64,000 bases of DNA from Bacteroidetes bacterium HGW-Bacteroidetes-4 (GTDB taxonomy: Bacteria > Bacteroidota > Bacteroidia > Bacteroidales > SZUA-534). Positions 1 through 64,000 of the stretch are shown here, in pieces; position 1 is the stretch's first letter; each line of letters starts with the position of its first letter. The notes beneath the pieces were generated by a model. The model ran no database searches. It saw only the letters and a program-made list of their open reading frames with translations, and was not told the origin of the DNA. The stretch covers positions 1 through 64,000 of the forward strand of contig PHDD01000018.1 of the NCBI GenBank assembly GCA_002840905.1, written 5' to 3'. The position numbers and the translations under genes are program-made.

Positions 1-123
1 ATAAATTTGATTAGATTCACATCAAAAGTTTTTCTGTAATATAATCAATTTGTTTATCTTTCCCGATAGTCATATAAAATAAATAACTGAAATCGAAAAG
101 TAATCAGGTGAATAAAACACAGA

Positions 124-321
124 TTAATTTAAACTAAACAGCTTTAAGTTGGCGTAAAGTTTAAAACGGCTTAAGCAAGCTTTACTGGATTCAATAATAA
201 TTATGTGCCCTTGTTTGCGAATCAATTGACTGCCATCCTGAAAAGTTTCGATAATAGCTAAATCAGGCCTGATTTCGACGCGAGGTTCATAATAAATATC
301 TTTTTTTGTTGACTTTTCCAT
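124..321 (-). CDS. Hypothetical 65-residue protein
   Basis: I do not recognise this short open frame. It reads downstream of the FecR gene on the same strand, after a 118-bp gap. The product is mixed charged/hydrophobic (an ETFQDGSQLIRKQGH stretch, then IIII), with no signal peptide or clear motif. Nothing else competes for the stretch. In Bacteroidota the position after a FecR gene is normally taken by a TonB-dependent SusC-like receptor, and this is not one. It could be a real small gene or a chance frame in AT-rich DNA. Confidence 0.3.
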   Translation of the reverse strand: MEKSTKKDIYYEPRVEIRPDLAIIETFQDGSQLIRKQGHIIIIESSKACLSRFKLYANLKLFSLN

Positions 322-439
322 AACACAAACATTTAGAGGAAAAATGCAGGTTAAAGATACCTAAATATTACGATTTAACAGCAATCTTACCATTAAATTT
401 TATGTAGTTCCTTTGAAAGTAAACGGAGATAGATATAAG

Positions 440-1432
440 CTACGAAAGTGGTTGAATTCCGGCTGATTTTGTTTTTTTTGTAAAAACAATTGCCTTGTTT
501 GTAATTTTATATTCCCAGCCCATGGCCAATGCAATTACCTGTGAAATATTTTTTTCGCTTGGATTATCAAATGTACCACTGTAGCGGAGATCCTGTACAT
601 TTTCGGGCAGTATTACCTGCTTGCCAAAATACTCGCCTAACTGACTGGCAACAGATTCTAACGGTGTATTATTGAAAATAAGCTGATTGCTCTTCCACGA
701 GATTGCATTTGGATTAAACACTTCTTGCTTTGAAATGGTGCCTGAATGGGTATCGAAGTATACCTGTTGCTCTTTTTCAACTACCAAAGCATTTTTACTG
801 GTGTTCCCAAACCAAACTTTACCGCTATATACATTAAGCGCCCAAGTTTTACTCTGCTCTTTAACCTGCAAATTAAAGCTGGTTCCTAAAACTTTAGCCC
901 GAAGCCCCTTTCCCGATTCAATGATAAAAGGAAGTTCTGCATTTTTTTCTACTTCAAAATAAGCTTCACCCCTGAGTTTAACATTTCGGTTTTTCTTATT
1001 ATATGCTTTATCAAGCAACAAACTCGATTCAGCATTTAACCAAACCCGGGTATTGTCGGGTAATTGAATTTGTTCGGTATTTTGAGCCGTCTGATACAAA
1101 TATTGCTGGTTGTTTTTTGTAGATAAAATACCAAAAATGCCCAACAATACTATAATTGAAGCTGCAACAGCAATTAATTGCAATCTTGGTGGTTTATTGA
1201 GATAACGAACCTTATTGGAATCGCGCAAGTGCTTAAATTGCTCCCATTCAGCATCAACATCGATATTCAGATTGTATCGGAATTGATTACTTAATTTCCA
1301 AACCTTTTGAAGCTCGGTATAAACCGCTTTATTTTCAGGCACAGACAACCATTGCTCAAGTTGTAACTCCTCGTTTCCGGTGAGTTTCTCTCCGCTTATG
1401 CTTTTGGTTACTATGCCGAAAATGTTTTCCAT
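440..1432 (-). CDS. FecR-family anti-sigma factor
   Basis: A membrane anti-sigma factor expected to hold the adjacent ECF sigma factor and release it on an envelope signal. Residues 1-80 form a charged helical cytoplasmic part, with an LEQWLSVPENKAVY segment typical of Bacteroidota FecR proteins. One membrane segment lies at about 84-104 (rich in A, I, V and L). A FecR beta domain follows (about 115-215, with LPDNTRVWLNAESSL and GEAYFEV). The C-terminal DUF4974-type domain (about 255-322) contains LIFNNTPLESVASQL. The 330-residue length is normal for the family. The gene starts 11 bp after the sigma stop, so the two are one operon. No SusC/SusD pair follows within the window, so the signal and targets are unknown. 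Confidence 0.93.
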   Translation of the reverse strand: MENIFGIVTKSISGEKLTGNEELQLEQWLSVPENKAVYTELQKVWKLSNQFRYNLNIDVDAEWEQFKHLRDSNKVRYLNKPPRLQLIAVAASIIVLLGIFGILSTKNNQQYLYQTAQNTEQIQLPDNTRVWLNAESSLLLDKAYNKKNRNVKLRGEAYFEVEKNAELPFIIESGKGLRAKVLGTSFNLQVKEQSKTWALNVYSGKVWFGNTSKNALVVEKEQQVYFDTHSGTISKQEVFNPNAISWKSNQLIFNNTPLESVASQLGEYFGKQVILPENVQDLRYSGTFDNPSEKNISQVIALAMGWEYKITNKAIVFTKKTKSAGIQPLS

Positions 1433-1443
1433 AAATTCACAAT

Positions 1444-2007
1444 CTAGTTATAAAACAGTTGAAACAGGTACTGCCCTACCCCTAAAAAAAGAAAAACATG
1501 AATTAAATCCATATAAGGTTTCAGACTTACCCGTAAATCCCTTAGCGCCTTGCTTATATGCTTTTCAACGGCCTTCAAACTAATATTTAATTCCTCTGCA
1601 ATTTCTTTATTACTCAGATCAGAAAACCGACTTAGGCTAAAAACAGTCTGACATTTATCGGGCAAAGCAGCAATTGCTTTTTTTATGGCAAGCTCAACTT
1701 CATCCGACAAATAATCGCTGTTTGGTTTTACCTGTAAACTATCAAAAATGTTATCAGCCGATTGCTCCTCGTTTACAATCCGTTTGTTTTTATCGATAAA
1801 ATTTAATGCCGTATTTATTACCGAGCGATGTAGGTAAGCCCGCATGTTTTGATCGAAATTTACTTCGTTACGCAGGTTCCAAAGTTTTAAAAATACCTGC
1901 TGTACAATGTCACGAGCATCATCGCGATCTTTGAGAACGCCAAACGCCACGTTTACTAAAAACGAATAATTTATTTTATAAATATCTTCAAACTGGTTTT
2001 CAGTCAT
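1444..2007 (-). CDS. ECF RNA polymerase sigma-70 factor
   Basis: An extracytoplasmic-function sigma factor of the Bacteroidota FecR-linked kind, 187 residues. Region 2 contains DDARDIVQQVFLKLW. Region 4 contains LPDKCQTVFSLSRFSDLSNKEIAEEL and the recognition helix SLKAVEKHISKALRDLR. The open frame extends up to 2181, but the extra 56-58 residues do not resemble a sigma factor and would cross a good promoter at 2026-2056. I therefore start at the ATG at 2007; 2013 is equally possible (MAMTENQF or MTENQF). The last about 20 residues are strongly hydrophobic (LIHVFLFLGVGQYLFQLF), which might place the protein near the membrane. The gene sits 11 bp upstream of fecR, and its product presumably controls a regulon that is not visible here. 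Confidence 0.92.
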   Translation of the reverse strand: MTENQFEDIYKINYSFLVNVAFGVLKDRDDARDIVQQVFLKLWNLRNEVNFDQNMRAYLHRSVINTALNFIDKNKRIVNEEQSADNIFDSLQVKPNSDYLSDEVELAIKKAIAALPDKCQTVFSLSRFSDLSNKEIAEELNISLKAVEKHISKALRDLRVSLKPYMDLIHVFLFLGVGQYLFQLFYN

Positions 2008-2025
2008 TGCCATAAATTCGTTGCC

Positions 2026-2056
2026 CAAAAGTAAATTACTGCATCTAATTAACAAA
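2026..2056 (-). promoter_or_regulatory. Bacteroidota-type promoter of the sigma/fecR operon
   Basis: Read on the minus strand, TTTG (2056-2053) is followed by 19 bases and then TACTTTTG (2033-2026). This fits the known Bacteroidota consensus TTTG-N19-TAnnTTTG at both boxes and in spacing. The implied start site is near 2019, only 6-12 bases before the two candidate ATG codons, so the message would be nearly leaderless. This supports the short sigma-factor start. Confidence 0.6.
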
Positions 2057-2154
2057 ACAAAAGAAGAAAAAATGACGTTTTGTAACCAATGGTTTATTTG
2101 TGCGTCAAAATCATTATTCAACAACACATGAGTTTTACCCCTAAAAGAAACATT

Positions 2155-4155
2155 ATGAAACATTTGAAAAAATTTATTCACTTAACCTTTGTGTTACTAT
2201 TGCTATCATTTATGACAAAAGCACAAGAACAAAAAGAGTTGCCGGGCGATGTAAGCCTGCCCTCAACTACCGAAGAACTTGAAAAAATGGCGGCATCCGA
2301 TATTGGCAATTACAAATACAATGTTGCCTCGTACTTTGCCAAACCATTAAAAAGCAGTTTTCAGTTTTCTCCAAAAGGAAATTACCTGTCGTACCGCGAA
2401 AAAGACGAAAACAGCAAACGACACGTATATGTAATGAGCACTGAAAATGAAAAAGTTACCAGGGTAATTACTGAAGATGAAGAGCTAATCCGGGGTTATG
2501 GCTGGGTAAACGATGAACGCTTAATTAATATAAAAGATCAGGGCGGAAACGAAAACTACCAGCTTTTTGCCGTAAATATCGATGGTTCAAATCCTCAGGC
2601 CTTAACTCCGTTTGAAAATGTTAGAGTTGGTATTTTAGAGATGCTAAAAGAACAACCCGACTACATTATTATTCAGATGAATAAAGACAATGCCCAGGTA
2701 TTTGAGCCCTACCGCATTAATGTAAATACAGGTGAATTTACCAAGCTTTTTGAAAACACCGATTTATCGAGCCCCATAATGGGATACGATTTTGATAAAG
2801 ATGGAAACCTTCGTGGGTTCACCAAGCAGGTAAATGGTACCGAATTACAATTTATGTATCGTTTTAACGAAAATGAAGATTTTCAGGTTATTGAACATTA
2901 TGACTGGAAAGGTTCGTTTAGTGTAATCGGATTCGATTACAACTCTGAGAATAAACACCTGGCTTATGTGGCAACCAATTTGAATCGCGATAAAGAAGCC
3001 GTTTGTTTATACGATTTAGCCAACAAAAAAATACTTAAAGTGTTGTTTGAAAACGACACTTTTGATGCCAATGGTATGTCAAGGTCACGAAAACGCAACT
3101 GGGAAATTGATTACTTCTCATACAACGGTGAGAAATTTCAAATTGAACCTGTAAGTGAACATTACAAGAAATTGCATACAAAATTCAAAGCTCAATTTGG
3201 AAACAAAGATTTTTGGATTACTGATAAAACCGACGATGAAGACAAATACCTGCTTTATGTAACCAGCGACAAACTTTATGGTGAATATCACATTTACAAT
3301 GCAACCAAAGATGAATTTAAATTGATGATTACCTTAATGCCACAGATTAAGGAAGAAGATATGGCTGAAATGCGATCTATTAAATTCAAAAGTCGCGATG
3401 GTTTTACGGTTTATGCCTACATCACACTACCTGAAAAAGCGCTTAAAGGAGAAAAAGTTCCCATGATTGTTAATCCTCACGGGGGTCCTTATGGTGTTCG
3501 CGACAGTTGGGGATTTAATCCCGAAACCCAATTATTTGCCAGCCGTGGATACGCCACTTTACAAGTAAACTACCGTGGTTCAGGAGGTTATGGAAAAGAA
3601 TTTTATCTGGCCGGAAGCAAACAAATTGGTCGCAATATGTTAAACGATTTGGAAGATGGTGTTCAATACTGTATTGAACAAGGTTGGGCCGATAAAAATA
3701 AAATTGCCATTTACGGAGCCAGTTACGGTGGTTTGGCAACTTTAGGAAGTTTAATAAAAACGCCTGACTTGTATGTTTGCGGAATTGATTATGTAGGTGT
3801 ATCGAACCTGTTTACCTTTGTTAATTCGTTCCCGGCCTACTGGAAACCTTTTATGGCTCAGTTTTATGCCCAATGGTACGACCCTGAAAACCCGGAAGAG
3901 AAAAAAATAATGGAAGAAGTATCGCCTGCTTTACGGGCAAATGAGATAACCAAACCACTTTTTGTTATTCAGGGAGCAAACGATCCAAGGGTAAATATTA
4001 ACGAATCGGATCAAATTGTGAAAACCCTGCGTGCGAAAGGCGAAGTTATTCCCTACATGGTAAAATACAATGAGGGACACGGTTTTCATCACGAAGAAAA
4101 CCAATTAGAGTTATACCGCTATATGATGGGCTTTTTTAACAAATATTTGAACTAA
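2155..4155 (+). CDS. Secreted prolyl oligopeptidase family (S9) serine peptidase
   Basis: A 666-residue exported peptidase that probably cleaves oligopeptides (dipeptidyl-peptidase/acylaminoacyl-peptidase-like). I chose the ATG at 2155 because it opens a signal peptide (MKHLKKFIHL, then FVLLLLSFMTKAQ); the frame is open back to 2089 without meaning. Residues 50-400 form a beta-propeller-like half. The C-terminal alpha/beta-hydrolase half carries GASYGG with Ser523, Asp610 (in GANDPRV) and His642 (in EGHGFHHEE). This is the catalytic triad in canonical S9 order. It is divergent from the sigma/FecR operon and ends at a hairpin terminator. A regulatory link to that sigma factor is possible but unproven. 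Confidence 0.93.
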   Translation: MKHLKKFIHLTFVLLLLSFMTKAQEQKELPGDVSLPSTTEELEKMAASDIGNYKYNVASYFAKPLKSSFQFSPKGNYLSYREKDENSKRHVYVMSTENEKVTRVITEDEELIRGYGWVNDERLINIKDQGGNENYQLFAVNIDGSNPQALTPFENVRVGILEMLKEQPDYIIIQMNKDNAQVFEPYRINVNTGEFTKLFENTDLSSPIMGYDFDKDGNLRGFTKQVNGTELQFMYRFNENEDFQVIEHYDWKGSFSVIGFDYNSENKHLAYVATNLNRDKEAVCLYDLANKKILKVLFENDTFDANGMSRSRKRNWEIDYFSYNGEKFQIEPVSEHYKKLHTKFKAQFGNKDFWITDKTDDEDKYLLYVTSDKLYGEYHIYNATKDEFKLMITLMPQIKEEDMAEMRSIKFKSRDGFTVYAYITLPEKALKGEKVPMIVNPHGGPYGVRDSWGFNPETQLFASRGYATLQVNYRGSGGYGKEFYLAGSKQIGRNMLNDLEDGVQYCIEQGWADKNKIAIYGASYGGLATLGSLIKTPDLYVCGIDYVGVSNLFTFVNSFPAYWKPFMAQFYAQWYDPENPEEKKIMEEVSPALRANEITKPLFVIQGANDPRVNINESDQIVKTLRAKGEVIPYMVKYNEGHGFHHEENQLELYRYMMGFFNKYLN

Positions 4156-4175
4156 CAAAATTTTTACTGAATTCT

Positions 4176-4207
4176 AAAGCCGGAAAATCAATTTTCGGCT
4201 TTTTTTT
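4176..4207 (+). terminator. Rho-independent terminator after the S9 peptidase
   Basis: AGCCGGAAAAT at 4178-4188 pairs with ATTTTCGGCT at 4191-4200 (one bulged G). It is followed by an unbroken T run to 4207 and lies 20 bases after the peptidase stop codon. Confidence 0.8.
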
Positions 4208-4276
4208 ATGTTCATTAACCAACCTGTGAAGTGTATATAAACAAATTCACTATATTTAAAACGCAAATTTCAACTC

Positions 4277-5146
4277 ATGGAACAACTGAATACATTTCTT
4301 TCAACTACTGGTGGAAAAGTTGTATTGATAGCGGCTTTGGCTATTGGTGCACATCTTGTTGTATTACTTATAAGATCCATCGACCGGATAATTCTGTACC
4401 GACTAACCAAAAAACGGGCGAAGTGGAGTTCCATTCAATCGTTGGGTTTTAGCATTCTTATTTTTTCGGTTTATTTTATAGCCATTGGCAAAATTTTAAT
4501 GGAACTTGGGGTTTCATTAACCGCGTATATTGCCAGCGCCAGCGTAATTGGACTTGCCGTGGGTTTTGGTACGCAAGGACTAATACAGGATGTTATAACC
4601 GGTGTTTCCATTGTGTTTTCAAACTTAATAAATGTTGGTGAGTTGGTCGAAGTAAACGGAGTAACCGGCGTGGTCCGGTCCATTAATATGCGTTTTATCG
4701 AAATTGAAGACCATTTGGGAAACCTTGCTTACATACCCAACCGTACCATTACAAAAGTTGTCCGCTATCCAAAAGGATACCTCAGTTGCAGTATCGATTT
4801 TGTAAACACTCCCAAATTGTTGGAAAACCCTTCTACTTTTAATGAAATTGATGCTTTTTTGAAATCGGTAAAGGAACAATTTCAAGGAATCTTTAGAGGA
4901 AGTATTTCCATGTACAATGATAAAACCACCAGTACCGGAAAAAAATATTCACGAATCAAACTTAGAATCTGGCCCGGACGAACCCAATTAATTGACAGTA
5001 CCCTTAAACATGAACTATTGGATATACTAAAAAAAGCTGAACCCGACTATAAGGACTGGATGCTGAGTATAAATTATGAAATTGAGAATGGTAAATGCAA
5101 AAAACATAAAAACAATAACAAATCACAGGTAAGCGAGACAAGCTAA
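4277..5146 (+). CDS. MscS-family small-conductance mechanosensitive channel
   Basis: A 289-residue inner-membrane channel of the short MscS type, which lets solutes out when membrane tension rises. Membrane segments lie at about 12-33, 50-75 and 80-112. The third, pore-lining helix has the family pattern of small and glycine residues (ASASVIGLAVGFGTQGLIQD). The beta domain follows with GELVEVNGVTGVV and IPNRTI. A positively charged tail ends the protein (CKKHKNNNKSQ). It is a single gene after the peptidase terminator and converges on the YfcC-type transporter gene, 33 bp apart, with no convincing terminator between them. Confidence 0.93.
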   Translation: MEQLNTFLSTTGGKVVLIAALAIGAHLVVLLIRSIDRIILYRLTKKRAKWSSIQSLGFSILIFSVYFIAIGKILMELGVSLTAYIASASVIGLAVGFGTQGLIQDVITGVSIVFSNLINVGELVEVNGVTGVVRSINMRFIEIEDHLGNLAYIPNRTITKVVRYPKGYLSCSIDFVNTPKLLENPSTFNEIDAFLKSVKEQFQGIFRGSISMYNDKTTSTGKKYSRIKLRIWPGRTQLIDSTLKHELLDILKKAEPDYKDWMLSINYEIENGKCKKHKNNNKSQVSETS

Positions 5147-5179
5147 GTTGCTCTATTAAAGAGTAATGCCTGTTTTGTT

Positions 5180-6778
5180 TTAAAACCCGTTTAACTTCAT
5201 GGTAACGGTTGGAATTAATAACAGCCATCCTAAAATCATTAAAACAATCATAAACGGAGTTATCCATTTTACCCATTTATCGTAAGGGATTCGGGCCACA
5301 CCCAATACACCGATTAAAACGCCCGATGTGGGAGTTATCATGTTGGTAAACCCATCGCCCAATTGAAAAGCAACTACTGTTGCCTGACGCGATAAACCAA
5401 TTAAATCGGAAAATGGAGCCATTATGGGCATGGTTAAAGCAGCCTTGGCCGAGCCCGAAGGAATCACCACATTTATCAGGGTTTGGATGCCATACATAAC
5501 ACTTACCGAACCCAATTGTCCAAATTCATTCATGGAACGAGTCAAACCATGCAGAATGGTATCAATTATTTTACCCTCCTGCAAAACAACAATTATTCCA
5601 CCGGCCAAACCCACTACAAAAGCAGCCGACATAATATCTTTTGCCCCTTCGATAAATAATTTGGCAATATTGTTTGCTGATTTGTTCATAGCTATACCAC
5701 TAAAAATTCCCATGGCAAAAAACAAACTGGCTATTTCCATTATGTACCATTGATATCCCATAACTCCAACAATCAGATAAATAATGGTAAACAGTAACAA
5801 GGTTAATACAAAAAAGTGAGCCGATTTACGCAGGCTTAATCCGCCAAGTATAGCGAACAAAGCAGTGGTAATCGGTATAATAGCCACTTGCTCATTCAGG
5901 TTACCAATAGATAATACGGAAAGTGGATATTTTACAGAAAAAATTATCATGCCAATAAGCAAAATAAAATAAGCTACATAAGCCGCTTTGGGTGTATGGT
6001 ACGAAATGGTTTCAGCGGAATCCGATCCTTTTTTCCTCCAGTAGGCGTCGTCGTCATAAACCAGCGAGCGTTTCGGGTTTTTCTTAATTCTACGGGCATA
6101 CCATAAAACAAAAGCAATTCCCACAAAATTGAGTACAAACCAAATAAAAATGCGGTATTCAAAACCCGAGAACAAAGGAATTTGAGCCAACCCCTGCGCA
6201 ATTCCAATGGTAAACGGATTTAAAATGGCTCCGGCAAAACCCAATCCGGCTGCAACAAAACACATGCTTACTCCTACTATGGAATCGTAGCCCATACTTA
6301 TGGCCAGGGGAACAAAAATTATTATGAAGGCAATGGTTTCTTCGCTCATTCCGAATATGGCGCCAAATAAGCTAAACATAAGCATTATTAAAGTAATAAC
6401 CATATTGTCGATTCCCAATATACGAATCAGTTTAAAACGTTCTAAACGTCGGGTAAAGTTAAGAAAACTGGCTATTCCCACATCGAGGGCACGGCTTTCG
6501 TTCATTATCCAAAAAGCCCCACCTATCATTAAAATAAAAACTATGATTCCGGCCTGATTCTCGAAACCGGTGAAAAGTGCAGCAAAAACCTCCCAGGTTT
6601 GCGGCTGACTTTCGACATACTCAAACACTTTAACCGTTTGTTCCTGGCCATTCACTATTTCTACTTTGTCGGTATATTGACCACCGGGAACAAACCAGGT
6701 GGCAATGGCCGAAATTAGAATAAACAAAAAAACGATTACATAAGTATGAGGTACCTGACGTTTTTGGTTTCGTAACAT
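5180..6778 (-). CDS. YfcC/DcuC-family membrane transporter
   Basis: A 532-residue polytopic membrane protein with about twelve hydrophobic segments, matching the YfcC branch of the DcuC (C4-dicarboxylate/basic amino acid carrier) superfamily. The N-terminus has the family look: PHTYVIVFLFILISAIATWFVPGG, then a short periplasmic loop with FxGFENQAGIIVFIL. Two helical-hairpin regions rich in Gly/Ser occur (FGMSEETIAFI; VVIPSGSAKAALTMPIMAP), as expected for this fold. The substrate cannot be read from sequence; YfcC homologues are annotated both as arginine/ornithine antiporters and as dicarboxylate carriers. It stands alone on the minus strand with 135 bases upstream in which I see no recognisable site. 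Confidence 0.88.
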   Translation of the reverse strand: MLRNQKRQVPHTYVIVFLFILISAIATWFVPGGQYTDKVEIVNGQEQTVKVFEYVESQPQTWEVFAALFTGFENQAGIIVFILMIGGAFWIMNESRALDVGIASFLNFTRRLERFKLIRILGIDNMVITLIMLMFSLFGAIFGMSEETIAFIIIFVPLAISMGYDSIVGVSMCFVAAGLGFAGAILNPFTIGIAQGLAQIPLFSGFEYRIFIWFVLNFVGIAFVLWYARRIKKNPKRSLVYDDDAYWRKKGSDSAETISYHTPKAAYVAYFILLIGMIIFSVKYPLSVLSIGNLNEQVAIIPITTALFAILGGLSLRKSAHFFVLTLLLFTIIYLIVGVMGYQWYIMEIASLFFAMGIFSGIAMNKSANNIAKLFIEGAKDIMSAAFVVGLAGGIIVVLQEGKIIDTILHGLTRSMNEFGQLGSVSVMYGIQTLINVVIPSGSAKAALTMPIMAPFSDLIGLSRQATVVAFQLGDGFTNMITPTSGVLIGVLGVARIPYDKWVKWITPFMIVLMILGWLLLIPTVTMKLNGF

Positions 6779-6913
6779 AATTAAGGTTTTAAAGCGCTAA
6801 AATAATTATTTGGACGGGGCCTCCAAAACTATTATTAAAAGCATTGGTTTTTTATATAATAACACCTCATCAGAAAATATCATAACGTAACCCTCAATCC
6901 AGCTTTAATTATT

Positions 6914-8380
6914 TTATTCCAACATTCTGAGTTCCTTTTGTGCTCGTTTATGAATCTCGCTTTTATATATTGGTGCATCGAGATGCAGGCACAATTGAAA
7001 ATATTTTGCAGCCAAATCGTTCCGATTTATTGACTGATATACCTGACCCAAATAAAAGGCTGCATAACAAGGATAATAATAATCTGCGGCAAAATCGGTA
7101 TCGATGGTCATTTCGTAAAACAATATGGCTTTTTTATAATCGTTTAACTGATGATAGGCCCGCGCCAAACGGTAGCTGTATTCCAGCTTTTGTTCCCGTT
7201 TAAAATTTGCTACCTGATTTTTGTTTTGCAATAAAACTGCTGCCGATGCTGTATAATTTCCTCCATCGAAAAGTAAGCGGCTTTTTAGTAGTTCCGTTTT
7301 CCAATTAACGGCATGAGTTGCTTCATAAACAGCCTGCTTGTCTTGTGGTGAAGTGTTATTTTCTGATGTTAGTATTTCAGAAACCAAAGCCTGTTCTTTA
7401 TCTTTATCATCAAAAATAAAATAATACCAGGCCAGTTTAAGCTTGCCAAAAGTAATTTGATTTTCGATGGCTGGGTTTGTTATAAATCGCTCCAAAAAAT
7501 GAACCGCATTGTCATCAAGCTGGTTGAGCAAAGCCACGCCCAACATCAAATCAAACATGGGGATTCGTTTGTTATAACCCAAAGAATCCGCCAATTGAAG
7601 GGCAATTAAACCCGATGATTGCTGATTGCTTTTATTAAAACACAATACTTGCGCATATAAAGCTATTGGACTTGCAGTAGTTAATGCAACTTCATTTGAA
7701 CAACAAGTCAATGAAACTTTGGAGTAATTATTAAAGCTGGTTTGCAATAAAGCATCAATTATAAACAGTTCCTGCTGTATTAAAGGTTGAGATTCGGTTT
7801 TTTCAAGCAGGTTTTTAAGCGATGTCGGATATTTTTCTTCCCAAAACTTGCGTTCATCTTCATTATCGTTTAAAAGCCAACTATTTATCCAGAACTGAAA
7901 AACCGTAGCAATAAATTGATGTTTTTGGTTTAAAACAAAGTCGGGATATTTTTTGACGTTGTTTTTTTGCTGCTTATAAAAGGCCCAATAATTTGAAAAT
8001 GCTTTTACCAATTCCTGTTTTTGTATCGACACCACACAAAGCATCAAATACATATCGGCCTGATAATATAGTGTTAAAGCATCTTTTGGAGATTGACTTT
8101 TAAGTAAAATTATGTTTTCTGAAATACTTTGGTAGACTGTATCCGTTGCGTTTTGCCGTTGTCCCAAAACAACTTCTAAAAACAAAGCATACGAATTATA
8201 ATAAATATGGTGGGTGCTTTTATAATTGGTTTGTTCAAGTAAATTCAGCGCATTGGGTATTTCCATCTGTAAAAGTTTCCGATGTACTTTTGTATAAATG
8301 GGAATTGAATCCTGTGCTACAGTATTCAAGCCTATTCCATACGATAAAACAAGCGCTATAATTACCAAAAAATGTTTCAA
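6914..8380 (-). CDS. TPR-repeat exported protein
   Basis: A 488-residue protein made mostly of helical repeats. The clearest tetratricopeptide repeats are near the C-terminus (LARAYHQLNDYKKAILFYEM; AFYLGQVYQSINRNDLAAKYFQ). An export signal opens it (KHFLVIIALVLSYGIGLNTVAQ). The only upstream ATG in frame (8470) lies inside the terminator hairpin of the preceding gene, and the residues it would add are unconvincing. The likely start is the TTG at 8380, which directly precedes Lys-His and the signal peptide. The function is unknown; TPR proteins are scaffolds. It follows the zinc-ribbon/Nif3 pair on the same strand but is separated from it by the terminator. Confidence 0.75.
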   Translation of the reverse strand: MKHFLVIIALVLSYGIGLNTVAQDSIPIYTKVHRKLLQMEIPNALNLLEQTNYKSTHHIYYNSYALFLEVVLGQRQNATDTVYQSISENIILLKSQSPKDALTLYYQADMYLMLCVVSIQKQELVKAFSNYWAFYKQQKNNVKKYPDFVLNQKHQFIATVFQFWINSWLLNDNEDERKFWEEKYPTSLKNLLEKTESQPLIQQELFIIDALLQTSFNNYSKVSLTCCSNEVALTTASPIALYAQVLCFNKSNQQSSGLIALQLADSLGYNKRIPMFDLMLGVALLNQLDDNAVHFLERFITNPAIENQITFGKLKLAWYYFIFDDKDKEQALVSEILTSENNTSPQDKQAVYEATHAVNWKTELLKSRLLFDGGNYTASAAVLLQNKNQVANFKREQKLEYSYRLARAYHQLNDYKKAILFYEMTIDTDFAADYYYPCYAAFYLGQVYQSINRNDLAAKYFQLCLHLDAPIYKSEIHKRAQKELRMLE

Positions 8381-8440
8381 TTTGACAAAAAAGTAAAGTT
8401 TAATCAAAGAAACACATTTTATGGCTAATCGCGAAAAAGC

Positions 8441-8475
8441 AAAAAAAAAGGTTGTCAAAATAATTGACAACCTTT
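8441..8475 (-). terminator. Strong terminator after the zinc-ribbon gene
   Basis: A perfect 12-bp stem: AAAGGTTGTCAA (8447-8458) and TTGACAACCTTT (8464-8475), with a 5-base loop. Read on the minus strand it is followed by a 9-base T run. It lies 18 bases after the zinc-ribbon stop codon. Confidence 0.88.
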
Positions 8476-8492
8476 GGTATAAAAATCTTTAT

Positions 8493-9257
8493 CTATTCTT
8501 CGGTAAAACCGGCATCAACCAGAATTCTTCCGCAATACTCACAAACAATTATGCGTTTACGGGCGCGAATATCGACCTGACGTTGTGGTGGAATTTTGTT
8601 GTAACAACCGCCACAGGCATCGCGTTGAACGGTAACCACTGCCATACCATTGCGAGCGTTCCCTTTAATACGGTGATAAGCCAACAAATATCTGTCGTCG
8701 ATATTTTTTTCAATTTCTTTAATCCTGGCACTCAGCCTGTCTTCTTCAATTTGTGTTTCAGAAACGATTGAGTCCAATTCTTTTCTTTTCTGAGTTAAAT
8801 CGCCACTACGCTCTTCGAAAGTTTGCTCCGATGAGGCAATTAGCTCGCTTTTCTTTTCAATGTCGATAGTAAACTCACGAATTCTTTTCTCACAAAGTTC
8901 AATTTCAAGCGTCTGAAACTCAATCTCTTTCGATAAAGAATCGAACTCCCGGTTGTTACGAACATTGTTTTGTTGTTCCTGGTATTTCTTAATCAACACC
9001 TGTGATTCAGCAATTTCATTCTTTTTACTGGCAACGGCCTGTTCCAGATCTTTAACCTCAATTTTAAGGTTTTCAATTCGGGTACTCAGTCCGGCCAATT
9101 CGTCTTCAAGATCCTGCACCTCTAATGGCAACTCACCACGCAGCAATGCTATTTTTGTAATTTCACTGTCAACCATTTGCAGATCGAACAAAGACTTTAG
9201 CTTTTGTTCCATGGTTATTTCCGCAGATTTTCCTTCCTTATTCGCTTTATCCGCCAT
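8493..9257 (-). CDS. Coiled-coil C4 zinc-ribbon protein (DUF164/HP0958-like)
   Basis: A 254-residue cytoplasmic protein. About 190 residues of long heptad-rich coiled coil (DLEDELAGLSTRIENLKIEV) lead to a C-terminal zinc ribbon with Cys215-x2-Cys218 and Cys239-x2-Cys242. This is the arrangement of Helicobacter pylori HP0958 and Chlamydia CT398, which bind nucleic acid or sigma-54 partners in those species. The role in Bacteroidota is not established. It lies 3 bp after the Nif3-family gene, a pairing found in many bacteria, and ends at a strong terminator. Confidence 0.9.
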   Translation of the reverse strand: MADKANKEGKSAEITMEQKLKSLFDLQMVDSEITKIALLRGELPLEVQDLEDELAGLSTRIENLKIEVKDLEQAVASKKNEIAESQVLIKKYQEQQNNVRNNREFDSLSKEIEFQTLEIELCEKRIREFTIDIEKKSELIASSEQTFEERSGDLTQKRKELDSIVSETQIEEDRLSARIKEIEKNIDDRYLLAYHRIKGNARNGMAVVTVQRDACGGCYNKIPPQRQVDIRARKRIIVCEYCGRILVDAGFTEE

Positions 9258-9260
9258 CGT

Positions 9261-10358
9261 TTATAAATATTTAATCGGATTTGTATTTACTTTTGTAAAA
9301 TGAATTGCAAAATTAGAAAATTTTCTCATAAGTAATTCATAAAAAAGTTCTTTTGTGAATTGTTCACTTTCAAAATGCCCCACATCGGCAATTAAAATTT
9401 TTCCATCGGCATCAAAAAACTGATGGTATTTAAAGTCGCCACTTATAAATACATCGGCCTGAGCCTTTATGGCATGTTTTAATAAGAAACTTCCGGCTCC
9501 TCCACAAACAGCTACTTTTTTTACTGGTTTTTGGCGTAATTCGGTATGTCGAATGCAATTTGTGTTCAGGCTATGCTTAACGCGATGCAAAAAATTCGCT
9601 TCTTCTTCCGCGGTTTCCAACTCTCCAATCATTCCCGAACCAACCTGACTCCAGGCATTTTCGAGCCGATAAATATCGTAGGCAACTTCCTCATAGGGAT
9701 GCGACTGAATCATCGCATCGATAACTTTTGTTTTTAAATGCTCGGGTAAAACAACTTCAATCCGAACTTCCGGTTCCCGATGCAGCTTTTCTTTTTCTCC
9801 CACAAAAGGATTGGCTGTTTCTCCTGCTTTAAAAGTTCCGGTTCCAGCGCTGTTAAAACTGCACGAATCGTAAGCTCCAATAGTTCCGGCTCCGGCCTTA
9901 AAAAGGACATTGCGAACCTTATCGGCATAATTTTCAGGAACAAATACAACCAACTTTAAAAGTTTACCAACCACCGGATCAAGTATCGTTGTGTTCTTCA
10001 ATCCTAACTTTTGGCAAATCATGGTATTTACGCCATGTTGCAAAACGCTGTCGAGATTAGTGTGAGCCGCATAAATTGCCACATCGTTTTTAATGGCTTT
10101 AATCAGGGTGCGTTCCACATAATTTTTTCCGGTAATTTTTTTTAAACCCGAAAAAACAATGGGATGATGGGCAATAATTAAATTTACATTCAGCGCTATT
10201 GCTTCCTCAACAACGGCTTCAGTAACATCAAGTGTAATTAACACTCCGCTGGCTTGGTTTGAGGCATCACCCAGTATCAATCCGGCATTGTCATAACTTT
10301 CCTGAAATGATAAAGGTGCCAGGGTTTCCAAATAATTTGTGATGTCAGAAATTCTCAT
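9261..10358 (-). CDS. Nif3-like dinuclear metal-binding protein
   Basis: A 365-residue member of the NIF3/YbgI/YqfO family, which forms hexameric toroids with a two-metal site; the reaction is still uncertain, with GTP cyclohydrolase I type 2 only a legacy name. Metal-site motifs are visible: AHHPIVFSG, AHTNLD near the N-terminus and GHFESEQ near the C-terminus. Between them lies the extra alpha/beta insert (about 130-230, with YEEVAYDIY) found in the long YqfO-type members. The frame is open to 10484, but the ATG at 10358 gives the conserved start MRISDITNYLE. It is the first gene of a two-gene operon with the zinc-ribbon gene. Confidence 0.92.
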   Translation of the reverse strand: MRISDITNYLETLAPLSFQESYDNAGLILGDASNQASGVLITLDVTEAVVEEAIALNVNLIIAHHPIVFSGLKKITGKNYVERTLIKAIKNDVAIYAAHTNLDSVLQHGVNTMICQKLGLKNTTILDPVVGKLLKLVVFVPENYADKVRNVLFKAGAGTIGAYDSCSFNSAGTGTFKAGETANPFVGEKEKLHREPEVRIEVVLPEHLKTKVIDAMIQSHPYEEVAYDIYRLENAWSQVGSGMIGELETAEEEANFLHRVKHSLNTNCIRHTELRQKPVKKVAVCGGAGSFLLKHAIKAQADVFISGDFKYHQFFDADGKILIADVGHFESEQFTKELFYELLMRKFSNFAIHFTKVNTNPIKYL

Positions 10359-10424
10359 GGTATTTTTTTGAGTAAAAATAAACCAATTTAATGGAGTATT
10401 GCAACAAAAATTATTTTTACCAAA

Positions 10425-10466
10425 CAATAAAAATTCCCGATTCAAACAAAACCTGAACCGGGAATT
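10425..10466 (-). terminator. Terminator after the CZB chemoreceptor gene
   Basis: AATTCCCGATTCA (10432-10444) pairs with TGAACCGGGAATT (10454-10466), with one mismatch. On the minus strand the stem is followed by a T-rich tail. It lies about 25 bases past the chemoreceptor stop and closes the signalling block. Confidence 0.7.
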
Positions 10467-10489
10467 ATAAGTGATGGAAACCAATTCAA

Positions 10490-12541
10490 CTATGAATCGA
10501 AACGTTCAAATTCATTGTCCATATTTTTATCGTCGAATGAAATAATGGCGCCTTTGTTTTTTGAGGTTGTTTGCAACGTTTTTTTCACCACTTGCTTATT
10601 GGTAACCTTTGGATTTTGAGTTCTTACAACTTTTTTGATTTGTGAAGCTTCCTGCTTGTTCGAAACCTTGAAGAAACGAATCAACACTTTCAGTTGTTCA
10701 GCCTGACTGGCCAGCTCCTCTGACGAAGATGCCAACTCTTCGGAAGCAGCAGCATTTTGCTGAGTTATAGAACTTAATTGCTGAATGGCATGGTTTATTT
10801 GATCGGAACCTGCCGACTGTTCCTGGCTGGCCGCGGTAATTTCCTGAACCAGCATAGCGGTACGCTCTATTTCGGGAACCAACGCAGCCAATTGAATTCC
10901 GGCTTGTTTCGAAATAGAAACGCCTGATCCTGAAAGATCGTTAATTTCATCGGCTGCCACTTTACTCCGTTCGGCTAATTTGCGTACCTCGGCTGCCACA
11001 ACAGCAAAACCTTTTCCATGCTCTCCAGCACGGGCCGCTTCAACTGCGGCATTCAAAGCCAAAATATTGGTTTGGAATGCAATGTCGTTGATAATCTTTA
11101 TTTTTTCAGCTATTTCGTTCATCGAATTCACGGCAATAGTAGTCGATTGGTTTCCATCTTTTATGCTCTGCACCGCTTTGGTCGAAATCGATTCGGTTTG
11201 CTTCGAATTATCGGTATTTTGTAAAATTATGGACGACATTTGTTCCATGGATGCAGAAATTTCTTCGGCAGCCGATGCCTGGTTGGCTGATCCCTGGGCT
11301 AAAGATTGCGAGGTACTGCTCATTTCCATACTGGCCGCAGCAATATTGTCGGCACTTCCAATAATATCATTCACAATGTTCCGCAGCCGAATGGCCATAT
11401 CGGAAAGTGCTGCGCAAAGTTCACCAATTTCATCGCGGGTATTGCAACTTACCTCAGCCATTAAATTTCCCTGAGCCATTTCTTTGGCAAAGGCAACCCC
11501 TTTTTTTAAAGGGCCTACAATTCCCCGGGTTATTACAATGGCCAAAAGCGTAGCAACAATAATTGCTATGATGCTTAAAATGATTATCACTCTGCGGGTG
11601 GTTTCAGCTTTTTTTAACATAACTCCATCGGTCATAATCAAATCGTTTGAACGGATAATTATCAATTTAAATAAGCTGCCCACCTGGTTCAGGTGTTCTA
11701 AAGTTTCGGTATTATAAATTTGCTGGGCTTGTAGCATACCTTCAACCCGGTGTGAGTTCCAGGTAATCATTTCATCAATTATATTTAATACCTGATTTGC
11801 GTTTACGGTTGAATGAGATTCAAAATAGTCGCGGGCTCCGGTAAAGTTCCCGTTTTTTAAGTAACTTTCAATTACTTCGGCACTTTGGTGCAATTCGCGG
11901 TGAGGTTGGTCAATTTTATTGCATATTGCGCCAAACTCGGGCTCACTTTGTTTTAAGCGGTTAATTTCGTCGCTGTAAAACCAGATTCCAAAATTGCAAA
12001 GCTCTGGGTTCTTTTGTACTTTAAGTTCGTTTATTTTTCGCCCTTTTAAAATCTCGTCTTTAACTTTATTAATCCATAACAGATGATCCGATTTTACTTT
12101 TAACAAGAGTTCGGACAACTTTTGATCGGCAGGTTTATAAACCTCCGAAATTTTAATTGCCGATTGATGCAAGTGTTTATGTGGTTCTTCAATTTTTGCA
12201 AATTCAGCGGCTAATTCTGGAACCAAAGCCAAAGCCTGTGTTTTTCCTTCGCCATAGTACCATTTGCCAAAGGCACATAGTTCATAATTTGTTTGTACGG
12301 TTAACTGGTTTACGGCATCGTTGTTTACAAATTGATTTAGTTGAGCTGACCATTCGAGGTGAGCCACGTATTTGTCCTCGAGTTCAGTCCGAAGTTTGTT
12401 TCCGTTTATTACTTCTTTGGCGTTAAACACAATGACATTAATACCAAACACAGACCAAATAGCTACAATTGCCAGTATTAGGGTTACACAACCAAAAGCG
12501 AAGGTTAATTTGGTTCCAAGTTTAAAATTTTTCCAATTCAT
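10490..12541 (-). CDS. Methyl-accepting chemoreceptor with tandem extracytoplasmic CZB domains
   Basis: A 683-residue chemoreceptor. The first membrane segment is at about 13-38 and the second at about 316-340. Two complete CZB zinc-binding sites lie between them: His61/Cys89/His121/His125 and His153/Cys182/His214/His218, each with CxFGxWxY and an HxxxH helix. A HAMP linker and the cytoplasmic signalling domain follow (hairpin tip [20 protein letters not shown]). CZB domains of the TlpD kind sense zinc or hypochlorite and are usually cytoplasmic; here topology puts two outside the cytoplasm. No CheA, CheW or CheR gene is in the window. It starts 23 bp after the lone receiver gene, so the two are co-transcribed. 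Confidence 0.93.
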
Positions 12542-12564
12542 AATTTTATAATTTTGGTTTTAAT

Positions 12565-12966
12565 CTATTCAAGTTTCAAATCAATACCATCGGGCCAAAA
12601 ATATTTTCCTTTAATTACTGCTTCTAAGGCTTTGGGTAAGTCGTTGTAAACATCCGACTTAAAAACACAGCCTTTAAAACCAACTTCAATCAGTTTTTGC
12701 AGATAAGCTACATCTTTAAACATGGTAAGGGCAAGTACATTATAATAATGGTATTCCCAGTTAATTTTTTTAGTGATGCTGTAACCATCAGGCCCCGGTA
12801 AAGAAATGTCCATTAGAATGATATCAGGAGAAAGATTGGTGATTGCCTTAAAAAATGATTCACCGTCGGCAAAACTTGCAATTACATTATGATTAAGCCT
12901 TTTTTCGAGAAAGAATGTAATGTTGGTTCGGAATTCTTCGCTATCGTCAACTACAATAATTTTCAT
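12565..12966 (-). CDS. Stand-alone response-regulator receiver
   Basis: A single REC domain of 133 residues with no output domain. The acidic pair is Asp7/Asp8 and the phospho-acceptor Asp52 lies in DIILMDISLPGPDG. The switch Thr is in LALTMF and the conserved Lys in CVFKSD. Such CheY-like proteins act by protein contact or as phosphate sinks. It is 23 bp upstream of the CZB chemoreceptor gene and 130 bp downstream of the NarL-type regulator, with a promoter and repeat array between. It may couple the two kinases upstream to the chemoreceptor's output; that is inference. Confidence 0.92.
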   Translation of the reverse strand: MKIIVVDDSEEFRTNITFFLEKRLNHNVIASFADGESFFKAITNLSPDIILMDISLPGPDGYSITKKINWEYHYYNVLALTMFKDVAYLQKLIEVGFKGCVFKSDVYNDLPKALEAVIKGKYFWPDGIDLKLE

Positions 12967-12985
12967 GCCTAAAATTTATCTTCTT

Positions 12986-13002
12986 CAAATTTAGGTATAC
13001 TC
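12986..13002 (-). promoter_or_regulatory. Candidate regulated promoter of receiver + chemoreceptor operon
   Basis: On the minus strand TAAATTTG (12993-12986) matches the Bacteroidota -7 consensus TAnnTTTG. It predicts a start near 12979 and a 13-base leader before the ATG at 12966. The upstream -33 position reads TTTTTC, not TTTG, so it may need an activator. GAGTATAC (13002-12995) sits directly against the -7 box and repeats the core of the palindrome farther upstream. Confidence 0.45.
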
Positions 13003-13042
13003 GGGCAAGCGAAAAAGAGAGAAAAGCCGAATTTAACTGCTT

Positions 13043-13077
13043 GTATGCTCTTATGTATTATAAGAGTATACTCTTAT
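13043..13077. promoter_or_regulatory. Operator-like repeats: two GTATrCTCTTAT copies and an 18-bp palindrome
   Basis: GTATGCTCTTAT (13043-13054) and GTATACTCTTAT (13066-13077) are direct repeats 23 bp apart. The second is the right half of the perfect palindrome ATAAGAGTATACTCTTAT (13060-13077). No T run follows on either strand, so this is not a normal terminator. The position, about 65-100 bp before the predicted start of the receiver gene, fits a binding site for a dimeric regulator. The NarL-type regulator encoded next door is the obvious candidate. Confidence 0.5.
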
Positions 13078-13096
13078 CGGGTTGTTTTAGTAAAAC

Positions 13097-13741
13097 TTAA
13101 ATGCTGACCAATTTATTTTTTAAAGCGCAAACCACTAAGGCAACCGATGTTTTTGTACCTGTTTTTGAAAACAAGCGGGTTCGGTACCCTTCGATAGTTT
13201 TTTTACTCAAATTCATTTTTTCGGCAATTTCAAGGGCGCTTAAACCCTGACAAAGCCAGTTTAAAACTTCAAGTTCACGTTCGGTAAATAAATCGGATTT
13301 ACATTTATTACATTTATCGTCTTCAATTTGGGAAATTACGTTTTGGAGTAGTTCGTTCGAAAAAAATTTTTTATTATGAATTACGGCATCAATAGCACTT
13401 ACGAGTTCATTTTTACCTGACGATTTAAGCAGAAATCCCTGGGCTCCGGCTTCAATCATTTTATGGTAATAAAGGGTTTCGCCGTGCATCGAAAGGGCAA
13501 TGATTTTTAATTCGGGGTATTTTTCGCGGGCTTTTTGCACTGCGGTAAGGCCGTCCATTACCGGCATGGCAATATCGACCAACGCCAAATCGGGTAAATT
13601 CTGATCAATTTTTTCCAGAAACTCAAGTCCATTTTTTGCCTCGTCAACTTCGAGGGCTATTTTTTTCATTTTTAGTAATGCACTTAATCCTTCTCTAAAA
13701 ATATCATGATCGTCAACAATCATTATTCGCCTGATGCTCAT
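13097..13741 (-). CDS. NarL/LuxR-type two-component response regulator
   Basis: A 214-residue regulator. The N-terminal receiver (about 1-125) has Asp10/Asp11 and a phospho-acceptor Asp in PDLALVDIAMPVMDG. A C-terminal LuxR-type helix-turn-helix (about 150-210) contains LFTERELEVLNWLCQGLSA and recognition helix NLSKKTIEGYRTRLF. Regulators of this type usually pair with HisKA_3 kinases like the one encoded 11 bp upstream, so the 883-residue kinase is the likely partner. A linker carries CNKC, which could be incidental. It presumably binds DNA as a dimer; the palindromic repeats just downstream are a possible site. Confidence 0.94.
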   Translation of the reverse strand: MSIRRIMIVDDHDIFREGLSALLKMKKIALEVDEAKNGLEFLEKIDQNLPDLALVDIAMPVMDGLTAVQKAREKYPELKIIALSMHGETLYYHKMIEAGAQGFLLKSSGKNELVSAIDAVIHNKKFFSNELLQNVISQIEDDKCNKCKSDLFTERELEVLNWLCQGLSALEIAEKMNLSKKTIEGYRTRLFSKTGTKTSVALVVCALKNKLVSI

Positions 13742-13752
13742 GCTACAGTATT

Positions 13753-16404
13753 TTATTTGGGTGCTTTTATAAAAACGTGAATACCCTTGTTTAAGCCTGA
13801 ATTAATAATAATCTCACCATTCAGGGTTTTTATTCGGTTTTGCATGTTGATTAATCCATGTCCGTTTCTATTTTCTAAAGCTTCATTTACATTAAAACCT
13901 ACACCGTTATCGGTATAATCTACAAAAATATAATCGATGGATTCAGTAATTTTAATATTGATTTGTTTTGCCTTTCCATATTTTCTTGAATTATTTATCA
14001 ACTCAGTTGTTACGCGGTAAAGAGTTACTTCAATATTAGGTTCAAAACGCTGGGTTTCGCACAAACTCTCGATGTTGATTTGCGGAGTTGCCAACGCAGG
14101 TAACTGCTCAACAAAACGTTCCAGGGCTTTAATCAATCCAAAATCGTGAAGAATGTGGGGACTTAAATTATTCGAAATCTCGCGTAAGGTATTGAATGCT
14201 CTTTTGAGCGACATCAAGCCTTTATCTAAAACAAAAGTTCGATTTTCGTCGGATTCGGCCAACCATTGAAAATACATTTGTACGTTTGATAATATGGGGC
14301 CCAAACCATCGTGCAGTTCCTGAGCAAATTTGGTTTTTTGATCTTCTTCGGCTTTTATTATGGCTTTTAATAGCTGCTTTTCGGTAGCTTTCCGCTCGGT
14401 AATATCACGTACAGCCAAAGCTGCAATAGCACGATTCCTTATATGAATCATTTTATTTTCGAGTTCAACGCTAAGTTCTTCGCCATTTTTTCGCACCAAT
14501 AGCGCCTCGAAAGGTGCAGAATTGATGTTTCCCATTTTTGAACGCAGCATTTGATGATACTGCTCAGGAAAAAGAAGGGTTACCAAATCGAAGCCCAACA
14601 ATTCTTTTTTTCGGAAACCGCAGATACGCAGCATTGATTTATTGACGTCGGCAATTTGCATGTCCTGATGCAGAATAATCCCTTCAAAAGTCAAGTTTGA
14701 TAATAGTGAAAAACGTTTCTCGTTAAAAATGGCCTGTTCTTTCGATACAACTAAAGCTTCTTCAATCATTTTTTGTTCGGTAATATCATCGAGCGTGAGC
14801 AATACATATTTTTGCTTGTTTTGATGAATTAGTTTTGATGATACTAAGAATGTTTTTGCCTTTGGTTTTCCATTTTCAAATACTACCATATCAATTTCGC
14901 GTTTCAAAATATCAACGCCGGTTTTAAAAGTTTCCTTATATATTTTAGTTATCCTGCATTTTTTGCATTTGTCCGGAAGGGAACTACTTTTAACTTTATC
15001 GCGAAACGAGGTGCAATTAATGAGGTAGCCAATTTGATTGCTGTATTCAAAAGGCAATCCATTTTTTATAAGCTCTTTAGGTTTAAGATTCACTTTAATA
15101 ATGGTATCTTGTTCGTTTAACAATACAATTAAATACGGTGCACTTTCGAGTACTGTATTTAAAAGCTTTTCACTGGAAACAATTTTTTCTTCCATTATTT
15201 TCCGGTCAGTAATATCACGAGCTATGGATAATATATGTGTTTTATTATGAAGTGTTATGGGTTTTGCCGAAACCAGGGCATGTATGTAGCTCCCACTCTT
15301 TGTTAAAAAACTTGATTCGAAATTACTTACCGAGCCGTTTTTTTGAAAAAGTTCAAAAAATTGCTTGCGCTCCTGGTTGTTTTTCCAAAGCTTTAAATCG
15401 TAAACTGTTTTACCATAAATATCTTTTGTGCTATATTGGGTAAGCAGGGTAAATCCATCGTTTACCTCTATAAATTCTCCGCTGTAGCTGGTAATTAAAA
15501 TGGAATCGGGGCTGGTACGAAACGCGGTACGATATTTTAGTTCACTTTCAACCAACTTATTTTCGGCCTTTTTCCGGTCTGAAATGTCGCGAAACATTCC
15601 CATAATATGTGGTTCAACCTTAATGCTTACTAAAGATGCATTTATCTCAACCGGAATATGTTTTCCCGATTTCGACAGTAAAAAGTTTTCGGCCGATTTT
15701 ACATCGATACCTTGAATAATTTTTTGTGATCTGCCTTTAAATAATCGAACGGCCAGTTTTTGATAAGCCAACGGATGAATCTCAAAATGGTTTAATCCAA
15801 TTATTTGATCAACAGAAGTCTCCATAAGCTCTGCTGCTTTTTCATTGGCATCAACTATTCGTCCTGTTTCAATATTTGCCACAAAAATCGCATCGGTCGA
15901 TTTGTTAAAAAACTGACGAAACTGAGCTTCGCTTTCGTATAAAGCGTGTGTTGTTTTTAATAATTCATTATAGTTTTTTTTCAGTTCTGCATTTTTTTCT
16001 TCAAGTTTTGTAATTAAAAACTGGTTTTGAACTCTTAAATTATGAATACTGACAGCTTGTTGAATTGTCTGTTGTAAATCGTTTTTGTTCCAGGGCTTGG
16101 TAACAAACTGATATACCAAACCGGAATTAATAGCTTCAATAACCAACTCCATATCGGCATAGCCGGTAACAATCATAAAAATAAGGTCGGGAAATACCGG
16201 ACGAATACGCTTAAAATATTCAAGGCCTGTTTCGTCATGCATTTTCTGATCGGAAAGAATTACCTTAATGGTATTTTCTTTCAATATCACATCGGCTTGT
16301 TGCGTTGAAAGGGCTGTATATACTTCAAACATATTGCCAAAAAGTGCTTTAAACCCTTGCAGGTTAAAGAACTCATCGTCGATATAAAGAATCTTATCAT
16401 TCAT
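13753..16404 (-). CDS. Receiver-PAS4-HisKA_3 hybrid sensor kinase
   Basis: An 883-residue soluble histidine kinase. It has an N-terminal receiver (1-120, acceptor Asp52 in ILSDQKM, Lys in TKPW) and four PAS domains (about 160-680). A NarX-type dimerisation domain carries His698 in FAQELHDGLGP, and an HATPase has NNSRKYGKA, DNGVGF and GHGLINM. The third PAS carries Cys464, Cys480 and Cys483 (C-x15-C-x2-C), a Cys pattern that could bind metal or react to redox state. No membrane segment is seen. Its start overlaps the end of the heme-motif kinase gene by 8 bp, so the receiver may take phosphate from that kinase, and the output likely goes to the NarL-type regulator 11 bp downstream. Confidence 0.93.
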   Translation of the reverse strand: MNDKILYIDDEFFNLQGFKALFGNMFEVYTALSTQQADVILKENTIKVILSDQKMHDETGLEYFKRIRPVFPDLIFMIVTGYADMELVIEAINSGLVYQFVTKPWNKNDLQQTIQQAVSIHNLRVQNQFLITKLEEKNAELKKNYNELLKTTHALYESEAQFRQFFNKSTDAIFVANIETGRIVDANEKAAELMETSVDQIIGLNHFEIHPLAYQKLAVRLFKGRSQKIIQGIDVKSAENFLLSKSGKHIPVEINASLVSIKVEPHIMGMFRDISDRKKAENKLVESELKYRTAFRTSPDSILITSYSGEFIEVNDGFTLLTQYSTKDIYGKTVYDLKLWKNNQERKQFFELFQKNGSVSNFESSFLTKSGSYIHALVSAKPITLHNKTHILSIARDITDRKIMEEKIVSSEKLLNTVLESAPYLIVLLNEQDTIIKVNLKPKELIKNGLPFEYSNQIGYLINCTSFRDKVKSSSLPDKCKKCRITKIYKETFKTGVDILKREIDMVVFENGKPKAKTFLVSSKLIHQNKQKYVLLTLDDITEQKMIEEALVVSKEQAIFNEKRFSLLSNLTFEGIILHQDMQIADVNKSMLRICGFRKKELLGFDLVTLLFPEQYHQMLRSKMGNINSAPFEALLVRKNGEELSVELENKMIHIRNRAIAALAVRDITERKATEKQLLKAIIKAEEDQKTKFAQELHDGLGPILSNVQMYFQWLAESDENRTFVLDKGLMSLKRAFNTLREISNNLSPHILHDFGLIKALERFVEQLPALATPQINIESLCETQRFEPNIEVTLYRVTTELINNSRKYGKAKQINIKITESIDYIFVDYTDNGVGFNVNEALENRNGHGLINMQNRIKTLNGEIIINSGLNKGIHVFIKAPK

Positions 16405-19240
16405 TATGCTGTTTGTTTACCGGCAATTCAACAATAAAGCAGGTTCCTTTATTTGGCTGACTTTCAAATATAATTTCTCCCTTATGATCTTTAATAATAT
16501 TGTACGAAATGGAAAGTCCCAAACCGGTTCCTTTTCCTGCTTCTTTGGTTGTAAAGAAGGGGTCAAATATCTGATTCCTTATTTTTTCAGGAATACCTGT
16601 TCCGGTATCGTGTACCGTTAATTGTACTTTTTCACCTTTGCTTTGTGTACTTATAGTAATGGTTCCCTGATTGGGGATGGACTGTATAGCATTGATTAAC
16701 AAGTTCATAACAACCTGACTAATTTGTCCGGGAAAACCACTTATCAAAGGAATATCGCCGTATTGTTTTTGAATTTCGATACGGTTTTTATATTGGTTAT
16801 AAAGAATTAACAAAGTATTATCGATTAAAGCATGCAAATCGAATTGCTGTAACGTGGTTTCGTCGGAACGCGAAAAAGAACGCAACCCATTTACAATAGA
16901 AACGGTTCGGCTAACTCCCATTTCCATTCCCTCAATCAATGTGTTTAGGGTATGACGCATATCATCGGCTGAGGCTTTGGTTAATTTGGTTTCCTTATTT
17001 TGTGAAATCATTTTTTGTTGGCTGATGCAATCGTCGATGCAATCGTTAATTTGTTCGATGTATATTTTTATTCCATCGATTCCACACGAAATAAAATTAA
17101 TGGGGTTGTTAATTTCGTGGGCAATTCCGGCAATAAGCACACCCAACGAAGCCATTTTTTCAGATTGGATGAGTTGTGCTTGCGTTTTCCTGAGTCGTTC
17201 TAAAGTTAGTTCAAGTTCTTGTTTCTGACTGGCCAGCTTCTCGTTAATAACCATCAACTCTTCGTTAGCCGAATTTAGTTCCTCGTTCGACTGCATAAGT
17301 TCATTGGTTCGCTCGTGTACCAGATGTTCCAGCTTTTGTTGGTAATTGTTTAACTCCATCTGGGCGAGTTTTGTTTTTGTAATATCCAGATGGGTTCCAA
17401 ACATTCGTTTCACTTTGTTTTGTTCATCGACCAAGGCTTCGGCCCGGTTATGAATCCAAACATAATGTCCTTCTTTATGTCTGAGACGAAATTCGGTTAT
17501 AAACTGTCCCTGGGGATGCTTCAGGTATTTTTCAATTAAAGCCACAGCTTGCCATTTATCGTCGGGATGCAACAATTCCTTCCAGGTTTCGAATTTACCT
17601 TCGAGCTCGTGGGGTTGATAACCCAATTGCGATTTCCATAAATCAGAATAAAACACCTCATCGGAATCGGTAAACCAATCCCAAATTCCCAGGTTCGATG
17701 CTGCAATAGCCAATTGATAGCGTTCCTCACTGGCTTTTAGTGCTTGCTGTGTTTTTATTTGTTCGGTAATTTCGAAAAACACCACCACAAAATGGTTCGT
17801 CTGGGGCGAATAAACTTTGGTTTGATAATACCTATCGAAAGCTTCCACATAATTGGTGTATTCAGTGGGAACACCAGTAAGTGCTACCTGACCAAATTTT
17901 TCAATCCATTCCTGTTCCAGATTGGGAATAATCTCAAGTACCCGTTTGCCAATAATTTTTTCCTTCTTCAGTCCGGTTAATTCTTCATACTTATTATTAA
18001 TATCAATAAAAACGTAATCAATGGGTTTGTTATTTGAATCGGTAATTATTTTATGATAGGCAAATGCTGAGCTCATATTTTCGAAAAGTGACCTGAATTC
18101 GTTTTCGTTTTGAATTAGTTGCTCTTCGGTTTTCATTTGCAAAGTAATATCCTGAATAAACCCAATAATAAATGGTGCATCAATGGGAACTTTATTAATA
18201 ATAAGATGCAAAGATTTTACTTCTCCTTGTAAATTCCTTATGCGGTAAATCCGGTTGTATGCTAAACCATTTTGCAAAGCCAATGAAAGTTCACGTTTAA
18301 AGGTTTTATAATCCTGCTCATCGACGGTACTCACATACGATTCCAGTGTACCTGTAAAATCTGTTGGATGAATGCCAACCAGTTCAAATAAATCGTTACT
18401 AAATTCAAATGTTTTGCTCTTACGATGGTAATGCCAATAGCTAATTTTTCCCATCCGCTGAACCTCAATCAATTTTTCTTCATTTGCAATTAGCCTGGCT
18501 TCGATTTTTTTATTTTCTACAAACTCACGCTGATAACTAAGGTACCCAAAAATTGTAATAATAACCACTAAAAAAAATAAACCCAGATGCATTAAAGCAT
18601 AGCTTTTACTTTTTTTTGAGGCCAACTCGGAATAATTTTTTAAGGGAACCTTAACACTAAGAGCCCCGGCCAAAGAACCCTGGCTAATCGTTTCGCCCTG
18701 ATGGCATTTTAAACAATCGCTATCGTAATAAACAGGATTTAATACCCGAATAAAACCTTCATCACCAGCTTTATCAATTTCATTAATTAATTCCGGATTG
18801 TTTTTTAATTTCTCAAGCGCAGTTTGTTCCCATTCATCGGGCATGGTTTTGCGGTAGTCGCCACTCAAACTTATTAAATGGCCCGGCGTTCCATATTGCT
18901 CCTGCCACAATGCATGAATTTGTCGCATAACGTAGGCCGGATTCATTAAGGTAAGTATTACTCCCGAATCGGTAACAATATCGCGTTCAGGAATATTCTT
19001 TAAGTTTGGATTGGGCTTTGTATGGTCAGTTACCGGAACATAAACGCCTCCGTGAACGGATACCCATTTTCGGAAAACCATGTCTTTATTAAAACTCGAA
19101 ATGGCTTCATTTTTTGCCAGTTGATAAGCTACCCGGTATTCATTGTTAATATTCCAGATTAGCGAAAAGGCAAATAATACCGTAATAAGCAAAGCGATGG
19201 TTGCTGTTAAGAATTTATAATTTGTGAATTTAATTCTCAT
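16397..19240 (-). CDS. Membrane histidine kinase with periplasmic c-heme (DUF3365) domain
   Basis: A 947-residue kinase. One membrane segment is near 10-32 and a second near 214-238. Between them is a DUF3365/Tll0287-type sensor domain with a c-type heme motif, Cys176-x2-Cys179-His180 (DCLKCHQG). Three PAS domains follow (about 260-620), then a coiled coil (QSNEELNSANEELMVINEKL). The HisKA domain carries His708 in AGIAHEINNP, and the HATPase has NLLINAIQS, DTGTGIP and GTGLGLSI. A heme at this site would let it sense redox state, oxygen or NO; that is inference. It is the first gene of the block and overlaps the next kinase by 8 bp, indicating translational coupling. I found no clear promoter upstream. 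Confidence 0.93.
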   Translation of the reverse strand: MRIKFTNYKFLTATIALLITVLFAFSLIWNINNEYRVAYQLAKNEAISSFNKDMVFRKWVSVHGGVYVPVTDHTKPNPNLKNIPERDIVTDSGVILTLMNPAYVMRQIHALWQEQYGTPGHLISLSGDYRKTMPDEWEQTALEKLKNNPELINEIDKAGDEGFIRVLNPVYYDSDCLKCHQGETISQGSLAGALSVKVPLKNYSELASKKSKSYALMHLGLFFLVVIITIFGYLSYQREFVENKKIEARLIANEEKLIEVQRMGKISYWHYHRKSKTFEFSNDLFELVGIHPTDFTGTLESYVSTVDEQDYKTFKRELSLALQNGLAYNRIYRIRNLQGEVKSLHLIINKVPIDAPFIIGFIQDITLQMKTEEQLIQNENEFRSLFENMSSAFAYHKIITDSNNKPIDYVFIDINNKYEELTGLKKEKIIGKRVLEIIPNLEQEWIEKFGQVALTGVPTEYTNYVEAFDRYYQTKVYSPQTNHFVVVFFEITEQIKTQQALKASEERYQLAIAASNLGIWDWFTDSDEVFYSDLWKSQLGYQPHELEGKFETWKELLHPDDKWQAVALIEKYLKHPQGQFITEFRLRHKEGHYVWIHNRAEALVDEQNKVKRMFGTHLDITKTKLAQMELNNYQQKLEHLVHERTNELMQSNEELNSANEELMVINEKLASQKQELELTLERLRKTQAQLIQSEKMASLGVLIAGIAHEINNPINFISCGIDGIKIYIEQINDCIDDCISQQKMISQNKETKLTKASADDMRHTLNTLIEGMEMGVSRTVSIVNGLRSFSRSDETTLQQFDLHALIDNTLLILYNQYKNRIEIQKQYGDIPLISGFPGQISQVVMNLLINAIQSIPNQGTITISTQSKGEKVQLTVHDTGTGIPEKIRNQIFDPFFTTKEAGKGTGLGLSISYNIIKDHKGEIIFESQPNKGTCFIVELPVNKQHNE

Positions 19241-19567
19241 GGAAACAGCTGATTTAGGTTTTCAATCCCATTTAATAAAGGCTATTGTAGCACATAAATG
19301 AATATTCCTTAAAATAATCCCCAACCTGGGCAATTTGCTTTCACAAATAGGCTTAATCAGAGTTGAATTAAACCAACACGTGTAAGCAAATGGATTCCAT
19401 AACCGGGAAGAACTTGGGGTACTTTTTTCCGTTGGTTAATCCAAAGCCTAAACTACAAAATAAAAGAGAATTAAAAAAGAACAAACTATAATCCCTGTTT
19501 GCTTGAAAAAAATTTTAACCTGGACAAAGAATAAGTTAGGGTGATTTATGTAAAACCGGAAACAAGC
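19241..19567. other. Intergenic stretch before the signalling block
   Basis: 327 bp between the SpoIIE-type phosphatase gene and the heme-motif kinase gene, both on the minus strand. I see no hairpin with a T run, no TAnnTTTG box near the kinase start, and no open frame with a recognisable product. It should contain the promoter of the kinase operon, but I cannot place it. Confidence 0.5.
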
Positions 19568-20956
19568 TTAAAATTTTATGCCTACAATCAGTACATCATC
19601 GGTTTGCTCGTTGGAACCTTTCCAATCTTCAAAAACATCCTGAAGCAATTCCAATTGTTTAGCCATTGGTTTACCAGCATTACTAATTAAAAGCTTTTTT
19701 AGATTTGAAAGGTAGTATTTTTGGTAAGCGCTGCCTCCAAATTGATCGGAGAAACCATCGGTAAAAAGAATCACTTCATCGTTTTTTTGAAGTTGAATAC
19801 GATGATTGGTAAACTTTTTAGCATCATTATAATTGATTCCAATGGGCATACGGTTGGGTTTAAATTCCACCATTTGTTTTTCACGAATAAGGTAAATTGG
19901 CCTGTTTGCTCCTGCATAATCAAGACTATTACTTTCGGGATCGTAGATAATCAGTGCAAGATCAATTCCGTCATGATTATCCAAAGCACCATTTGGTTTG
20001 TGCTGTTGTAAAGCTGTTTTTACTTTTTGTCTTAACAATTCAAGAAACTCACTGGCACTTAAATCGGGCTTTTGCAAAATTATCTCGTTAAAAAACGACA
20101 CGCCTAAAATGGTTATCAATGCTCCGGGAACTCCATGTCCGGTGCAATCTGCTACAGCTGTCAGAATTTTTTCGCCTTTTGTTCCGTACTTATTAAATAC
20201 ATAAAAATCACCACTTACCACATCTTTTGGTTGCCAAAAAATAAAAGAATCGGAGTAAAACTGTTTGATTCGGTCCTGATTGTGAAAAAGTGCCTGCTGA
20301 ATTTCTCTGGCATATTGAATGCTATCGGTTATGTTTTTATGCTGTTGCTCAATTTTTAACTTTTGTTCTTCTACTAAATCTCTTTCATTTTCGTAATACT
20401 TGCGAACAGAACTAAAAATGAGTATCGAAAACAACAATACATAAGTGAATGTCATTAACAAATCACTTTCCCTTACCTGAGCCGAAGGATAGGGATGCAC
20501 CCAGTGAGGTAAAAAATGATTTATGGCATACAAAACCAATAAATTGGCAAAAACCACCACGCCAATCCAAAAGCGTTTATCGCGGGGTAAAATGCTCATG
20601 AAAACCACCGAGGCTAAAATATAGATATAGTTTATTGAACCCGAAGGCCCCTCGTTAAAGATCCATGAAATGCTTAGTATCAGTAGCGCAATAACAATAA
20701 ATGGCCATACAAAAAATAATTTGAATATTCGTGCACTGATATACATATATATTAAAAGCAAGGCTCCAATACTTATGGTATAATGTAGCGCTTCGGGTAA
20801 CTGCAACTGTACATTTATGAGTATGCTTAACATACTGGCCAATATGGAAAACAACAAAGCTATATTCAGTAAACGTTGTTCCACATTAAAATCGTCAGCG
20901 TTACCGGCTATAAACTGGCTAAACGATTGGTATAATGAAATTAACTTCTTAATCAT
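19568..20956 (-). CDS. Membrane SpoIIE-type protein serine phosphatase
   Basis: A 462-residue protein. The N-terminal half has about six membrane segments (40-205). A short coiled coil (DLVEEQKLKIEQQHKNITDSI) leads into a PP2C-like SpoIIE phosphatase domain (about 230-460). Metal-binding motifs are visible: VSGDFY, VADCTGHGVPGAL, FTDGFSDQFGG and TDDVLIVGI. Such phosphatases dephosphorylate anti-sigma-factor antagonists or other phosphoproteins; no such partner is in the window. It lies upstream of the two-component block on the same strand with a 327-bp gap. TACATTTG (20971-20964) just before the ATG could be a -7 box of a leaderless message, but there is no good -33 box. Confidence 0.92.
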   Translation of the reverse strand: MIKKLISLYQSFSQFIAGNADDFNVEQRLLNIALLFSILASMLSILINVQLQLPEALHYTISIGALLLIYMYISARIFKLFFVWPFIVIALLILSISWIFNEGPSGSINYIYILASVVFMSILPRDKRFWIGVVVFANLLVLYAINHFLPHWVHPYPSAQVRESDLLMTFTYVLLFSILIFSSVRKYYENERDLVEEQKLKIEQQHKNITDSIQYAREIQQALFHNQDRIKQFYSDSFIFWQPKDVVSGDFYVFNKYGTKGEKILTAVADCTGHGVPGALITILGVSFFNEIILQKPDLSASEFLELLRQKVKTALQQHKPNGALDNHDGIDLALIIYDPESNSLDYAGANRPIYLIREKQMVEFKPNRMPIGINYNDAKKFTNHRIQLQKNDEVILFTDGFSDQFGGSAYQKYYLSNLKKLLISNAGKPMAKQLELLQDVFEDWKGSNEQTDDVLIVGIKF

Positions 20957-21161
20957 AATAACACAAATGTATTAAAAAACATTCATGAACAGAAGCGTGC
21001 TTGTTATTACTGTTATTTATCCTTTTCGGTATTCCTGCCCGGTATATGGGTAAAACTCTAAAAAAACATACGCCCAATTCTTGTTAAAAATAGCATTTCT
21101 ATCTCAAGTTTAGCTTAAATTTCGTTAATTTCGAACTCCTAAACATATAAATTTTTGCAGC

Positions 21162-22760
21162 ATGAGTGATTTTAAATACCAAAAACCATTTCCCATTTCA
21201 AAAGACACCACGCCTTACCGCTTGTTAAGCAGCGATTATGTTTCAACAATTGAAGCCGATGGAAGGAAAATTCTTAAGATAGATCCCAAGGGATTGGAAT
21301 TACTGGCCAAAGAAGCCTTTACCGATGTTTCGTTTTACCTGCGTCCCACGCATCTTGAAAAACTCAACCATATACTTACCGATCCCGATGCATCGAACAA
21401 CGATCGATTTGTGGCCCACACCATGCTTTTAAACCAGGTGGTTTCTGCCGAAGGGGAACTTCCCACGTGCCAGGACACCGGAACAGCCATAGTTATGGGT
21501 AAGAAAGGTGAAAACGTGTTTACCGGAGTTAACGATGCCGAACACCTGTCGAAAGGAATTTACGAAACCTTTAAAGAACGTAACCTGCGTTACAGTCAGG
21601 TGGTGCCTTTTACCATGTTCGACGAGAAAAATACCGGCAACAACCTGCCGGCTCAAATTGATATTTATGCCGACCAGGGTAGCAGCTACGAATTTTTATT
21701 TGTTACCAAAGGAGGAGGTTCGGCCAACAAATCGTTTTTATACCAGATGACCAAATCGCTGCTCACTGAAGAAAACCTTACGAAATTTGTTCAGGAAAAG
21801 ATAAAGGATTTGGGGACTTCAGCCTGTCCTCCCTATCATTTGGCGCTCGTAATTGGCGGAACATCGGCCGAAGCAACCATGACAGCGGTAAAAAAAGCAT
21901 CGGCAGGTTATTACGATCACTTACCCACCCAGGGTAATGAATACGGCCAGGCCTTTCGCGATTTGGAGTGGGAAGCCAAAGTGCAAAAGATTTGTGAAAA
22001 AAGCGAAATTGGTGCTCAATTTGGCGGAAAATACTTTGTACACGATGTGCGGGTTATCCGCTTACCCAGGCATGCGGCTTCGTGTCCGGTGGGTTTGGGC
22101 GTAAGTTGCAGTGCCGATCGTAACATTAAAGCCAAAATTACTGTCGACGGAATTTTTTTGGAACAATTGGAAAAAGACCCCAAAAAATACCTGCCTAAAG
22201 AAGCTCCCCATCTGGCTCCCGCGGTAAACATTAATTTGGATCAACCCATGGAGGCTATATTGAAGGAGCTGGCAAAACATCCGGTAAAAACCCGGTTAAA
22301 CCTGAACGGAACACTTATTGTTGCGCGCGATATGGCACACGCAAAAATCAAAGAATTGCTCGATGCCGGAAAACCCATGCCTGACTATTTCAAAAACCAT
22401 CCGGTATATTATGCCGGACCGGCAAAAACACCCAAGGGCATGGCCTCAGGTAGTTTTGGACCAACCACTGCCGGACGGATGGATCCCTACGTTGATTTAT
22501 TTCAAAAACACGGTGGAAGTATGATTATGTTAGCCAAAGGAAACCGCAGCCAACAGGTTACCGATGCCTGCAAAAACAATGGTGGTTTTTATTTGGGTTC
22601 CATTGGTGGACCAGCCGCTATTCTTGCAAAAGACAGTATTAAATCGGTCGAAGTGCTCGATTTTGAAGAATTGGGCATGGAAGCTGTTCGTAAAATACGC
22701 GTCGAGAATTTCCCGGCTTTTGTTATTGTTGACAATAAAGGCAATAATTTCTACGCATAA
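21162..22760 (+). CDS. fumA: Class I fumarate hydratase (Fe-S, two-domain)
   Basis: A 532-residue oxygen-sensitive fumarase that interconverts fumarate and malate. The N-terminal alpha domain has Cys in [26 protein letters not shown], and the pair in [14 protein letters not shown]. The C-terminal beta domain has [16 protein letters not shown] and a [13 protein letters not shown] segment. Length fits the fused FumA/FumB type (about 548 in E. coli). The four-iron cluster is expected from family knowledge. It is a single gene closed by a terminator. With malate dehydrogenase 18 kb away and the acyl-CoA carboxylase next door, it fits the C4-acid part of central or fermentative metabolism. Confidence 0.95.
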
Positions 22761-23198
22761 GTTTAAATACAACGCTAAAAGAAAAAGCCTGTCGCCTGTA
22801 AAAAAGGGACAGGTTTTTTTCACTTAATAAAAGCAGAATCTCCCACTAATTTGCTTAACAATATAATTAATTTGCACATGTTGATAATTTTTGTGCATAA
22901 ATAATCACCTGTAAAATAATGCTAATATATCATTGATTATCTACAATTTAAACAGGAATCACTCCCATCAGAAACTATCTTCAGGTGTCATTTCTGCAAT
23001 TCAGTGTCCTTTCGAAATTTGCATAATACATGATTTTTACTCAATTTGCGACCTGATTTTTGTCATATTATCGACAAAAACAAGTACCAATACACAACAT
23101 TATCAATTGATTAAATAGCCTAAGGGCTCAAAAGGGAAAAACAGAAAAACAATAGCGATTCAAATATGTTATGGTAACGCGCCATTAAAATCTAATCT
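22761..23198. other. Intergenic stretch with terminator, otherwise blank
   Basis: 438 bp between fumarase and the carboxyltransferase gene. The first 60 bp hold the fumarase terminator. The remaining about 380 bp are AT-rich, with no convincing frame, RNA gene or consensus promoter that I can defend. It must contain the start of the carboxylase operon. Confidence 0.5.
22788..22820 (+). terminator. Terminator after fumarase
   Basis: CCTGTC (22788-22793) pairs with GACAGG (22808-22813), followed by seven T residues (22814-22820). Confidence 0.75.
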
Positions 23199-24755
23199 AT
23201 GGATACAAACGGAAAACAATTCAAAAAATTCCTCGAAAGAGAAGATAAGAAGAACAAACAATATGGCATCGATAACGAAAAGAAACAACACAGCAAAGGT
23301 AAGTTATCGGCCTTTGAGCGCATAGAACTTTTATTTGACAAAGATACTTTTGAAGAGATTGATGCCTTTGTAACCCCGGCCACTGTAACCACAAGCTTTG
23401 GAAAAACAACCGAATCGTTTGGCGACGGCGTAATTGTTGGTTACGGAAAAGTTGCCGGGCGGCTGGTTTTTGCCTATGCTCAGGATTTTACTGTAATGGG
23501 AGGTTCACTGGGTACCGTTCATGCACAAAAGATTTCGAAAATACAGCAGATGGCCCTAAAAATGGGAGCTCCCATTGTTGGCCTGATTGATTCGGGTGGA
23601 GCCCGCATTCAGGAGGGAATTGCAAGTCTGGCCGGATACGCCACTATTTTTAACAACAACATCATGTCGTCGGGGGTTATTCCCCAAATCTCGGTAATTA
23701 TGGGGCCTGCTGCCGGAGGCGCTGTTTACTCTCCTGCACTAACTGACTTTATTTTTATGACCAACAAAACCAGTTACATGTTTGTAACCGGGCCCAATGT
23801 AGTTAAAGAAGTGCTCAACGAAGAAGTTACCAACGACGAACTGGGTGGCGCCGAAATTCACACCAAAAAAAGCGGAGTAGCCCACATGATGTACGAAGAC
23901 GAAGAACATACCATACAGGGGGTGCGCAAACTGCTGAATTATGTACCTTCGAACAATATTGAGAACCCGCCAGTATTTATAAACCCCAACGAAACCCCCG
24001 ATTGGAACGAAAAACTGCGCGATGTGGTTCCCGACGACCCCAACAAACCCTACGATGTTAAAGATGTAATTTATCTGCTGGCCGATAAGGACAGTTTTTT
24101 TGAAATAAGCGAGAATTATGCACAAAACCTGGTGATTGGTTTCGCCCGATTGAAAGGCCAAACCATAGGTATTGTTGCCAACCAACCCAAAGTACTTGCC
24201 GGTACCATCGATATTAATTCATCGATAAAAGGAGCCAGGTTTATTCGCTTTTGCGATTCGTTTAATATTCCTTTACTTACTTTGGAAGATGTACCCGGGT
24301 TTCTGCCGGGGGTTGACCAGGAACACATGGGAATTATCCGCAACGGGGCCAAAATGCTTTATGCCTACACCGAAGCCACGGTTCCAAAAATTACAGTAAT
24401 CCTACGAAAATCGTACGGCGGGGCTTACATTGTGATGAACAGTAAAAACATTGGCGGCGACTTTAACTTTGCCTGGCCAACCGCCGAGATTGCGGTTATG
24501 GGACCCGATGGTGCGGTTGCCGTACTTTATCGTCGCGAATTGGAAGCGGCTGAAGACCCCGATACGTTGAAAAAAGAACTGGTAAAAACCTATCGCGACC
24601 AGATTGCCAATCCTTACATTGCTGATGAAAAGGGTTATATCGATGAGGTAATTGATCCGGCAGTAACCCGAAAAAAACTGATTACTGCCTTTGAGGCCCT
24701 GCAAAACAAACATGTGAACCGGCCTTCGAAAAAGCACGGAAACATTCCATTATAA
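23199..24755 (+). CDS. pccB: Acyl-CoA (propionyl-CoA-type) carboxyltransferase beta subunit
   Basis: A 518-residue carboxyltransferase of the PccB/MmdA family, which moves carboxyl from biotin to an acyl-CoA. Two crotonase-like halves are visible. The first has FAQDFTVMGGSLG written here as YAQDFTVMGG, then IDSGGARIQEG and GPAAGGAVYSPALTDF. The second has LEDVPGFLPGVDQEHMG, RKSYGGAYIVMNSK and GPDGAVAVLYRREL. Length matches propionyl-CoA carboxylase beta chains. It is followed by a biotin carboxylase and a biotin carrier, so the set is an ATP-driven carboxylase rather than a sodium-pumping decarboxylase. Propionyl-CoA is the likeliest substrate; acetyl-CoA cannot be excluded from sequence alone. 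Confidence 0.93.
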   Translation: MDTNGKQFKKFLEREDKKNKQYGIDNEKKQHSKGKLSAFERIELLFDKDTFEEIDAFVTPATVTTSFGKTTESFGDGVIVGYGKVAGRLVFAYAQDFTVMGGSLGTVHAQKISKIQQMALKMGAPIVGLIDSGGARIQEGIASLAGYATIFNNNIMSSGVIPQISVIMGPAAGGAVYSPALTDFIFMTNKTSYMFVTGPNVVKEVLNEEVTNDELGGAEIHTKKSGVAHMMYEDEEHTIQGVRKLLNYVPSNNIENPPVFINPNETPDWNEKLRDVVPDDPNKPYDVKDVIYLLADKDSFFEISENYAQNLVIGFARLKGQTIGIVANQPKVLAGTIDINSSIKGARFIRFCDSFNIPLLTLEDVPGFLPGVDQEHMGIIRNGAKMLYAYTEATVPKITVILRKSYGGAYIVMNSKNIGGDFNFAWPTAEIAVMGPDGAVAVLYRRELEAAEDPDTLKKELVKTYRDQIANPYIADEKGYIDEVIDPAVTRKKLITAFEALQNKHVNRPSKKHGNIPL

Positions 24756-24793
24756 GCAAACACAACAATTGAATTATAACCAAATTTTTACAC

Positions 24794-26299
24794 ATGGGTA
24801 TAAAAAGTATATTAATTGCTAACCGGGGCGAAATTGCCGTTCGCATTGCCCGCACCTGCAAAAACATGGGCATTGAAACCTGGGGCATTAAAACTTCGAA
24901 CGAACCAAGGGCTCATTACCTTTCGCACATGGATAAGGTGTTTGACCTAAGCGACGAGTATTCGGAAATTTTGGTTTTTCTTGATGTGGAAAAACTTATG
25001 GATATTGCTGCTCAAACCAAGGTTGATGCCATTCATCCCGGATACGGTTTTTTGGCTGAGAATGCTTATTTTGCGCAACGATGTATCAATGCAGGCATTA
25101 AGTTTATAGGGCCTTCGCCCGATGCCATTCATAAAATGGGAAATAAAACCGTAGCCCGGCAGATTGCCACCCAACACGAAATTCCTTTGGCCATGGGAAC
25201 CACCCACAGTATTCGCGATGCCGAAGAAGCCAAAAAGGTAGCCGATAAAATTGGCTATCCGGTAATTATTAAAGCAGCCTCAGGTGGTGGCGGTCGCGGG
25301 ATGCGCATTATTCATAAAGCCGAAGAACTGGCGCAAATGTTTCGACTGGCTACCAACGAAGCCGAAAAAGCGTTTAACGATCCCTCGGTATTTATCGAGA
25401 AATACATACAAAACCCTAAGCACATTGAGTTTCAGATTCTGGCCGATTCGCACGGAAACACCATCCATTTGGGTGAACGCGAATGCAGCATCCAGCGAAA
25501 GCATCAAAAACTGCTTGAAGAGGCTCCCTCGCCTGCCCTTACTCCCGAATTGCGCAAAGAAATGGGTGATACAGCCATCCGGATTGCCCAGGCGGTGAAA
25601 TACGAGAGTGCCGGTACGGTAGAGTTCCTGCTCGACCAAAGCAACAATTTTTTCTTTATGGAAATGAACACCCGGATTCAGGTGGAGCATCCGGTAACGG
25701 AAATGATAACCGGGCTCGATTTAATTGAACAGCAAATACGGATTGCCCAGGGCGAAAAACTTTCGCTTACGCAGGATCAGGTGCAACTCAAAGGCTGGGC
25801 CATAGAATACCGGATTAATGCCGAGGATGTTCAGGCCGGATTCTCACCTTATTTGGGAACCATCGAAAAAATGTCGCTTCCGTCGGGAACCAACATTCGG
25901 ATTGATAGTGGTATAGTGGAAGGTGATTCCATTTCGCCCAATTTTGACTCAATGGTGGCCAAACTGATTGTTTGGGGCGAAGACCGACAAACGGCTATAA
26001 AAGAATCGAAAAAAGCCCTGAATAAATTCTGGATTAAAGGACTAAAAACTACCATCCCTTTCTTTAGAACAGTACTTGAAAATGAATCGTTCAATTGCGG
26101 AACTTTTACCACCAGCTTTATCGAAAAAGAGCTTGATCTGATGCACGAATCGACCGATGAAGAGGAAATTCTGGCTGCCTGGTTTGCTACTTTGCAGTAT
26201 ATTAATGAGCGTGAGAAAGAAGCTACCGATCAGGTTGATTTTGAGCAGGGAAAAAATATCAATCCCTGGGTACTCAACAAACGATTAAAGTCATTTTAA
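24794..26299 (+). CDS. accC: Biotin carboxylase subunit of acyl-CoA carboxylase
   Basis: A 501-residue ATP-grasp enzyme that carboxylates biotin with bicarbonate and ATP. N-terminal domain: ILIANRGEIAVRIARTC and HPGYGFLAEN. ATP-binding glycine-rich loop: KAASGGGGRGMR. Active-site segments: EKYIQNPKHIEFQ, ERECSIQRKHQKLLEEAPS and EMNTRIQVEHPVTEM. It is slightly longer than E. coli AccC (about 450) because of a C-terminal extension (LDLMHESTDEEEILAAW). It begins 38 bp after the carboxyltransferase and ends 18 bp before the carrier gene, so all three are one operon. Confidence 0.95.
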   Translation: MGIKSILIANRGEIAVRIARTCKNMGIETWGIKTSNEPRAHYLSHMDKVFDLSDEYSEILVFLDVEKLMDIAAQTKVDAIHPGYGFLAENAYFAQRCINAGIKFIGPSPDAIHKMGNKTVARQIATQHEIPLAMGTTHSIRDAEEAKKVADKIGYPVIIKAASGGGGRGMRIIHKAEELAQMFRLATNEAEKAFNDPSVFIEKYIQNPKHIEFQILADSHGNTIHLGERECSIQRKHQKLLEEAPSPALTPELRKEMGDTAIRIAQAVKYESAGTVEFLLDQSNNFFFMEMNTRIQVEHPVTEMITGLDLIEQQIRIAQGEKLSLTQDQVQLKGWAIEYRINAEDVQAGFSPYLGTIEKMSLPSGTNIRIDSGIVEGDSISPNFDSMVAKLIVWGEDRQTAIKESKKALNKFWIKGLKTTIPFFRTVLENESFNCGTFTTSFIEKELDLMHESTDEEEILAAWFATLQYINEREKEATDQVDFEQGKNINPWVLNKRLKSF

Positions 26300-26317
26300 T
26301 TATTAATTGTTACATTT

Positions 26318-26890
26318 ATGCTACTCGAACTAAAGGAGAAACATACCATGAGACTAGGCCGAAGTTCAAAAAAGGAGTTAAAAAAACTGATTGCAGTAGA
26401 CAGCCAGCGTAAAAAGTTTGAATTCCCCATTCCGTTTACCGATGTGTTAAAAGTTAGCGGTAAAGAAAGCGAAGTGGTTATTAAGGAAGATGATAAGCTG
26501 GGAACTTACCTGCTTTTCAGAAATAAAAAATACCCGGTTGAGATTTTGTATAAGAATCAAAACCGCTACGAAGTGCTGCTAAATGGCGTTTCGTATTTCT
26601 TTACAGTGGAAACCCCCACCTCGTACAAGCGGATGAAGTTTTTATCGACCAAAGGCGGTTCAAAAAAGAATGAAAATCTTGAAGCTCCGATGCCCGGTAA
26701 GATTGTAGAAGTACTGACCGAAGAGGGCCGTGAAGTGCGCGCCGGAGAACCTTTATTGATTCTGGAAGCCATGAAAATGCAAAACGAGATTCAGGCCCCC
26801 ATTGCCGGAAAAGTGCGCAAGATTCATGTAAAAGGCGGACAAAACGTGCTTAAGGACGATTTAATGGTTGAGATTACGGCGGGGAAATAA
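26318..26890 (+). CDS. Biotin carboxyl carrier protein
   Basis: A 190-residue carrier subunit. The C-terminal biotinyl domain (about 118-188) holds the biotinylated Lys in EAMKMQN and the flanking APMPGKIVEVL and APIAGKVRKI strands. The N-terminal about 110 residues probably dock to the carboxylase and transferase subunits. The first ATG is at 26318. A second in-frame ATG at 26348 is preceded by AAAGGAGA, 8 bases away, an unusually good ribosome site for this phylum, and would give a 180-residue protein. Both starts are plausible. It is the last gene of the carboxylase operon, followed by a bidirectional terminator. Confidence 0.9.
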   Translation: MLLELKEKHTMRLGRSSKKELKKLIAVDSQRKKFEFPIPFTDVLKVSGKESEVVIKEDDKLGTYLLFRNKKYPVEILYKNQNRYEVLLNGVSYFFTVETPTSYKRMKFLSTKGGSKKNENLEAPMPGKIVEVLTEEGREVRAGEPLLILEAMKMQNEIQAPIAGKVRKIHVKGGQNVLKDDLMVEITAGK

Positions 26891-26924
26891 GAAATTATTC
26901 CGAAAATATATAGAATTATATACT

Positions 26925-26956
26925 ATAAAGCCCATGGTTTAAAGCGTGGGCTTTAT
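26925..26956. terminator. Bidirectional terminator between converging operons
   Basis: ATAAAGCCCA (26925-26934) pairs perfectly with TGGGCTTTAT (26947-26956). It serves the carboxylase operon on the plus strand and the glycosyltransferase operon on the minus strand. The right arm covers the stop codon (26953-26955) of the minus-strand gene. Confidence 0.75.
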
Positions 26957-29004
26957 TTATTGAAAATACTTTGGTAGCGGGTAATTTCCAAATTATCGAA
27001 ATAAGCGGCTGTTTTGGCGGGATTGTGCAAGTAAACGACCAACTCGTTGCCTGCATATTTGTCGTTTATATAGATGGTTAATTCCAGCAATTCCCAGTCT
27101 TGTTCATTGGTTTCTAAAACCTGATAATTTGAAAAGGTAGTCCCGGAAAGGGAAGCCAGTAAATGTCCCTCGGCTCCCGGAAGGTTTTTCCGCCAAACGT
27201 TTACTTTAAAAGTCTCCCCCGTTTCCACTCCGGTAAACCGGATGGTCATTCCGTATGGAGCTCCGGCATGCAGCTTACTGCTGTAGGTTCCGGAAAAAGC
27301 AAAGTCGTTACTCTTTGTCTGGCCGTATTCGAATAAGGTGGTATCGTTTATAAACCAGGCCCCATCGGAGGTGGTGGTTTCGGCATCGCAAAACAAATGC
27401 TGCTTAGGCCGGAGTTGGGGCAACACAAAATTGGTATCGGCCGAGCGCAGCTTAAAAATATACACCTCGCGATAGGTTCCCAGGGTGTCGAAACAAAAGT
27501 TATTCAAATAGGGTTTTTCGTACAACTGTTCGATATCGTTTAGCACCAGGTATTTTGCACCACGGGCTATGGAAGTTGCCAGTGTTGCACTGTCGCTGTT
27601 GTAGCGGATGGTTTGGCCCTTATTAAATTGCTTATCGACGTATTCGGTCCAGCCTTTTTGGTTCATCAGGTACAGGGTGGCGTGACTGTTATCGGGAATT
27701 GATATGATGGTATCAGAGGGGGTTACTCCCATTTGCCGCAACCAGGGCTGAATGGAATACATATCGGCAAATTTATCCTTATCGTTCCACCAGCCGTGGT
27801 AGCGTTGGTAAATTTCGCCTTTGGCATAATACACATTGAATGCCAGCAATGCCAACACTCCCGTTTTTAAAATTGGGGTATTAAACAGCTTTGGGTAATT
27901 GGTTTTTAATAAATAAAGTGCAGTCGGGCATAATATTATCGGAAGTATATAAAGTCCGATGACATAGTAGTCGTGATCGCCAAAGGTCCAGAATTGCAAT
28001 AAAATGAATAAAATAACTTCGGCAGTCAGGGTCAGTAAAATCCACTTTAATAATGACGGTAGGTTTTTAAAATGCACCACTACAAAAGCCAATACAACAA
28101 GCAAAAAAGCCCACACCGAAGGATGAAAATACTGATTGAACCAAATCGTTCTGATTTTGGACGTTACCTTTTGAATTCCTGCCTTATCCAAATCCCAAAT
28201 GGGAAAAGTAACAGTAGAAAAATAATAACATTCGTTTTGGGTGTTTTGGACCCGTGCATATACTACCCAGGCCAGTACCGTAAAAACAATCAGAAACATG
28301 GATGTAAAAGTAAGCACAGGCCTGGTAAATAACTTCTTTTGGCCACCAAACTTTTGTAAACCGAACCATTCGGCTAAAAATACCGTTCCAATGGCAAACA
28401 AGCTGAGCAAGCCGGTAATCTTAAACGATGCCGCAAAAAAGAAAATAATCAACGCGATGATAAGACTTCGCGACTTCTTAGTAAATAAAAATTCAGTAAA
28501 ATAATACCATCCTATCAGCGAGAAAGCCAATTCCGTGGAGTTGGTCAGGAAATTGTTACCGTAGTAAACCAAAACCGGCGAAGTAAAAAAAAGCAGCGAA
28601 ATAAGCATACTCCAAACCCTATCGCTGGTGACTAAAAGGATTAAGCGAAACAAATAAAAAATACCGATCAAAAAAACCAGGGTATTCAGTATGCGGTAAA
28701 TAAAATCGTGCGGACCAAACACCTGATATACTAAAGCCACGCCATAGTAAAGCAAAGGCATTTCGCTGGTATAGGCCAAACCACTGGTTCCCCCCTTGGA
28801 GGTTAGGTTATGCACTTCAGGCTTAAAAAACTGCATGCCTCCCTGGTAATAATTTAAGGCCAGTGAAGCACAATCGGATTGCCGCCATTTATGCACCGAT
28901 TGCGGCTGGTAAAAAACAATCTGTTGGTACTGATATAAGCCTGCTACCGCAATTAATAGGGCCACGAACACAAAACTGCTTATATGTTTTAACCGCTTTT
29001 TCAA
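26953..29004 (-). CDS. GT-C-fold membrane glycosyltransferase (GT39-like)
   Basis: A 683-residue protein. Residues 1-about 410 form some ten membrane helices with the first-loop motif VHKWRQSDCASLALNYYQGG and a later TSEMPLLYYG. This pattern is common to bacterial PMT/ArnT-like GT-C transferases that use polyprenyl-phosphate sugars. Residues about 420-680 form a soluble tail ending in a beta-sandwich-like, carbohydrate-binding-type domain (GMTIRFTGVETGETFKVNVWR). Acceptor and sugar are unknown. The start overlaps the GT2 gene by 4 bp (ATGA), so the two are translationally coupled. The GT2 enzyme could make the lipid-linked sugar donor. Confidence 0.85.
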   Translation of the reverse strand: MKKRLKHISSFVFVALLIAVAGLYQYQQIVFYQPQSVHKWRQSDCASLALNYYQGGMQFFKPEVHNLTSKGGTSGLAYTSEMPLLYYGVALVYQVFGPHDFIYRILNTLVFLIGIFYLFRLILLVTSDRVWSMLISLLFFTSPVLVYYGNNFLTNSTELAFSLIGWYYFTEFLFTKKSRSLIIALIIFFFAASFKITGLLSLFAIGTVFLAEWFGLQKFGGQKKLFTRPVLTFTSMFLIVFTVLAWVVYARVQNTQNECYYFSTVTFPIWDLDKAGIQKVTSKIRTIWFNQYFHPSVWAFLLVVLAFVVVHFKNLPSLLKWILLTLTAEVILFILLQFWTFGDHDYYVIGLYILPIILCPTALYLLKTNYPKLFNTPILKTGVLALLAFNVYYAKGEIYQRYHGWWNDKDKFADMYSIQPWLRQMGVTPSDTIISIPDNSHATLYLMNQKGWTEYVDKQFNKGQTIRYNSDSATLATSIARGAKYLVLNDIEQLYEKPYLNNFCFDTLGTYREVYIFKLRSADTNFVLPQLRPKQHLFCDAETTTSDGAWFINDTTLFEYGQTKSNDFAFSGTYSSKLHAGAPYGMTIRFTGVETGETFKVNVWRKNLPGAEGHLLASLSGTTFSNYQVLETNEQDWELLELTIYINDKYAGNELVVYLHNPAKTAAYFDNLEITRYQSIFNK

Positions 29005-29759
29005 TCGATGGATTTGGGTTGGTTAAAAATCGTAAACTTAGCCAGTCCCATCTTTTGCAGGCGATAACTTACCGAGACCGCTAATACCCCCAAACCATAA
29101 ATGGCACTTCGGCGCAGGTTGATGGAGGAAGCCTGATCGAAGTATTTGGTGGGACAGGTTATTTCAGCAATATCGAAGCCCTTAAAACACAATTGTGCCA
29201 GCATCTGGTTGTCGAATACAAAATCGTTGGAATTCACTTCGTAATTTATGGCCTGTAACACTTCTTTTGAGAAGGCCCGGTATCCGGTGTGGTATTCCGA
29301 GAGTTTTTGTCCCATCATTACATTCTGAAAGAAGGTTAACATGCGGTTGGCCAAGTATTTATACCTGGGCATTCCACCGCGTAAGGCACCTTTTCCAAGT
29401 ATCCGACTACCCAAAACCACCGGATAAACCCCATTGGCAATCAGGTAGGCCATGGAATGAATGAGTTTGGGTGTGTACTGGTAGTCGGGGTGCAACATAA
29501 TAACCATATCGGAACCCAAAGCGAGTGCTTTGTTGTAACAACTTTTTTGGTTTCCGCCATAACCCATGTTTTGTTCGTGAACAATTATGTGATTAATCCC
29601 CAGTTTCCGGGCCAGTTCAACGGTAGTATCGCTGCTGCGGTCGTCCACTAAAATTACTTCGTCGACAATATCGAAAGGTATTTCGTTGTAAGTTTGTTCC
29701 AGGGTAGCCGCTGCATTATACGCAGGTAAAACAACCGTAATTTTTTTTTTATGAATCAT
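29001..29759 (-). CDS. GT2 glycosyltransferase, polyprenyl-phosphate sugar synthase type
   Basis: A 252-residue GT-A enzyme of the dolichol-phosphate mannosyltransferase-like group: VVLPAYNAAATLEQTYNEI, VDDRSSDTTVELA, MLHPDYQYTPKL (in place of a simple DxD) and GYRAFSKEVLQAI. No C-terminal membrane pair is seen. Members transfer a sugar from a nucleotide to polyprenyl phosphate. It lies between two GT-C transferase genes, 14 bp after one and overlapping the other by 4 bp. That is the expected order for a donor-maker plus sugar-transferring membrane enzymes. The sugar is unknown. Confidence 0.9.
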   Translation of the reverse strand: MIHKKKITVVLPAYNAAATLEQTYNEIPFDIVDEVILVDDRSSDTTVELARKLGINHIIVHEQNMGYGGNQKSCYNKALALGSDMVIMLHPDYQYTPKLIHSMAYLIANGVYPVVLGSRILGKGALRGGMPRYKYLANRMLTFFQNVMMGQKLSEYHTGYRAFSKEVLQAINYEVNSNDFVFDNQMLAQLCFKGFDIAEITCPTKYFDQASSINLRRSAIYGLGVLAVSVSYRLQKMGLAKFTIFNQPKSID

Positions 29760-29773
29760 TGTTTTTTTTTGAT

Positions 29774-31405
29774 TTAAGGATACCGGATTGCCAATACAAA
29801 TCCGTTCTTCTCGTCAAGTTTTTTAAAACCATTAAATGTATTAAAAAAAGCAGCTGCTTTGGTATTTTTTGTGATGCAATACACCGGTTTATCAATTTTA
29901 CCACTTAGCAACCATTGTTTATCGTAAGCCAGCTTATTTTCAGCGGGTCTTACTTCAGCATAAAAATAAGGGACATAGCTTTTGTATCCATAGCTAAAAA
30001 CATAAGCATCTTCGGTTCTGATGCTTTTCATAAATTCAACAGCCGCACGTTGCGAATAGGCTTCGATGCGGGGAACTACAAGAATCAGGGCAATGAAAAC
30101 AAAAACCAGACTGCCCGCTATAGCCGATACATATACTTTCAGGCTTTCTTTTTTGCGGTTATAAACATACACTCCTGCAGCACTGATAAGAAGACTAACA
30201 GAAGCCGCAAAAATCCAGGGGGTCCAGTATACCTGTGCCTGCAAGTTTGCCCGGGCAAAGGCATCGTTTAACCAACCGTCTTCAATAAACTGTTCTTTAA
30301 GTACATTGGCAAAAGGAAGCAAGCCTATTAAAACGATAAACATCACTGCTAAAAAATAATAGCTACCCAATACAAATGATGAAAACTTTTGTGGGTGCCT
30401 GCTTCGGTAATACATTACCCAGGCGGCCATAAACGAAACGGGAAAATAGGCCAGCGAGGAATAATGAACGATTTTGGTATTCACTACCGTAAAAAGAATA
30501 AGTACCACCCCAAGCAGAATCTCCATTAAGCGCAACAGGTCGCCCGAAGGTATTCCCGAATTACTTTTGGCAAAAGCCGGTAAGGCAAATACCGAGGCCG
30601 GAAACATACCGACAAATACTACCACAAAATGATACAAAAGAAATCCACCGTGACCGGCATCCTCGGTAAGGAATAAACGTACCTGGTAAGTTATAAAAGC
30701 TTTTATCAGCGCGTAATTTCCATTTAGTATCTGAAGTAAAAACCAGAAACCACCCACCCCAATCAAAACCAACATGAAAAGTGCCGCATGACTCCATTTA
30801 AGGTTTAGTTTGTAACGTTTCTGAAAATAAAATACAGCCAGTGCCAATGTCATCAACAAAATAGCTACCGGGCCTTTGGTTAAAACAGCCAAACCCAAAG
30901 CCAATGCCGACAGAAAAACATTTAAAACACTTACCGACCGAACCAGATAAGTATAAGCAAAATAAAGTGCGGCAAATATAAACAGGTTGAACCAGGGATC
31001 GATAATTGCCGATTTAAAGTAAAAAAAAGGCAGCAGCGAACCGGCATACGAAAGTACCCAAAGTAAACCAAAGCGCCAGTTGACTTCACGCTTGCCCACA
31101 ACATATAAAAACAACAGGGTGAACACCCCACACAGCGCATTGGGAAAACGGGCAGCAAACTCGTTTACACCAAATAAATGCATTGAAAAAGCCTGCATCC
31201 AGATAAACAAAGGTGGTTTTTCCCAAAATGGCTGATAATTGATTTGCACGGTAAGGTAATCGCCGGTAACAAGCATTTCACGGGCCGATTCGGCAAAGTT
31301 AATCTCGTCCCAATCGAATAAATGCACGCTGCCCAAAAAAGGCAGGAACAGTGCCAGCGCTGCAACAGCAATCAGCAGGGGGATGTATTTAATAATCCGG
31401 TTCAT
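29774..31405 (-). CDS. ArnT/PMT-like membrane glycosyltransferase
   Basis: A 543-residue polytopic protein of the GT39/GT83 kind. The first periplasmic loop has FDWDEINFAESAREML followed by YQPFWEKPPLFIWMQ, the signature of ArnT-like enzymes (acidic pair and Glu-Lys-Pro-Pro). About eleven membrane helices fill residues 5-430, and a small soluble tail follows. It probably adds a sugar from an undecaprenyl-phosphate donor to a lipid or protein outside the inner membrane. It is the first gene of the three-gene operon. On the minus strand TATTTTTG (31429-31422) fits a -7 box 10 bases before the predicted leader, with no good -33 box. Confidence 0.9.
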   Translation of the reverse strand: MNRIIKYIPLLIAVAALALFLPFLGSVHLFDWDEINFAESAREMLVTGDYLTVQINYQPFWEKPPLFIWMQAFSMHLFGVNEFAARFPNALCGVFTLLFLYVVGKREVNWRFGLLWVLSYAGSLLPFFYFKSAIIDPWFNLFIFAALYFAYTYLVRSVSVLNVFLSALALGLAVLTKGPVAILLMTLALAVFYFQKRYKLNLKWSHAALFMLVLIGVGGFWFLLQILNGNYALIKAFITYQVRLFLTEDAGHGGFLLYHFVVVFVGMFPASVFALPAFAKSNSGIPSGDLLRLMEILLGVVLILFTVVNTKIVHYSSLAYFPVSFMAAWVMYYRSRHPQKFSSFVLGSYYFLAVMFIVLIGLLPFANVLKEQFIEDGWLNDAFARANLQAQVYWTPWIFAASVSLLISAAGVYVYNRKKESLKVYVSAIAGSLVFVFIALILVVPRIEAYSQRAAVEFMKSIRTEDAYVFSYGYKSYVPYFYAEVRPAENKLAYDKQWLLSGKIDKPVYCITKNTKAAAFFNTFNGFKKLDEKNGFVLAIRYP

Positions 31406-31496
31406 TGCAAGGGTTTAAACACAAAAATAAACGGATTATTGTATGGTTTACCCTCTGTTGCAAAGATTTTTAGACAGAACTATGAAAAAAGACAGA

Positions 31497-32075
31497 TTAA
31501 ACCCTTACCAGTGCACGAAAACCCCGGGCAGCATAATACGAATCGGCTCCGTTGTGGTATACGAAAACGGTTTGGTAGCGGTAATCGCAAAAAAGAGCTC
31601 CTCCCAATTTTCTTATTTCATCCGGTGTTTTAATCCAACTGGAAGTTTTGGTGTCGAAGGGTCCGTATTTTTGCAATTCGCAGTATTGGGCTTCGCTTAA
31701 AAGCTCAACGCCCATGTCGGCAGCCATATCCAAAGCACTGTTTTGAGGTTTGTGTTCCTTTCTCGATTCCAGTGCCTGGCGGTCGTAACAAATACTTCGG
31801 CGGCCTTTGGGGCTTTCAGGAGAACAATCGTAGAAAAGGTAGGCATCGGTTTGCGAATCGTAAATTAATACCTGCGGTTCTCCCCCTGTTTCTTCCATCT
31901 GCCAGAGCGACCAAAGTTTTTCGGGATTTTTTTCCAGTTTTTGCTGAATTTTGGTCCAGTTCAAATTTTTGGCTCGCTTGGTGTTTTTTTCAAAACGATT
32001 TATTAACACATCCAGCAGTTTTTCTCTTTGCTCTGCTGTTAACTCTCTTACTGAAGCCTGGGCTTTGCTTTTCAT
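31497..32075 (-). CDS. DUF4256-family protein
   Basis: A 192-residue soluble protein that matches the DUF4256 family over its length as I recall it: LWSLWQMEETGGEPQV, LFYDCSPESPKGRRS, CYDRQALESRKE, DMAADMGVELL and SSWIKTPDEIR, ending in VYHNGADSYYAARGFR. The function of the family is unknown. There is no signal peptide or membrane segment. It is a single gene, 91 bp before the glycosyltransferase operon on the same strand, without visible terminator. Confidence 0.85.
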   Translation of the reverse strand: MKSKAQASVRELTAEQREKLLDVLINRFEKNTKRAKNLNWTKIQQKLEKNPEKLWSLWQMEETGGEPQVLIYDSQTDAYLFYDCSPESPKGRRSICYDRQALESRKEHKPQNSALDMAADMGVELLSEAQYCELQKYGPFDTKTSSWIKTPDEIRKLGGALFCDYRYQTVFVYHNGADSYYAARGFRALVRV

Positions 32076-32302
32076 GGTAGTAATTATTAGATGCTTAACT
32101 AAGGATTCATTTGGGAACAGGTTGAATTAATCAATTTTGTTTCTTTACTCTATACTGAAATCAATTGTTGTATATAACAATACAGCGAAAAGAAATGTTT
32201 GGTTCGCACAGGAAGGTATTACCGCCATGATGCAAAGTTCTTATTGCTGTTTTTGCTTTCGATTAACGATTATGTTCCATGAGGACTTCATCGTTAGGGA
32301 TG

Positions 32303-32322
32303 CCTGCCTGTGGTCAGACAGG
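32303..32322. repeat. Extragenic palindrome CCTGCCTG-TGGT-CAGACAGG
   Basis: An 8-bp stem with one mismatch and a 4-base loop in the 277-bp gap between the DUF4256 and hydrolase genes. GC-rich CCTGCCTG/CAGGCAGG palindromes of this form recur as interspersed elements in some Bacteroidota genomes (recalled, not checked). It is the only copy in this window, so calling it a repeat is tentative. Confidence 0.3.
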
Positions 32323-32352
32323 TTCGCTTTTTGATTTCAGCTTAGTTTTTAC

Positions 32353-33738
32353 TTAATGCAAAACCGGATCCGAACCGGAATTAGCCATTTCCTGATTGTA
32401 TTCCCAATGTTCGGTAATTTCATCGCCTTTAATCTCAAAAAGAGTAATCGAAATCGGGTTCAGGCTTTGGGTGTAAATACTATCGCTACCGGTAAACTGC
32501 CATTTCACCGAAGCCGGGCTTTCCTGTTTATTTATAAAGTATAGAAAAACCTGATTGGTTTCTGCGTTTTGAGTAGCATAAACTGCCACTTCTTCCAAAT
32601 TGTGTTGCACACCAAGGCTTTGATTCCCACTATGGGTACTTATTAATTTGAGTGCATGATAGGAAGGCCGGGGCTCTCCCAATTCTCCATCGATAAAACC
32701 GAGGGTCCAGCCTTCAGAAATACTCCAGAACGATAGGTTCCAAAGCCCTTCTTCCATACCCACACCAATTACATCGGCAACCCAAAGTGCAGCCCAAAAA
32801 CTTGCGGGCGAGGCATTACTATACATATATTGCGGATTGCCATCGTACGACACGTGGGTTTCGGTTATCGCAAGCGGAAAATTGTTGTTCATTCCCAGGT
32901 TTTTCATATAGTTTCGAATCATACGTAAGTCGCTGCGGAATTTTTCAGCATCGGCTTTAACATTTTCAATAGTACAATCATCAGGTGCAAAAGGATAGCG
33001 ATGCAGGGTAACGACATCGAGTTTGTCTTTACTGGCCGATAAAAAAGGTTGCAGCCAATTGTTATCGGGATAGTATTTCCAGGCCAAATCTGGTCCCATT
33101 ACCTGATATTCGGGATCGATGGCCTTAATGGAATCGCTGAAAACATTGAACTGTGCTGTCAAATCATTAACGGTATAACTGGTTTTCATTCCCTGCTCCA
33201 CATAAATATCGGGTTCGTTACCAATAGCGAAATACCGTATGGGATATTCCATTTCGCGCACATAACGCACAATATCCATGGCTTTTTTAACCGTTATGGG
33301 TTCGGCATTGTGATCGTTCAGCAAGGGAATTTGCAACATAACTTCGGTTCCTATTTTATTGGCATAGGCCATGGCCTCATCAATTTTTGCGTAATCAAAG
33401 GCTTCCGGAAAATTACGATCGGGTTCTGAACCACCCAGTCGTAAAAGGTTCAGGCCCACCGCCTGCATTAGTTCTTCGGTGCCATTTACCTGAGCGCCCC
33501 ATTCGCTTACCCACGACCAGTAATTCTGTCCGAAAAACATGGGACTTATGGCTACTTTGGCCGACAAATCGATTTTTATATCGGCTACAAGTTCTTCATC
33601 AATGGGATCAGGGTTTTCATCACCATCATCGGGAAGGGGGTCTTCGCCCGTTTCACAGGCAAATAAAATAAGCGCTGAAGCAAAAAACAAGGTGACCTTT
33701 TTTAATCCGAAACCGGAGAAATAACTGGAACGATTCAT
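32353..33738 (-). CDS. Lipoprotein glycoside hydrolase, clan GH-A fold
   Basis: A 461-residue probable surface lipoprotein. The signal peptide ends in a lipobox with Cys28 (LILFAC), followed by an Asp/Pro/Glu linker (DPLPDDGDENPDPIDEE). The catalytic part (about 55-370) looks like a TIM barrel of clan GH-A. Glu175 in YFAIGNEPDIY is the expected acid/base and Glu293 in LAITETHVSYDG the expected nucleophile. A small beta domain ends the protein. Resemblance is closest to GH39/GH51/GH5-like enzymes, but I cannot fix the family or substrate. It is not in a visible polysaccharide utilisation locus: no SusC/SusD neighbours. Confidence 0.82.
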   Translation of the reverse strand: MNRSSYFSGFGLKKVTLFFASALILFACETGEDPLPDDGDENPDPIDEELVADIKIDLSAKVAISPMFFGQNYWSWVSEWGAQVNGTEELMQAVGLNLLRLGGSEPDRNFPEAFDYAKIDEAMAYANKIGTEVMLQIPLLNDHNAEPITVKKAMDIVRYVREMEYPIRYFAIGNEPDIYVEQGMKTSYTVNDLTAQFNVFSDSIKAIDPEYQVMGPDLAWKYYPDNNWLQPFLSASKDKLDVVTLHRYPFAPDDCTIENVKADAEKFRSDLRMIRNYMKNLGMNNNFPLAITETHVSYDGNPQYMYSNASPASFWAALWVADVIGVGMEEGLWNLSFWSISEGWTLGFIDGELGEPRPSYHALKLISTHSGNQSLGVQHNLEEVAVYATQNAETNQVFLYFINKQESPASVKWQFTGSDSIYTQSLNPISITLFEIKGDEITEHWEYNQEMANSGSDPVLH

Positions 33739-34262
33739 AATTATCTGTATTTTAAAGTTAATTAATCACTCCCTTTTTGAGTCGGGATAATGCTTAAAAT
33801 AACACCGCTGGAAAAAAATGGTTCAAACCCGTAATCAATTGCTTACTATCTGTATACCGGTTTTTCTACCGAAAAATAAGGGCAGGTCATTTACACCAAA
33901 ACCATTTGCCGCATTGAACAATTGAAGATGGATACACAAAGTCGCAAAAAAAGGTACACGGACTGAAAAAAAACTGATAGGCTGTAATTATTTATCGTTC
34001 TTAAAATCCATAAACAACAGCCAAGAAATAGTACACAGTTTTAAGTATAATTAAAAATAATGATAGCCGATTTAGCATCACCCTGAAAATTAGTAAAATC
34101 TACTCGACGATTGGAGGGGTAGCGGAAAAAAAAAGACCATCCCACAATTTCATTTGAGACGGTCTCTTTTTATTTCTACATCAAAAACTCTGATTCATTT
34201 AAAAACCAATAAATTAAAATCTTTTTTGTCGGTTTTTAAATTGAGCCATTCAGCTAATTCAA
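33739..34262. other. Long intergenic stretch with terminator
   Basis: 524 bp between the hydrolase gene and the large T9SS gene, both on the minus strand. It contains the terminator of the T9SS gene (34126-34164) and must hold the hydrolase promoter, for which I find no good TTTG/TAnnTTTG match. No open frame of interest or RNA gene is visible. Confidence 0.5.
34126..34164 (-). terminator. Terminator after the T9SS propeller gene
   Basis: On the minus strand GACCGTC (34164-34158) pairs with GATGGTC (34141-34135), with one G-T pair. The stem is followed by a 9-base T run (34134-34126). It lies about 100 bp past the stop codon of the propeller gene. Confidence 0.65.
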
Positions 34263-37200
34263 TTATTCTACAAGTAATTTAATTCCCAATATTTGAGATC
34301 CAACCGTAACCTTAAGTAGGTAATGGCCGGCCGGGAATTGGCTCACATCTATTTCTTTTAATATTTTAAATGCTTTATGCGGTTCAGATTCAAAAACTTT
34401 ACGGCCTTGCATATTGTACAATATAAAGCTTACATATTCTGCCTTACTGTTATCAAAAGTAAGTTTTACATTTTCAGATGCCGGATTGGGAAACACCATC
34501 AAGCTATTGTTCCAAAACCGCAATTCTTCCGCCGTATTGGAATTCACTGTAACAGTGGCAATATTAGAAAAAGCGGACTCATTGGAGGGGTCACCATAAT
34601 AGGCAGAAAGCTGATAGGCATAAGTTCCGATGGCTAATGAAGAATCAACATATGCCAGCTCCTCAGGGTCGCTAATTTCAGTAATTAAAGCTTCATCGCG
34701 CCACAATTTATAACCTGAATTTTGTGAACCTACAAAAACATCATCAATCATTAACTGGTATCCATCGTTGTACTCGTAAGCAAAAGCTAACTGAATACTA
34801 CGTCCTGCAAAATCGGAAAGTGAAAATTCTTCCATGCTTTCAAATTCATTGTTTGTGTGTCCTGTACCATATGATTTTAAAACGGTCCATGAACTGGCAT
34901 CACCAACCAAAACATGTAATTTGGTTATGTAATTATTAGATTCTTCAGAAAAATACCATATCCAGTACTGTATAATTGTATTTAAATCTACCGTAAAAAA
35001 TGGACTAATTAACCAATTAATATTGGAAGCGGTATAACCAATTGCCGCAGAATAAGTACCCCTGTGAATATATTCAGGATGAGGGCCTTCCGAAAAAGAA
35101 TTCTCATCGCACAAAAACCAGGTTTCTCCAACTGCATTGGTGAACTCACCATCAAGTGTTAATGATTGGTACAAAGCCCAACCGGCAGGCAAAAAACCGG
35201 ATTCAAAACCTTCAGCAATAAGTATTTCATTATTAGGCTTATCCCAGGATAACAAAACATGATTTCTGTCGGTAGTTGCAGCTAAATTTGCAGGAGCCAA
35301 TAAATCCGGGGCATTCTCGATAGTAATGTAATCAGGTTGGGTAAATGTATCACTTCCGGCACTATTGGTTGCGGTAAGTGTTACATCATAAGTCCCCGTT
35401 TCAGTATAAGTAACCACCGGGTTTTGCTCGGTAGAATTATTTGGTGTTCCTCCCTCAAAGGTCCAATTCCAACTTGTAGGTAGATTTATCGATGTGTCAG
35501 TAAAACTGATAGCCTTTCCCACATAAGCCCGGGTGACATTAGATGAAAATCCTGCCAAAGGCAAAACAGTTTGATAAACATCGATAAACGCTGTTTTTGT
35601 AATTGAATTTGTTCCACCACTATTGGTAACCGTTAATGTAACATCAAATTTTCCATTGTTGAGATAAGTAACGGTTGGATTCTGTTCCGTAGAGCTGGAC
35701 GGATTTCCTCCGGGAAAACTCCAACTCCATGCTGTTGGTCCTTTATCTGATAAATCGAAGAAATTAATAGTCTGCCCCTGTTGAATGTAGTTTTCAGATA
35801 CCGTGAAATCAGCAACTGGAGGGGAAACTTCAAAAGCAGACAAATCGCTTTCCCAAAGCCCCCTACCAAAAGTTGCTGCGCGCAAGCGGCTGTTCTCAGG
35901 AACCAACTCATCGTAATAAATATCTAGTTCGGTAACCACAACATTAGGCAATCCGTTTGAAAATAACTGCCAGTTTTCGGCTCCCTTTTTAAAATATACC
36001 CCCACATCGGTTCCCACATACAAGTGATCGATAGATTCCGATAATTTATTATGTACAATGCTCATTACGGGCAGATTGGGCAGGCCAGCGGAAATATTTG
36101 TCCATGTAGTTCCTCCATCGTTACTCTCGTAAACCCGCTGCGTATTATAACCGCCCATAGTAACCCACAAAGTGTTTTCGTCGCTGGCTTTTACAGCAAT
36201 ATAAGTTATACTATTTGATAAAACAGGGAGCGAACCGGTAATATCGGTCCAGGTTGTTCCCCCGTTTGTGGTTTTCCAGATATTACTAAAATCGGCCACA
36301 TATAAAAATTGGGAATTTGAAGGAGCAATAGCCATAGAACGCAGCAAATCAGCCGTATTCATAGTTGAAATTTTTGTAAAAGAGCTCCCTTTATCGGTAG
36401 TTTTCCAAACATCGGCATAGCCCACATAAAGTGTACTGTTATTATTCGGGTCGATAATATACGGAGTTACCCAGGCACCTTTAATTTCATCGTTAATGTT
36501 ATCAGAAATGGTAACTACACTATTCCAAAGGTTCGTTGTCCGATAAATTTCACCATTAACATAGGTAGCATATTGTGTATTTAAATCGGTATAATCCACA
36601 ATGCACTCCATGCCATCTCCACCGGTTACGTCGTACCATGAACTTCCATAGAATAACTTGGAACCATTATCCTGTAATCCGGTCAAAGTAACATTATCAT
36701 CGGTTTGCGAGACCCCAAGACGGTACATTTGACTAATCATTAAACCATTACTCTTATCAACCCAGGTTACTCCGTTATCGGTTGACAGATAAATTCCTCC
36801 GTCGTTTCCTTCAAAAAGAGTTCCATCGGACCGGAACGCATGAACGTGTTTGTCGGCATGAGCAACCGGGGCTCCGGAAAAATTATAGCTTGAATGTGAT
36901 GTCCACATATTACATATAGTCCAGGTTGCTCCACCGTCGGTTGATTTCCATGAATTTATCCCTCCAATGATAACCCAATTTTTATTGGTCGGAGAAACCG
37001 CTATGGATAAATCATAACTTCCCTGTCCGTTATTTTCACCAGAACCATCGCTATAGTACCCTAAAAACGATTTGTTGTTATCATTTCCATTTACTAGCTG
37101 GGCAAAGTTAGCTCCGCCATCAATCGATCGGTAGATACCTGTAAGCCCACTGTTGCGATTTGCCACTATGGCATATATATAATTGGCATCGTGAGGGGTA

Positions 37201-38225
37201 ACCGCAATTTCGACCCGGTAATCGGTAGTCAGAAAACTATGTGAAGTAATCCAGGTTGCTCCTCCGTTTTCAGATTTCAGGATTACCGTATTCCCCCAAT
37301 AATCCATATTTGAGGCATAAATTACATCGGGATTCCCTGGCTTGAATTCCATATCGATAATAAAATCACCCGAGTAAACTGAAGACCATGTGGCACCTCC
37401 ATCGGTTGATTTACTAATTCCGTTGCTAGTTCCAGCCAACAGAATTGCAGGATTTGAAGGATGAATTAACAACCGTCCAATTTTCTTGTTTTCTGAGACA
37501 GCATAGGTTAATCCTGTGTTGTTCCAGGTTAACCCACCATCGGTTGATTTTAACACCCCAATGGAATTGTTATCGCTTGATGCCCCACCACCCAGCGACC
37601 ATAAACTTCCCCCGTCGCGGTCGCCAGTAGCAATGTAAAGGGTGTTACTGGTTTCATAATCTGTTGGAATAGCAATGTCACTTACTCCCAACACCAGGTT
37701 TTGGTCGGTTAAAGCTATCCAGGTTGATCCCCCATCGGTAGTTTTCCACAAACCACCGGAGGGTGTACCTATCCAAAAAGTATTATTATCGGATGGGTGA
37801 AAGGCCACACAATTTACCCTTCCCACTCCGGCATATCCGCCCATTGAAGTTGTCGGTCCAACAGCCATCCAGTTTCCGGTAGCACTTTTGGGTGTTGGAT
37901 TGTTTTTTAAATATTGTGAAAACTCATCGGTAGCGCTGGTTTCCGGGAACTCCCCGGTGACAGGATTTACCCGCGACTCCCAGTACCACTCCCATCGCTT
38001 AAATTGCTTCCAACCCGGAACTTTAACTTTATTTCCGCTAACTTCCTTTTTACCATCAACAATTTGCTGTGCTTTATTGTAATCGTAAAAAGCTTTTTGA
38101 ATCTCGGGAAAAGTCATATCACCCTTCACCATTTTGTTCTGAGGCAGGTTTTGCCCCCATTCCTGCCCTAAAAGTCCCATTGAAAAACCGGCAAGTAATA
38201 TCACCAAAAATAATTTTGTAGCCAT
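34263..38225 (-). CDS. T9SS-exported BNR/sortilin-like beta-propeller protein with PKD domains
   Basis: A 1320-residue secreted protein. It has a signal peptide (LFLVILLAGFSMGLLGQ) and a double propeller-like region at about 125-770 with many Asp-box repeats (STDGGATW, TTDGGSTW, SNDGGTTW). PKD domains follow at about 800-880 and 888-970 (WSFPGGNPSSSTEQNPTVTY and a near-copy), then a fibronectin-type segment near 975 and a choice-of-anchor-J/MAM-like beta-sandwich (about 1003-1165). The T9SS sorting domain runs from about 1240 (VFPNPASENVKL). Similar propellers occur in xyloglucanases and exo-sialidases, but I cannot see catalytic residues that decide the activity. It may be a binding protein. 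It stands alone between long intergenic stretches. Confidence 0.88.
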   Translation of the reverse strand: MATKLFLVILLAGFSMGLLGQEWGQNLPQNKMVKGDMTFPEIQKAFYDYNKAQQIVDGKKEVSGNKVKVPGWKQFKRWEWYWESRVNPVTGEFPETSATDEFSQYLKNNPTPKSATGNWMAVGPTTSMGGYAGVGRVNCVAFHPSDNNTFWIGTPSGGLWKTTDGGSTWIALTDQNLVLGVSDIAIPTDYETSNTLYIATGDRDGGSLWSLGGGASSDNNSIGVLKSTDGGLTWNNTGLTYAVSENKKIGRLLIHPSNPAILLAGTSNGISKSTDGGATWSSVYSGDFIIDMEFKPGNPDVIYASNMDYWGNTVILKSENGGATWITSHSFLTTDYRVEIAVTPHDANYIYAIVANRNSGLTGIYRSIDGGANFAQLVNGNDNNKSFLGYYSDGSGENNGQGSYDLSIAVSPTNKNWVIIGGINSWKSTDGGATWTICNMWTSHSSYNFSGAPVAHADKHVHAFRSDGTLFEGNDGGIYLSTDNGVTWVDKSNGLMISQMYRLGVSQTDDNVTLTGLQDNGSKLFYGSSWYDVTGGDGMECIVDYTDLNTQYATYVNGEIYRTTNLWNSVVTISDNINDEIKGAWVTPYIIDPNNNSTLYVGYADVWKTTDKGSSFTKISTMNTADLLRSMAIAPSNSQFLYVADFSNIWKTTNGGTTWTDITGSLPVLSNSITYIAVKASDENTLWVTMGGYNTQRVYESNDGGTTWTNISAGLPNLPVMSIVHNKLSESIDHLYVGTDVGVYFKKGAENWQLFSNGLPNVVVTELDIYYDELVPENSRLRAATFGRGLWESDLSAFEVSPPVADFTVSENYIQQGQTINFFDLSDKGPTAWSWSFPGGNPSSSTEQNPTVTYLNNGKFDVTLTVTNSGGTNSITKTAFIDVYQTVLPLAGFSSNVTRAYVGKAISFTDTSINLPTSWNWTFEGGTPNNSTEQNPVVTYTETGTYDVTLTATNSAGSDTFTQPDYITIENAPDLLAPANLAATTDRNHVLLSWDKPNNEILIAEGFESGFLPAGWALYQSLTLDGEFTNAVGETWFLCDENSFSEGPHPEYIHRGTYSAAIGYTASNINWLISPFFTVDLNTIIQYWIWYFSEESNNYITKLHVLVGDASSWTVLKSYGTGHTNNEFESMEEFSLSDFAGRSIQLAFAYEYNDGYQLMIDDVFVGSQNSGYKLWRDEALITEISDPEELAYVDSSLAIGTYAYQLSAYYGDPSNESAFSNIATVTVNSNTAEELRFWNNSLMVFPNPASENVKLTFDNSKAEYVSFILYNMQGRKVFESEPHKAFKILKEIDVSQFPAGHYLLKVTVGSQILGIKLLVE

Positions 38226-38427
38226 CTGTTAATTGTTAAATAAATTATCCATTCTGAAATCGGAAACAAGTTAAAAAATGAATTTGATTATTTACAGTAA
38301 GTTTTGACGAACAGTTTAAAATTTTAGGCTTCAAAATCGAAATATCTTGCCGCTAAAATTTAATTTAAGCGTTTTTTAAGAACCATAAAACTTTGTATCT
38401 TGACATCCCTAATTCAAACACTTCATT

Positions 38428-40047
38428 ATGAAAAAAAGAATACATCTTATCTTTCTACTTTTATCGTTAAATATATACTTTTTGGCAATGGGTCAGGTCA
38501 AACCCGATTGGCAGGGTGGCGTTCCCGAAGGTTGTACTTCGGTGACCGTTGGTAAACTGGCTTCGGTAGATGGTTCGGTAATGACCTCACATACCGACGA
38601 CAGTCACCGTACCCGCTCCTGGATGGATATTATTCCGGCAAAAGATCATAAACCCGGAAGCACCGTTACCATGTACAAACGTACGCCTTTCGATTCGATG
38701 GCCATGCCCAGTTACAAACATACTCCCATTGGAACCATCCCACAAATTGACCACACTTTTGCCTATGTTAATACAGCTTATCCAAGCTTAAACGAAAAAC
38801 AACTTGGAATTGGAGAATCAACCTTTGGCGGGCGCTCCGAACTACAATCGGATGAAGGTTTGATTGATTGCCAACGCTTGTGCCAGTTAATGCTTGAACG
38901 TTGCGAAACCGCTCGTGATGCCATAAAAATGGCCGACCAACTTACCAAACAATACGGATGGAATGACGACGGTGAATGCCTGACCATTGCCGATAAAAAA
39001 GAAGTATGGCATTTTGAGATTGTTGGTCCCGGAAAAGGGAAAACCGGTGCAGTATGGGTTGCCCAGCGTGTGCCCGACGAACATATTTCGGTAAATGCCA
39101 ATGCCAGCACCGTTAAAGAAATTGATTTGAACAATACTGACTTTTATATGGCTTCGGAAAACATTTTTTCAGTGGCTAAAGAAAATGGTTGGTGGAACGA
39201 GAATCAAACCTTTAGTTTCTGTCATGTTTATGCACCTGAAAGCCGGGAATCAATAGCAGCCCGTCGCAGAGAATGGCGCGTATTTGATATGGTTGCTCCA
39301 TCGCTAAAGCTTGATCCGAATGATAAGGACTATCCTTTTTCGGTGAAACCCGACGAAAAAATTACATTGGAAACCATGGTAACTATCTTTAAGGACTATT
39401 ACGAGGGAACACCTTACGATATGACCCGCAACATTAAAACCACTGATAAAGATGGAAAAACCATTGTTTCGCCTTTGGCCAATCCGTTTATGCCTTACGA
39501 TCAACTGGAATTGCAAAATGTACAAGGCGGATGGTACCATGTGGATAAAAAAACAGGTAAGATCGACTTTTTGGGCGAACGTACCATTGCACGCTGGTAC
39601 ACCATGTATGGCACCATAATTCAATGCCGCGACTGGTTGCCCGACGATATTGGTGGTGTGCTTTGGTTAGCTCAGGACAATATTGCCACTTCAGTTTATA
39701 TTCCTGTTTATGCCGGCACCACTGATTTACCTCAATCGTACAAGACTCCGGGACGTGTGAATGGTTTTACCTACGAATCGGCCTGGTGGGCATTTAACCG
39801 GATGAGCTCACTGGCTGCGCAACGTTGGGGTGATATGCGCCATAATGTGGATGCAGTTTTTGTTCCCATGCAGAAAGAATTATTTAAAAACCAGGCAGCT
39901 TTTGAAAAAGAAGCACTGGAACTATCGAATCCTAAAAAACGAAAAAAGATACTCACCGAATATACCATGGAGCATGCTGAGCAAGCGGTTAAAAAAGCCT
40001 GGAAACTTGGCGATGACATTTGGACTAAATATGACGAGTTATTTTAA
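38428..40047 (+). CDS. C69-family dipeptidase (peptidase U34)
   Basis: A 539-residue exported Ntn-hydrolase of the C69 dipeptidase family. A signal peptide (RIHLIFLLLSLNIYFLAMGQ) and short propeptide precede Cys36 in EGCTSVTVGKLASVDG, the expected nucleophile freed by processing. Further family segments: SHTDDSHRTRSW, IGESTFGGRSEL, GEFCTI-like GECLTIADKKEVWHFEI and QRVPDEHISVNAN. It probably hydrolyses dipeptides in the periplasm. It lies 48 bp before mdh on the same strand, so co-transcription is possible although the functions differ. The 202-bp upstream region, shared with the divergent T9SS gene, shows no clear promoter. Confidence 0.92.
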   Translation: MKKRIHLIFLLLSLNIYFLAMGQVKPDWQGGVPEGCTSVTVGKLASVDGSVMTSHTDDSHRTRSWMDIIPAKDHKPGSTVTMYKRTPFDSMAMPSYKHTPIGTIPQIDHTFAYVNTAYPSLNEKQLGIGESTFGGRSELQSDEGLIDCQRLCQLMLERCETARDAIKMADQLTKQYGWNDDGECLTIADKKEVWHFEIVGPGKGKTGAVWVAQRVPDEHISVNANASTVKEIDLNNTDFYMASENIFSVAKENGWWNENQTFSFCHVYAPESRESIAARRREWRVFDMVAPSLKLDPNDKDYPFSVKPDEKITLETMVTIFKDYYEGTPYDMTRNIKTTDKDGKTIVSPLANPFMPYDQLELQNVQGGWYHVDKKTGKIDFLGERTIARWYTMYGTIIQCRDWLPDDIGGVLWLAQDNIATSVYIPVYAGTTDLPQSYKTPGRVNGFTYESAWWAFNRMSSLAAQRWGDMRHNVDAVFVPMQKELFKNQAAFEKEALELSNPKKRKKILTEYTMEHAEQAVKKAWKLGDDIWTKYDELF

Positions 40048-40095
40048 AAAATCGGAAACACAACAAATAGTATTGAAATTTAAATTATTAAACGT

Positions 40096-41082
40096 ATGAA
40101 AGTTACAGTAATTGGAGCCGGAAATGTTGGTGCAACCTGCGCCAACGAAATCATCAATAAAGATTTGGTGAATGAGCTGGTATTGGTTGACATTAAAGAT
40201 GGAATAGTACAAGGTAAAGCCCTCGACCTTTGGCAAACCTCATCCATTTTACAATTCGATACCCGGGTAAAAGGTGTGGTCGATGATTATGAAGCAACCG
40301 CCGGATCGGACATCATTGTAATTACTTCGGGACTTCCGCGTAAACCAGGAATGAGCCGCGATGACCTTATTGAAACCAATGCAAAGATTGTAAAAGATGT
40401 AACCAAAAAGGCCATTGTTCACTCTCCACAAGCCAAAATCATTGTGGTTTCGAACCCACTCGATGTGATGACTTATGCTGCTTACCTGGCTGCAAACGAA
40501 GTGGTTCCCAAGCGTTCGAGCGAGATTTTTGGAATGGCCGGAATTCTTGACACAGCGCGTTACAAAGCTTTCTTAGCCGAAGCTTTGAACCTGTCACCCA
40601 AAAGTATTCATGCCATTTTAATGGGTGGCCACGGCGATACCATGGTTCCACTTCCACGTTACACTACCGTTTCATCGATTCCGGTACGCGAACTGATTGA
40701 TGAACCAACCCTTCAGGCAATTATTGAACGTACAAAAACAGGTGGTGGAGAGATTGTTAAACTTATGGGAACATCGGCCTGGTATGCACCGGGTGCAGCG
40801 GCTGCCCAAATGGTTGAAGCCATTATTAAAGATTCAAAACGTATATTCCCGGTTTGTGCAAGCCTCAACGGCGAATACGGACTCGATGATATTTACCTGG
40901 GAGTTCCTGTGGTACTGGGTCGTGAAGGAATTGAAAAAGTTATTGAACTGGAACTATTACCCGATGAAAAGAAATTGCTTTATCAATCGGCAAAATCGGT
41001 TAAGGAAGTGATGGTGGCTTTGGACAATATGGATTTGTTTGAACAAAAATACGGACACCTGAATCCGGTGCCCGAAGTATAA
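40096..41082 (+). CDS. mdh: NAD-dependent malate dehydrogenase (LDH-like type)
   Basis: A 328-residue malate/oxaloacetate oxidoreductase. NAD-binding loop: VIGAGNVGATCA, with an acidic residue (VLVDI) that favours NAD. The active-site loop LPRKPGMSRDDL has Arg at the position that selects malate over lactate. Catalytic residues sit in VSNPLDVMTY and GGHGDTMVP (His). Length and motifs fit the LDH-like (type 3) malate dehydrogenases common in Bacteroidota. It ends at a strong terminator and works with the class I fumarase encoded upstream. Confidence 0.96.
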   Translation: MKVTVIGAGNVGATCANEIINKDLVNELVLVDIKDGIVQGKALDLWQTSSILQFDTRVKGVVDDYEATAGSDIIVITSGLPRKPGMSRDDLIETNAKIVKDVTKKAIVHSPQAKIIVVSNPLDVMTYAAYLAANEVVPKRSSEIFGMAGILDTARYKAFLAEALNLSPKSIHAILMGGHGDTMVPLPRYTTVSSIPVRELIDEPTLQAIIERTKTGGGEIVKLMGTSAWYAPGAAAAQMVEAIIKDSKRIFPVCASLNGEYGLDDIYLGVPVVLGREGIEKVIELELLPDEKKLLYQSAKSVKEVMVALDNMDLFEQKYGHLNPVPEV

Positions 41083-41104
41083 AATTTTATTCTTTTTTTA
41101 CAGA

Positions 41105-41137
41105 ACAGAGATGCAGTTTTTGTATCTCTGTTTTTTT
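41105..41137 (+). terminator. Terminator after mdh
   Basis: ACAGAGATGCA (41105-41115) pairs with TGTATCTCTGT (41121-41131), with one G-T pair. A T run follows to 41137. Confidence 0.85.
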
Positions 41138-41173
41138 ATGGATATTGTCACCATAATTAATTGAGAAATAAAA

Positions 41174-41626
41174 ATGATAAAATCGACCCGAATACCCCTG
41201 CAACTTATTGAGCTTGAAGATTCCAGCTTTCATATAATGATAGAAGCTCGGTTTAAGCGTACAAAGGGAAACCTTATTATTGATACCGGTGCATCAAAAA
41301 CGGTGCTCGATTATACTTTTGGAAAAAAAATTGCGTCGTCGGTAAAGAAAATTAAAGAGCAGAACTCTTCGGGCATTAATGCCATGATTACCGATTCGCA
41401 TCTGGCAATCATTCCATCGCTTGTTGTGGGAAGATTAAAAATTGAAAACTATTCGTGTGTTTTGCTCGACTTGTCACATGTAAATGCACTTTACCAAAAG
41501 TACTGCGACAAAAGTATTGCCGGACTCATTGGCAGCGACTTTCTGGTTCTATACCAGGCCATTATTGATTATGAAAAAAAAAGTATGAAACTTACTTTGC
41601 CTGATACAAAAGTGCTGACTAAGTAA
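41174..41626 (+). CDS. Retropepsin-like aspartic protease
   Basis: A 150-residue single-domain clan AA protease. Asp37 lies in LIIDTGASKTVLD, the hallmark DTGA motif, and the second conserved segment AGLIGSDFLVLY is near the C-terminus. There is no signal peptide, so it should be cytoplasmic and active as a homodimer, as in other retropepsin-like bacterial proteins. The substrate is unknown. Its 3' end overlaps that of the convergent kinase gene by 8 bp, with no terminator between. Confidence 0.87.
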   Translation: MIKSTRIPLQLIELEDSSFHIMIEARFKRTKGNLIIDTGASKTVLDYTFGKKIASSVKKIKEQNSSGINAMITDSHLAIIPSLVVGRLKIENYSCVLLDLSHVNALYQKYCDKSIAGLIGSDFLVLYQAIIDYEKKSMKLTLPDTKVLTK

Positions 41627-42575
41627 AATACGAATTCCTAAAATCAAGCAGGGCCTGCCTAAATTCTTGAACTGTATGGTAGCGGTTTGCAATAGCTTCG
41701 GATAACTTTTGGTAAACTTCTTTTTTGGGGTAGTGATTGGGTGGTTTTTTAAAATGATGTTTCGAAGCTGCTTTTGACAAAACGTCCATTAGGGGTTTGG
41801 GTATAATTTTACGTTCCGGTAAGGGAAATGAAGTTTGCAGGTTCATTATCATAACCGATAAACGGCTGACGTAAGGAGGTTCTTTGGTTATCATTTCATA
41901 AATAAGCAAAGCAACGTGGTACAAATCGGAATGATAACCCACCAAATCGTCAAATCCCAATACTTTTTCGGGAGGCGAATACACCAAAACAAAAGGGCGG
42001 CGTGTATGCTCATTTAAGGCCTGAGGGAACTCGCCACATTTGTGTGCCATGCCAAAATCGAGGAGCTGAAAGTGAGGTTGTTTTAAATTAATGAAGCGCA
42101 TACGCCGGGTTAACAATAAAACATTGGCCGGCTTGATATCGCCGTGTAAATAACCCAAATTATGAATTGCCTCGAGCGCATCGAGCAGTTGAAGCCCGCA
42201 GGTAATGGCTAATTTAATACGTGTTTTTTTGAATGTTCGCACATAACGCAGATAAAAACCCAAATCGATGCTTCTTACATAGTCAGCAATTAAAAAATGG
42301 CGGCCGTCCTGAAAGATATATTCAAAAGGAGCCAAAAGATTGGGATGCAAACCGTACCAATTGATTTCGTTACGGAACTGTTGAACGGTTGTGTTGTTTT
42401 TGCTTAAATCGGAAGGCAGCATTTTAATAACTACGGGTTTTCCATCGGACGATTCGCCTTTATACACCCGGCTGAATTTGGATACTTTGCGTAACTGCGA
42501 TTTGGATGATCGGGGATAAAAAAGGTAATCGGCGTTTTGCCCATGAAGCACTATGGTGTATTGTTTTTTACTCAT
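41619..42575 (-). CDS. Hanks-type serine/threonine protein kinase
   Basis: A 318-residue cytoplasmic kinase. Visible elements are the ATP Lys51 (VVIKMLPSD), the catalytic loop HGDIKPAN with Asp146 and Asn151, the metal loop DFG with Asp173, and the SPPEKVLG activation-end segment. The usual Gly-rich loop is weak (SKFSRVYKG). There is no transmembrane or extracellular sensor domain, unusual for the PknB group. It begins 18 bp after the stop of the giant lamin-tail gene, so it is probably expressed with that surface protein; a functional link is not known. Confidence 0.9.
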   Translation of the reverse strand: MSKKQYTIVLHGQNADYLFYPRSSKSQLRKVSKFSRVYKGESSDGKPVVIKMLPSDLSKNNTTVQQFRNEINWYGLHPNLLAPFEYIFQDGRHFLIADYVRSIDLGFYLRYVRTFKKTRIKLAITCGLQLLDALEAIHNLGYLHGDIKPANVLLLTRRMRFINLKQPHFQLLDFGMAHKCGEFPQALNEHTRRPFVLVYSPPEKVLGFDDLVGYHSDLYHVALLIYEMITKEPPYVSRLSVMIMNLQTSFPLPERKIIPKPLMDVLSKAASKHHFKKPPNHYPKKEVYQKLSEAIANRYHTVQEFRQALLDFRNSYFT

Positions 42576-42593
42576 GCATCGTAACTATTTTGT

Positions 42594-45500
42594 TTAAAAA
42601 CGTGCATTTACCACACAAACTTTTTTAAACTTTTTTATGGTTCCTTCCAAATCAAACACCTCAAAATAAATAATATAAATGCCCACCGGTGCTTTTTGCT
42701 GGGAATCGGTTAAGCCATCCCACTGAATGATTCCGGATTCTGAAAGCAGCTCATTATTTACCAAACGCCTAACTGTTCGTCCAGCTCCGTCAAAAATTGT
42801 AACATTGGCTGTAAAACCTGCCTTATTAAAGGAATAATGTAAATTAAGCACATCATTATAGCCATCGTTGTCGGGCGAAAAAGCTTCGGGTTCTACTTTT
42901 ATTTCGTCAGTGAACGATAGGCTTTGTTTATATACCGAATTTTTGTAACCGGGAGTTGCCCAGCTCACATTCTCAGCAGCTGAATGCCAATTGTTTTTTT
43001 CCGATGCCAATCGATCGGGGTCAATGCGTTCCAAACTAACACCTTTAGTCGATATTAACAAACCAAACTGCATCTTATCGGTATATGCAAACTCATCGAT
43101 AAGTAATCCGGTGGAATCTATTAAAACTACCACTCCGGCATCGTTTGGATACGACGGCAATGAGTTCATTTGGTAAAAAGCCAGCCTATTTTGAGTGTAA
43201 TAGTAATTCAACACTTTATCACTATTCACCGAAAGTAGCACATAATCGTCGGGGAAAAGCAGTAACCCGTCATCGGTAATTTTCCTTAATTGTTGAACGT
43301 TATAATCGGCATCGCGCGATGCCAGGTAAAATTGCTTCAGATTAACAACTTTTGAACTCCGATTATATAATTCAACAAAATCGGTTCCACCAGATAAGGG
43401 ATTATACAATACCTCGTTAATAACTACGTCGTTTGACTGGGATTTTAATGCCAATGCAAAACGAGCGCTGTTCAACTGCAAATTATTTCCCGACAAATCG
43501 CTAAGTGTTTGATGCAGTGTTAGCTTATATTCAACTCCCAATTGCATGCTGTTATTAAGAACCACATCAACACGATTAAGGTGAGGTACGTTAAAATTAA
43601 GGGTTTTAAAAAAATTTGGTTCTTTATTTACTTCAAATGCTTCCAATGAAAAGGTGTTCCAATCCATAGGTTCCGAGAAAACGACCCGAATAACAGAATC
43701 ATTAATTGGAAAAGCGCGGAGTAAATCAGGGGCTGTTACATCGGGATTTGGACGATAAACCGAATTGCGTGACCCCGGGGTACCTCCATTTACCGCTTCC
43801 GTTTCTTTCCAGTTTATTATCGATTCATCGGGACTATTTTCGTCAATGCGCTCCAAACTGTAACCACCATTAGCTTTAAAGGCACTGGTAAACCAATCGG
43901 ACGACCATGTGGTCGAAGCAATAAATTCGCCGGTATTCCTAAACAGGGAAACATTTCCAGAACCGGGAAGCTGGGGGAGACTACTGACTTCAATTACCTG
44001 ACCAAAAGGTTGAAAAAGTGAACCATTTCCTTTGGCGGTAACTACTACATAGCTGTATGCCGGAAATACAAAGAAAGGTAATTCCCTTGTTGAATTTCCA
44101 ACAGTAATCTGCCATTGGTTTGCATACATATCGTGACCAGAGCGGTTGTATAATTCGAGGTATTCGGCTTCGGGAAGTCCTACAGAAGGGCTGGGTGAAG
44201 CAAAAACTTCGTTAATTACCACATCGTACAACCCAGGTCGATAATAAGTGACAGAAACTGAAGTATCCTCCATAGCGTTTCCACAATTATCAACAATGTT
44301 TTTAAGTGATAGTTCATGGGTTTTATTAGGTTCAAAAGATTCACTAAATTCAAGATGCACAGTCAAATCACCCAGAGAATCAAACTTTAGATTATTTGGT
44401 CTACCAAAAGTCGATAAATAATAATGATTGCGGTTCAACAAAACAAAATCTGGTATTTGTTCCGAAAAGCGAACGCTGATAATATGCTCCGAAACCGGAA
44501 ATGCATGCATCAACCGGGGAGCAAGTATGTCGATATTGACTGCATTTACAGAGTTCGTCGTTCCTGGAGTTCCTCCGCGGGTATCCACAGAAGCTGTCCA
44601 ATTAGTTTTGCCACTACAGGTATTGTTGGGATCAATTACTTCCAGAGACCATCCGCCATTATCTCTTTCCTCATCATTATACCAACTTGATTTATAAGCT
44701 ATTTCACTAATTACTTGCCGAAGTGTATCGCGCAAAATGAGGGTAGCAGAAGTATTTGGCAGAGAAAATAAACCCTCAACTGAAACAACATCACCAAAGG
44801 GGGTTAATTCCAATGCTGCTTTTTCGTGGCAAAGAATCAGGTAACTGTGGGAGTGCAATTCAAAACGAGGCAAGGATTTTATTTTACCATCCAACTCCAG
44901 TTCCCAGTTTTCCAATTGGATTTTTTTGGCACTCCTGTTATATAATTCAATATATTCATATTCAGGCAAACCAACTGCGGGCGATTCATCAATCATCAGT
45001 TCGCTGATAACAACATCGTTGGGCTCTATATCGTTATATATAAAGGAAATTAACGTGTCGCGCATGGGGTTTTCACATAAATCGCTTAACTGCCAAACTT
45101 TTAAAGTGTAGTTATTTCCCGGAATTAAAGCATGGGGCAATTCCAATTCAACGGAAGTTGGTTCATTATTAATCAAAGTAACAGGTAATAAGGTTCCATG
45201 CAAAACATAGTGTTCTTTATTGATTAAAACTTCCTCTGGAATGGGTTCGGTAAACTCAAGATACAAGCGGTTCTGGTCTAATACTTTCATGTATTTAACC
45301 GCTGGTGCCACTGTATCCTGATTTGTAGCAAACACCGCATTTACTGCTCCGGGAGTTCCTCCCAAAGGAGCAGAACTGGCCATCCAGTTTGCAGCGGTAC
45401 TGCATAAATTATCGGGATCGATGCGTTCCAGCGACCATCCCCCCGCTTCTTTTTCTGCATCCTGATACCAACTTTTCCGGTAATCAACCGCATCGATTAC

Positions 45501-48500
45501 ATTTCCTGATGTATCGGTCAGTTGAAGCAATTTTCCGGTGCTGGTTAACGTAGTACTGCTCAAAACATCGAGTGTTGGACCATAGGTTTCAAAATCGGCC
45601 GCCGTACCCGTCGGACTTAGTATAAGGTAGTTGTTACTTTGCAAAACATAGTCAGTCAATTCGCGATACCAGGTTCCGTATTTCAGCTTCCATTTTTCCA
45701 GATCGATAGGCCAGGGACTTCGATTATACAGTTCGATATAAATTACCGGAGGCAGCGCCACTACCGGATTTGGATCAGCCATGAGTTCATTTATTACCAC
45801 ATCTTTTGGTTGAGGAACATGGTAAAAAAAGGAAATTGTTGTATCAATTATTGTATTACCACATAAATCGTTAATGTTGCTTATCGACAATTCAAAAAGC
45901 GAATCGTGTGGAACGGAATGGTTCAGGTAAGCAAAAACGGTTTGTTTACCGGTTTCAATAAAAAGTGAATCCACTTTCAGGGAATCGGAAGAAATTTCAA
46001 AATAATCATCAAAGTATTTATCGTTAAATAATATCTCTTCAGAAAATTTCAAAGAAAATACTTTATCAGATATGAGTTTAAACCTGCTCAGTTTAGGAGC
46101 AAGTGTATCGATATTAGTAGTGAAAACCGAATTAACCGTTCCGGGCGTTCCTCCTTTTTTGTCAAGCGATGCGGTCCAGTTGCCTGATGCTGCGCAAATG
46201 TTCTGCGGGTCGATGCGCTCCAGCGACCAACCGCCATCTGTTTTGTTTTCATCAGTTATCCACGTAGGTTGATAATATATGCTATCGATTAATTTATCTT
46301 CGGACGAATACAGTTTAATTGGCTTTCCGCTATTGGTTAACATTGTGGTTGTAATTGCCGGCAAAGTTTTACCGTAAGCACCAAACCATTCAAGCGCCGC
46401 ACTGCTGGTTATTATTACAAATTCATTTTTATTGATAAGTGTATCGGGCAATCCACGCACCACGCCATCAATTTCAATTTTCCAATTTCCCAAATAAAAG
46501 GGGTCTTGCGCCTGATTGTAGATTTCCAAGTAATCATATTCGGGTAATTCCACTACAGGATAGGAATCGAACATTACTTCGTTTATTACCACATCGCCCT
46601 TTGTGGCTGGAACCCGATAAGCGAATTCTTTTTTTTGCCAACTCATGGGTGCGGCTTCCGTGTCGGCAATTTCTGACACACTAACCTGATATATAGCGGT
46701 TCGTAAAGTTGAAACAAAAAGCTGTATTTTATTCGGATGCTCCGGATGAAAAACTACCGAATCAATGGGTACTGAAGGCAATAAGGTAGAACTCACCTGA
46801 TAATTGCCGATTTCAAGAGCAAAATCGGGATGCAAAGCCTCTGAAAATGTTAATTCAATGCTATTATTCGAAACTCCCTGAGCAGCCAATAAAACCGGTG
46901 GTGTATTTAACTGAAAAAAAGTAAAATCGTCGGCCCAAAGCATTCCAGCCCGGGTTGCACTGTATTGAAACACCAGCCCATGATAGGGTAAATCATAAAA
47001 AACAGAATCAAATACAGAAAAGGTGTGGTTTAAGTTAGAAAATTCAGTTCCCCGGTCAAAACCCAAATGCCAAATACCGGGAACATCGCGGACAACTTCA
47101 ATAGCAATGGTGTCTTCGGGTTCCCAGTTTAAATCCGATTGAACAAGCAGCTGCTTGTTTCCAGTGGAATCCAATCGCCACAACGAAAGACTGTCGTTAC
47201 TTCCGGTAAAATTAACACCAACCACATAACCCCCATTCTGAGGAGAATTCAGGTTTGAATCCTGAGCCATCAGTAAATACCAAAAACGATTGGAACTGGA
47301 AGGATCAAAAGCTCCGTTTCGCAACAAAAAACGCCAAATCATTCGACCTTTGTTCATTCCATCGCTCAGGTGTGGCGCTGAAATATAACTGAGGCCATCG
47401 GCATTTGCCACAGCATGTTTTAATGAGTAGGTCCCATTTATGGGATCAAGCTGACTTTGCTCCCACTCCTGCTTGTTAATCCAATGAGTTTGCAGGCCTC
47501 GTTCAAAATTGTCTGAGAAAAAAGGATGACCAATCAATAAAGCATAGTTAGCAGGTTCCATCTTATCGGCCTGAACAGAAAGTAACACTGTATCAGTAGC
47601 TGTGAATTTTAAATCATTAAAAGCTACCATTCCCTGATTAAAATTTCGGTTTAAACCTCCGGAGCTTTGCAGCTCTCCAGCATCGGCAAAAGCGGAAATA
47701 TTTACAGCTGATTCCCAATCTAAATCGATAGAACCCAAAGCGTCGCTCACTGTTAAACTGATATCAAAAAGCGAATCTTTAAAAACTACTTCATCGGGTA
47801 ACTGAGCATTGAGCCGGGTTCCCAATACTTCTATCTTTAAATTATCGGGATTAGTTGTTACATTTCCTGAATTTATTTGTGAACCAGAGGGATTACAAAA
47901 AATTTGCTGTGCATCGGTAAAAAAACCCAGGTGGTTACCATCGGCATAAGTTAAGGGCGATTTTAAAGAAATCCATAAACTAAAAACCCTGCTGTTTTGT
48001 GGTCCTTCACTTAATATTATTGGATTTTCGGGTATAAAGCGGATGGTTTGGGTATCGACTTTACCAAAAAATTCTTCCGAAGAATCTGAAATGCGGAGGA
48101 TTGCCCGGTCGATTAGCAGACTCAAATCGGGAAACTGATTGTAGGCATTTACCCTGAAAAAAATACTGTCGATAAGCGTGGGTTGCTCGTCGCCTGATGC
48201 GGAATCGGTGAGATTCAATTCCATAATTTTAACCTGGGAATCACCGGCCATTAAAGATGAAACAATATTTGGAATTACAAAGTCGCCAGCCGTAAGGGTA
48301 CTTGTTGAATCCATGGGAGGAAGCTCAGTTACCAGTCCATCAAGAATTAAGTTATCGATGCGTAAGGTTCCTGAACCGGAGGTTTCTCGGGAACCATTAT
48401 TCCAGCCGGCTATTTTAATGTTTAAAGAAGTTTTGGGTTCCTGGCCGGAAATAAGCTGGTTTATATGAATAAGTTCACTGTTTGGAAGGGCTGTGGTTTC

Positions 48501-48881
48501 AAACGTTAAAGTATCAACAAAAAAAGTTATAGCCGATGGTCCGGAACTGGTAGCATAAGCATCTAGCGAAATTTGGGCGCAAGTAAACTGATAGCCCGGA
48601 AGAGTCTGAATGGTGAGGTAAAAAAATTTGGCCTCTGCAATTGAACTGCTACCCCAGCCTCCGGTTTCTTCAATGTATGGTTCATCGGTAAACCAGGTTC
48701 CAGTACTTATGTTGGTTTCAATGGTTCCGCTGCTTAACTGAAGATGAGAAACGGTAAGTTGCGTATGGCTAAATGAAGCAATCAGGTACGGTTCTGCATT
48801 AAAATTGAACGAAAGCAGTTGCGAAAACGAACAATTAAAAGTAAAAACACCAATTATGGATAAAAATGTAAATTTTTTCAT
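42594..48881 (-). CDS. Giant secreted lamin-tail-repeat protein with T9SS-type C-terminus
   Basis: A 2095-residue surface or secreted protein. The frame is open to 49046, but that would overlap the asd start; the ATG at 48881 gives a signal peptide (MKKFTFLSIIGVF, ending CSFSQ). An N-terminal beta-sandwich region is followed by five lamin-tail (LTD) units starting near residues 761, 1026, 1287, 1551 and 1815. Each opens with DVVINE or DVVISE and a YxELYNRS segment; most carry GGWSLERIDP and GGTPGxxNS, then an Ig-like domain (APxLxxA). The C-terminus (EPEAFSPDNDGYNDVL onward) is of the gliding-motility/T9SS kind. LTD proteins are often found with secreted nucleases or bound to the surface. It is divergent from asd. 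Confidence 0.9.
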   Translation of the reverse strand: MKKFTFLSIIGVFTFNCSFSQLLSFNFNAEPYLIASFSHTQLTVSHLQLSSGTIETNISTGTWFTDEPYIEETGGWGSSSIAEAKFFYLTIQTLPGYQFTCAQISLDAYATSSGPSAITFFVDTLTFETTALPNSELIHINQLISGQEPKTSLNIKIAGWNNGSRETSGSGTLRIDNLILDGLVTELPPMDSTSTLTAGDFVIPNIVSSLMAGDSQVKIMELNLTDSASGDEQPTLIDSIFFRVNAYNQFPDLSLLIDRAILRISDSSEEFFGKVDTQTIRFIPENPIILSEGPQNSRVFSLWISLKSPLTYADGNHLGFFTDAQQIFCNPSGSQINSGNVTTNPDNLKIEVLGTRLNAQLPDEVVFKDSLFDISLTVSDALGSIDLDWESAVNISAFADAGELQSSGGLNRNFNQGMVAFNDLKFTATDTVLLSVQADKMEPANYALLIGHPFFSDNFERGLQTHWINKQEWEQSQLDPINGTYSLKHAVANADGLSYISAPHLSDGMNKGRMIWRFLLRNGAFDPSSSNRFWYLLMAQDSNLNSPQNGGYVVGVNFTGSNDSLSLWRLDSTGNKQLLVQSDLNWEPEDTIAIEVVRDVPGIWHLGFDRGTEFSNLNHTFSVFDSVFYDLPYHGLVFQYSATRAGMLWADDFTFFQLNTPPVLLAAQGVSNNSIELTFSEALHPDFALEIGNYQVSSTLLPSVPIDSVVFHPEHPNKIQLFVSTLRTAIYQVSVSEIADTEAAPMSWQKKEFAYRVPATKGDVVINEVMFDSYPVVELPEYDYLEIYNQAQDPFYLGNWKIEIDGVVRGLPDTLINKNEFVIITSSAALEWFGAYGKTLPAITTTMLTNSGKPIKLYSSEDKLIDSIYYQPTWITDENKTDGGWSLERIDPQNICAASGNWTASLDKKGGTPGTVNSVFTTNIDTLAPKLSRFKLISDKVFSLKFSEEILFNDKYFDDYFEISSDSLKVDSLFIETGKQTVFAYLNHSVPHDSLFELSISNINDLCGNTIIDTTISFFYHVPQPKDVVINELMADPNPVVALPPVIYIELYNRSPWPIDLEKWKLKYGTWYRELTDYVLQSNNYLILSPTGTAADFETYGPTLDVLSSTTLTSTGKLLQLTDTSGNVIDAVDYRKSWYQDAEKEAGGWSLERIDPDNLCSTAANWMASSAPLGGTPGAVNAVFATNQDTVAPAVKYMKVLDQNRLYLEFTEPIPEEVLINKEHYVLHGTLLPVTLINNEPTSVELELPHALIPGNNYTLKVWQLSDLCENPMRDTLISFIYNDIEPNDVVISELMIDESPAVGLPEYEYIELYNRSAKKIQLENWELELDGKIKSLPRFELHSHSYLILCHEKAALELTPFGDVVSVEGLFSLPNTSATLILRDTLRQVISEIAYKSSWYNDEERDNGGWSLEVIDPNNTCSGKTNWTASVDTRGGTPGTTNSVNAVNIDILAPRLMHAFPVSEHIISVRFSEQIPDFVLLNRNHYYLSTFGRPNNLKFDSLGDLTVHLEFSESFEPNKTHELSLKNIVDNCGNAMEDTSVSVTYYRPGLYDVVINEVFASPSPSVGLPEAEYLELYNRSGHDMYANQWQITVGNSTRELPFFVFPAYSYVVVTAKGNGSLFQPFGQVIEVSSLPQLPGSGNVSLFRNTGEFIASTTWSSDWFTSAFKANGGYSLERIDENSPDESIINWKETEAVNGGTPGSRNSVYRPNPDVTAPDLLRAFPINDSVIRVVFSEPMDWNTFSLEAFEVNKEPNFFKTLNFNVPHLNRVDVVLNNSMQLGVEYKLTLHQTLSDLSGNNLQLNSARFALALKSQSNDVVINEVLYNPLSGGTDFVELYNRSSKVVNLKQFYLASRDADYNVQQLRKITDDGLLLFPDDYVLLSVNSDKVLNYYYTQNRLAFYQMNSLPSYPNDAGVVVLIDSTGLLIDEFAYTDKMQFGLLISTKGVSLERIDPDRLASEKNNWHSAAENVSWATPGYKNSVYKQSLSFTDEIKVEPEAFSPDNDGYNDVLNLHYSFNKAGFTANVTIFDGAGRTVRRLVNNELLSESGIIQWDGLTDSQQKAPVGIYIIYFEVFDLEGTIKKFKKVCVVNARF

Positions 48882-48911
48882 AATGGTTGTATAATAATCA
48901 CAGAAAGCTAC

Positions 48912-48919
48912 TAATTTTG
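48912..48919 (+). promoter_or_regulatory. Candidate -7 box of the asd promoter
   Basis: TAATTTTG matches TAnnTTTG. A TTG lies 22 bases upstream (48887-48889), slightly farther than usual. The predicted leader is about 40 bases. Confidence 0.35.
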
Positions 48920-48966
48920 GAAAGTTATTAAAAATCATCGAAACGTTTAATAAATAATTGAATTTT

Positions 48967-49974
48967 ATGAGAGTTGCCATTGTAGGAGTCAGCGGAGCCG
49001 TTGGCCAGGAGTTTTTAAGTATTCTGGGTGAACGCAGTTTACCCATTGATGAATTGGTATTGTTTGGTTCGGCACGCAGCGCCGGAAAAGTTTACGATTT
49101 TAAAGGCAAGCAACTCACGGTAAAAGAATTAAAACACAACGATGATTTTAAAGGCATTGACATCGCCCTGGTTTCAGCGGGAGGAAGTACCTCGCTGGAA
49201 TTTGCACCTACCATAACCAAATATGGTGCTTTGATGATAGATAATTCGAGCGCTTTCCGTATGGATACCGATGTACCTTTGGTGGTTCCCGAAGTTAATG
49301 CCGAAGATGCCCTGCATACGCCACGAAATATTATTGCCAATCCGAATTGTACCACCATTCAGATGGTGGTGGCTTTACAAGCGCTTGAAAGTATTTCGCA
49401 TGTAAAACGGGTTCATGTGTCGGCTTACCAGTCGGCCAGTGGCGCCGGTGCCATGGGAATGGCCGAGCTGGAAAAACAGGTAAAAGAATATGTTGCCGGA
49501 GAAGCGCTAAGCATTGAAAAATTTGCCCATCAGTTGCTTTTTAATGTGATTCCCCATATCGATGTGTTCACCGATAACGGCTATACCAAAGAGGAAATGA
49601 AGATGTATAACGAAACCCGTAAAATTATGCACTCCGATGTTCAGGTGAGTGCCACCTGTGTTCGTGTTCCGGTAATGCGTGCCCACTCGGAATCGGTTTG
49701 GGCTGAAACGGAGGAAGCTGTTTCGCCAGAAGCCTTTAGGGCTGTGTGCGAAAAAACCACAGGTATTACCGTTGTTGATAATCCCGGTAAAAATGAATAC
49801 CCTATGCCCTGGGATATTGCCGGCAAAGATGATGTTTATGTGGGACGCATCCGTAAGGATTTAAGTAATCCCAATGGACTTAGCTTTTGGTGTGTGAGCG
49901 ACCAAATTCGTAAAGGAGCCGCATTAAATGCTGTACAAATTGCCGAATACCTGATTGAAAAGAAATTCAAATAG
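48967..49974 (+). CDS. asd: Aspartate-semialdehyde dehydrogenase
   Basis: A 335-residue enzyme making aspartate semialdehyde from aspartyl phosphate with NADPH, for lysine, methionine, threonine and cell-wall diaminopimelate. Visible elements are the NADP loop [11 protein letters not shown], catalytic Cys128 in [10 protein letters not shown], the [17 protein letters not shown] segment, and His in [10 protein letters not shown] start at the ATG at 48967 (MRVAIVGV); an upstream TTG at 48958 adds only three residues. It is a single gene, divergent from the lamin-tail gene, and ends at a very strong terminator. Confidence 0.96.
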
Positions 49975-49994
49975 CTTAATACAAAAGTAAGGGC

Positions 49995-50032
49995 AAAGCG
50001 CAAGGCAAAGGGTTTGCCTTGCGCTTTTTTAT
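49995..50032 (+). terminator. Very strong terminator after asd
   Basis: A perfect 15-bp stem: AAAGCGCAAGGCAAA (49995-50009) and TTTGCCTTGCGCTTT (50013-50027), with a 3-base loop. A T run ends the element. Confidence 0.9.
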
Positions 50033-50083
50033 ATTACCCTTAAATAATATTTATTCCCCTTTAACAACATTATTTTGTACTTT

Positions 50084-50091
50084 TAGCTTTG
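50084..50091 (+). promoter_or_regulatory. Candidate -7 box for the small membrane protein
   Basis: TAGCTTTG fits TAnnTTTG, with a predicted 29-base leader before the ATG at 50127. No good -33 box is visible. Confidence 0.3.
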
Positions 50092-50126
50092 TTGTTTTGC
50101 TATAATAATTTAAAATCCTGCTTATT

Positions 50127-50366
50127 ATGAAAAAAAACAAAGTACTGTTGTTAGCCCTGTTGGGTGCTATTATTGGAGTTGCTGTGGTTCGTATGTTCTT
50201 TCTAAACTCCATCCAAATTATGGGCTGGAAATTATTTTGGAATAATTTAGCTTCGCTGAATTTCGATATGTTTGAGAATGTTTTTGAATCGGCTACTTTC
50301 GGGAAAAGTGTTTTAGGTTTTCTGATTGGAGGTTTTTTGGGAATTCTCAGTTCCAAGAAGCTCTAA
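50127..50366 (+). CDS. Small two-helix membrane protein
   Basis: I do not recognise a family. The 79-residue product has an N-terminal membrane helix (VLLLALLGAIIGVAVVRMFF) and a second one near the C-terminus (SVLGFLIGGFLGILSS), joined by an aromatic-rich loop. It starts with MKKNK and ends with KKL. It stands between two perfect or near-perfect terminators with its own candidate promoter, so it is a separate transcription unit. That argues that it is a real gene. Confidence 0.7.
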   Translation: MKKNKVLLLALLGAIIGVAVVRMFFLNSIQIMGWKLFWNNLASLNFDMFENVFESATFGKSVLGFLIGGFLGILSSKKL

Positions 50367-50409
50367 TAAATGGCTTAAAATCAACTTATTTTTAATCATT
50401 TAAAAAACA

Positions 50410-50447
50410 AATCCTTCTTGATATATTGATATCAGGAAGGATTTTTT
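50410..50447 (+). terminator. Strong terminator after the small membrane protein
   Basis: A 15-bp stem with one G-T pair: AATCCTTCTTGATAT (50410-50424) and ATATCAGGAAGGATT (50429-50443). A T run follows. Confidence 0.87.
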
Positions 50448-50489
50448 ATGGTATATTTACTTTTATCAAGGAATATTCACCATAATTAC

Positions 50490-50497
50490 TACATTTG
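50490..50497 (+). promoter_or_regulatory. Candidate -7 box before the T9SS-tagged zinc enzyme
   Basis: TACATTTG fits TAnnTTTG. The predicted start near 50504 lies 23 bases before the ATG at 50527. The -33 region is weak. Confidence 0.3.
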
Positions 50498-50526
50498 GCC
50501 TTCCAAACAAACGGATGCAAATTGAT

Positions 50527-51621
50527 ATGAAAAATCAGAAAAAATTCCTGGTGCTTATGCCTCTACTGCTGGTTTCTGCACTATTGTTAATTAGTTGGGG
50601 AGGAACCGGACATTACCACATTGGCTCTAATGCAGCCCTGTCGTTTAACCAGGAAATGCAACAATTTAACGATTGGATGGACTACATTGCCAATCACAGT
50701 TCCGATGCCGATTACCGAAAATCGGACGATCCCAACGAAGGCGAACGTCATTACATCGATATCGACAATTATCCTGAGTTTTTAACTGATGGAGCAATTT
50801 TACAGTCGTTAAACGAAGTAATTGCTTTTCACGATCGCAAATTTGTGTACGATAACGGGGTGTTACCCTGGGTTACACTTTATACCTACGATTCTCTGGT
50901 ATCGTGTATGCAACGTGCCGATTGGGAAAAAGCCAAATATTTTGCAGCCGATTTATCGCACTATGTGGCCGATGGGCATATGCCGCTTCATCTGACAAAA
51001 AACTACAACGGACAATACACCGGAAATACCGGCATCCATTCCCGTTTTGAATCGACTATGATAAATGCACACATTGGCCAAATCAGCTTTTCGGGAAAAC
51101 CAATAGCACCCATTAGTAATGTAAGTGATTATGTTTTTGCTTACATCTATACTAATTATACCTTTTTAGAGAGAATTCTGGAAGCCGACGATTATGCCAA
51201 AACTTTTTCAACCGACTATAATTCGTTGGCTTATAAAGATGCACTTTGGAGTAAATCGGAAACATTGGCGGCTGACTTACTGAATAATGCCGCACATGCT
51301 TTGGCTGAGTTAATGTATAACGCATGGATTGATGCCAACAAGTCATCAATAAATTCAGAAGAAAAAGAATTGCCGGTTATTATAGCTCCCAATCCAACCC
51401 GGGGAACTACCACTGTGCGTTTTGAATTGTCAAATCCAATGCAGGTTAGCGTTCAGGTTTATGGCATCGATGGAAAACACCTTACCACACTTGCCAACAG
51501 TTTCTTACCCGCTGAAAGCCATTCTATTTACTGGAACACGCAAGGATTATCATCAGGAATTTATCTGATTAGTTTTGAAACTCCCCAATCAAAAACCATT
51601 AAAAAGGTACTGGTAAACTAA
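50527..51621 (+). CDS. Secreted zinc-dependent phospholipase C/S1-P1 nuclease-like protein, T9SS-sorted
   Basis: A 364-residue exported protein. I start at the ATG at 50527, which directly precedes the signal peptide (FLVLMPLLLVSALLLISWG); 50515 adds four residues. The helical catalytic part (about 25-275) has the features of the zinc-PLC/S1-P1 fold: Trp-Gly at the mature N-terminus with a nearby His (WGGTGHYHIG), HYIDID, DLSHYVADGHMPLH and GIHSRFE. These give enough His/Asp for a three-zinc site. A T9SS type A sorting domain (PNPTRGTTTVRF to KKVLVN) ends the protein. Whether it cuts phospholipid or nucleic acid cannot be told from sequence. Confidence 0.82.
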   Translation: MKNQKKFLVLMPLLLVSALLLISWGGTGHYHIGSNAALSFNQEMQQFNDWMDYIANHSSDADYRKSDDPNEGERHYIDIDNYPEFLTDGAILQSLNEVIAFHDRKFVYDNGVLPWVTLYTYDSLVSCMQRADWEKAKYFAADLSHYVADGHMPLHLTKNYNGQYTGNTGIHSRFESTMINAHIGQISFSGKPIAPISNVSDYVFAYIYTNYTFLERILEADDYAKTFSTDYNSLAYKDALWSKSETLAADLLNNAAHALAELMYNAWIDANKSSINSEEKELPVIIAPNPTRGTTTVRFELSNPMQVSVQVYGIDGKHLTTLANSFLPAESHSIYWNTQGLSSGIYLISFETPQSKTIKKVLVN

Positions 51622-51648
51622 AGAAAAGCTGAAATCTGCCAAAGTTTT

Positions 51649-52083
51649 TTATTTTTCGGGCGTATTTACCATCCAGTTCGAAAAATCGTGCAGGTATTTC
51701 CAGTAAGCCTGAACCAGGTGTTCGGGAACTTCCAGTTTTTCGAGTAATGTTTTGTAGCATTCGAGCCATACGATGCGAGCCTCAGGAGTAATTTTAAAGG
51801 GCAAATGCCGGTTTGCCAGCATGGGGCGTCCGCGATTCTGATTAAAATATTCCGGTCCACCCAGTTTTTGAATAAAAAAATCGGACGAACGTTTTTTAGC
51901 CAATTCCAGGGCCATTCCTTCGGGTGGAAACAAGTGTTTTATCTCGCTCCCGATCAATAAATCGTAGTGGTCCGATACCAGTTTTCGTACCCCTTCTTCG
52001 CCCAGGTATTTGTAAATCTCGTTGTCGGGTCCGTTGGTTTCAGGGCGTAATCCAAAAGGCAGTTTTTCTATCTTAAGTTCCAT
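51649..52083 (-). CDS. Group II truncated hemoglobin
   Basis: A 144-residue globin. The segment GGPEYFNQNRGRPMLANRHLPFKI followed by ARIVWLECY is the group II (GlbO-like) pattern. His93 is the expected heme-binding F8 residue and Trp106 the conserved G8 residue. The roles of this group are oxygen or NO chemistry rather than storage (family knowledge). It converges on the zinc-enzyme gene, 27 bp apart, and follows the ABC exporter gene on the same strand after 102 bp. There is no link to the heme-motif kinase other than shared biology. Confidence 0.88.
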   Translation of the reverse strand: MELKIEKLPFGLRPETNGPDNEIYKYLGEEGVRKLVSDHYDLLIGSEIKHLFPPEGMALELAKKRSSDFFIQKLGGPEYFNQNRGRPMLANRHLPFKITPEARIVWLECYKTLLEKLEVPEHLVQAYWKYLHDFSNWMVNTPEK

Positions 52084-52185
52084 GTATTTTCAATTGTACT
52101 AATTAGAGTTCCTATTAAATTCGTAAAGTACTGAGTCAAACAACAACTCAGAATTCATGTTAAATACAATTTGGATTAAAAATTG

Positions 52186-53958
52186 TTAACCCACAAACTG
52201 AAGTTCACTCAGGTTTTTGTACACACCGCGTTCTAACTGTATCAATTCCTGATGGTTTCCCGATTCCACAATCTGTCCGTTGGCAAAAACCAGAATCCGG
52301 TCGGCTTTACGCACGGTAGCCAATCGGTGGGCAATAACTATGGAAGTGCGGCCTTGCATCAGTTTATCCAAAGCATCCTGCACCAGGCGCTCCGATTCAG
52401 CGTCGAGTGATGATGTTGCCTCGTCCAAAATCAGTATTTTTGGGTTTTTTAATACCGCACGGGCAATAGCAATACGTTGCCGCTGACCACCCGAAAGCTG
52501 TGTTCCCCGTTCGCCTACCAGTGTTTCAAATTTTTCATCGAAACGTTCAATAAACTCCAGGGCATTTGCTTTTTTAGCGGCCTGATAAATTTCTTCGTCT
52601 GATGCATCGGTTTTGCCGTAAGCAATATTTTCGCGGATGGTTCCCCCAAAAAGAAAAATATCTTGCGGTACCAAAGCAATTTGATGCCTGATAACCGAAA
52701 GAGGCAGTAAATTACCGGGACGGTCATCAAAAAGCACCTGACCACTAACCGGCTGATGCAATTGTAATAGCAGTGATGCCAGCGTAGATTTTCCGGCTCC
52801 GCTGGCACCAACAATTGCCACCTGCTGATTGCTTGAAATGCTAAAATTCAAATCTTTTAACACCATTTCGTTGGGACGGTTGGGATAGGCAAAAGATACC
52901 TGACGAAAACTGATTTCCCCTTTTAAAATTTGCTCATCGGGAATAGCCTTAACTTCTTCGAGTGCCTCTTCCGTCTCATTGAACAATTCAAACAAGGCCT
53001 CGGTAGCTCCAATAAATTTTTGAATGTTAGCAAAAACTGAAGCCAGTCCCCCAATGGTTCCGCCCACAAAAACTGAATAAATAACAAACGAAAACAAATC
53101 ACCGGCAATCATCTCTCCTTGCGCCATTAAAACCGAACCACGCCATATAACGGCAATAATGGCTCCAAACATCCCAAATATAATGAACGATGAAAAGGCA
53201 CCCCGGTACTTTCCACTTTTCATTCCAATCCGGGCAATAGTTTCTGTTTTTTTAAAGTAACGCTGCATTTCGAACCATTCGTTGGTATAGGCTTTTACAC
53301 TTTGAATTCCCTGCAAGGTTTCTTCAACTACCGTATTTGAATCGGCCACCTCTTGTTGAACCTGTTTTGAGAATTTCCTGATGTATTTTCCAAAAAGCCG
53401 GGCAGCTATCATAACTCCGGGCAATATGGCCAACATAAATAAGGTAAGTTTAATGGATGTTACCGCCAGTAAAGTAATTCCCCCAATAATTATTACCACC
53501 TGACGCACAAATTCAGCCAGTGTGGTTGTCAGTGTTTCCTGAAGCAAAGCCACATCGCTCGAAATACGGCTGTTTAACTCACCTACCCGATGGTTTTCAA
53601 AAAAACGAATCGGTAATTTAATCAGGTGGTTGTATGTGTCGCGCCGGAGCAGCGCCAGCGCTTTTTCGGTAACATTTACAAAAAGCACAATACGGAAATA
53701 CGAAAAAGTAGCCTGGATTAAAAGCAAAACACCAAGAATTACTGCAATACGGTTTATACTTTCAGCTAAAACTCCGGCATTTCCGGCATTTACCAAATCG
53801 CCCAACAGTTTGGGAAAAGCCAGATTAGCCAGGCTTGATCCCAATAAAAAGAACATGCCCACCAGGTATTCCTTTTTAAACGGTGCCAGGTAACGAAATA
53901 ATTTAAAAGTGTTTTTTAGTCCCTGCCGGGATATTTTTGTTTTACGCGATGCTTCCAT
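52186..53958 (-). CDS. ABC exporter, fused membrane and ATPase domains
   Basis: A 590-residue half-transporter of the MsbA/ABCB type that works as a homodimer. The six-helix membrane domain fills about 20-325. The ATPase domain (about 345-585) has Walker A GASGAGKST, signature LSGGQRQRIAIARA, Walker B ILILDEATSSLD and switch His in IVIAHRLATV. The substrate is unknown: lipid, peptide or drug. It stands alone on the minus strand, divergent from the tricorn-type gene over 233 bp in which no consensus promoter is clear. Confidence 0.93.
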   Translation of the reverse strand: MEASRKTKISRQGLKNTFKLFRYLAPFKKEYLVGMFFLLGSSLANLAFPKLLGDLVNAGNAGVLAESINRIAVILGVLLLIQATFSYFRIVLFVNVTEKALALLRRDTYNHLIKLPIRFFENHRVGELNSRISSDVALLQETLTTTLAEFVRQVVIIIGGITLLAVTSIKLTLFMLAILPGVMIAARLFGKYIRKFSKQVQQEVADSNTVVEETLQGIQSVKAYTNEWFEMQRYFKKTETIARIGMKSGKYRGAFSSFIIFGMFGAIIAVIWRGSVLMAQGEMIAGDLFSFVIYSVFVGGTIGGLASVFANIQKFIGATEALFELFNETEEALEEVKAIPDEQILKGEISFRQVSFAYPNRPNEMVLKDLNFSISSNQQVAIVGASGAGKSTLASLLLQLHQPVSGQVLFDDRPGNLLPLSVIRHQIALVPQDIFLFGGTIRENIAYGKTDASDEEIYQAAKKANALEFIERFDEKFETLVGERGTQLSGGQRQRIAIARAVLKNPKILILDEATSSLDAESERLVQDALDKLMQGRTSIVIAHRLATVRKADRILVFANGQIVESGNHQELIQLERGVYKNLSELQFVG

Positions 53959-54191
53959 TTTTTGCTTTCAAGTTAGGTAAACCATAACAGTTAAGGCCTG
54001 CAATGGTTCATTAGCTTTATGCATATAACTATAAGTAACCTTTTAATGGTTTGAACGACTTATGCCTAATTAGTTAAAATTCATGGATTATCGATAAAAA
54101 CTGTACACCAAACATAATTTTTTAAAATTAAAATTAACCAAGGTTTATTAATTTAGTGTTTTTTGTTTACTAATCTCAAATCCTTAAAACT

Positions 54192-57100
54192 ATGAGAAAG
54201 CATTTAAGCTTACTTGCAATCAGCTCATTTTTGCTAATTGCCCATGCTACCCTGGCTCAAACGGATTCCGGTTGGCTGCGCTATCCGGCTATTTCGCCCG
54301 ACGGCAATACCATTCTTTTTAATTACAAAGGAGACATTTACAAAGTTCCGTCGACTGGTGGAACAGCCATTCCGCTTACTTTAAGCGACAGTTATGAATA
54401 TGCCGCTGTGTGGAGCAACGACGGAAAACAAATTACTTTTGCATCCGATCGTTATGGAAACTTTGATATCTATGTGATGTCGGCCGAGGGTGGAAATGCG
54501 CAACGTTTAACCTTTCACTCAAACAACGAAAAACCCAGCAGTTTTACTCCCGATAACCAAAGCATTATTTTTAGTGCGGTACGCCAGGATTTACATACCA
54601 ATGTTCAATTCCCATCGGGTGTAATGGCAGAGCTATACAGCGTTCCCATAAACGGAGGACGGGTAACACAAGTTCTTACCAGCCCTGCACACGATGCTAC
54701 CTTCAGTTCCGATGGTAAAAAACTTATATTTCACGATCGCAAGGGGTACGAAGATGAGTGGCGAAAGCATCACACCTCGGCGGTTACCCGCGACATTTGG
54801 GTTTACGATATGGAAACCAAAACCTACCAGCAATTGTCGCAGTTTAAAGGTGAAAACCGGAATCCCGTTTTCGACAGCAATAACGATGATTTTTATTACC
54901 TGAGCGAAGAAAGTGGTTCTTTCAATGTTCACCTGAGTTCGCTGAGTAATCCGGCCAACAATACGCAAATAACCCAATTTAAAAACCATCCGGTACGTTT
55001 TCTTACCCGGGCCGCCAACAACACACTCTGCTTCAGTTACGACGGAGCTGTTTACACTATGGCAGCAAACGGACAAGCACAAAAAGTGGACATCAAAGTA
55101 AATTATGATGGACGCGAAACCCTCGAAACAATTGTTCCGGTGAATAACGATTTTACCGAATTCAGTTTGTCGCCCAATGGAAAGGAGTTTGCCTACGTTT
55201 TTCGGGGCGAGATTTTTGTTAGCAGCATTGAATACGGAACTACCAAACGAATTACCAACACACCCTGGCAGGAACGCAGTGTAAGTTTTAGCCCCGACGG
55301 CAAATCGCTTGTTTACGCAGCCGAAAAAGAAAACAGCTGGGATATTTACAATACATCCATCGTACGCGACGAAGAAGCATACTTTTATTCAGCTACACTA
55401 CTTAAAGAAGAAGCTGTAATTACCACACCGGCCGAAGAATTTCAACCCGCTTTTTCGCCCGACGGAAAAGAAGTTGCCTACCTCGAAAACCGTACCACAC
55501 TGAAAGTAATTAACCTTGAAAGCAAGCAGTCGCGCCTGGTGTTGCCGGGCGAACACAATTACTCCTACGCCGACGGTGACCAATGGTACCAATGGTCGCC
55601 CGACAGCAAATGGTTTTTGGTCCGTTTTGGACCCAAAGAAGACATTTTCCAAAGCGAAGTTGGACTTATTGAGGCATCGGGAACCGGTACCTTGCGAAAC
55701 CTTACAAAAAGTGGCTACGACGACTATGCTCCCAAATGGGCCATGGACGGCAAAGTAGTTATATGGGGATCAACCCGTGAAGGAACAAAAGCCGAAGCAA
55801 ATTACCATACCAATCTCGATGTGTACGCCATGTTCTTTACTCAGGAGGAATTCGATAAGTTTAGTTTATCGAAAGAAGCGTTTGAATTAATGAAAGAAAC
55901 AGAAGAAAAGGCCAAAAAGGAAAAAGAAGAAAAAGATAAAAACGACAAAAAATCGAAGAAAGACGATAAGGAAACCAAAAAAATTGATGATCTGAAGTTC
56001 GACTGGGCCAACCTGCTGGAACGAAAGCAAAAACTTACCGTTCATACCTCATCGGTAAACGACTGGATTTTATCAAAAGAAGGCGATAAACTCTATTACC
56101 TTACCCGCTTCGAAGGGAAAGACAATATTTGGGTGACCGATTTACGCACCAAAGAAACCAAGGAATTTGCCAAAATAAATGCCCGCAGAACAGGCATGGA
56201 ACTATCGGCCGATGGCAGTTTTATTCTGGTGCTTGCCGATGGCAAACCCATAAAAGTGGAAACCAATGACGGAAAAACCACACCCATTAAAGCTAAAGGC
56301 GAAATGGTACTAAAACAGGAAGCCGAACGGGAATACATTTTTAATCACAGCTGGCGCCAGGTTCGTGAAAAATTCTATGTAAAAGATTTGCAGGGCACCG
56401 ATTGGGATTTTTACTACAACGAATACAAAAAATTCCTTCCTCACATTAACAACAATTACGATTTTACCGAAATGCTAAGCGAGATGCTAGGCGAATTAAA
56501 TGCATCACATACGGGAAGCGGTTACCGGGCCTCCAGCGAAAACGGCGATGCCACGGCTTCACTGGGTTTGCTTTATGACTATGCTCACACCGGCGACGGA
56601 TTAAAAATTGCCGAAGTATTGCTGGGTGGTCCGCTCGATAAAGCAAAGTCGAAAGTTAAACCAGGAGCTATCCTCGAAAAAATAAATGGAACTGCCCTTA
56701 CCACTCAAATCGATTTCTATCAGTTATTAAATAGGGTTAAAGGCCAAAACACATTATTATCGCTGTACAATCCCGAAACCAAGGAACGTTGGGACGAAGT
56801 AGCCATTCCCGTCTCGTTGGGCGAAGAAAACCAATTGCTTTACAAACGCTGGGTTAAAACACGCCACGATGAGGTTGCCCGTCTTTCAAACAATAAACTG
56901 GGTTACGTTCACGTGCGTGGAATGAACGATGCCAGCATGCGTGTGGTTTACGAAGAAGCGCTGGGAAAATATGTGGGTGCCGAAGCTCTTATTGTTGACA
57001 CCCGTTTTAATGGCGGTGGTAACCTGCACGATGTACTTTCTGACTTTTTGAATGGAAAAAAATACATGGATATAATTCCACACGGGCAATACATTGGCTC

Positions 57101-57440
57101 ACAACCCTCGAACCGATGGACCAAACCATCGATTGTGATAATGAGTGAAAGCAACTATTCCGACGCACACCTGTTCCCGGTTGCCTATAAAATTAAAGGC
57201 ATAGGAAAAACGCTGGGAATGCCCGTACCGGGAACCGGAACCTTTGTATGGTGGGAAACTCAAATCGATCCAACCATATATTTTGGAATCCCCATGGGTG
57301 GATGGAAACCTTTGGACGGCCCATTTTTGGAAAACAACCAGCTGGAACCGGACATCAGAGTTCCTAATGAACCTGCCGTTATGGCTGGTGGTCGCGACCA
57401 ACAACTTGAAGAAGCGGTAAAAGAATTGCTGAAAAAGTAA
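54192..57440 (+). CDS. Tricorn-type S41 serine protease
   Basis: A 1082-residue exported protein. It has a signal peptide (LSLLAISSFLLIAHATLAQ) and two WD40/TolB-like propellers (about 25-330 and 330-700; SPDGNTILF, SPDGKSLVYA, SPDGKEVAYL). A PDZ domain lies near 785-860 and the C-terminal S41 domain (about 900-1060) follows. The expected catalytic residues are His773 (NASHTGSG) and Ser990 (NYSDAH), with VDTRFNGGGNL as the S41 core. A very charged Lys/Glu/Asp stretch (about 560-600) interrupts the second propeller. Homologues degrade peptides released by other proteases. It ends at a perfect-palindrome terminator. Confidence 0.93.
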   Translation: MRKHLSLLAISSFLLIAHATLAQTDSGWLRYPAISPDGNTILFNYKGDIYKVPSTGGTAIPLTLSDSYEYAAVWSNDGKQITFASDRYGNFDIYVMSAEGGNAQRLTFHSNNEKPSSFTPDNQSIIFSAVRQDLHTNVQFPSGVMAELYSVPINGGRVTQVLTSPAHDATFSSDGKKLIFHDRKGYEDEWRKHHTSAVTRDIWVYDMETKTYQQLSQFKGENRNPVFDSNNDDFYYLSEESGSFNVHLSSLSNPANNTQITQFKNHPVRFLTRAANNTLCFSYDGAVYTMAANGQAQKVDIKVNYDGRETLETIVPVNNDFTEFSLSPNGKEFAYVFRGEIFVSSIEYGTTKRITNTPWQERSVSFSPDGKSLVYAAEKENSWDIYNTSIVRDEEAYFYSATLLKEEAVITTPAEEFQPAFSPDGKEVAYLENRTTLKVINLESKQSRLVLPGEHNYSYADGDQWYQWSPDSKWFLVRFGPKEDIFQSEVGLIEASGTGTLRNLTKSGYDDYAPKWAMDGKVVIWGSTREGTKAEANYHTNLDVYAMFFTQEEFDKFSLSKEAFELMKETEEKAKKEKEEKDKNDKKSKKDDKETKKIDDLKFDWANLLERKQKLTVHTSSVNDWILSKEGDKLYYLTRFEGKDNIWVTDLRTKETKEFAKINARRTGMELSADGSFILVLADGKPIKVETNDGKTTPIKAKGEMVLKQEAEREYIFNHSWRQVREKFYVKDLQGTDWDFYYNEYKKFLPHINNNYDFTEMLSEMLGELNASHTGSGYRASSENGDATASLGLLYDYAHTGDGLKIAEVLLGGPLDKAKSKVKPGAILEKINGTALTTQIDFYQLLNRVKGQNTLLSLYNPETKERWDEVAIPVSLGEENQLLYKRWVKTRHDEVARLSNNKLGYVHVRGMNDASMRVVYEEALGKYVGAEALIVDTRFNGGGNLHDVLSDFLNGKKYMDIIPHGQYIGSQPSNRWTKPSIVIMSESNYSDAHLFPVAYKIKGIGKTLGMPVPGTGTFVWWETQIDPTIYFGIPMGGWKPLDGPFLENNQLEPDIRVPNEPAVMAGGRDQQLEEAVKELLKK

Positions 57441-57458
57441 GCTCAACTTACCGTTATC

Positions 57459-57500
57459 AAACCCGATGAATAAACTGCAGTTTATTCATCGGGTTTTTTT
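57459..57500 (+). terminator. Terminator built on a perfect 38-bp palindrome
   Basis: The two 19-base halves 57459-57477 and 57478-57496 are exact reverse complements (core GATGAATAAACTGCAG) and are followed by T residues to 57500. It serves the tricorn-type gene. Confidence 0.9.
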
Positions 57501-57546
57501 CTTCTACCCCACTCCAGATATTCCAATTTTAGTTCGGGGATTTGAT

Positions 57547-57554
57547 TAATTTTG
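57547..57554 (+). promoter_or_regulatory. Candidate -7 box of the ABC-F gene
   Basis: TAATTTTG fits TAnnTTTG, predicting a 17-base leader before the ATG at 57578. No matching -33 box is visible. Confidence 0.3.
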
Positions 57555-57577
57555 CGCCCTGAATTTAAGATTAAGCT

Positions 57578-59215
57578 ATGATTTCTGTTGATGGATTGAC
57601 CGTGAAGTTTGGAGGAACTACCCTGTTTAAAGATATTTCGTTTGTTATTAACGACACCGACCGTATTGCCTTAATGGGGAAAAACGGTGCCGGAAAATCG
57701 ACCTTACTGAAGCTGATTGCCGGTGACAAAACCGCTACCAAAGGACGTATTTCAGCTCCCAAAGAAGCAGTAATAGCTTATTTGCCACAGCATTTGATTA
57801 CTGAAAACCACCGTAGCGTATTTGAAGAAGCCTCACAGGCTTTTGCCCAAACCCTGGCCATGCAGACTCAAATGGATGAACTCAACCATCAGCTCACGGT
57901 GCGAACCGATTATGAATCGCCGGAATATTACGAAATAATTGAACAGGTTACTTCCTTAAGTGAAAAGCTTTACAGTCACGGTGAAATTAATTTTGATGCC
58001 GAAGTGGAGAAAATTCTGCTTGGTTTAGGTTTTGAGCGTTCCGACTTTAAACGATCAACCAGCGAGTTCAGCGGAGGATGGCGCATGCGTATTGAACTGG
58101 CAAAAATACTGCTACAAAACCCCGATCTTATACTGCTCGACGAACCCACCAACCACCTCGATATTGAAAGTGTGCAATGGCTCGAACAGTTTTTAATTAA
58201 CAGCGCCAAAGCGGTTATGGTTATATCGCACGACCGTTCGTTTGTCGATAACATTACCAACCGCACTATCGAGGTAACCATGGGGCGTATTTACGACTAC
58301 AAAGTAAACTATTCGCGCTACCTGGAACTTCGCAAAGAAAGGCGCGAACAACAACAAAAAGCCTTCGACGAACAGCAAAAAATGATTGCCGAGAATCAGG
58401 AATTTATTGAACGTTTTAAAGGCACTTATTCAAAAACCCTGCAAGTACAATCACGGGTTAAAATGCTCGAAAAATTGGAAATACTTGAAGTAGATGAAAT
58501 TGACACCTCGCACCTGCGCCTGCGTTTTCCCCCGTCGCCCCGTTCGGGAAATTACCCGGTAATTGCCGAAGGAGTAGGAAAAAGCTATGACAATAAGCCC
58601 GTATTTGCCCATGCTTCGTTCACCATTGAGCGTGGCGAAAAAGTGGCCTTTGTGGGACGAAACGGCGAAGGAAAATCGACCCTGGTAAAAGCCCTGATGG
58701 GTGAGATTGATTACGAGGGTAAGCTAACGCTGGGCCACAACACCCTGATAGGTTATTTTGCGCAAAACGAAGCCTCGCTGCTCGACGAAAACCTTACCGT
58801 TTTTCAAACCATCGACGATATTGCCAAGGGAGAAGTTCGCACAAAAATTAAAGATTTTCTGGGCGCTTTTATGTTTGGGGGCGACGACTGGGATAAAAAA
58901 GTAAAGCTGCTTTCGGGTGGTGAACGAACCCGTCTGGCCATGATAAAATTGCTGCTTGAACCAATAAACCTGCTTATTCTCGATGAGCCAACCAATCACC
59001 TCGATATGCGCACCAAAGACATACTAAAACAGGCTTTAATGGATTTCGATGGTACCCTGATTCTGGTTTCGCACGATCGCGATTTTCTGGATGGCCTGGT
59101 AAGCAAAGTTTATGAATTCGGAAATCAAAAGGTAAAAGAACACCTGGAGGGAATTCGCGAATTTTTGGAACGCAAAAAAATGGAGCATTTGAAAGAACTG
59201 GAGGTAAAAAAATAA
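57578..59215 (+). CDS. ABC-F family ribosome-associated ATPase
   Basis: A 545-residue soluble protein with two ABC ATPase domains and no membrane part. First domain: GKNGAGKST, FSGGWRMRIELAKILL, LILLDEPTNHLD. Second: GRNGEGKST, LSGGERTRLAMIKLLL, LLILDEPTNHLD. The linker between them (about 250-310) is rich in charged and Gln residues (KERREQQQKAFDEQQKM), as in EttA/YdiF/Uup proteins that act at the ribosomal E site. It is closest to the YdiF/YkpA-like housekeeping type. There is nothing to suggest an antibiotic-resistance role. Confidence 0.94.
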   Translation: MISVDGLTVKFGGTTLFKDISFVINDTDRIALMGKNGAGKSTLLKLIAGDKTATKGRISAPKEAVIAYLPQHLITENHRSVFEEASQAFAQTLAMQTQMDELNHQLTVRTDYESPEYYEIIEQVTSLSEKLYSHGEINFDAEVEKILLGLGFERSDFKRSTSEFSGGWRMRIELAKILLQNPDLILLDEPTNHLDIESVQWLEQFLINSAKAVMVISHDRSFVDNITNRTIEVTMGRIYDYKVNYSRYLELRKERREQQQKAFDEQQKMIAENQEFIERFKGTYSKTLQVQSRVKMLEKLEILEVDEIDTSHLRLRFPPSPRSGNYPVIAEGVGKSYDNKPVFAHASFTIERGEKVAFVGRNGEGKSTLVKALMGEIDYEGKLTLGHNTLIGYFAQNEASLLDENLTVFQTIDDIAKGEVRTKIKDFLGAFMFGGDDWDKKVKLLSGGERTRLAMIKLLLEPINLLILDEPTNHLDMRTKDILKQALMDFDGTLILVSHDRDFLDGLVSKVYEFGNQKVKEHLEGIREFLERKKMEHLKELEVKK

Positions 59216-59589
59216 TTGTCCTGAACGTACCTTTAAGATTACTTAAAGAGTTTCAAACCTCTATCCGCCAGTAACCTGTCTTCAACTTAACACTTAATAA
59301 TCAGCTAAAAAACCCCAAGGAGCTATATTTTATGCAGCCTTGCCACTTTACCCATGAATAAGCGTTGCAAATAGTCGTTTGAGGAACAAGCACACCTGGC
59401 CTGTATCACACTTAAGAATAAACAATTACTAAGTAATGATCCTTTAGCCTAAAGTTAGGAGGCTTATTTTTTCCGTTCACCACGTTCCAGGCAAATTATG
59501 GTCTCACCTATTTAATAAAATAGTAATCTGAAATTCATGTTCAATTGATTTAAAGTTTACAAATTGCCTTCAAATTAACATTAAAAAAT
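59216..59589. other. Intergenic stretch before the PHP-GT4 gene
   Basis: 374 bp between the ABC-F gene and the PHP-GT4 fusion. The only hairpin is a weak one at about 59456-59480 (AGCCT...AGGCT followed by a T-rich tail), too short to call with confidence. I see no RNA gene, no good frame and no TAnnTTTG box near 59590. Confidence 0.45.
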
Positions 59590-62244
59590 ATGCAAGCTAG
59601 TAATCAGAAAGATTGGTCATTTCAACAGGAATTAAAAAAAGAGCTGGAACAGTTTTTATGGAACGAACAAGAACGTTTCCCTGAACATGAAACCTTAAAA
59701 ATTGATTTACATTGCCATGATCACAACAGCGATGTCCCTGATGAGTTGCTGGGACGAATACTGAATGTGCCCGAAACATGGTTACCTACCGAGAAGCTGC
59801 TCAAAACGTTAAAGAGAAGCGGTACTCATGTAGTAACCATAACCAATCATAACAATGCCCGTTCCTGCTTCGAGCTTAAAGACAAAGGCTTTGATGTACT
59901 GGTTGGTACTGAATTTAGCTGCATGGTTCCCTATTTCAATATCGGAATTCATGTGTTGACTTACGGGTTCACTCCCGAGCAAGAATATACCCTGAACAAA
60001 CTTCGTAAGAATTTGTACCAGTTTTTACAGTTTACTCGCGAAAACAACATTCCTACTATTTGGGCGCATCCTTTATATAATTATAGCATACAGGGAATGC
60101 CTCCCATGGATTTCTTTCATAAAATGGCTGTGGTTTTTGAGAGGTTCGAGGTCATAAACGGACAACGCGATACATGGCAAAACATGCTGGTAAAAATCTG
60201 GATCGATAGTTTAACACCGCAATTGTTAGACGATTATGCAAAAAAATTTCAACTCGACCCACGGCTCTATACCAGCAATCCGTATAAAAAATCATGGTCG
60301 GGAGGTTCTGATAGTCATATGGGAATATTTACCGGACAAACCGGAACATTGCTTCATGTACCTGATTTAAAGAACCGTCTGCTTGTTTCATCCGCTTCTG
60401 AACTAGCCTTAGAAGCTATCCAAAATGGTGAAATGGCTCCTTATGGATCTCATCAGAATTTTGAAAAACTTACTGTCGCTTTTTTGGATTATGTTTGCCA
60501 GATAACCATGTACAAGCAGGATCCGGGATTACTTCGGATATTACTTCACAAAGGAACCAGCCGCGATAAACTGATAGCTATACTTGCATCGAATGCTTTT
60601 TCGGAGTTACAAAACCATAAAGTTACCATGCGGTTCATTGAGCTTTTTCATAAAAGTTTCATGGGAAAAGCACCCAAAAATTACCAGAAAATGATGGTGC
60701 CCAAAGCCTACAAACCAATTTTTAAAGAAGCAACAAAAATTGCCAATGCCCGTGAACTGCCTCCTAAATTAATGGTAAAAGAACTTTCAAAATCCATCAG
60801 TACAATTAGTGATGAACTGAACAAGGTTCTTTACAAACGATTGACAAAAAAGATTGAAAAGCTAAGCAAAAACAGCTCACTAAAAAAAATGGATGTGAAC
60901 CAAATTATCGAAAAATTGGAATTACCTAGTGATATAAGGGTGTTAATGGGGCAAAACTCAAAAAATGGACGAATTTCAACCTTCAGCATTTCCGAGTTTC
61001 TTGATGGATTATCGTTCCCTTTTCTAACCTCATCCTTAATTTTGGGAGCAAACTTTATAAGTGCCAAGGTATTATATAATACCCGTCCTTTGCTCGAAAC
61101 ATTTTCGAATGAACTTGGGAAATTTAAACACCCCAAACGTATGCTTTGGCTTACCGACACTTACGATGATAAAAACGGCGTTTCGCATGTATTGCAGGAA
61201 ATGCATAAAGAAATAAAACGTCAGAACCTGCCCATCGACATTTTAGTATGCAGCAACCATATAAAGCCCGACGACCATTTAATAGTGATAAAACCTCTGG
61301 CTGAATTTACCTTGCCTTTTTATGAACAACAACCGATACGTATTCCAAATTTCAATGAAATACATCACTTGTTTCTCAAAAATGAATACGACCGTGTGAT
61401 GTGTTCAACCGAAGGAATTATGGGCGCCGTTTCGCTTTACTTAAAACAAGCCTATAATGTACCGGCCTCATTTTACATTCATACCGATTGGGTAATGTTT
61501 GCCCGGAAAGTGATACAGCTTGATCAACATAACCTGAATCGTGTACGAAGGTTGTTACGCGCCTATTACGGAGCATTCGATCAGGTTTTTGTGCTCAATT
61601 CCGATCAGCAAAAATGGTTAACCGGAAAAGAAATGGGTTTCTCGTCCGATAAAGTAAAACTTACCGCACATTGGGCCGATTCCATTTTTAAACCAGGCCC
61701 TTCGTCAAAGTATGCAGCATTCGGATTAAGTGAAACCGATAAAGTAATTCTCTTTGCTGGAAGAATCAGTCTGGAAAAAGGAATAATGGAGATTCCCGAA
61801 ATTATTCAGAACCTGAAAGACAAACACCCCGATGTAAAAATGGTATTTGCAGGAGTTGGTCCTGCACAGGAAGAAGTCCAAAAGCTGATGCCAGATTCGG
61901 TTTTTCTGGGTTGGATTACTACCAATGAACTTCCTTATTACTATACTGCTGCCGATTTACTTATATTACCTTCAAAATTCGACACCTTTAGTTTAGTTGT
62001 ATTGGAGGCATTAAGCTGCGGTTTGCCCGTAATTGCCTACAACTCGAAAGGTCCTAAAGAAATTATTGAGCACCGGATTTCAGGTTATTTGGCATCGAGT
62101 AAAAATGAGATGGTAACCTTAATGGATGAATATTTTAGTGATGAAAAAACTCCTTTAGCATTTAAAGAAGCTGCTCTAAAGCGTGCAGCCAAATACAGCA
62201 AGAATGAAATAATGGAACAATTCATTCAGGATGTTGCTTTTTAA
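59590..62244 (+). CDS. PHP phosphoesterase-like domain fused to GT4 glycosyltransferase
   Basis: An 884-residue two-enzyme protein. Residues about 35-330 are a PHP domain with the metal ligands in place: DLHCHDHNSD, TITNHNN, GTEFS, WAHPLYN and GGSDSHMGI. A helical Lys-rich linker (about 330-500) follows. Residues about 510-884 are a GT-B glycosyltransferase of family GT4: LWLTDTYDDKNGVSHV, YIHTDWVMF, VFVLNSDQQKWL, LFAGRISLEKGI, and the donor-site motif FDTFSLVVLEALSCGLPVIA. PHP domains hydrolyse phosphate esters, so one protein might remove a phosphate and add a sugar, or the reverse. The start of the GH13 gene is 3 bp downstream. The product is unknown. Confidence 0.9.
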   Translation: MQASNQKDWSFQQELKKELEQFLWNEQERFPEHETLKIDLHCHDHNSDVPDELLGRILNVPETWLPTEKLLKTLKRSGTHVVTITNHNNARSCFELKDKGFDVLVGTEFSCMVPYFNIGIHVLTYGFTPEQEYTLNKLRKNLYQFLQFTRENNIPTIWAHPLYNYSIQGMPPMDFFHKMAVVFERFEVINGQRDTWQNMLVKIWIDSLTPQLLDDYAKKFQLDPRLYTSNPYKKSWSGGSDSHMGIFTGQTGTLLHVPDLKNRLLVSSASELALEAIQNGEMAPYGSHQNFEKLTVAFLDYVCQITMYKQDPGLLRILLHKGTSRDKLIAILASNAFSELQNHKVTMRFIELFHKSFMGKAPKNYQKMMVPKAYKPIFKEATKIANARELPPKLMVKELSKSISTISDELNKVLYKRLTKKIEKLSKNSSLKKMDVNQIIEKLELPSDIRVLMGQNSKNGRISTFSISEFLDGLSFPFLTSSLILGANFISAKVLYNTRPLLETFSNELGKFKHPKRMLWLTDTYDDKNGVSHVLQEMHKEIKRQNLPIDILVCSNHIKPDDHLIVIKPLAEFTLPFYEQQPIRIPNFNEIHHLFLKNEYDRVMCSTEGIMGAVSLYLKQAYNVPASFYIHTDWVMFARKVIQLDQHNLNRVRRLLRAYYGAFDQVFVLNSDQQKWLTGKEMGFSSDKVKLTAHWADSIFKPGPSSKYAAFGLSETDKVILFAGRISLEKGIMEIPEIIQNLKDKHPDVKMVFAGVGPAQEEVQKLMPDSVFLGWITTNELPYYYTAADLLILPSKFDTFSLVVLEALSCGLPVIAYNSKGPKEIIEHRISGYLASSKNEMVTLMDEYFSDEKTPLAFKEAALKRAAKYSKNEIMEQFIQDVAF

Positions 62245-62247
62245 GTA

Positions 62248-63855
62248 ATGGATAAAAAAGCAATCAATGGATTTGGTGGAAACATGGCACAGTGTATCAT
62301 ATTTATCTCCGGAGTTTTTATGACAGCAATCAAAATGGAGTAGGCGACATACAAGGTATAATAAGTAAACTTCCCTATTTACATAACCTGGGTATTGATG
62401 CGCTTTGGTTATCGCCCGTTTACCAATCGCCACATGCCGATTTTGGGTACGATGTAAGCGATTATTGCCAAATAGATTCCCTTTTTGGAAGCATGGATGA
62501 TTTTGATGAACTGGTAAAGCAAACCCATCAATTAGGAATGTATATCATTATGGATATGGTGCTCAATCACACCTCAGTTGAACATCTCTGGTTTATGGAG
62601 TCGCGCTCGTCGTTGGAAAACCCTAAACGCGATTGGTATATTTGGAAAGCGTCCAACGACGGAAGTCGTCCCAATAACTGGAAAAATAGGTTTGGCGGTT
62701 CAGGCTGGGAATTTGATATAATCACCCGACAATACTATTATCACTCGTTTTTAAAAGAACAACCCGATTTGAATTGGCGCAACAAGGAGGTAAAGAAAGC
62801 AATGTTCAAAATAATTAAATTCTGGCTCAACAAAGGCGTGGATGGTTTTCGGTTCGATGTGATTAATTTTATTATAAAGGATGGGAAATTCCGAAACGAT
62901 CCAACCCTTATAAGTCAATTACTTGGAACATCGAAAGTGTTTACCCGAAACCGTCCCAAATCGTTAAAGATTCTTAGCTCACTTCGCAAACTTCTTGACC
63001 AGTATACCGATAAAGTAAGTATTGGGGAAGTTTACATATTACCTCCCGGAGATCCCCAATTAGCAGCTTCCTATTTAGGCAACGGTACCAATTCGCTACA
63101 CCTGGCTTTCGACTTTTCGTTGGCTTTTAAACGCTGGAGTGCAAAAAAATATGCCCAAACCATTCATAACTGGATGCAAGCCATTCCTCCTAAAGGTTGG
63201 CCCTGTTCGGTGGTATCGAATCACGATTTGCATCGCAGTTACAACCGTCAATTCGTTCGCTTTTTTAAAGAACCCAAAGCTCGTTTAGAAGCCATGCTGC
63301 TGCTAACCCTAAAAGGAACTCCTTTTATTTATTATGGACAAGAAATTGGAATGGTAAATGGTCACATACCCCGAAAACACATTAAAGATCCCCTGGGCAA
63401 AAAGTTTTGGCCTTTTTATACCGGTCGCGATAAAGCCCGCACTCCTATGCAATGGGATAGCAGCAAATTTGCCGGTTTCTCGCTAACCGAACCCTGGTTA
63501 CCAGTAAATGCCGATTATCGTCATAAAAAATGTAAGTACCCAATGGGTACAACCCCATTCTTTACTTGTACTTTATAAAAATTTGATGCAATTAAGGCAA
63601 ACCTATACAAGTATTTCCATGGGTGATTTTAGAATTATAAATACCCGAACAAATGGAATCTTAGCTTATGAGCGCATCCATGGAAAACAAAAAATACATA
63701 TTCTTTTGAATTTTAGCTCATTTACCAAAAAATTCGTTCAAATAGACTATTCCAAATGGGACATACTCCTTTCTACTCATCTAAACACAAAAAAAGCAGT
63801 GAATACGGTAATCTCCTCCCTAAGACCTTTCGAAGGGGTGGTTCTGAAATCATAA
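62248..63855 (+). pseudogene. GH13 alpha-glucosidase-like gene with two one-base frame breaks
   Basis: The open part (62292-63578) encodes a GH13 enzyme: FGYDVSDYC, VLNHTS, nucleophile region GFRFDVINF, acid/base in SIGEVY, VVSNHDLHRSY, and TPMQWDSS typical of oligo-1,6-glucosidase/alpha-glucosidase-like members. The conserved N-terminal residues (WIWWKHGTVYHIY) continue in frame back to 62256 without an ATG. The ATG at 62248 would reach them if the A6 run at 62254-62259 had one more A. At the other end the frame leaves the family at the A6 run 63525-63530. With one A less it continues as KNVSTQWVQPHSLL to a normal end at 63855 (LRPFEGVVLKS). All catalytic residues are intact, so this may be sequencing error, recent decay, or slippage. 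Confidence 0.75.
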
Positions 63856-64000
63856 AACAGAAAAAGGAAAACTATTCAGTCGTGGAATCGATATGTAAGT
63901 TAAACGAGCCTAAATAATTTTATCCAGCTTAATCATTCAATAACTTCAAACTTAGGGCTTTCATTGTTGGGCTATAGATATAAAATAGTCCTCATCAAAC

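Follow-up and report, generated by a model that had tools for sequence, protein, structure and literature searches.

A PHP–GT4 fusion protein of Bacteroidales and Cloacimonadota as a candidate enzyme of membrane lipid remodelling under phosphate starvation

The window, meaning the whole 64,000-nucleotide stretch of Bacteroidetes bacterium HGW-Bacteroidetes-4 DNA analysed here, encodes an 884-residue protein in which a PHP metal-phosphoesterase domain precedes a family 4 glycosyltransferase (GT4) domain, with a GH13 gene following on the same strand. The features of the locus are:

59501..59539, + strand: weak Pho-box-like site, 89 bp upstream of the fusion start (matrix score 4.9 bits, p about 0.004)
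59590..62244, + strand: PHP–GT4 fusion, 884 aa (single open reading frame)
59677..60372, + strand: PHP metal-phosphoesterase domain (invariant presumed ligands, structural resemblance)
61009..61065, + strand: hydrophobic stretch ahead of GT4, residues 474–492 (mean Kyte–Doolittle 1.41)
61132..62241, + strand: GT4 glycosyltransferase domain with R725, K730, D798 and E806 (Pfam PF13439, PF00534)
62254..62259, + strand: A-run where the reading frame opened by ATG 62248 departs from that of GH13 (sequence)
62256..63578, + strand: catalytic part of the alpha-glucosidase-type GH13 enzyme, in its first open frame (PF00128, 4.2e-126)
63508..63855, + strand: GH13 C-terminal part, in a frame that differs from the first (tblastn, Malt_amylase_C, DUF3459)
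63524..63529, + strand: A-run, second loss of the GH13 frame (sequence)

The fusion is real: the frame is uninterrupted and both domains are supported, as the initial annotation had claimed in placing PHP and GT4 in one protein. Its occurrence is beyond chance, because it is carried by 23 of 393 genomes of the window's order (Bacteroidales) and, in the phylum Cloacimonadota, by 18 of 124, and because dN/dS against locus L023 is 0.036, at a dS (2.45) that is near saturation. A Cloacimonadota fusion (L068) aligns with the window protein at 25.5% identity over 819 aligned positions (tblastn, E 2.4e-61), and domains that are split and unlinked in relatives were not seen among matches at E ≤ 1e-10. 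Of the short fusion frames inspected, L067 is cut by a contig end, L061 contains an N run, L069 has a break in its frame and L065 carries an in-frame stop; these four were left out of the 21-row fusion alignments and tree. A second 21-row set, of window-type proteins, leaves out L121 and L139 and has three rows in common with the first. Counts of order loci exclude G718, a fragment of 150 aa that abuts a contig end, and L122, whose contig is that of L024. Mobile origins were also considered and rejected: no plasmid record spans 80% of the fusion, the PHP part has no plasmid match at all, and viral contigs gave no match.

The PHP superfamily is marked by conserved His, Glu and Asp residues that bind metal, arranged as HxH, H, E, H, H and DxH motifs. 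The residues that we presume to be the PHP metal ligands of the fusion (H41, H43, H87, E108, H121, H160, D241 and H243) are invariant in 21/21 fusions and 21/21 window-type proteins. The window protein itself gave no match to the Pfam PHP model even at E < 1; PF02811 matched the PHP regions of 15 of the 21 relatives at E ≤ 0.1, with a best value of 2.5e-4. A family profile searched against the PDB returned only three matches at E ≤ 10, all of them PHP phosphoesterases and all weak (0.047, 0.061 and 2). Modelling gave low confidence for the whole fusion (pLDDT 46.6) and moderate confidence for residues 27–297 (pLDDT 67.5, pTM 0.70). When this PHP model was used as a query, the top four Foldseek matches were PHP proteins (best E 2.1e-4, TM 0.29–0.34), one match lying at E ≤ 0.001, and the top 26 VIA-align rows were PHP proteins at Z 9.2 to 5.3, with the next row at 4.4; these rows are PHP proteins by title, except for DNA polymerases, PsfC, EndoQ and 2yb1, which we take to be PHP proteins as well. 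On account of the relatives' PF02811 matches, the family profile, the structure model and the eight invariant presumed ligands, assignment of the N-terminal region as a PHP domain with a predicted PHP fold is supported. The PHP phosphoesterases PsfC, RNase AM and BAD_1165 have the fold and the presumed metal ligands in common with the fusion, but their identity to its PHP part is 11–13% in structural alignments and, to our knowledge, none has a glycosyltransferase fused to it.

The GT4 domain of the window protein is matched by PF00534 (4.3e-31) and PF13439 (2.2e-9), both above cut-off. Enzymes of glycosyltransferase family 4 are built of two GT-B halves and carry an E/D-x7-E catalytic motif, which D798 and E806 match here; R725, K730, D798 and E806 are invariant in 21/21 rows of the fusion and window-type alignments alike. 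Among NCBIfam models, the window domain best matches TIGR04157 and BshA, with GlcNAc-phosphatidylglycerol synthase third. Against the PDB, the GT4 profile scores best with 6kih (Tll1590), which we take to be a sucrose-phosphate synthase, and with 3c4q, presumably MshA, and BshA is also among the matches. A soluble phosphorylated acceptor is therefore possible. In such a pathway, which comes close to the initial annotation and resembles the synthase–phosphatase–hydrolase sets of compatible solutes, GT4 would glycosylate glycerol-3-phosphate or a sugar phosphate, PHP would dephosphorylate the product and GH13 would degrade the glucoside. Synthase and phosphatase would form a natural pair in one fusion, and the GH13 enzyme resembles an alpha-glucosidase; however, the linker is hydrophobic, a lipid glycosyltransferase model is the first match in the two other-clade members scanned, and the pst neighbours and Pho-box promoters described below are unexpected for osmolytes. 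We regard a soluble glucoside as unlikely.

The scan of other clades covered one member each, L033 (f34) and L068 (Cloacimonadota main clade), for which the first NCBIfam match is GlcNAc-phosphatidylglycerol synthase at 1.4e-41 and 1.3e-28, respectively, in both cases far below cut-off. In addition, the alpha-monoglucosyldiacylglycerol synthase model matches L068 at 4.2e-23, again far below cut-off. The fusion thus shares GT4 similarity with these two models (NF053787 and NF049988) but stays far below their curated cut-offs, and the models, at about 360–400 positions, have no room for PHP. The GlcNAc-phosphatidylglycerol synthase matches speak for a reverse order of events, in which GT4 would glycosylate a phospholipid headgroup and PHP would trim or proofread a phosphodiester or nucleotide-sugar by-product without supplying diacylglycerol; a phosphorus-containing glycolipid would nevertheless fit phosphate-starvation control poorly, and we give this order little credence. 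Polysaccharide enzymes account for many of the weaker NCBIfam matches to the window GT4, and PHP-type tyrosine phosphatases occur in capsule loci, as would suit an envelope polysaccharide glycosyltransferase with a regulatory PHP domain. The fully conserved metal site, the phosphate context and the lack, by eye, of a polysaccharide gene cluster among the neighbours listed make that arrangement very improbable. Residues 474–492, ahead of GT4, form the second most hydrophobic stretch of the protein and include the invariant P477; at the matching place, 20 of the 21 fusions have one of their three most hydrophobic stretches, and residues 474–492 are a possible membrane contact.

The initial annotation had also placed an alpha-glucosidase-type GH13 enzyme within 3 bp of the fusion. 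The family assignment holds (PF00128), but ATG 62248, 3 bp past the fusion stop, is not in frame with GH13 at 62256–63578, and the GH13 frame in the window genome is not intact, with two breaks that each fall at an A-run and that the initial annotation overlooked. GH13 is a single frame of 534–620 codons in fifteen relatives, and the intact GH13 of L023 matches 63508–63855 at 50.9% over 114 aa (tblastn). An old pseudogene was rejected on the basis of dN 0.13 for the first frame (dS saturated) and dN/dS 0.14 at dS 2.5 for the second; the breaks look recent or like sequencing errors. GH13 catalytic domains employ an Asp nucleophile, a Glu acid/base and a third Asp, and the motifs GFRFD, GEVY and SNHD are present. 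The best PDB chains, 6aav (alpha-glucosyltransferase) and 3wy1 (alpha-glucosidase), have the catalytic domain and motifs in common with the GH13 partner, whereas their region II reads DA and DT, respectively, in place of the GFR-x-DV found in 13 of the 16 GH13 genes listed; DV at this position is typical of oligo-1,6-glucosidases. Of 22 testable loci in the window's order, 18 have GH13 immediately downstream of the fusion and in the same orientation (the count omits L121, which is without downstream DNA), which bears out the linked trio as a conserved unit, and the two genes are probably co-transcribed in most Bacteroidales carriers. In G436 and G437, the two Cloacimonadota genomes with a window-type fusion, no GH13 was found at E ≤ 1e-30, and GH13 therefore appears non-essential to the core of the system.

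Neighbouring genes connect the fusion with phosphate. Genes of the pst set lie near it at 6 of 16 Cloacimonadota main-clade loci, and at L068 PstS, PstC, PstA, PstB and PhoU adjoin it (NCBIfam models above cut-off). A pst operon also adjoins the fusion at 5 of 23 order loci, the nearest pst or phoU gene being 1.0–3.4 kb off, as identified by models above cut-off in L127, L131, L132 and L140 and by tblastn only in L134. Within the DNA examined, some stretches of which are short, there was no pst operon at the other 18 of 23 order loci, nor at L025, a Cloacimonadota locus with a window-type fusion. The gene that precedes pstS looked porin-like by eye, but the three copies scanned had no Pfam family match, and no weight is put on that label.

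Promoters provide a second line of evidence. In the Cloacimonadota main clade, all 16 fusion genes are preceded by four TTAACA-like repeats with 11-bp spacing and a GTATAAT-like −10 element, each promoter reaching p ≤ 0.002 (500 shuffles, own locus out of training). The best 20 of 143 upstream regions in this main clade are the 16 fusions and four copies of the gene before pstS. The E. coli-type Pho box (CTGTCAT repeats) was tried and was not enriched; the TTAACA repeats were noticed in weak sites of that type and first counted on the same promoters that revealed them, and the guards adopted were own-locus-out matrices, other-gene controls and Bacteroidales loci fetched later. In the window's order, a consensus score of at least 17/24 occurs at 8 of 23 fusion promoters; among the 221 other upstream regions, 20 reach it (Fisher p 0.0017, for genes that are related and not independent). 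For six of these 20, models identify the gene that follows as a phosphate gene (pstS twice, purple acid phosphatase, polyphosphate kinase, alkaline phosphatase and a PhoB-like regulator), and three more lie ahead of the gene before pstS. Higher cut-offs gave 2/23 fusions versus 9/221 others (at least 19/24) and 0/23 versus 6/221 (at least 20/24). Of the 8 pst upstream regions tested, only 2 attained 17/24 or more. The promoter matrix favours AT-rich DNA, and its training and test genes share descent. No Pho-like box was found at L025 or L026 (Cloacimonadota, window-type fusion). With the Cloacimonadota-trained matrix, the site at 59501–59539 outscores those of the other upstream regions of the window, 37 in all, but its consensus score is low at 14/24 (p about 0.6); among 178 upstream regions from outside the Cloacimonadota main clade, a SpoIIE-domain gene of L023 scores 6.3 bits versus 4.9 for the window fusion. 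Judged from sequence, Pho control of the fusion family is well supported, and the window strain itself may control its copy in the same way.

The initial annotation proposed a role in making and remodelling a sugar phosphate or a glucose-containing compatible solute or glycan. The sugar-phosphate and compatible-solute pathway is now less supported: the neighbouring genes and the promoters alike indicate the phosphate-starvation regulon, and membrane glycolipids are therefore favoured. We consider it marginally probable that the fusion acts in membrane lipid remodelling as an enzyme of the phosphate-starvation (Pho) regulon. For a lipid acceptor speak the first NCBIfam matches of L033 and L068 and the hydrophobic linker. 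Specifically, (i) PHP would remove the phosphate-containing part of a phospholipid or phosphatidate to yield diacylglycerol and recoverable phosphate, (ii) GT4 would transfer a sugar from a nucleotide sugar onto that diacylglycerol to give a phosphorus-free glycolipid, (iii) the hydrophobic stretch ahead of GT4 would keep the enzyme at the membrane, and (iv) in most Bacteroidales carriers GH13, of alpha-glucosidase/transglucosylase type, would trim, recycle or rebuild the alpha-linked headgroup. From these observations we infer the lipid substrate, the reaction order, the identity of the sugar, and the role and place of GH13.

Pho-linked pairs of PlcP phospholipase C and a glycosyltransferase have been described (PMC4796936, PMC8115612). 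E. coli can form diacylglycerol of its own (PMC4796936). PlcP and Agt (PMC4796936) resemble the fusion in that a phosphoesterase and a glycosyltransferase are encoded together with a link to phosphate limitation, but they are two proteins, whereas here one polypeptide carries an unrelated PHP domain as the phosphoesterase. The calcineurin-type Metallophos model (PlcP type) had no match in five fusions scanned, and the fusion system adds a GH13 gene in most Bacteroidales carriers. Desulfovibrio alaskensis G20 requires the group 1 glycosyltransferase Dde_3613 (agt) for MGDG and GADG when phosphate is limiting (PMC5193443); this phosphate-limitation glycolipid synthase is likened by description only to the role proposed for the fusion, and the word PHP is absent from the main text of that paper. 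A literature search that paired PHP-domain and glycosyltransferase terms yielded no PHP–glycosyltransferase fusion among the matches listed, in line with the initial annotation, which knew of no characterised pathway with this trio. The PHP passages of the matching papers deal with other matters, and the excerpts of PMC3333781, PMC12419801 and PMC5989533 hold nothing on such a fusion.

Overall, we put forward tentatively, as a conjecture rather short of even likelihood, that one polypeptide performs the headgroup exchange of phosphate starvation in Bacteroidota and Cloacimonadota, with a PHP phospholipase C or phosphatidate phosphatase passing diacylglycerol to a fused GT4 glycolipid synthase, independently of PlcP and Agt and with GH13 as a headgroup editor in most Bacteroidales carriers. 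We know of no glucosidase tied to such lipid remodelling. If the proposal is true, the fusion would serve as a marker gene, missed by a PlcP search, of membranes free of phosphorus in Bacteroidales and Cloacimonadota, PHP domains would gain a new use, and the passage of a lipid from phosphoesterase to glycosyltransferase would become testable.

The window is part of contig C24 in a 42-contig genome of 4.32 Mb, and the genes of interest are arranged in it as follows:

59590–62244, + strand: PHP–GT4 fusion, a single ORF of 884 aa
62256–63578: GH13 catalytic frame, open in the window
63508–63855: GH13 C-terminal part, in a frame other than the catalytic one

The initial annotation's reading of PHP and GT4 in one gene holds. 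Pfam places GT4 in the second half; the first half, which lacks a Pfam match in the window protein, is supported as a predicted PHP domain by Pfam matches in 15/21 relatives, three weak matches in a PDB profile search (all PHP), a moderate structure model that most closely resembles PHP proteins, and eight presumed metal ligands that are invariant in the relatives aligned. A hydrophobic stretch preceding the GT4 domain ranks in the protein's top three in 20/21 fusions. The closest relative found, locus L023 from a same-genus genome, shows 84% over the fusion.

A PHP-plus-linker profile found the fusion in 5/395 evenly drawn Bacteroidota genomes (the window's own and four of family f34) and in 18/124 genomes of Cloacimonadota, the phylum of locus L025, and a PHP profile found it in 23/393 genomes of the window's order and 4/4 of the f34 order. 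In the tree, a window-type clade (window, L023, L024, with L025 and L026 of Cloacimonadota) is distinct from the f34 clade and the Cloacimonadota main clade; the separating branches are long and may attract each other. Splitting and unlinking of the domains in relatives was proposed earlier as a refutation; stand-alone PHP and GT4 genes of the fusion's type were not seen among the profile matches in these genome sets. The short fusion frames inspected showed an N run (L061), a contig end (L067), a frame break (L069), and an in-frame stop (L065, 6990-7330) where the GT4 NGV motif has its conserved Gly; the rest of the L065 gene is continuous, and the stop may reflect recoding, error or decay.

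Fusion promoters in Cloacimonadota carry four TTAACA-like hexamers spaced 11 bp apart and lying 80–91 bp ahead of the start, with a GTATAAT-like –10 element after them; such TTAACA repeats are similar to the PhoP box of Bacillus. Scored against the consensus of the four hexamers across 136 upstream regions of those loci (fusions included), 11/16 main-clade fusion promoters reached at least 17/24; the only other regions to do so were those of the gene before pstS (four copies) and one reading of the same DNA on the opposite strand. With a Cloacimonadota-trained matrix, each fusion's own locus being left out of training, 16/16 main-clade fusions were significant (p ≤ 0.002), and the 20 highest-scoring of 143 upstream regions were these 16 plus the four pstS-preceding copies just mentioned. 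In the window's order, at least 17/24 was reached by 8/23 fusion promoters versus 20/221 other upstream regions, of which six precede phosphate genes by model, three precede the gene before pstS, and eleven belong to other genes, among them those for a TonB-dependent receptor, an acyltransferase, a SpoIIE-domain protein and a free GT4; at least 20/24 was reached by non-fusion genes only (6/221). The L023 fusion promoter scored 18/24, reached by 0/1000 shuffles, and the window's 14/24 (p about 0.6). By the matrix, the window fusion site (4.9 bits) is the best among the window's 37 upstream regions, though across the 178 upstream regions of loci outside the Cloacimonadota main clade it is outscored by a SpoIIE-domain gene of L023 (6.3 bits). 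Upstream of pstS in the window genome no site reaches 17/24 (best 16/24, p 0.14), and the matrix score there is 1.2 bits (p 0.04).

Sites of this type also occur at neighboring genes. A PlsC-type acyltransferase gene near the L023 fusion (15866-16603 and 16631-16669) has an 18/24 site upstream, hinting at wider lipid control in the window's genus. Two other order loci, L120 (3438-4568 and 7020-8303) and L135 (5973-7880), encode proteins that look PHP-like by eye, and in L120 a free-standing GT4 (box 17/24); each PHP-like gene directly precedes the fusion on the same strand (boxes 21/24 and 17/24, respectively), and in that of L120 Pfam finds nothing but DUF5001.

Phosphate genes accompany the fusion in part of the loci. 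The pst genes lie near it in 6/16 Cloacimonadota main-clade loci (L060, L063, L068, L069, L074, L075), with PstS, PstC, PstA, PstB and PhoU of L068 named by NCBIfam models over cut-off, and a pst operon occurs in 5/23 loci of the window's order (L127, L131, L132, L134, L140), with PstS over cut-off in four and by tblastn only in L134. In L132, the fusion, GH13, one unassigned gene and then pst follow on a single strand. The gene before pstS, tentatively a phosphate porin by eye, has a box upstream in all four loci; the copies of L068, L131 and L132, which were scanned, match no Pfam family:

L132, 4722-6122
L131, 6260-7540
L140, 11705-13108
L068, 3838-4854

Elsewhere in the order, an alkaline phosphatase is encoded in L120, together with a PhoB-like regulator that scores under the PhoB cut-offs, and L128 contributes genes for a purple acid phosphatase, a polyphosphate kinase and a Ppx/GppA protein. 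Between fusion and pst in L140, divergent from the fusion, lies an Endonuclease/exonuclease/phosphatase-family gene (10681-11655; box 18/24). The window itself encodes a secreted S1/P1-nuclease-like protein (50515-51621; weak match) with a Por secretion tail.

The third gene proposed initially, a GH13 enzyme beside the fusion, is present, but as two frames rather than an intact gene: the ATG 3 bp past the fusion stop does not share the reading frame of the catalytic part, and each break coincides with a run of six A. Relatives' GH13 genes (n = 15) occupy one frame of 534–620 codons. Because dN is low in the first frame (0.13, dS saturated) and dN/dS is 0.14 in the second, the breaks look recent or like errors. 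A search of the window genome at E ≤ 1e-30 gave no second GH13 of this type. By eye, most of the GH13 genes inspected lack an obvious N-terminal signal peptide, which would suggest action in the cytosol, but the L120 frame starts with a signal-like stretch. Region II reads DV in 13/16 genes inspected, a mark of alpha-1,6 specificity, which these enzymes may share.

The order set comprised 23 loci (window, L023, L024 and 20 fetched), 22 with downstream DNA. GH13 directly follows the fusion on the same strand in 18/22 and is absent downstream in L131, L134, L135 and L138; where the start could be placed, the spacing between the two genes ranges from an overlap to a gap of 136 bp. Such a GH13 was not found at E ≤ 1e-30 in genomes G436, G437, G045, G050 and G055, and G040 gave one partial match on a different contig. 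On this distribution, GH13 is therefore an accessory of the Bacteroidales branch. In L024, two similar proteins, lactonase-type beta-propellers by eye, flank the fusion–GH13 pair (5900-7003 and 12329-13507). In four Cloacimonadota loci a small methyltransferase-like gene (Methyltransf_11, 1.6e-6 in L068, with homologues in the other three) directly adjoins the fusion and possibly modifies a lipid headgroup:

L060, 226-723
L066, 8211-8744
L068, 3200-3691
L075, 7926-8411

That the fusion serves a soluble-glucoside pathway remains a live alternative, because the window GT4's own best matches are not lipid enzymes and 6kih (Tll1590) and BshA are among the PDB neighbors of the GT4 profile. For each of the other clades a single member was scanned, and its first NCBIfam match was a lipid glycosyltransferase model, far below cut-off. 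The best explanation for Pho control of a protein that joins a phosphoesterase to a glycosyltransferase is a swap of phospholipids for glycolipids, which the fusion would carry out, with the PHP domain in PlcP's place. The known counterpart (PMC4796936) is PlcP encoded with an adjacent glycosyltransferase; the fusion differs in having a PHP domain where PlcP would be. In Flavobacterium johnsoniae, a PlcP and a PhoBR-operon glycosyltransferase are classed under lipid remodelling (PMC8115612). The PHP–GT4 fusion was not found in literature searched for a PHP domain with a glycosyltransferase. Desulfovibrio alaskensis Dde_3613 is required for MGDG and GADG in phosphate limitation (PMC5193443), and the word PHP is absent from the main text of that paper. 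If Dde_3613 is a fusion of the PHP–GT4 kind, the core function would already be assigned.
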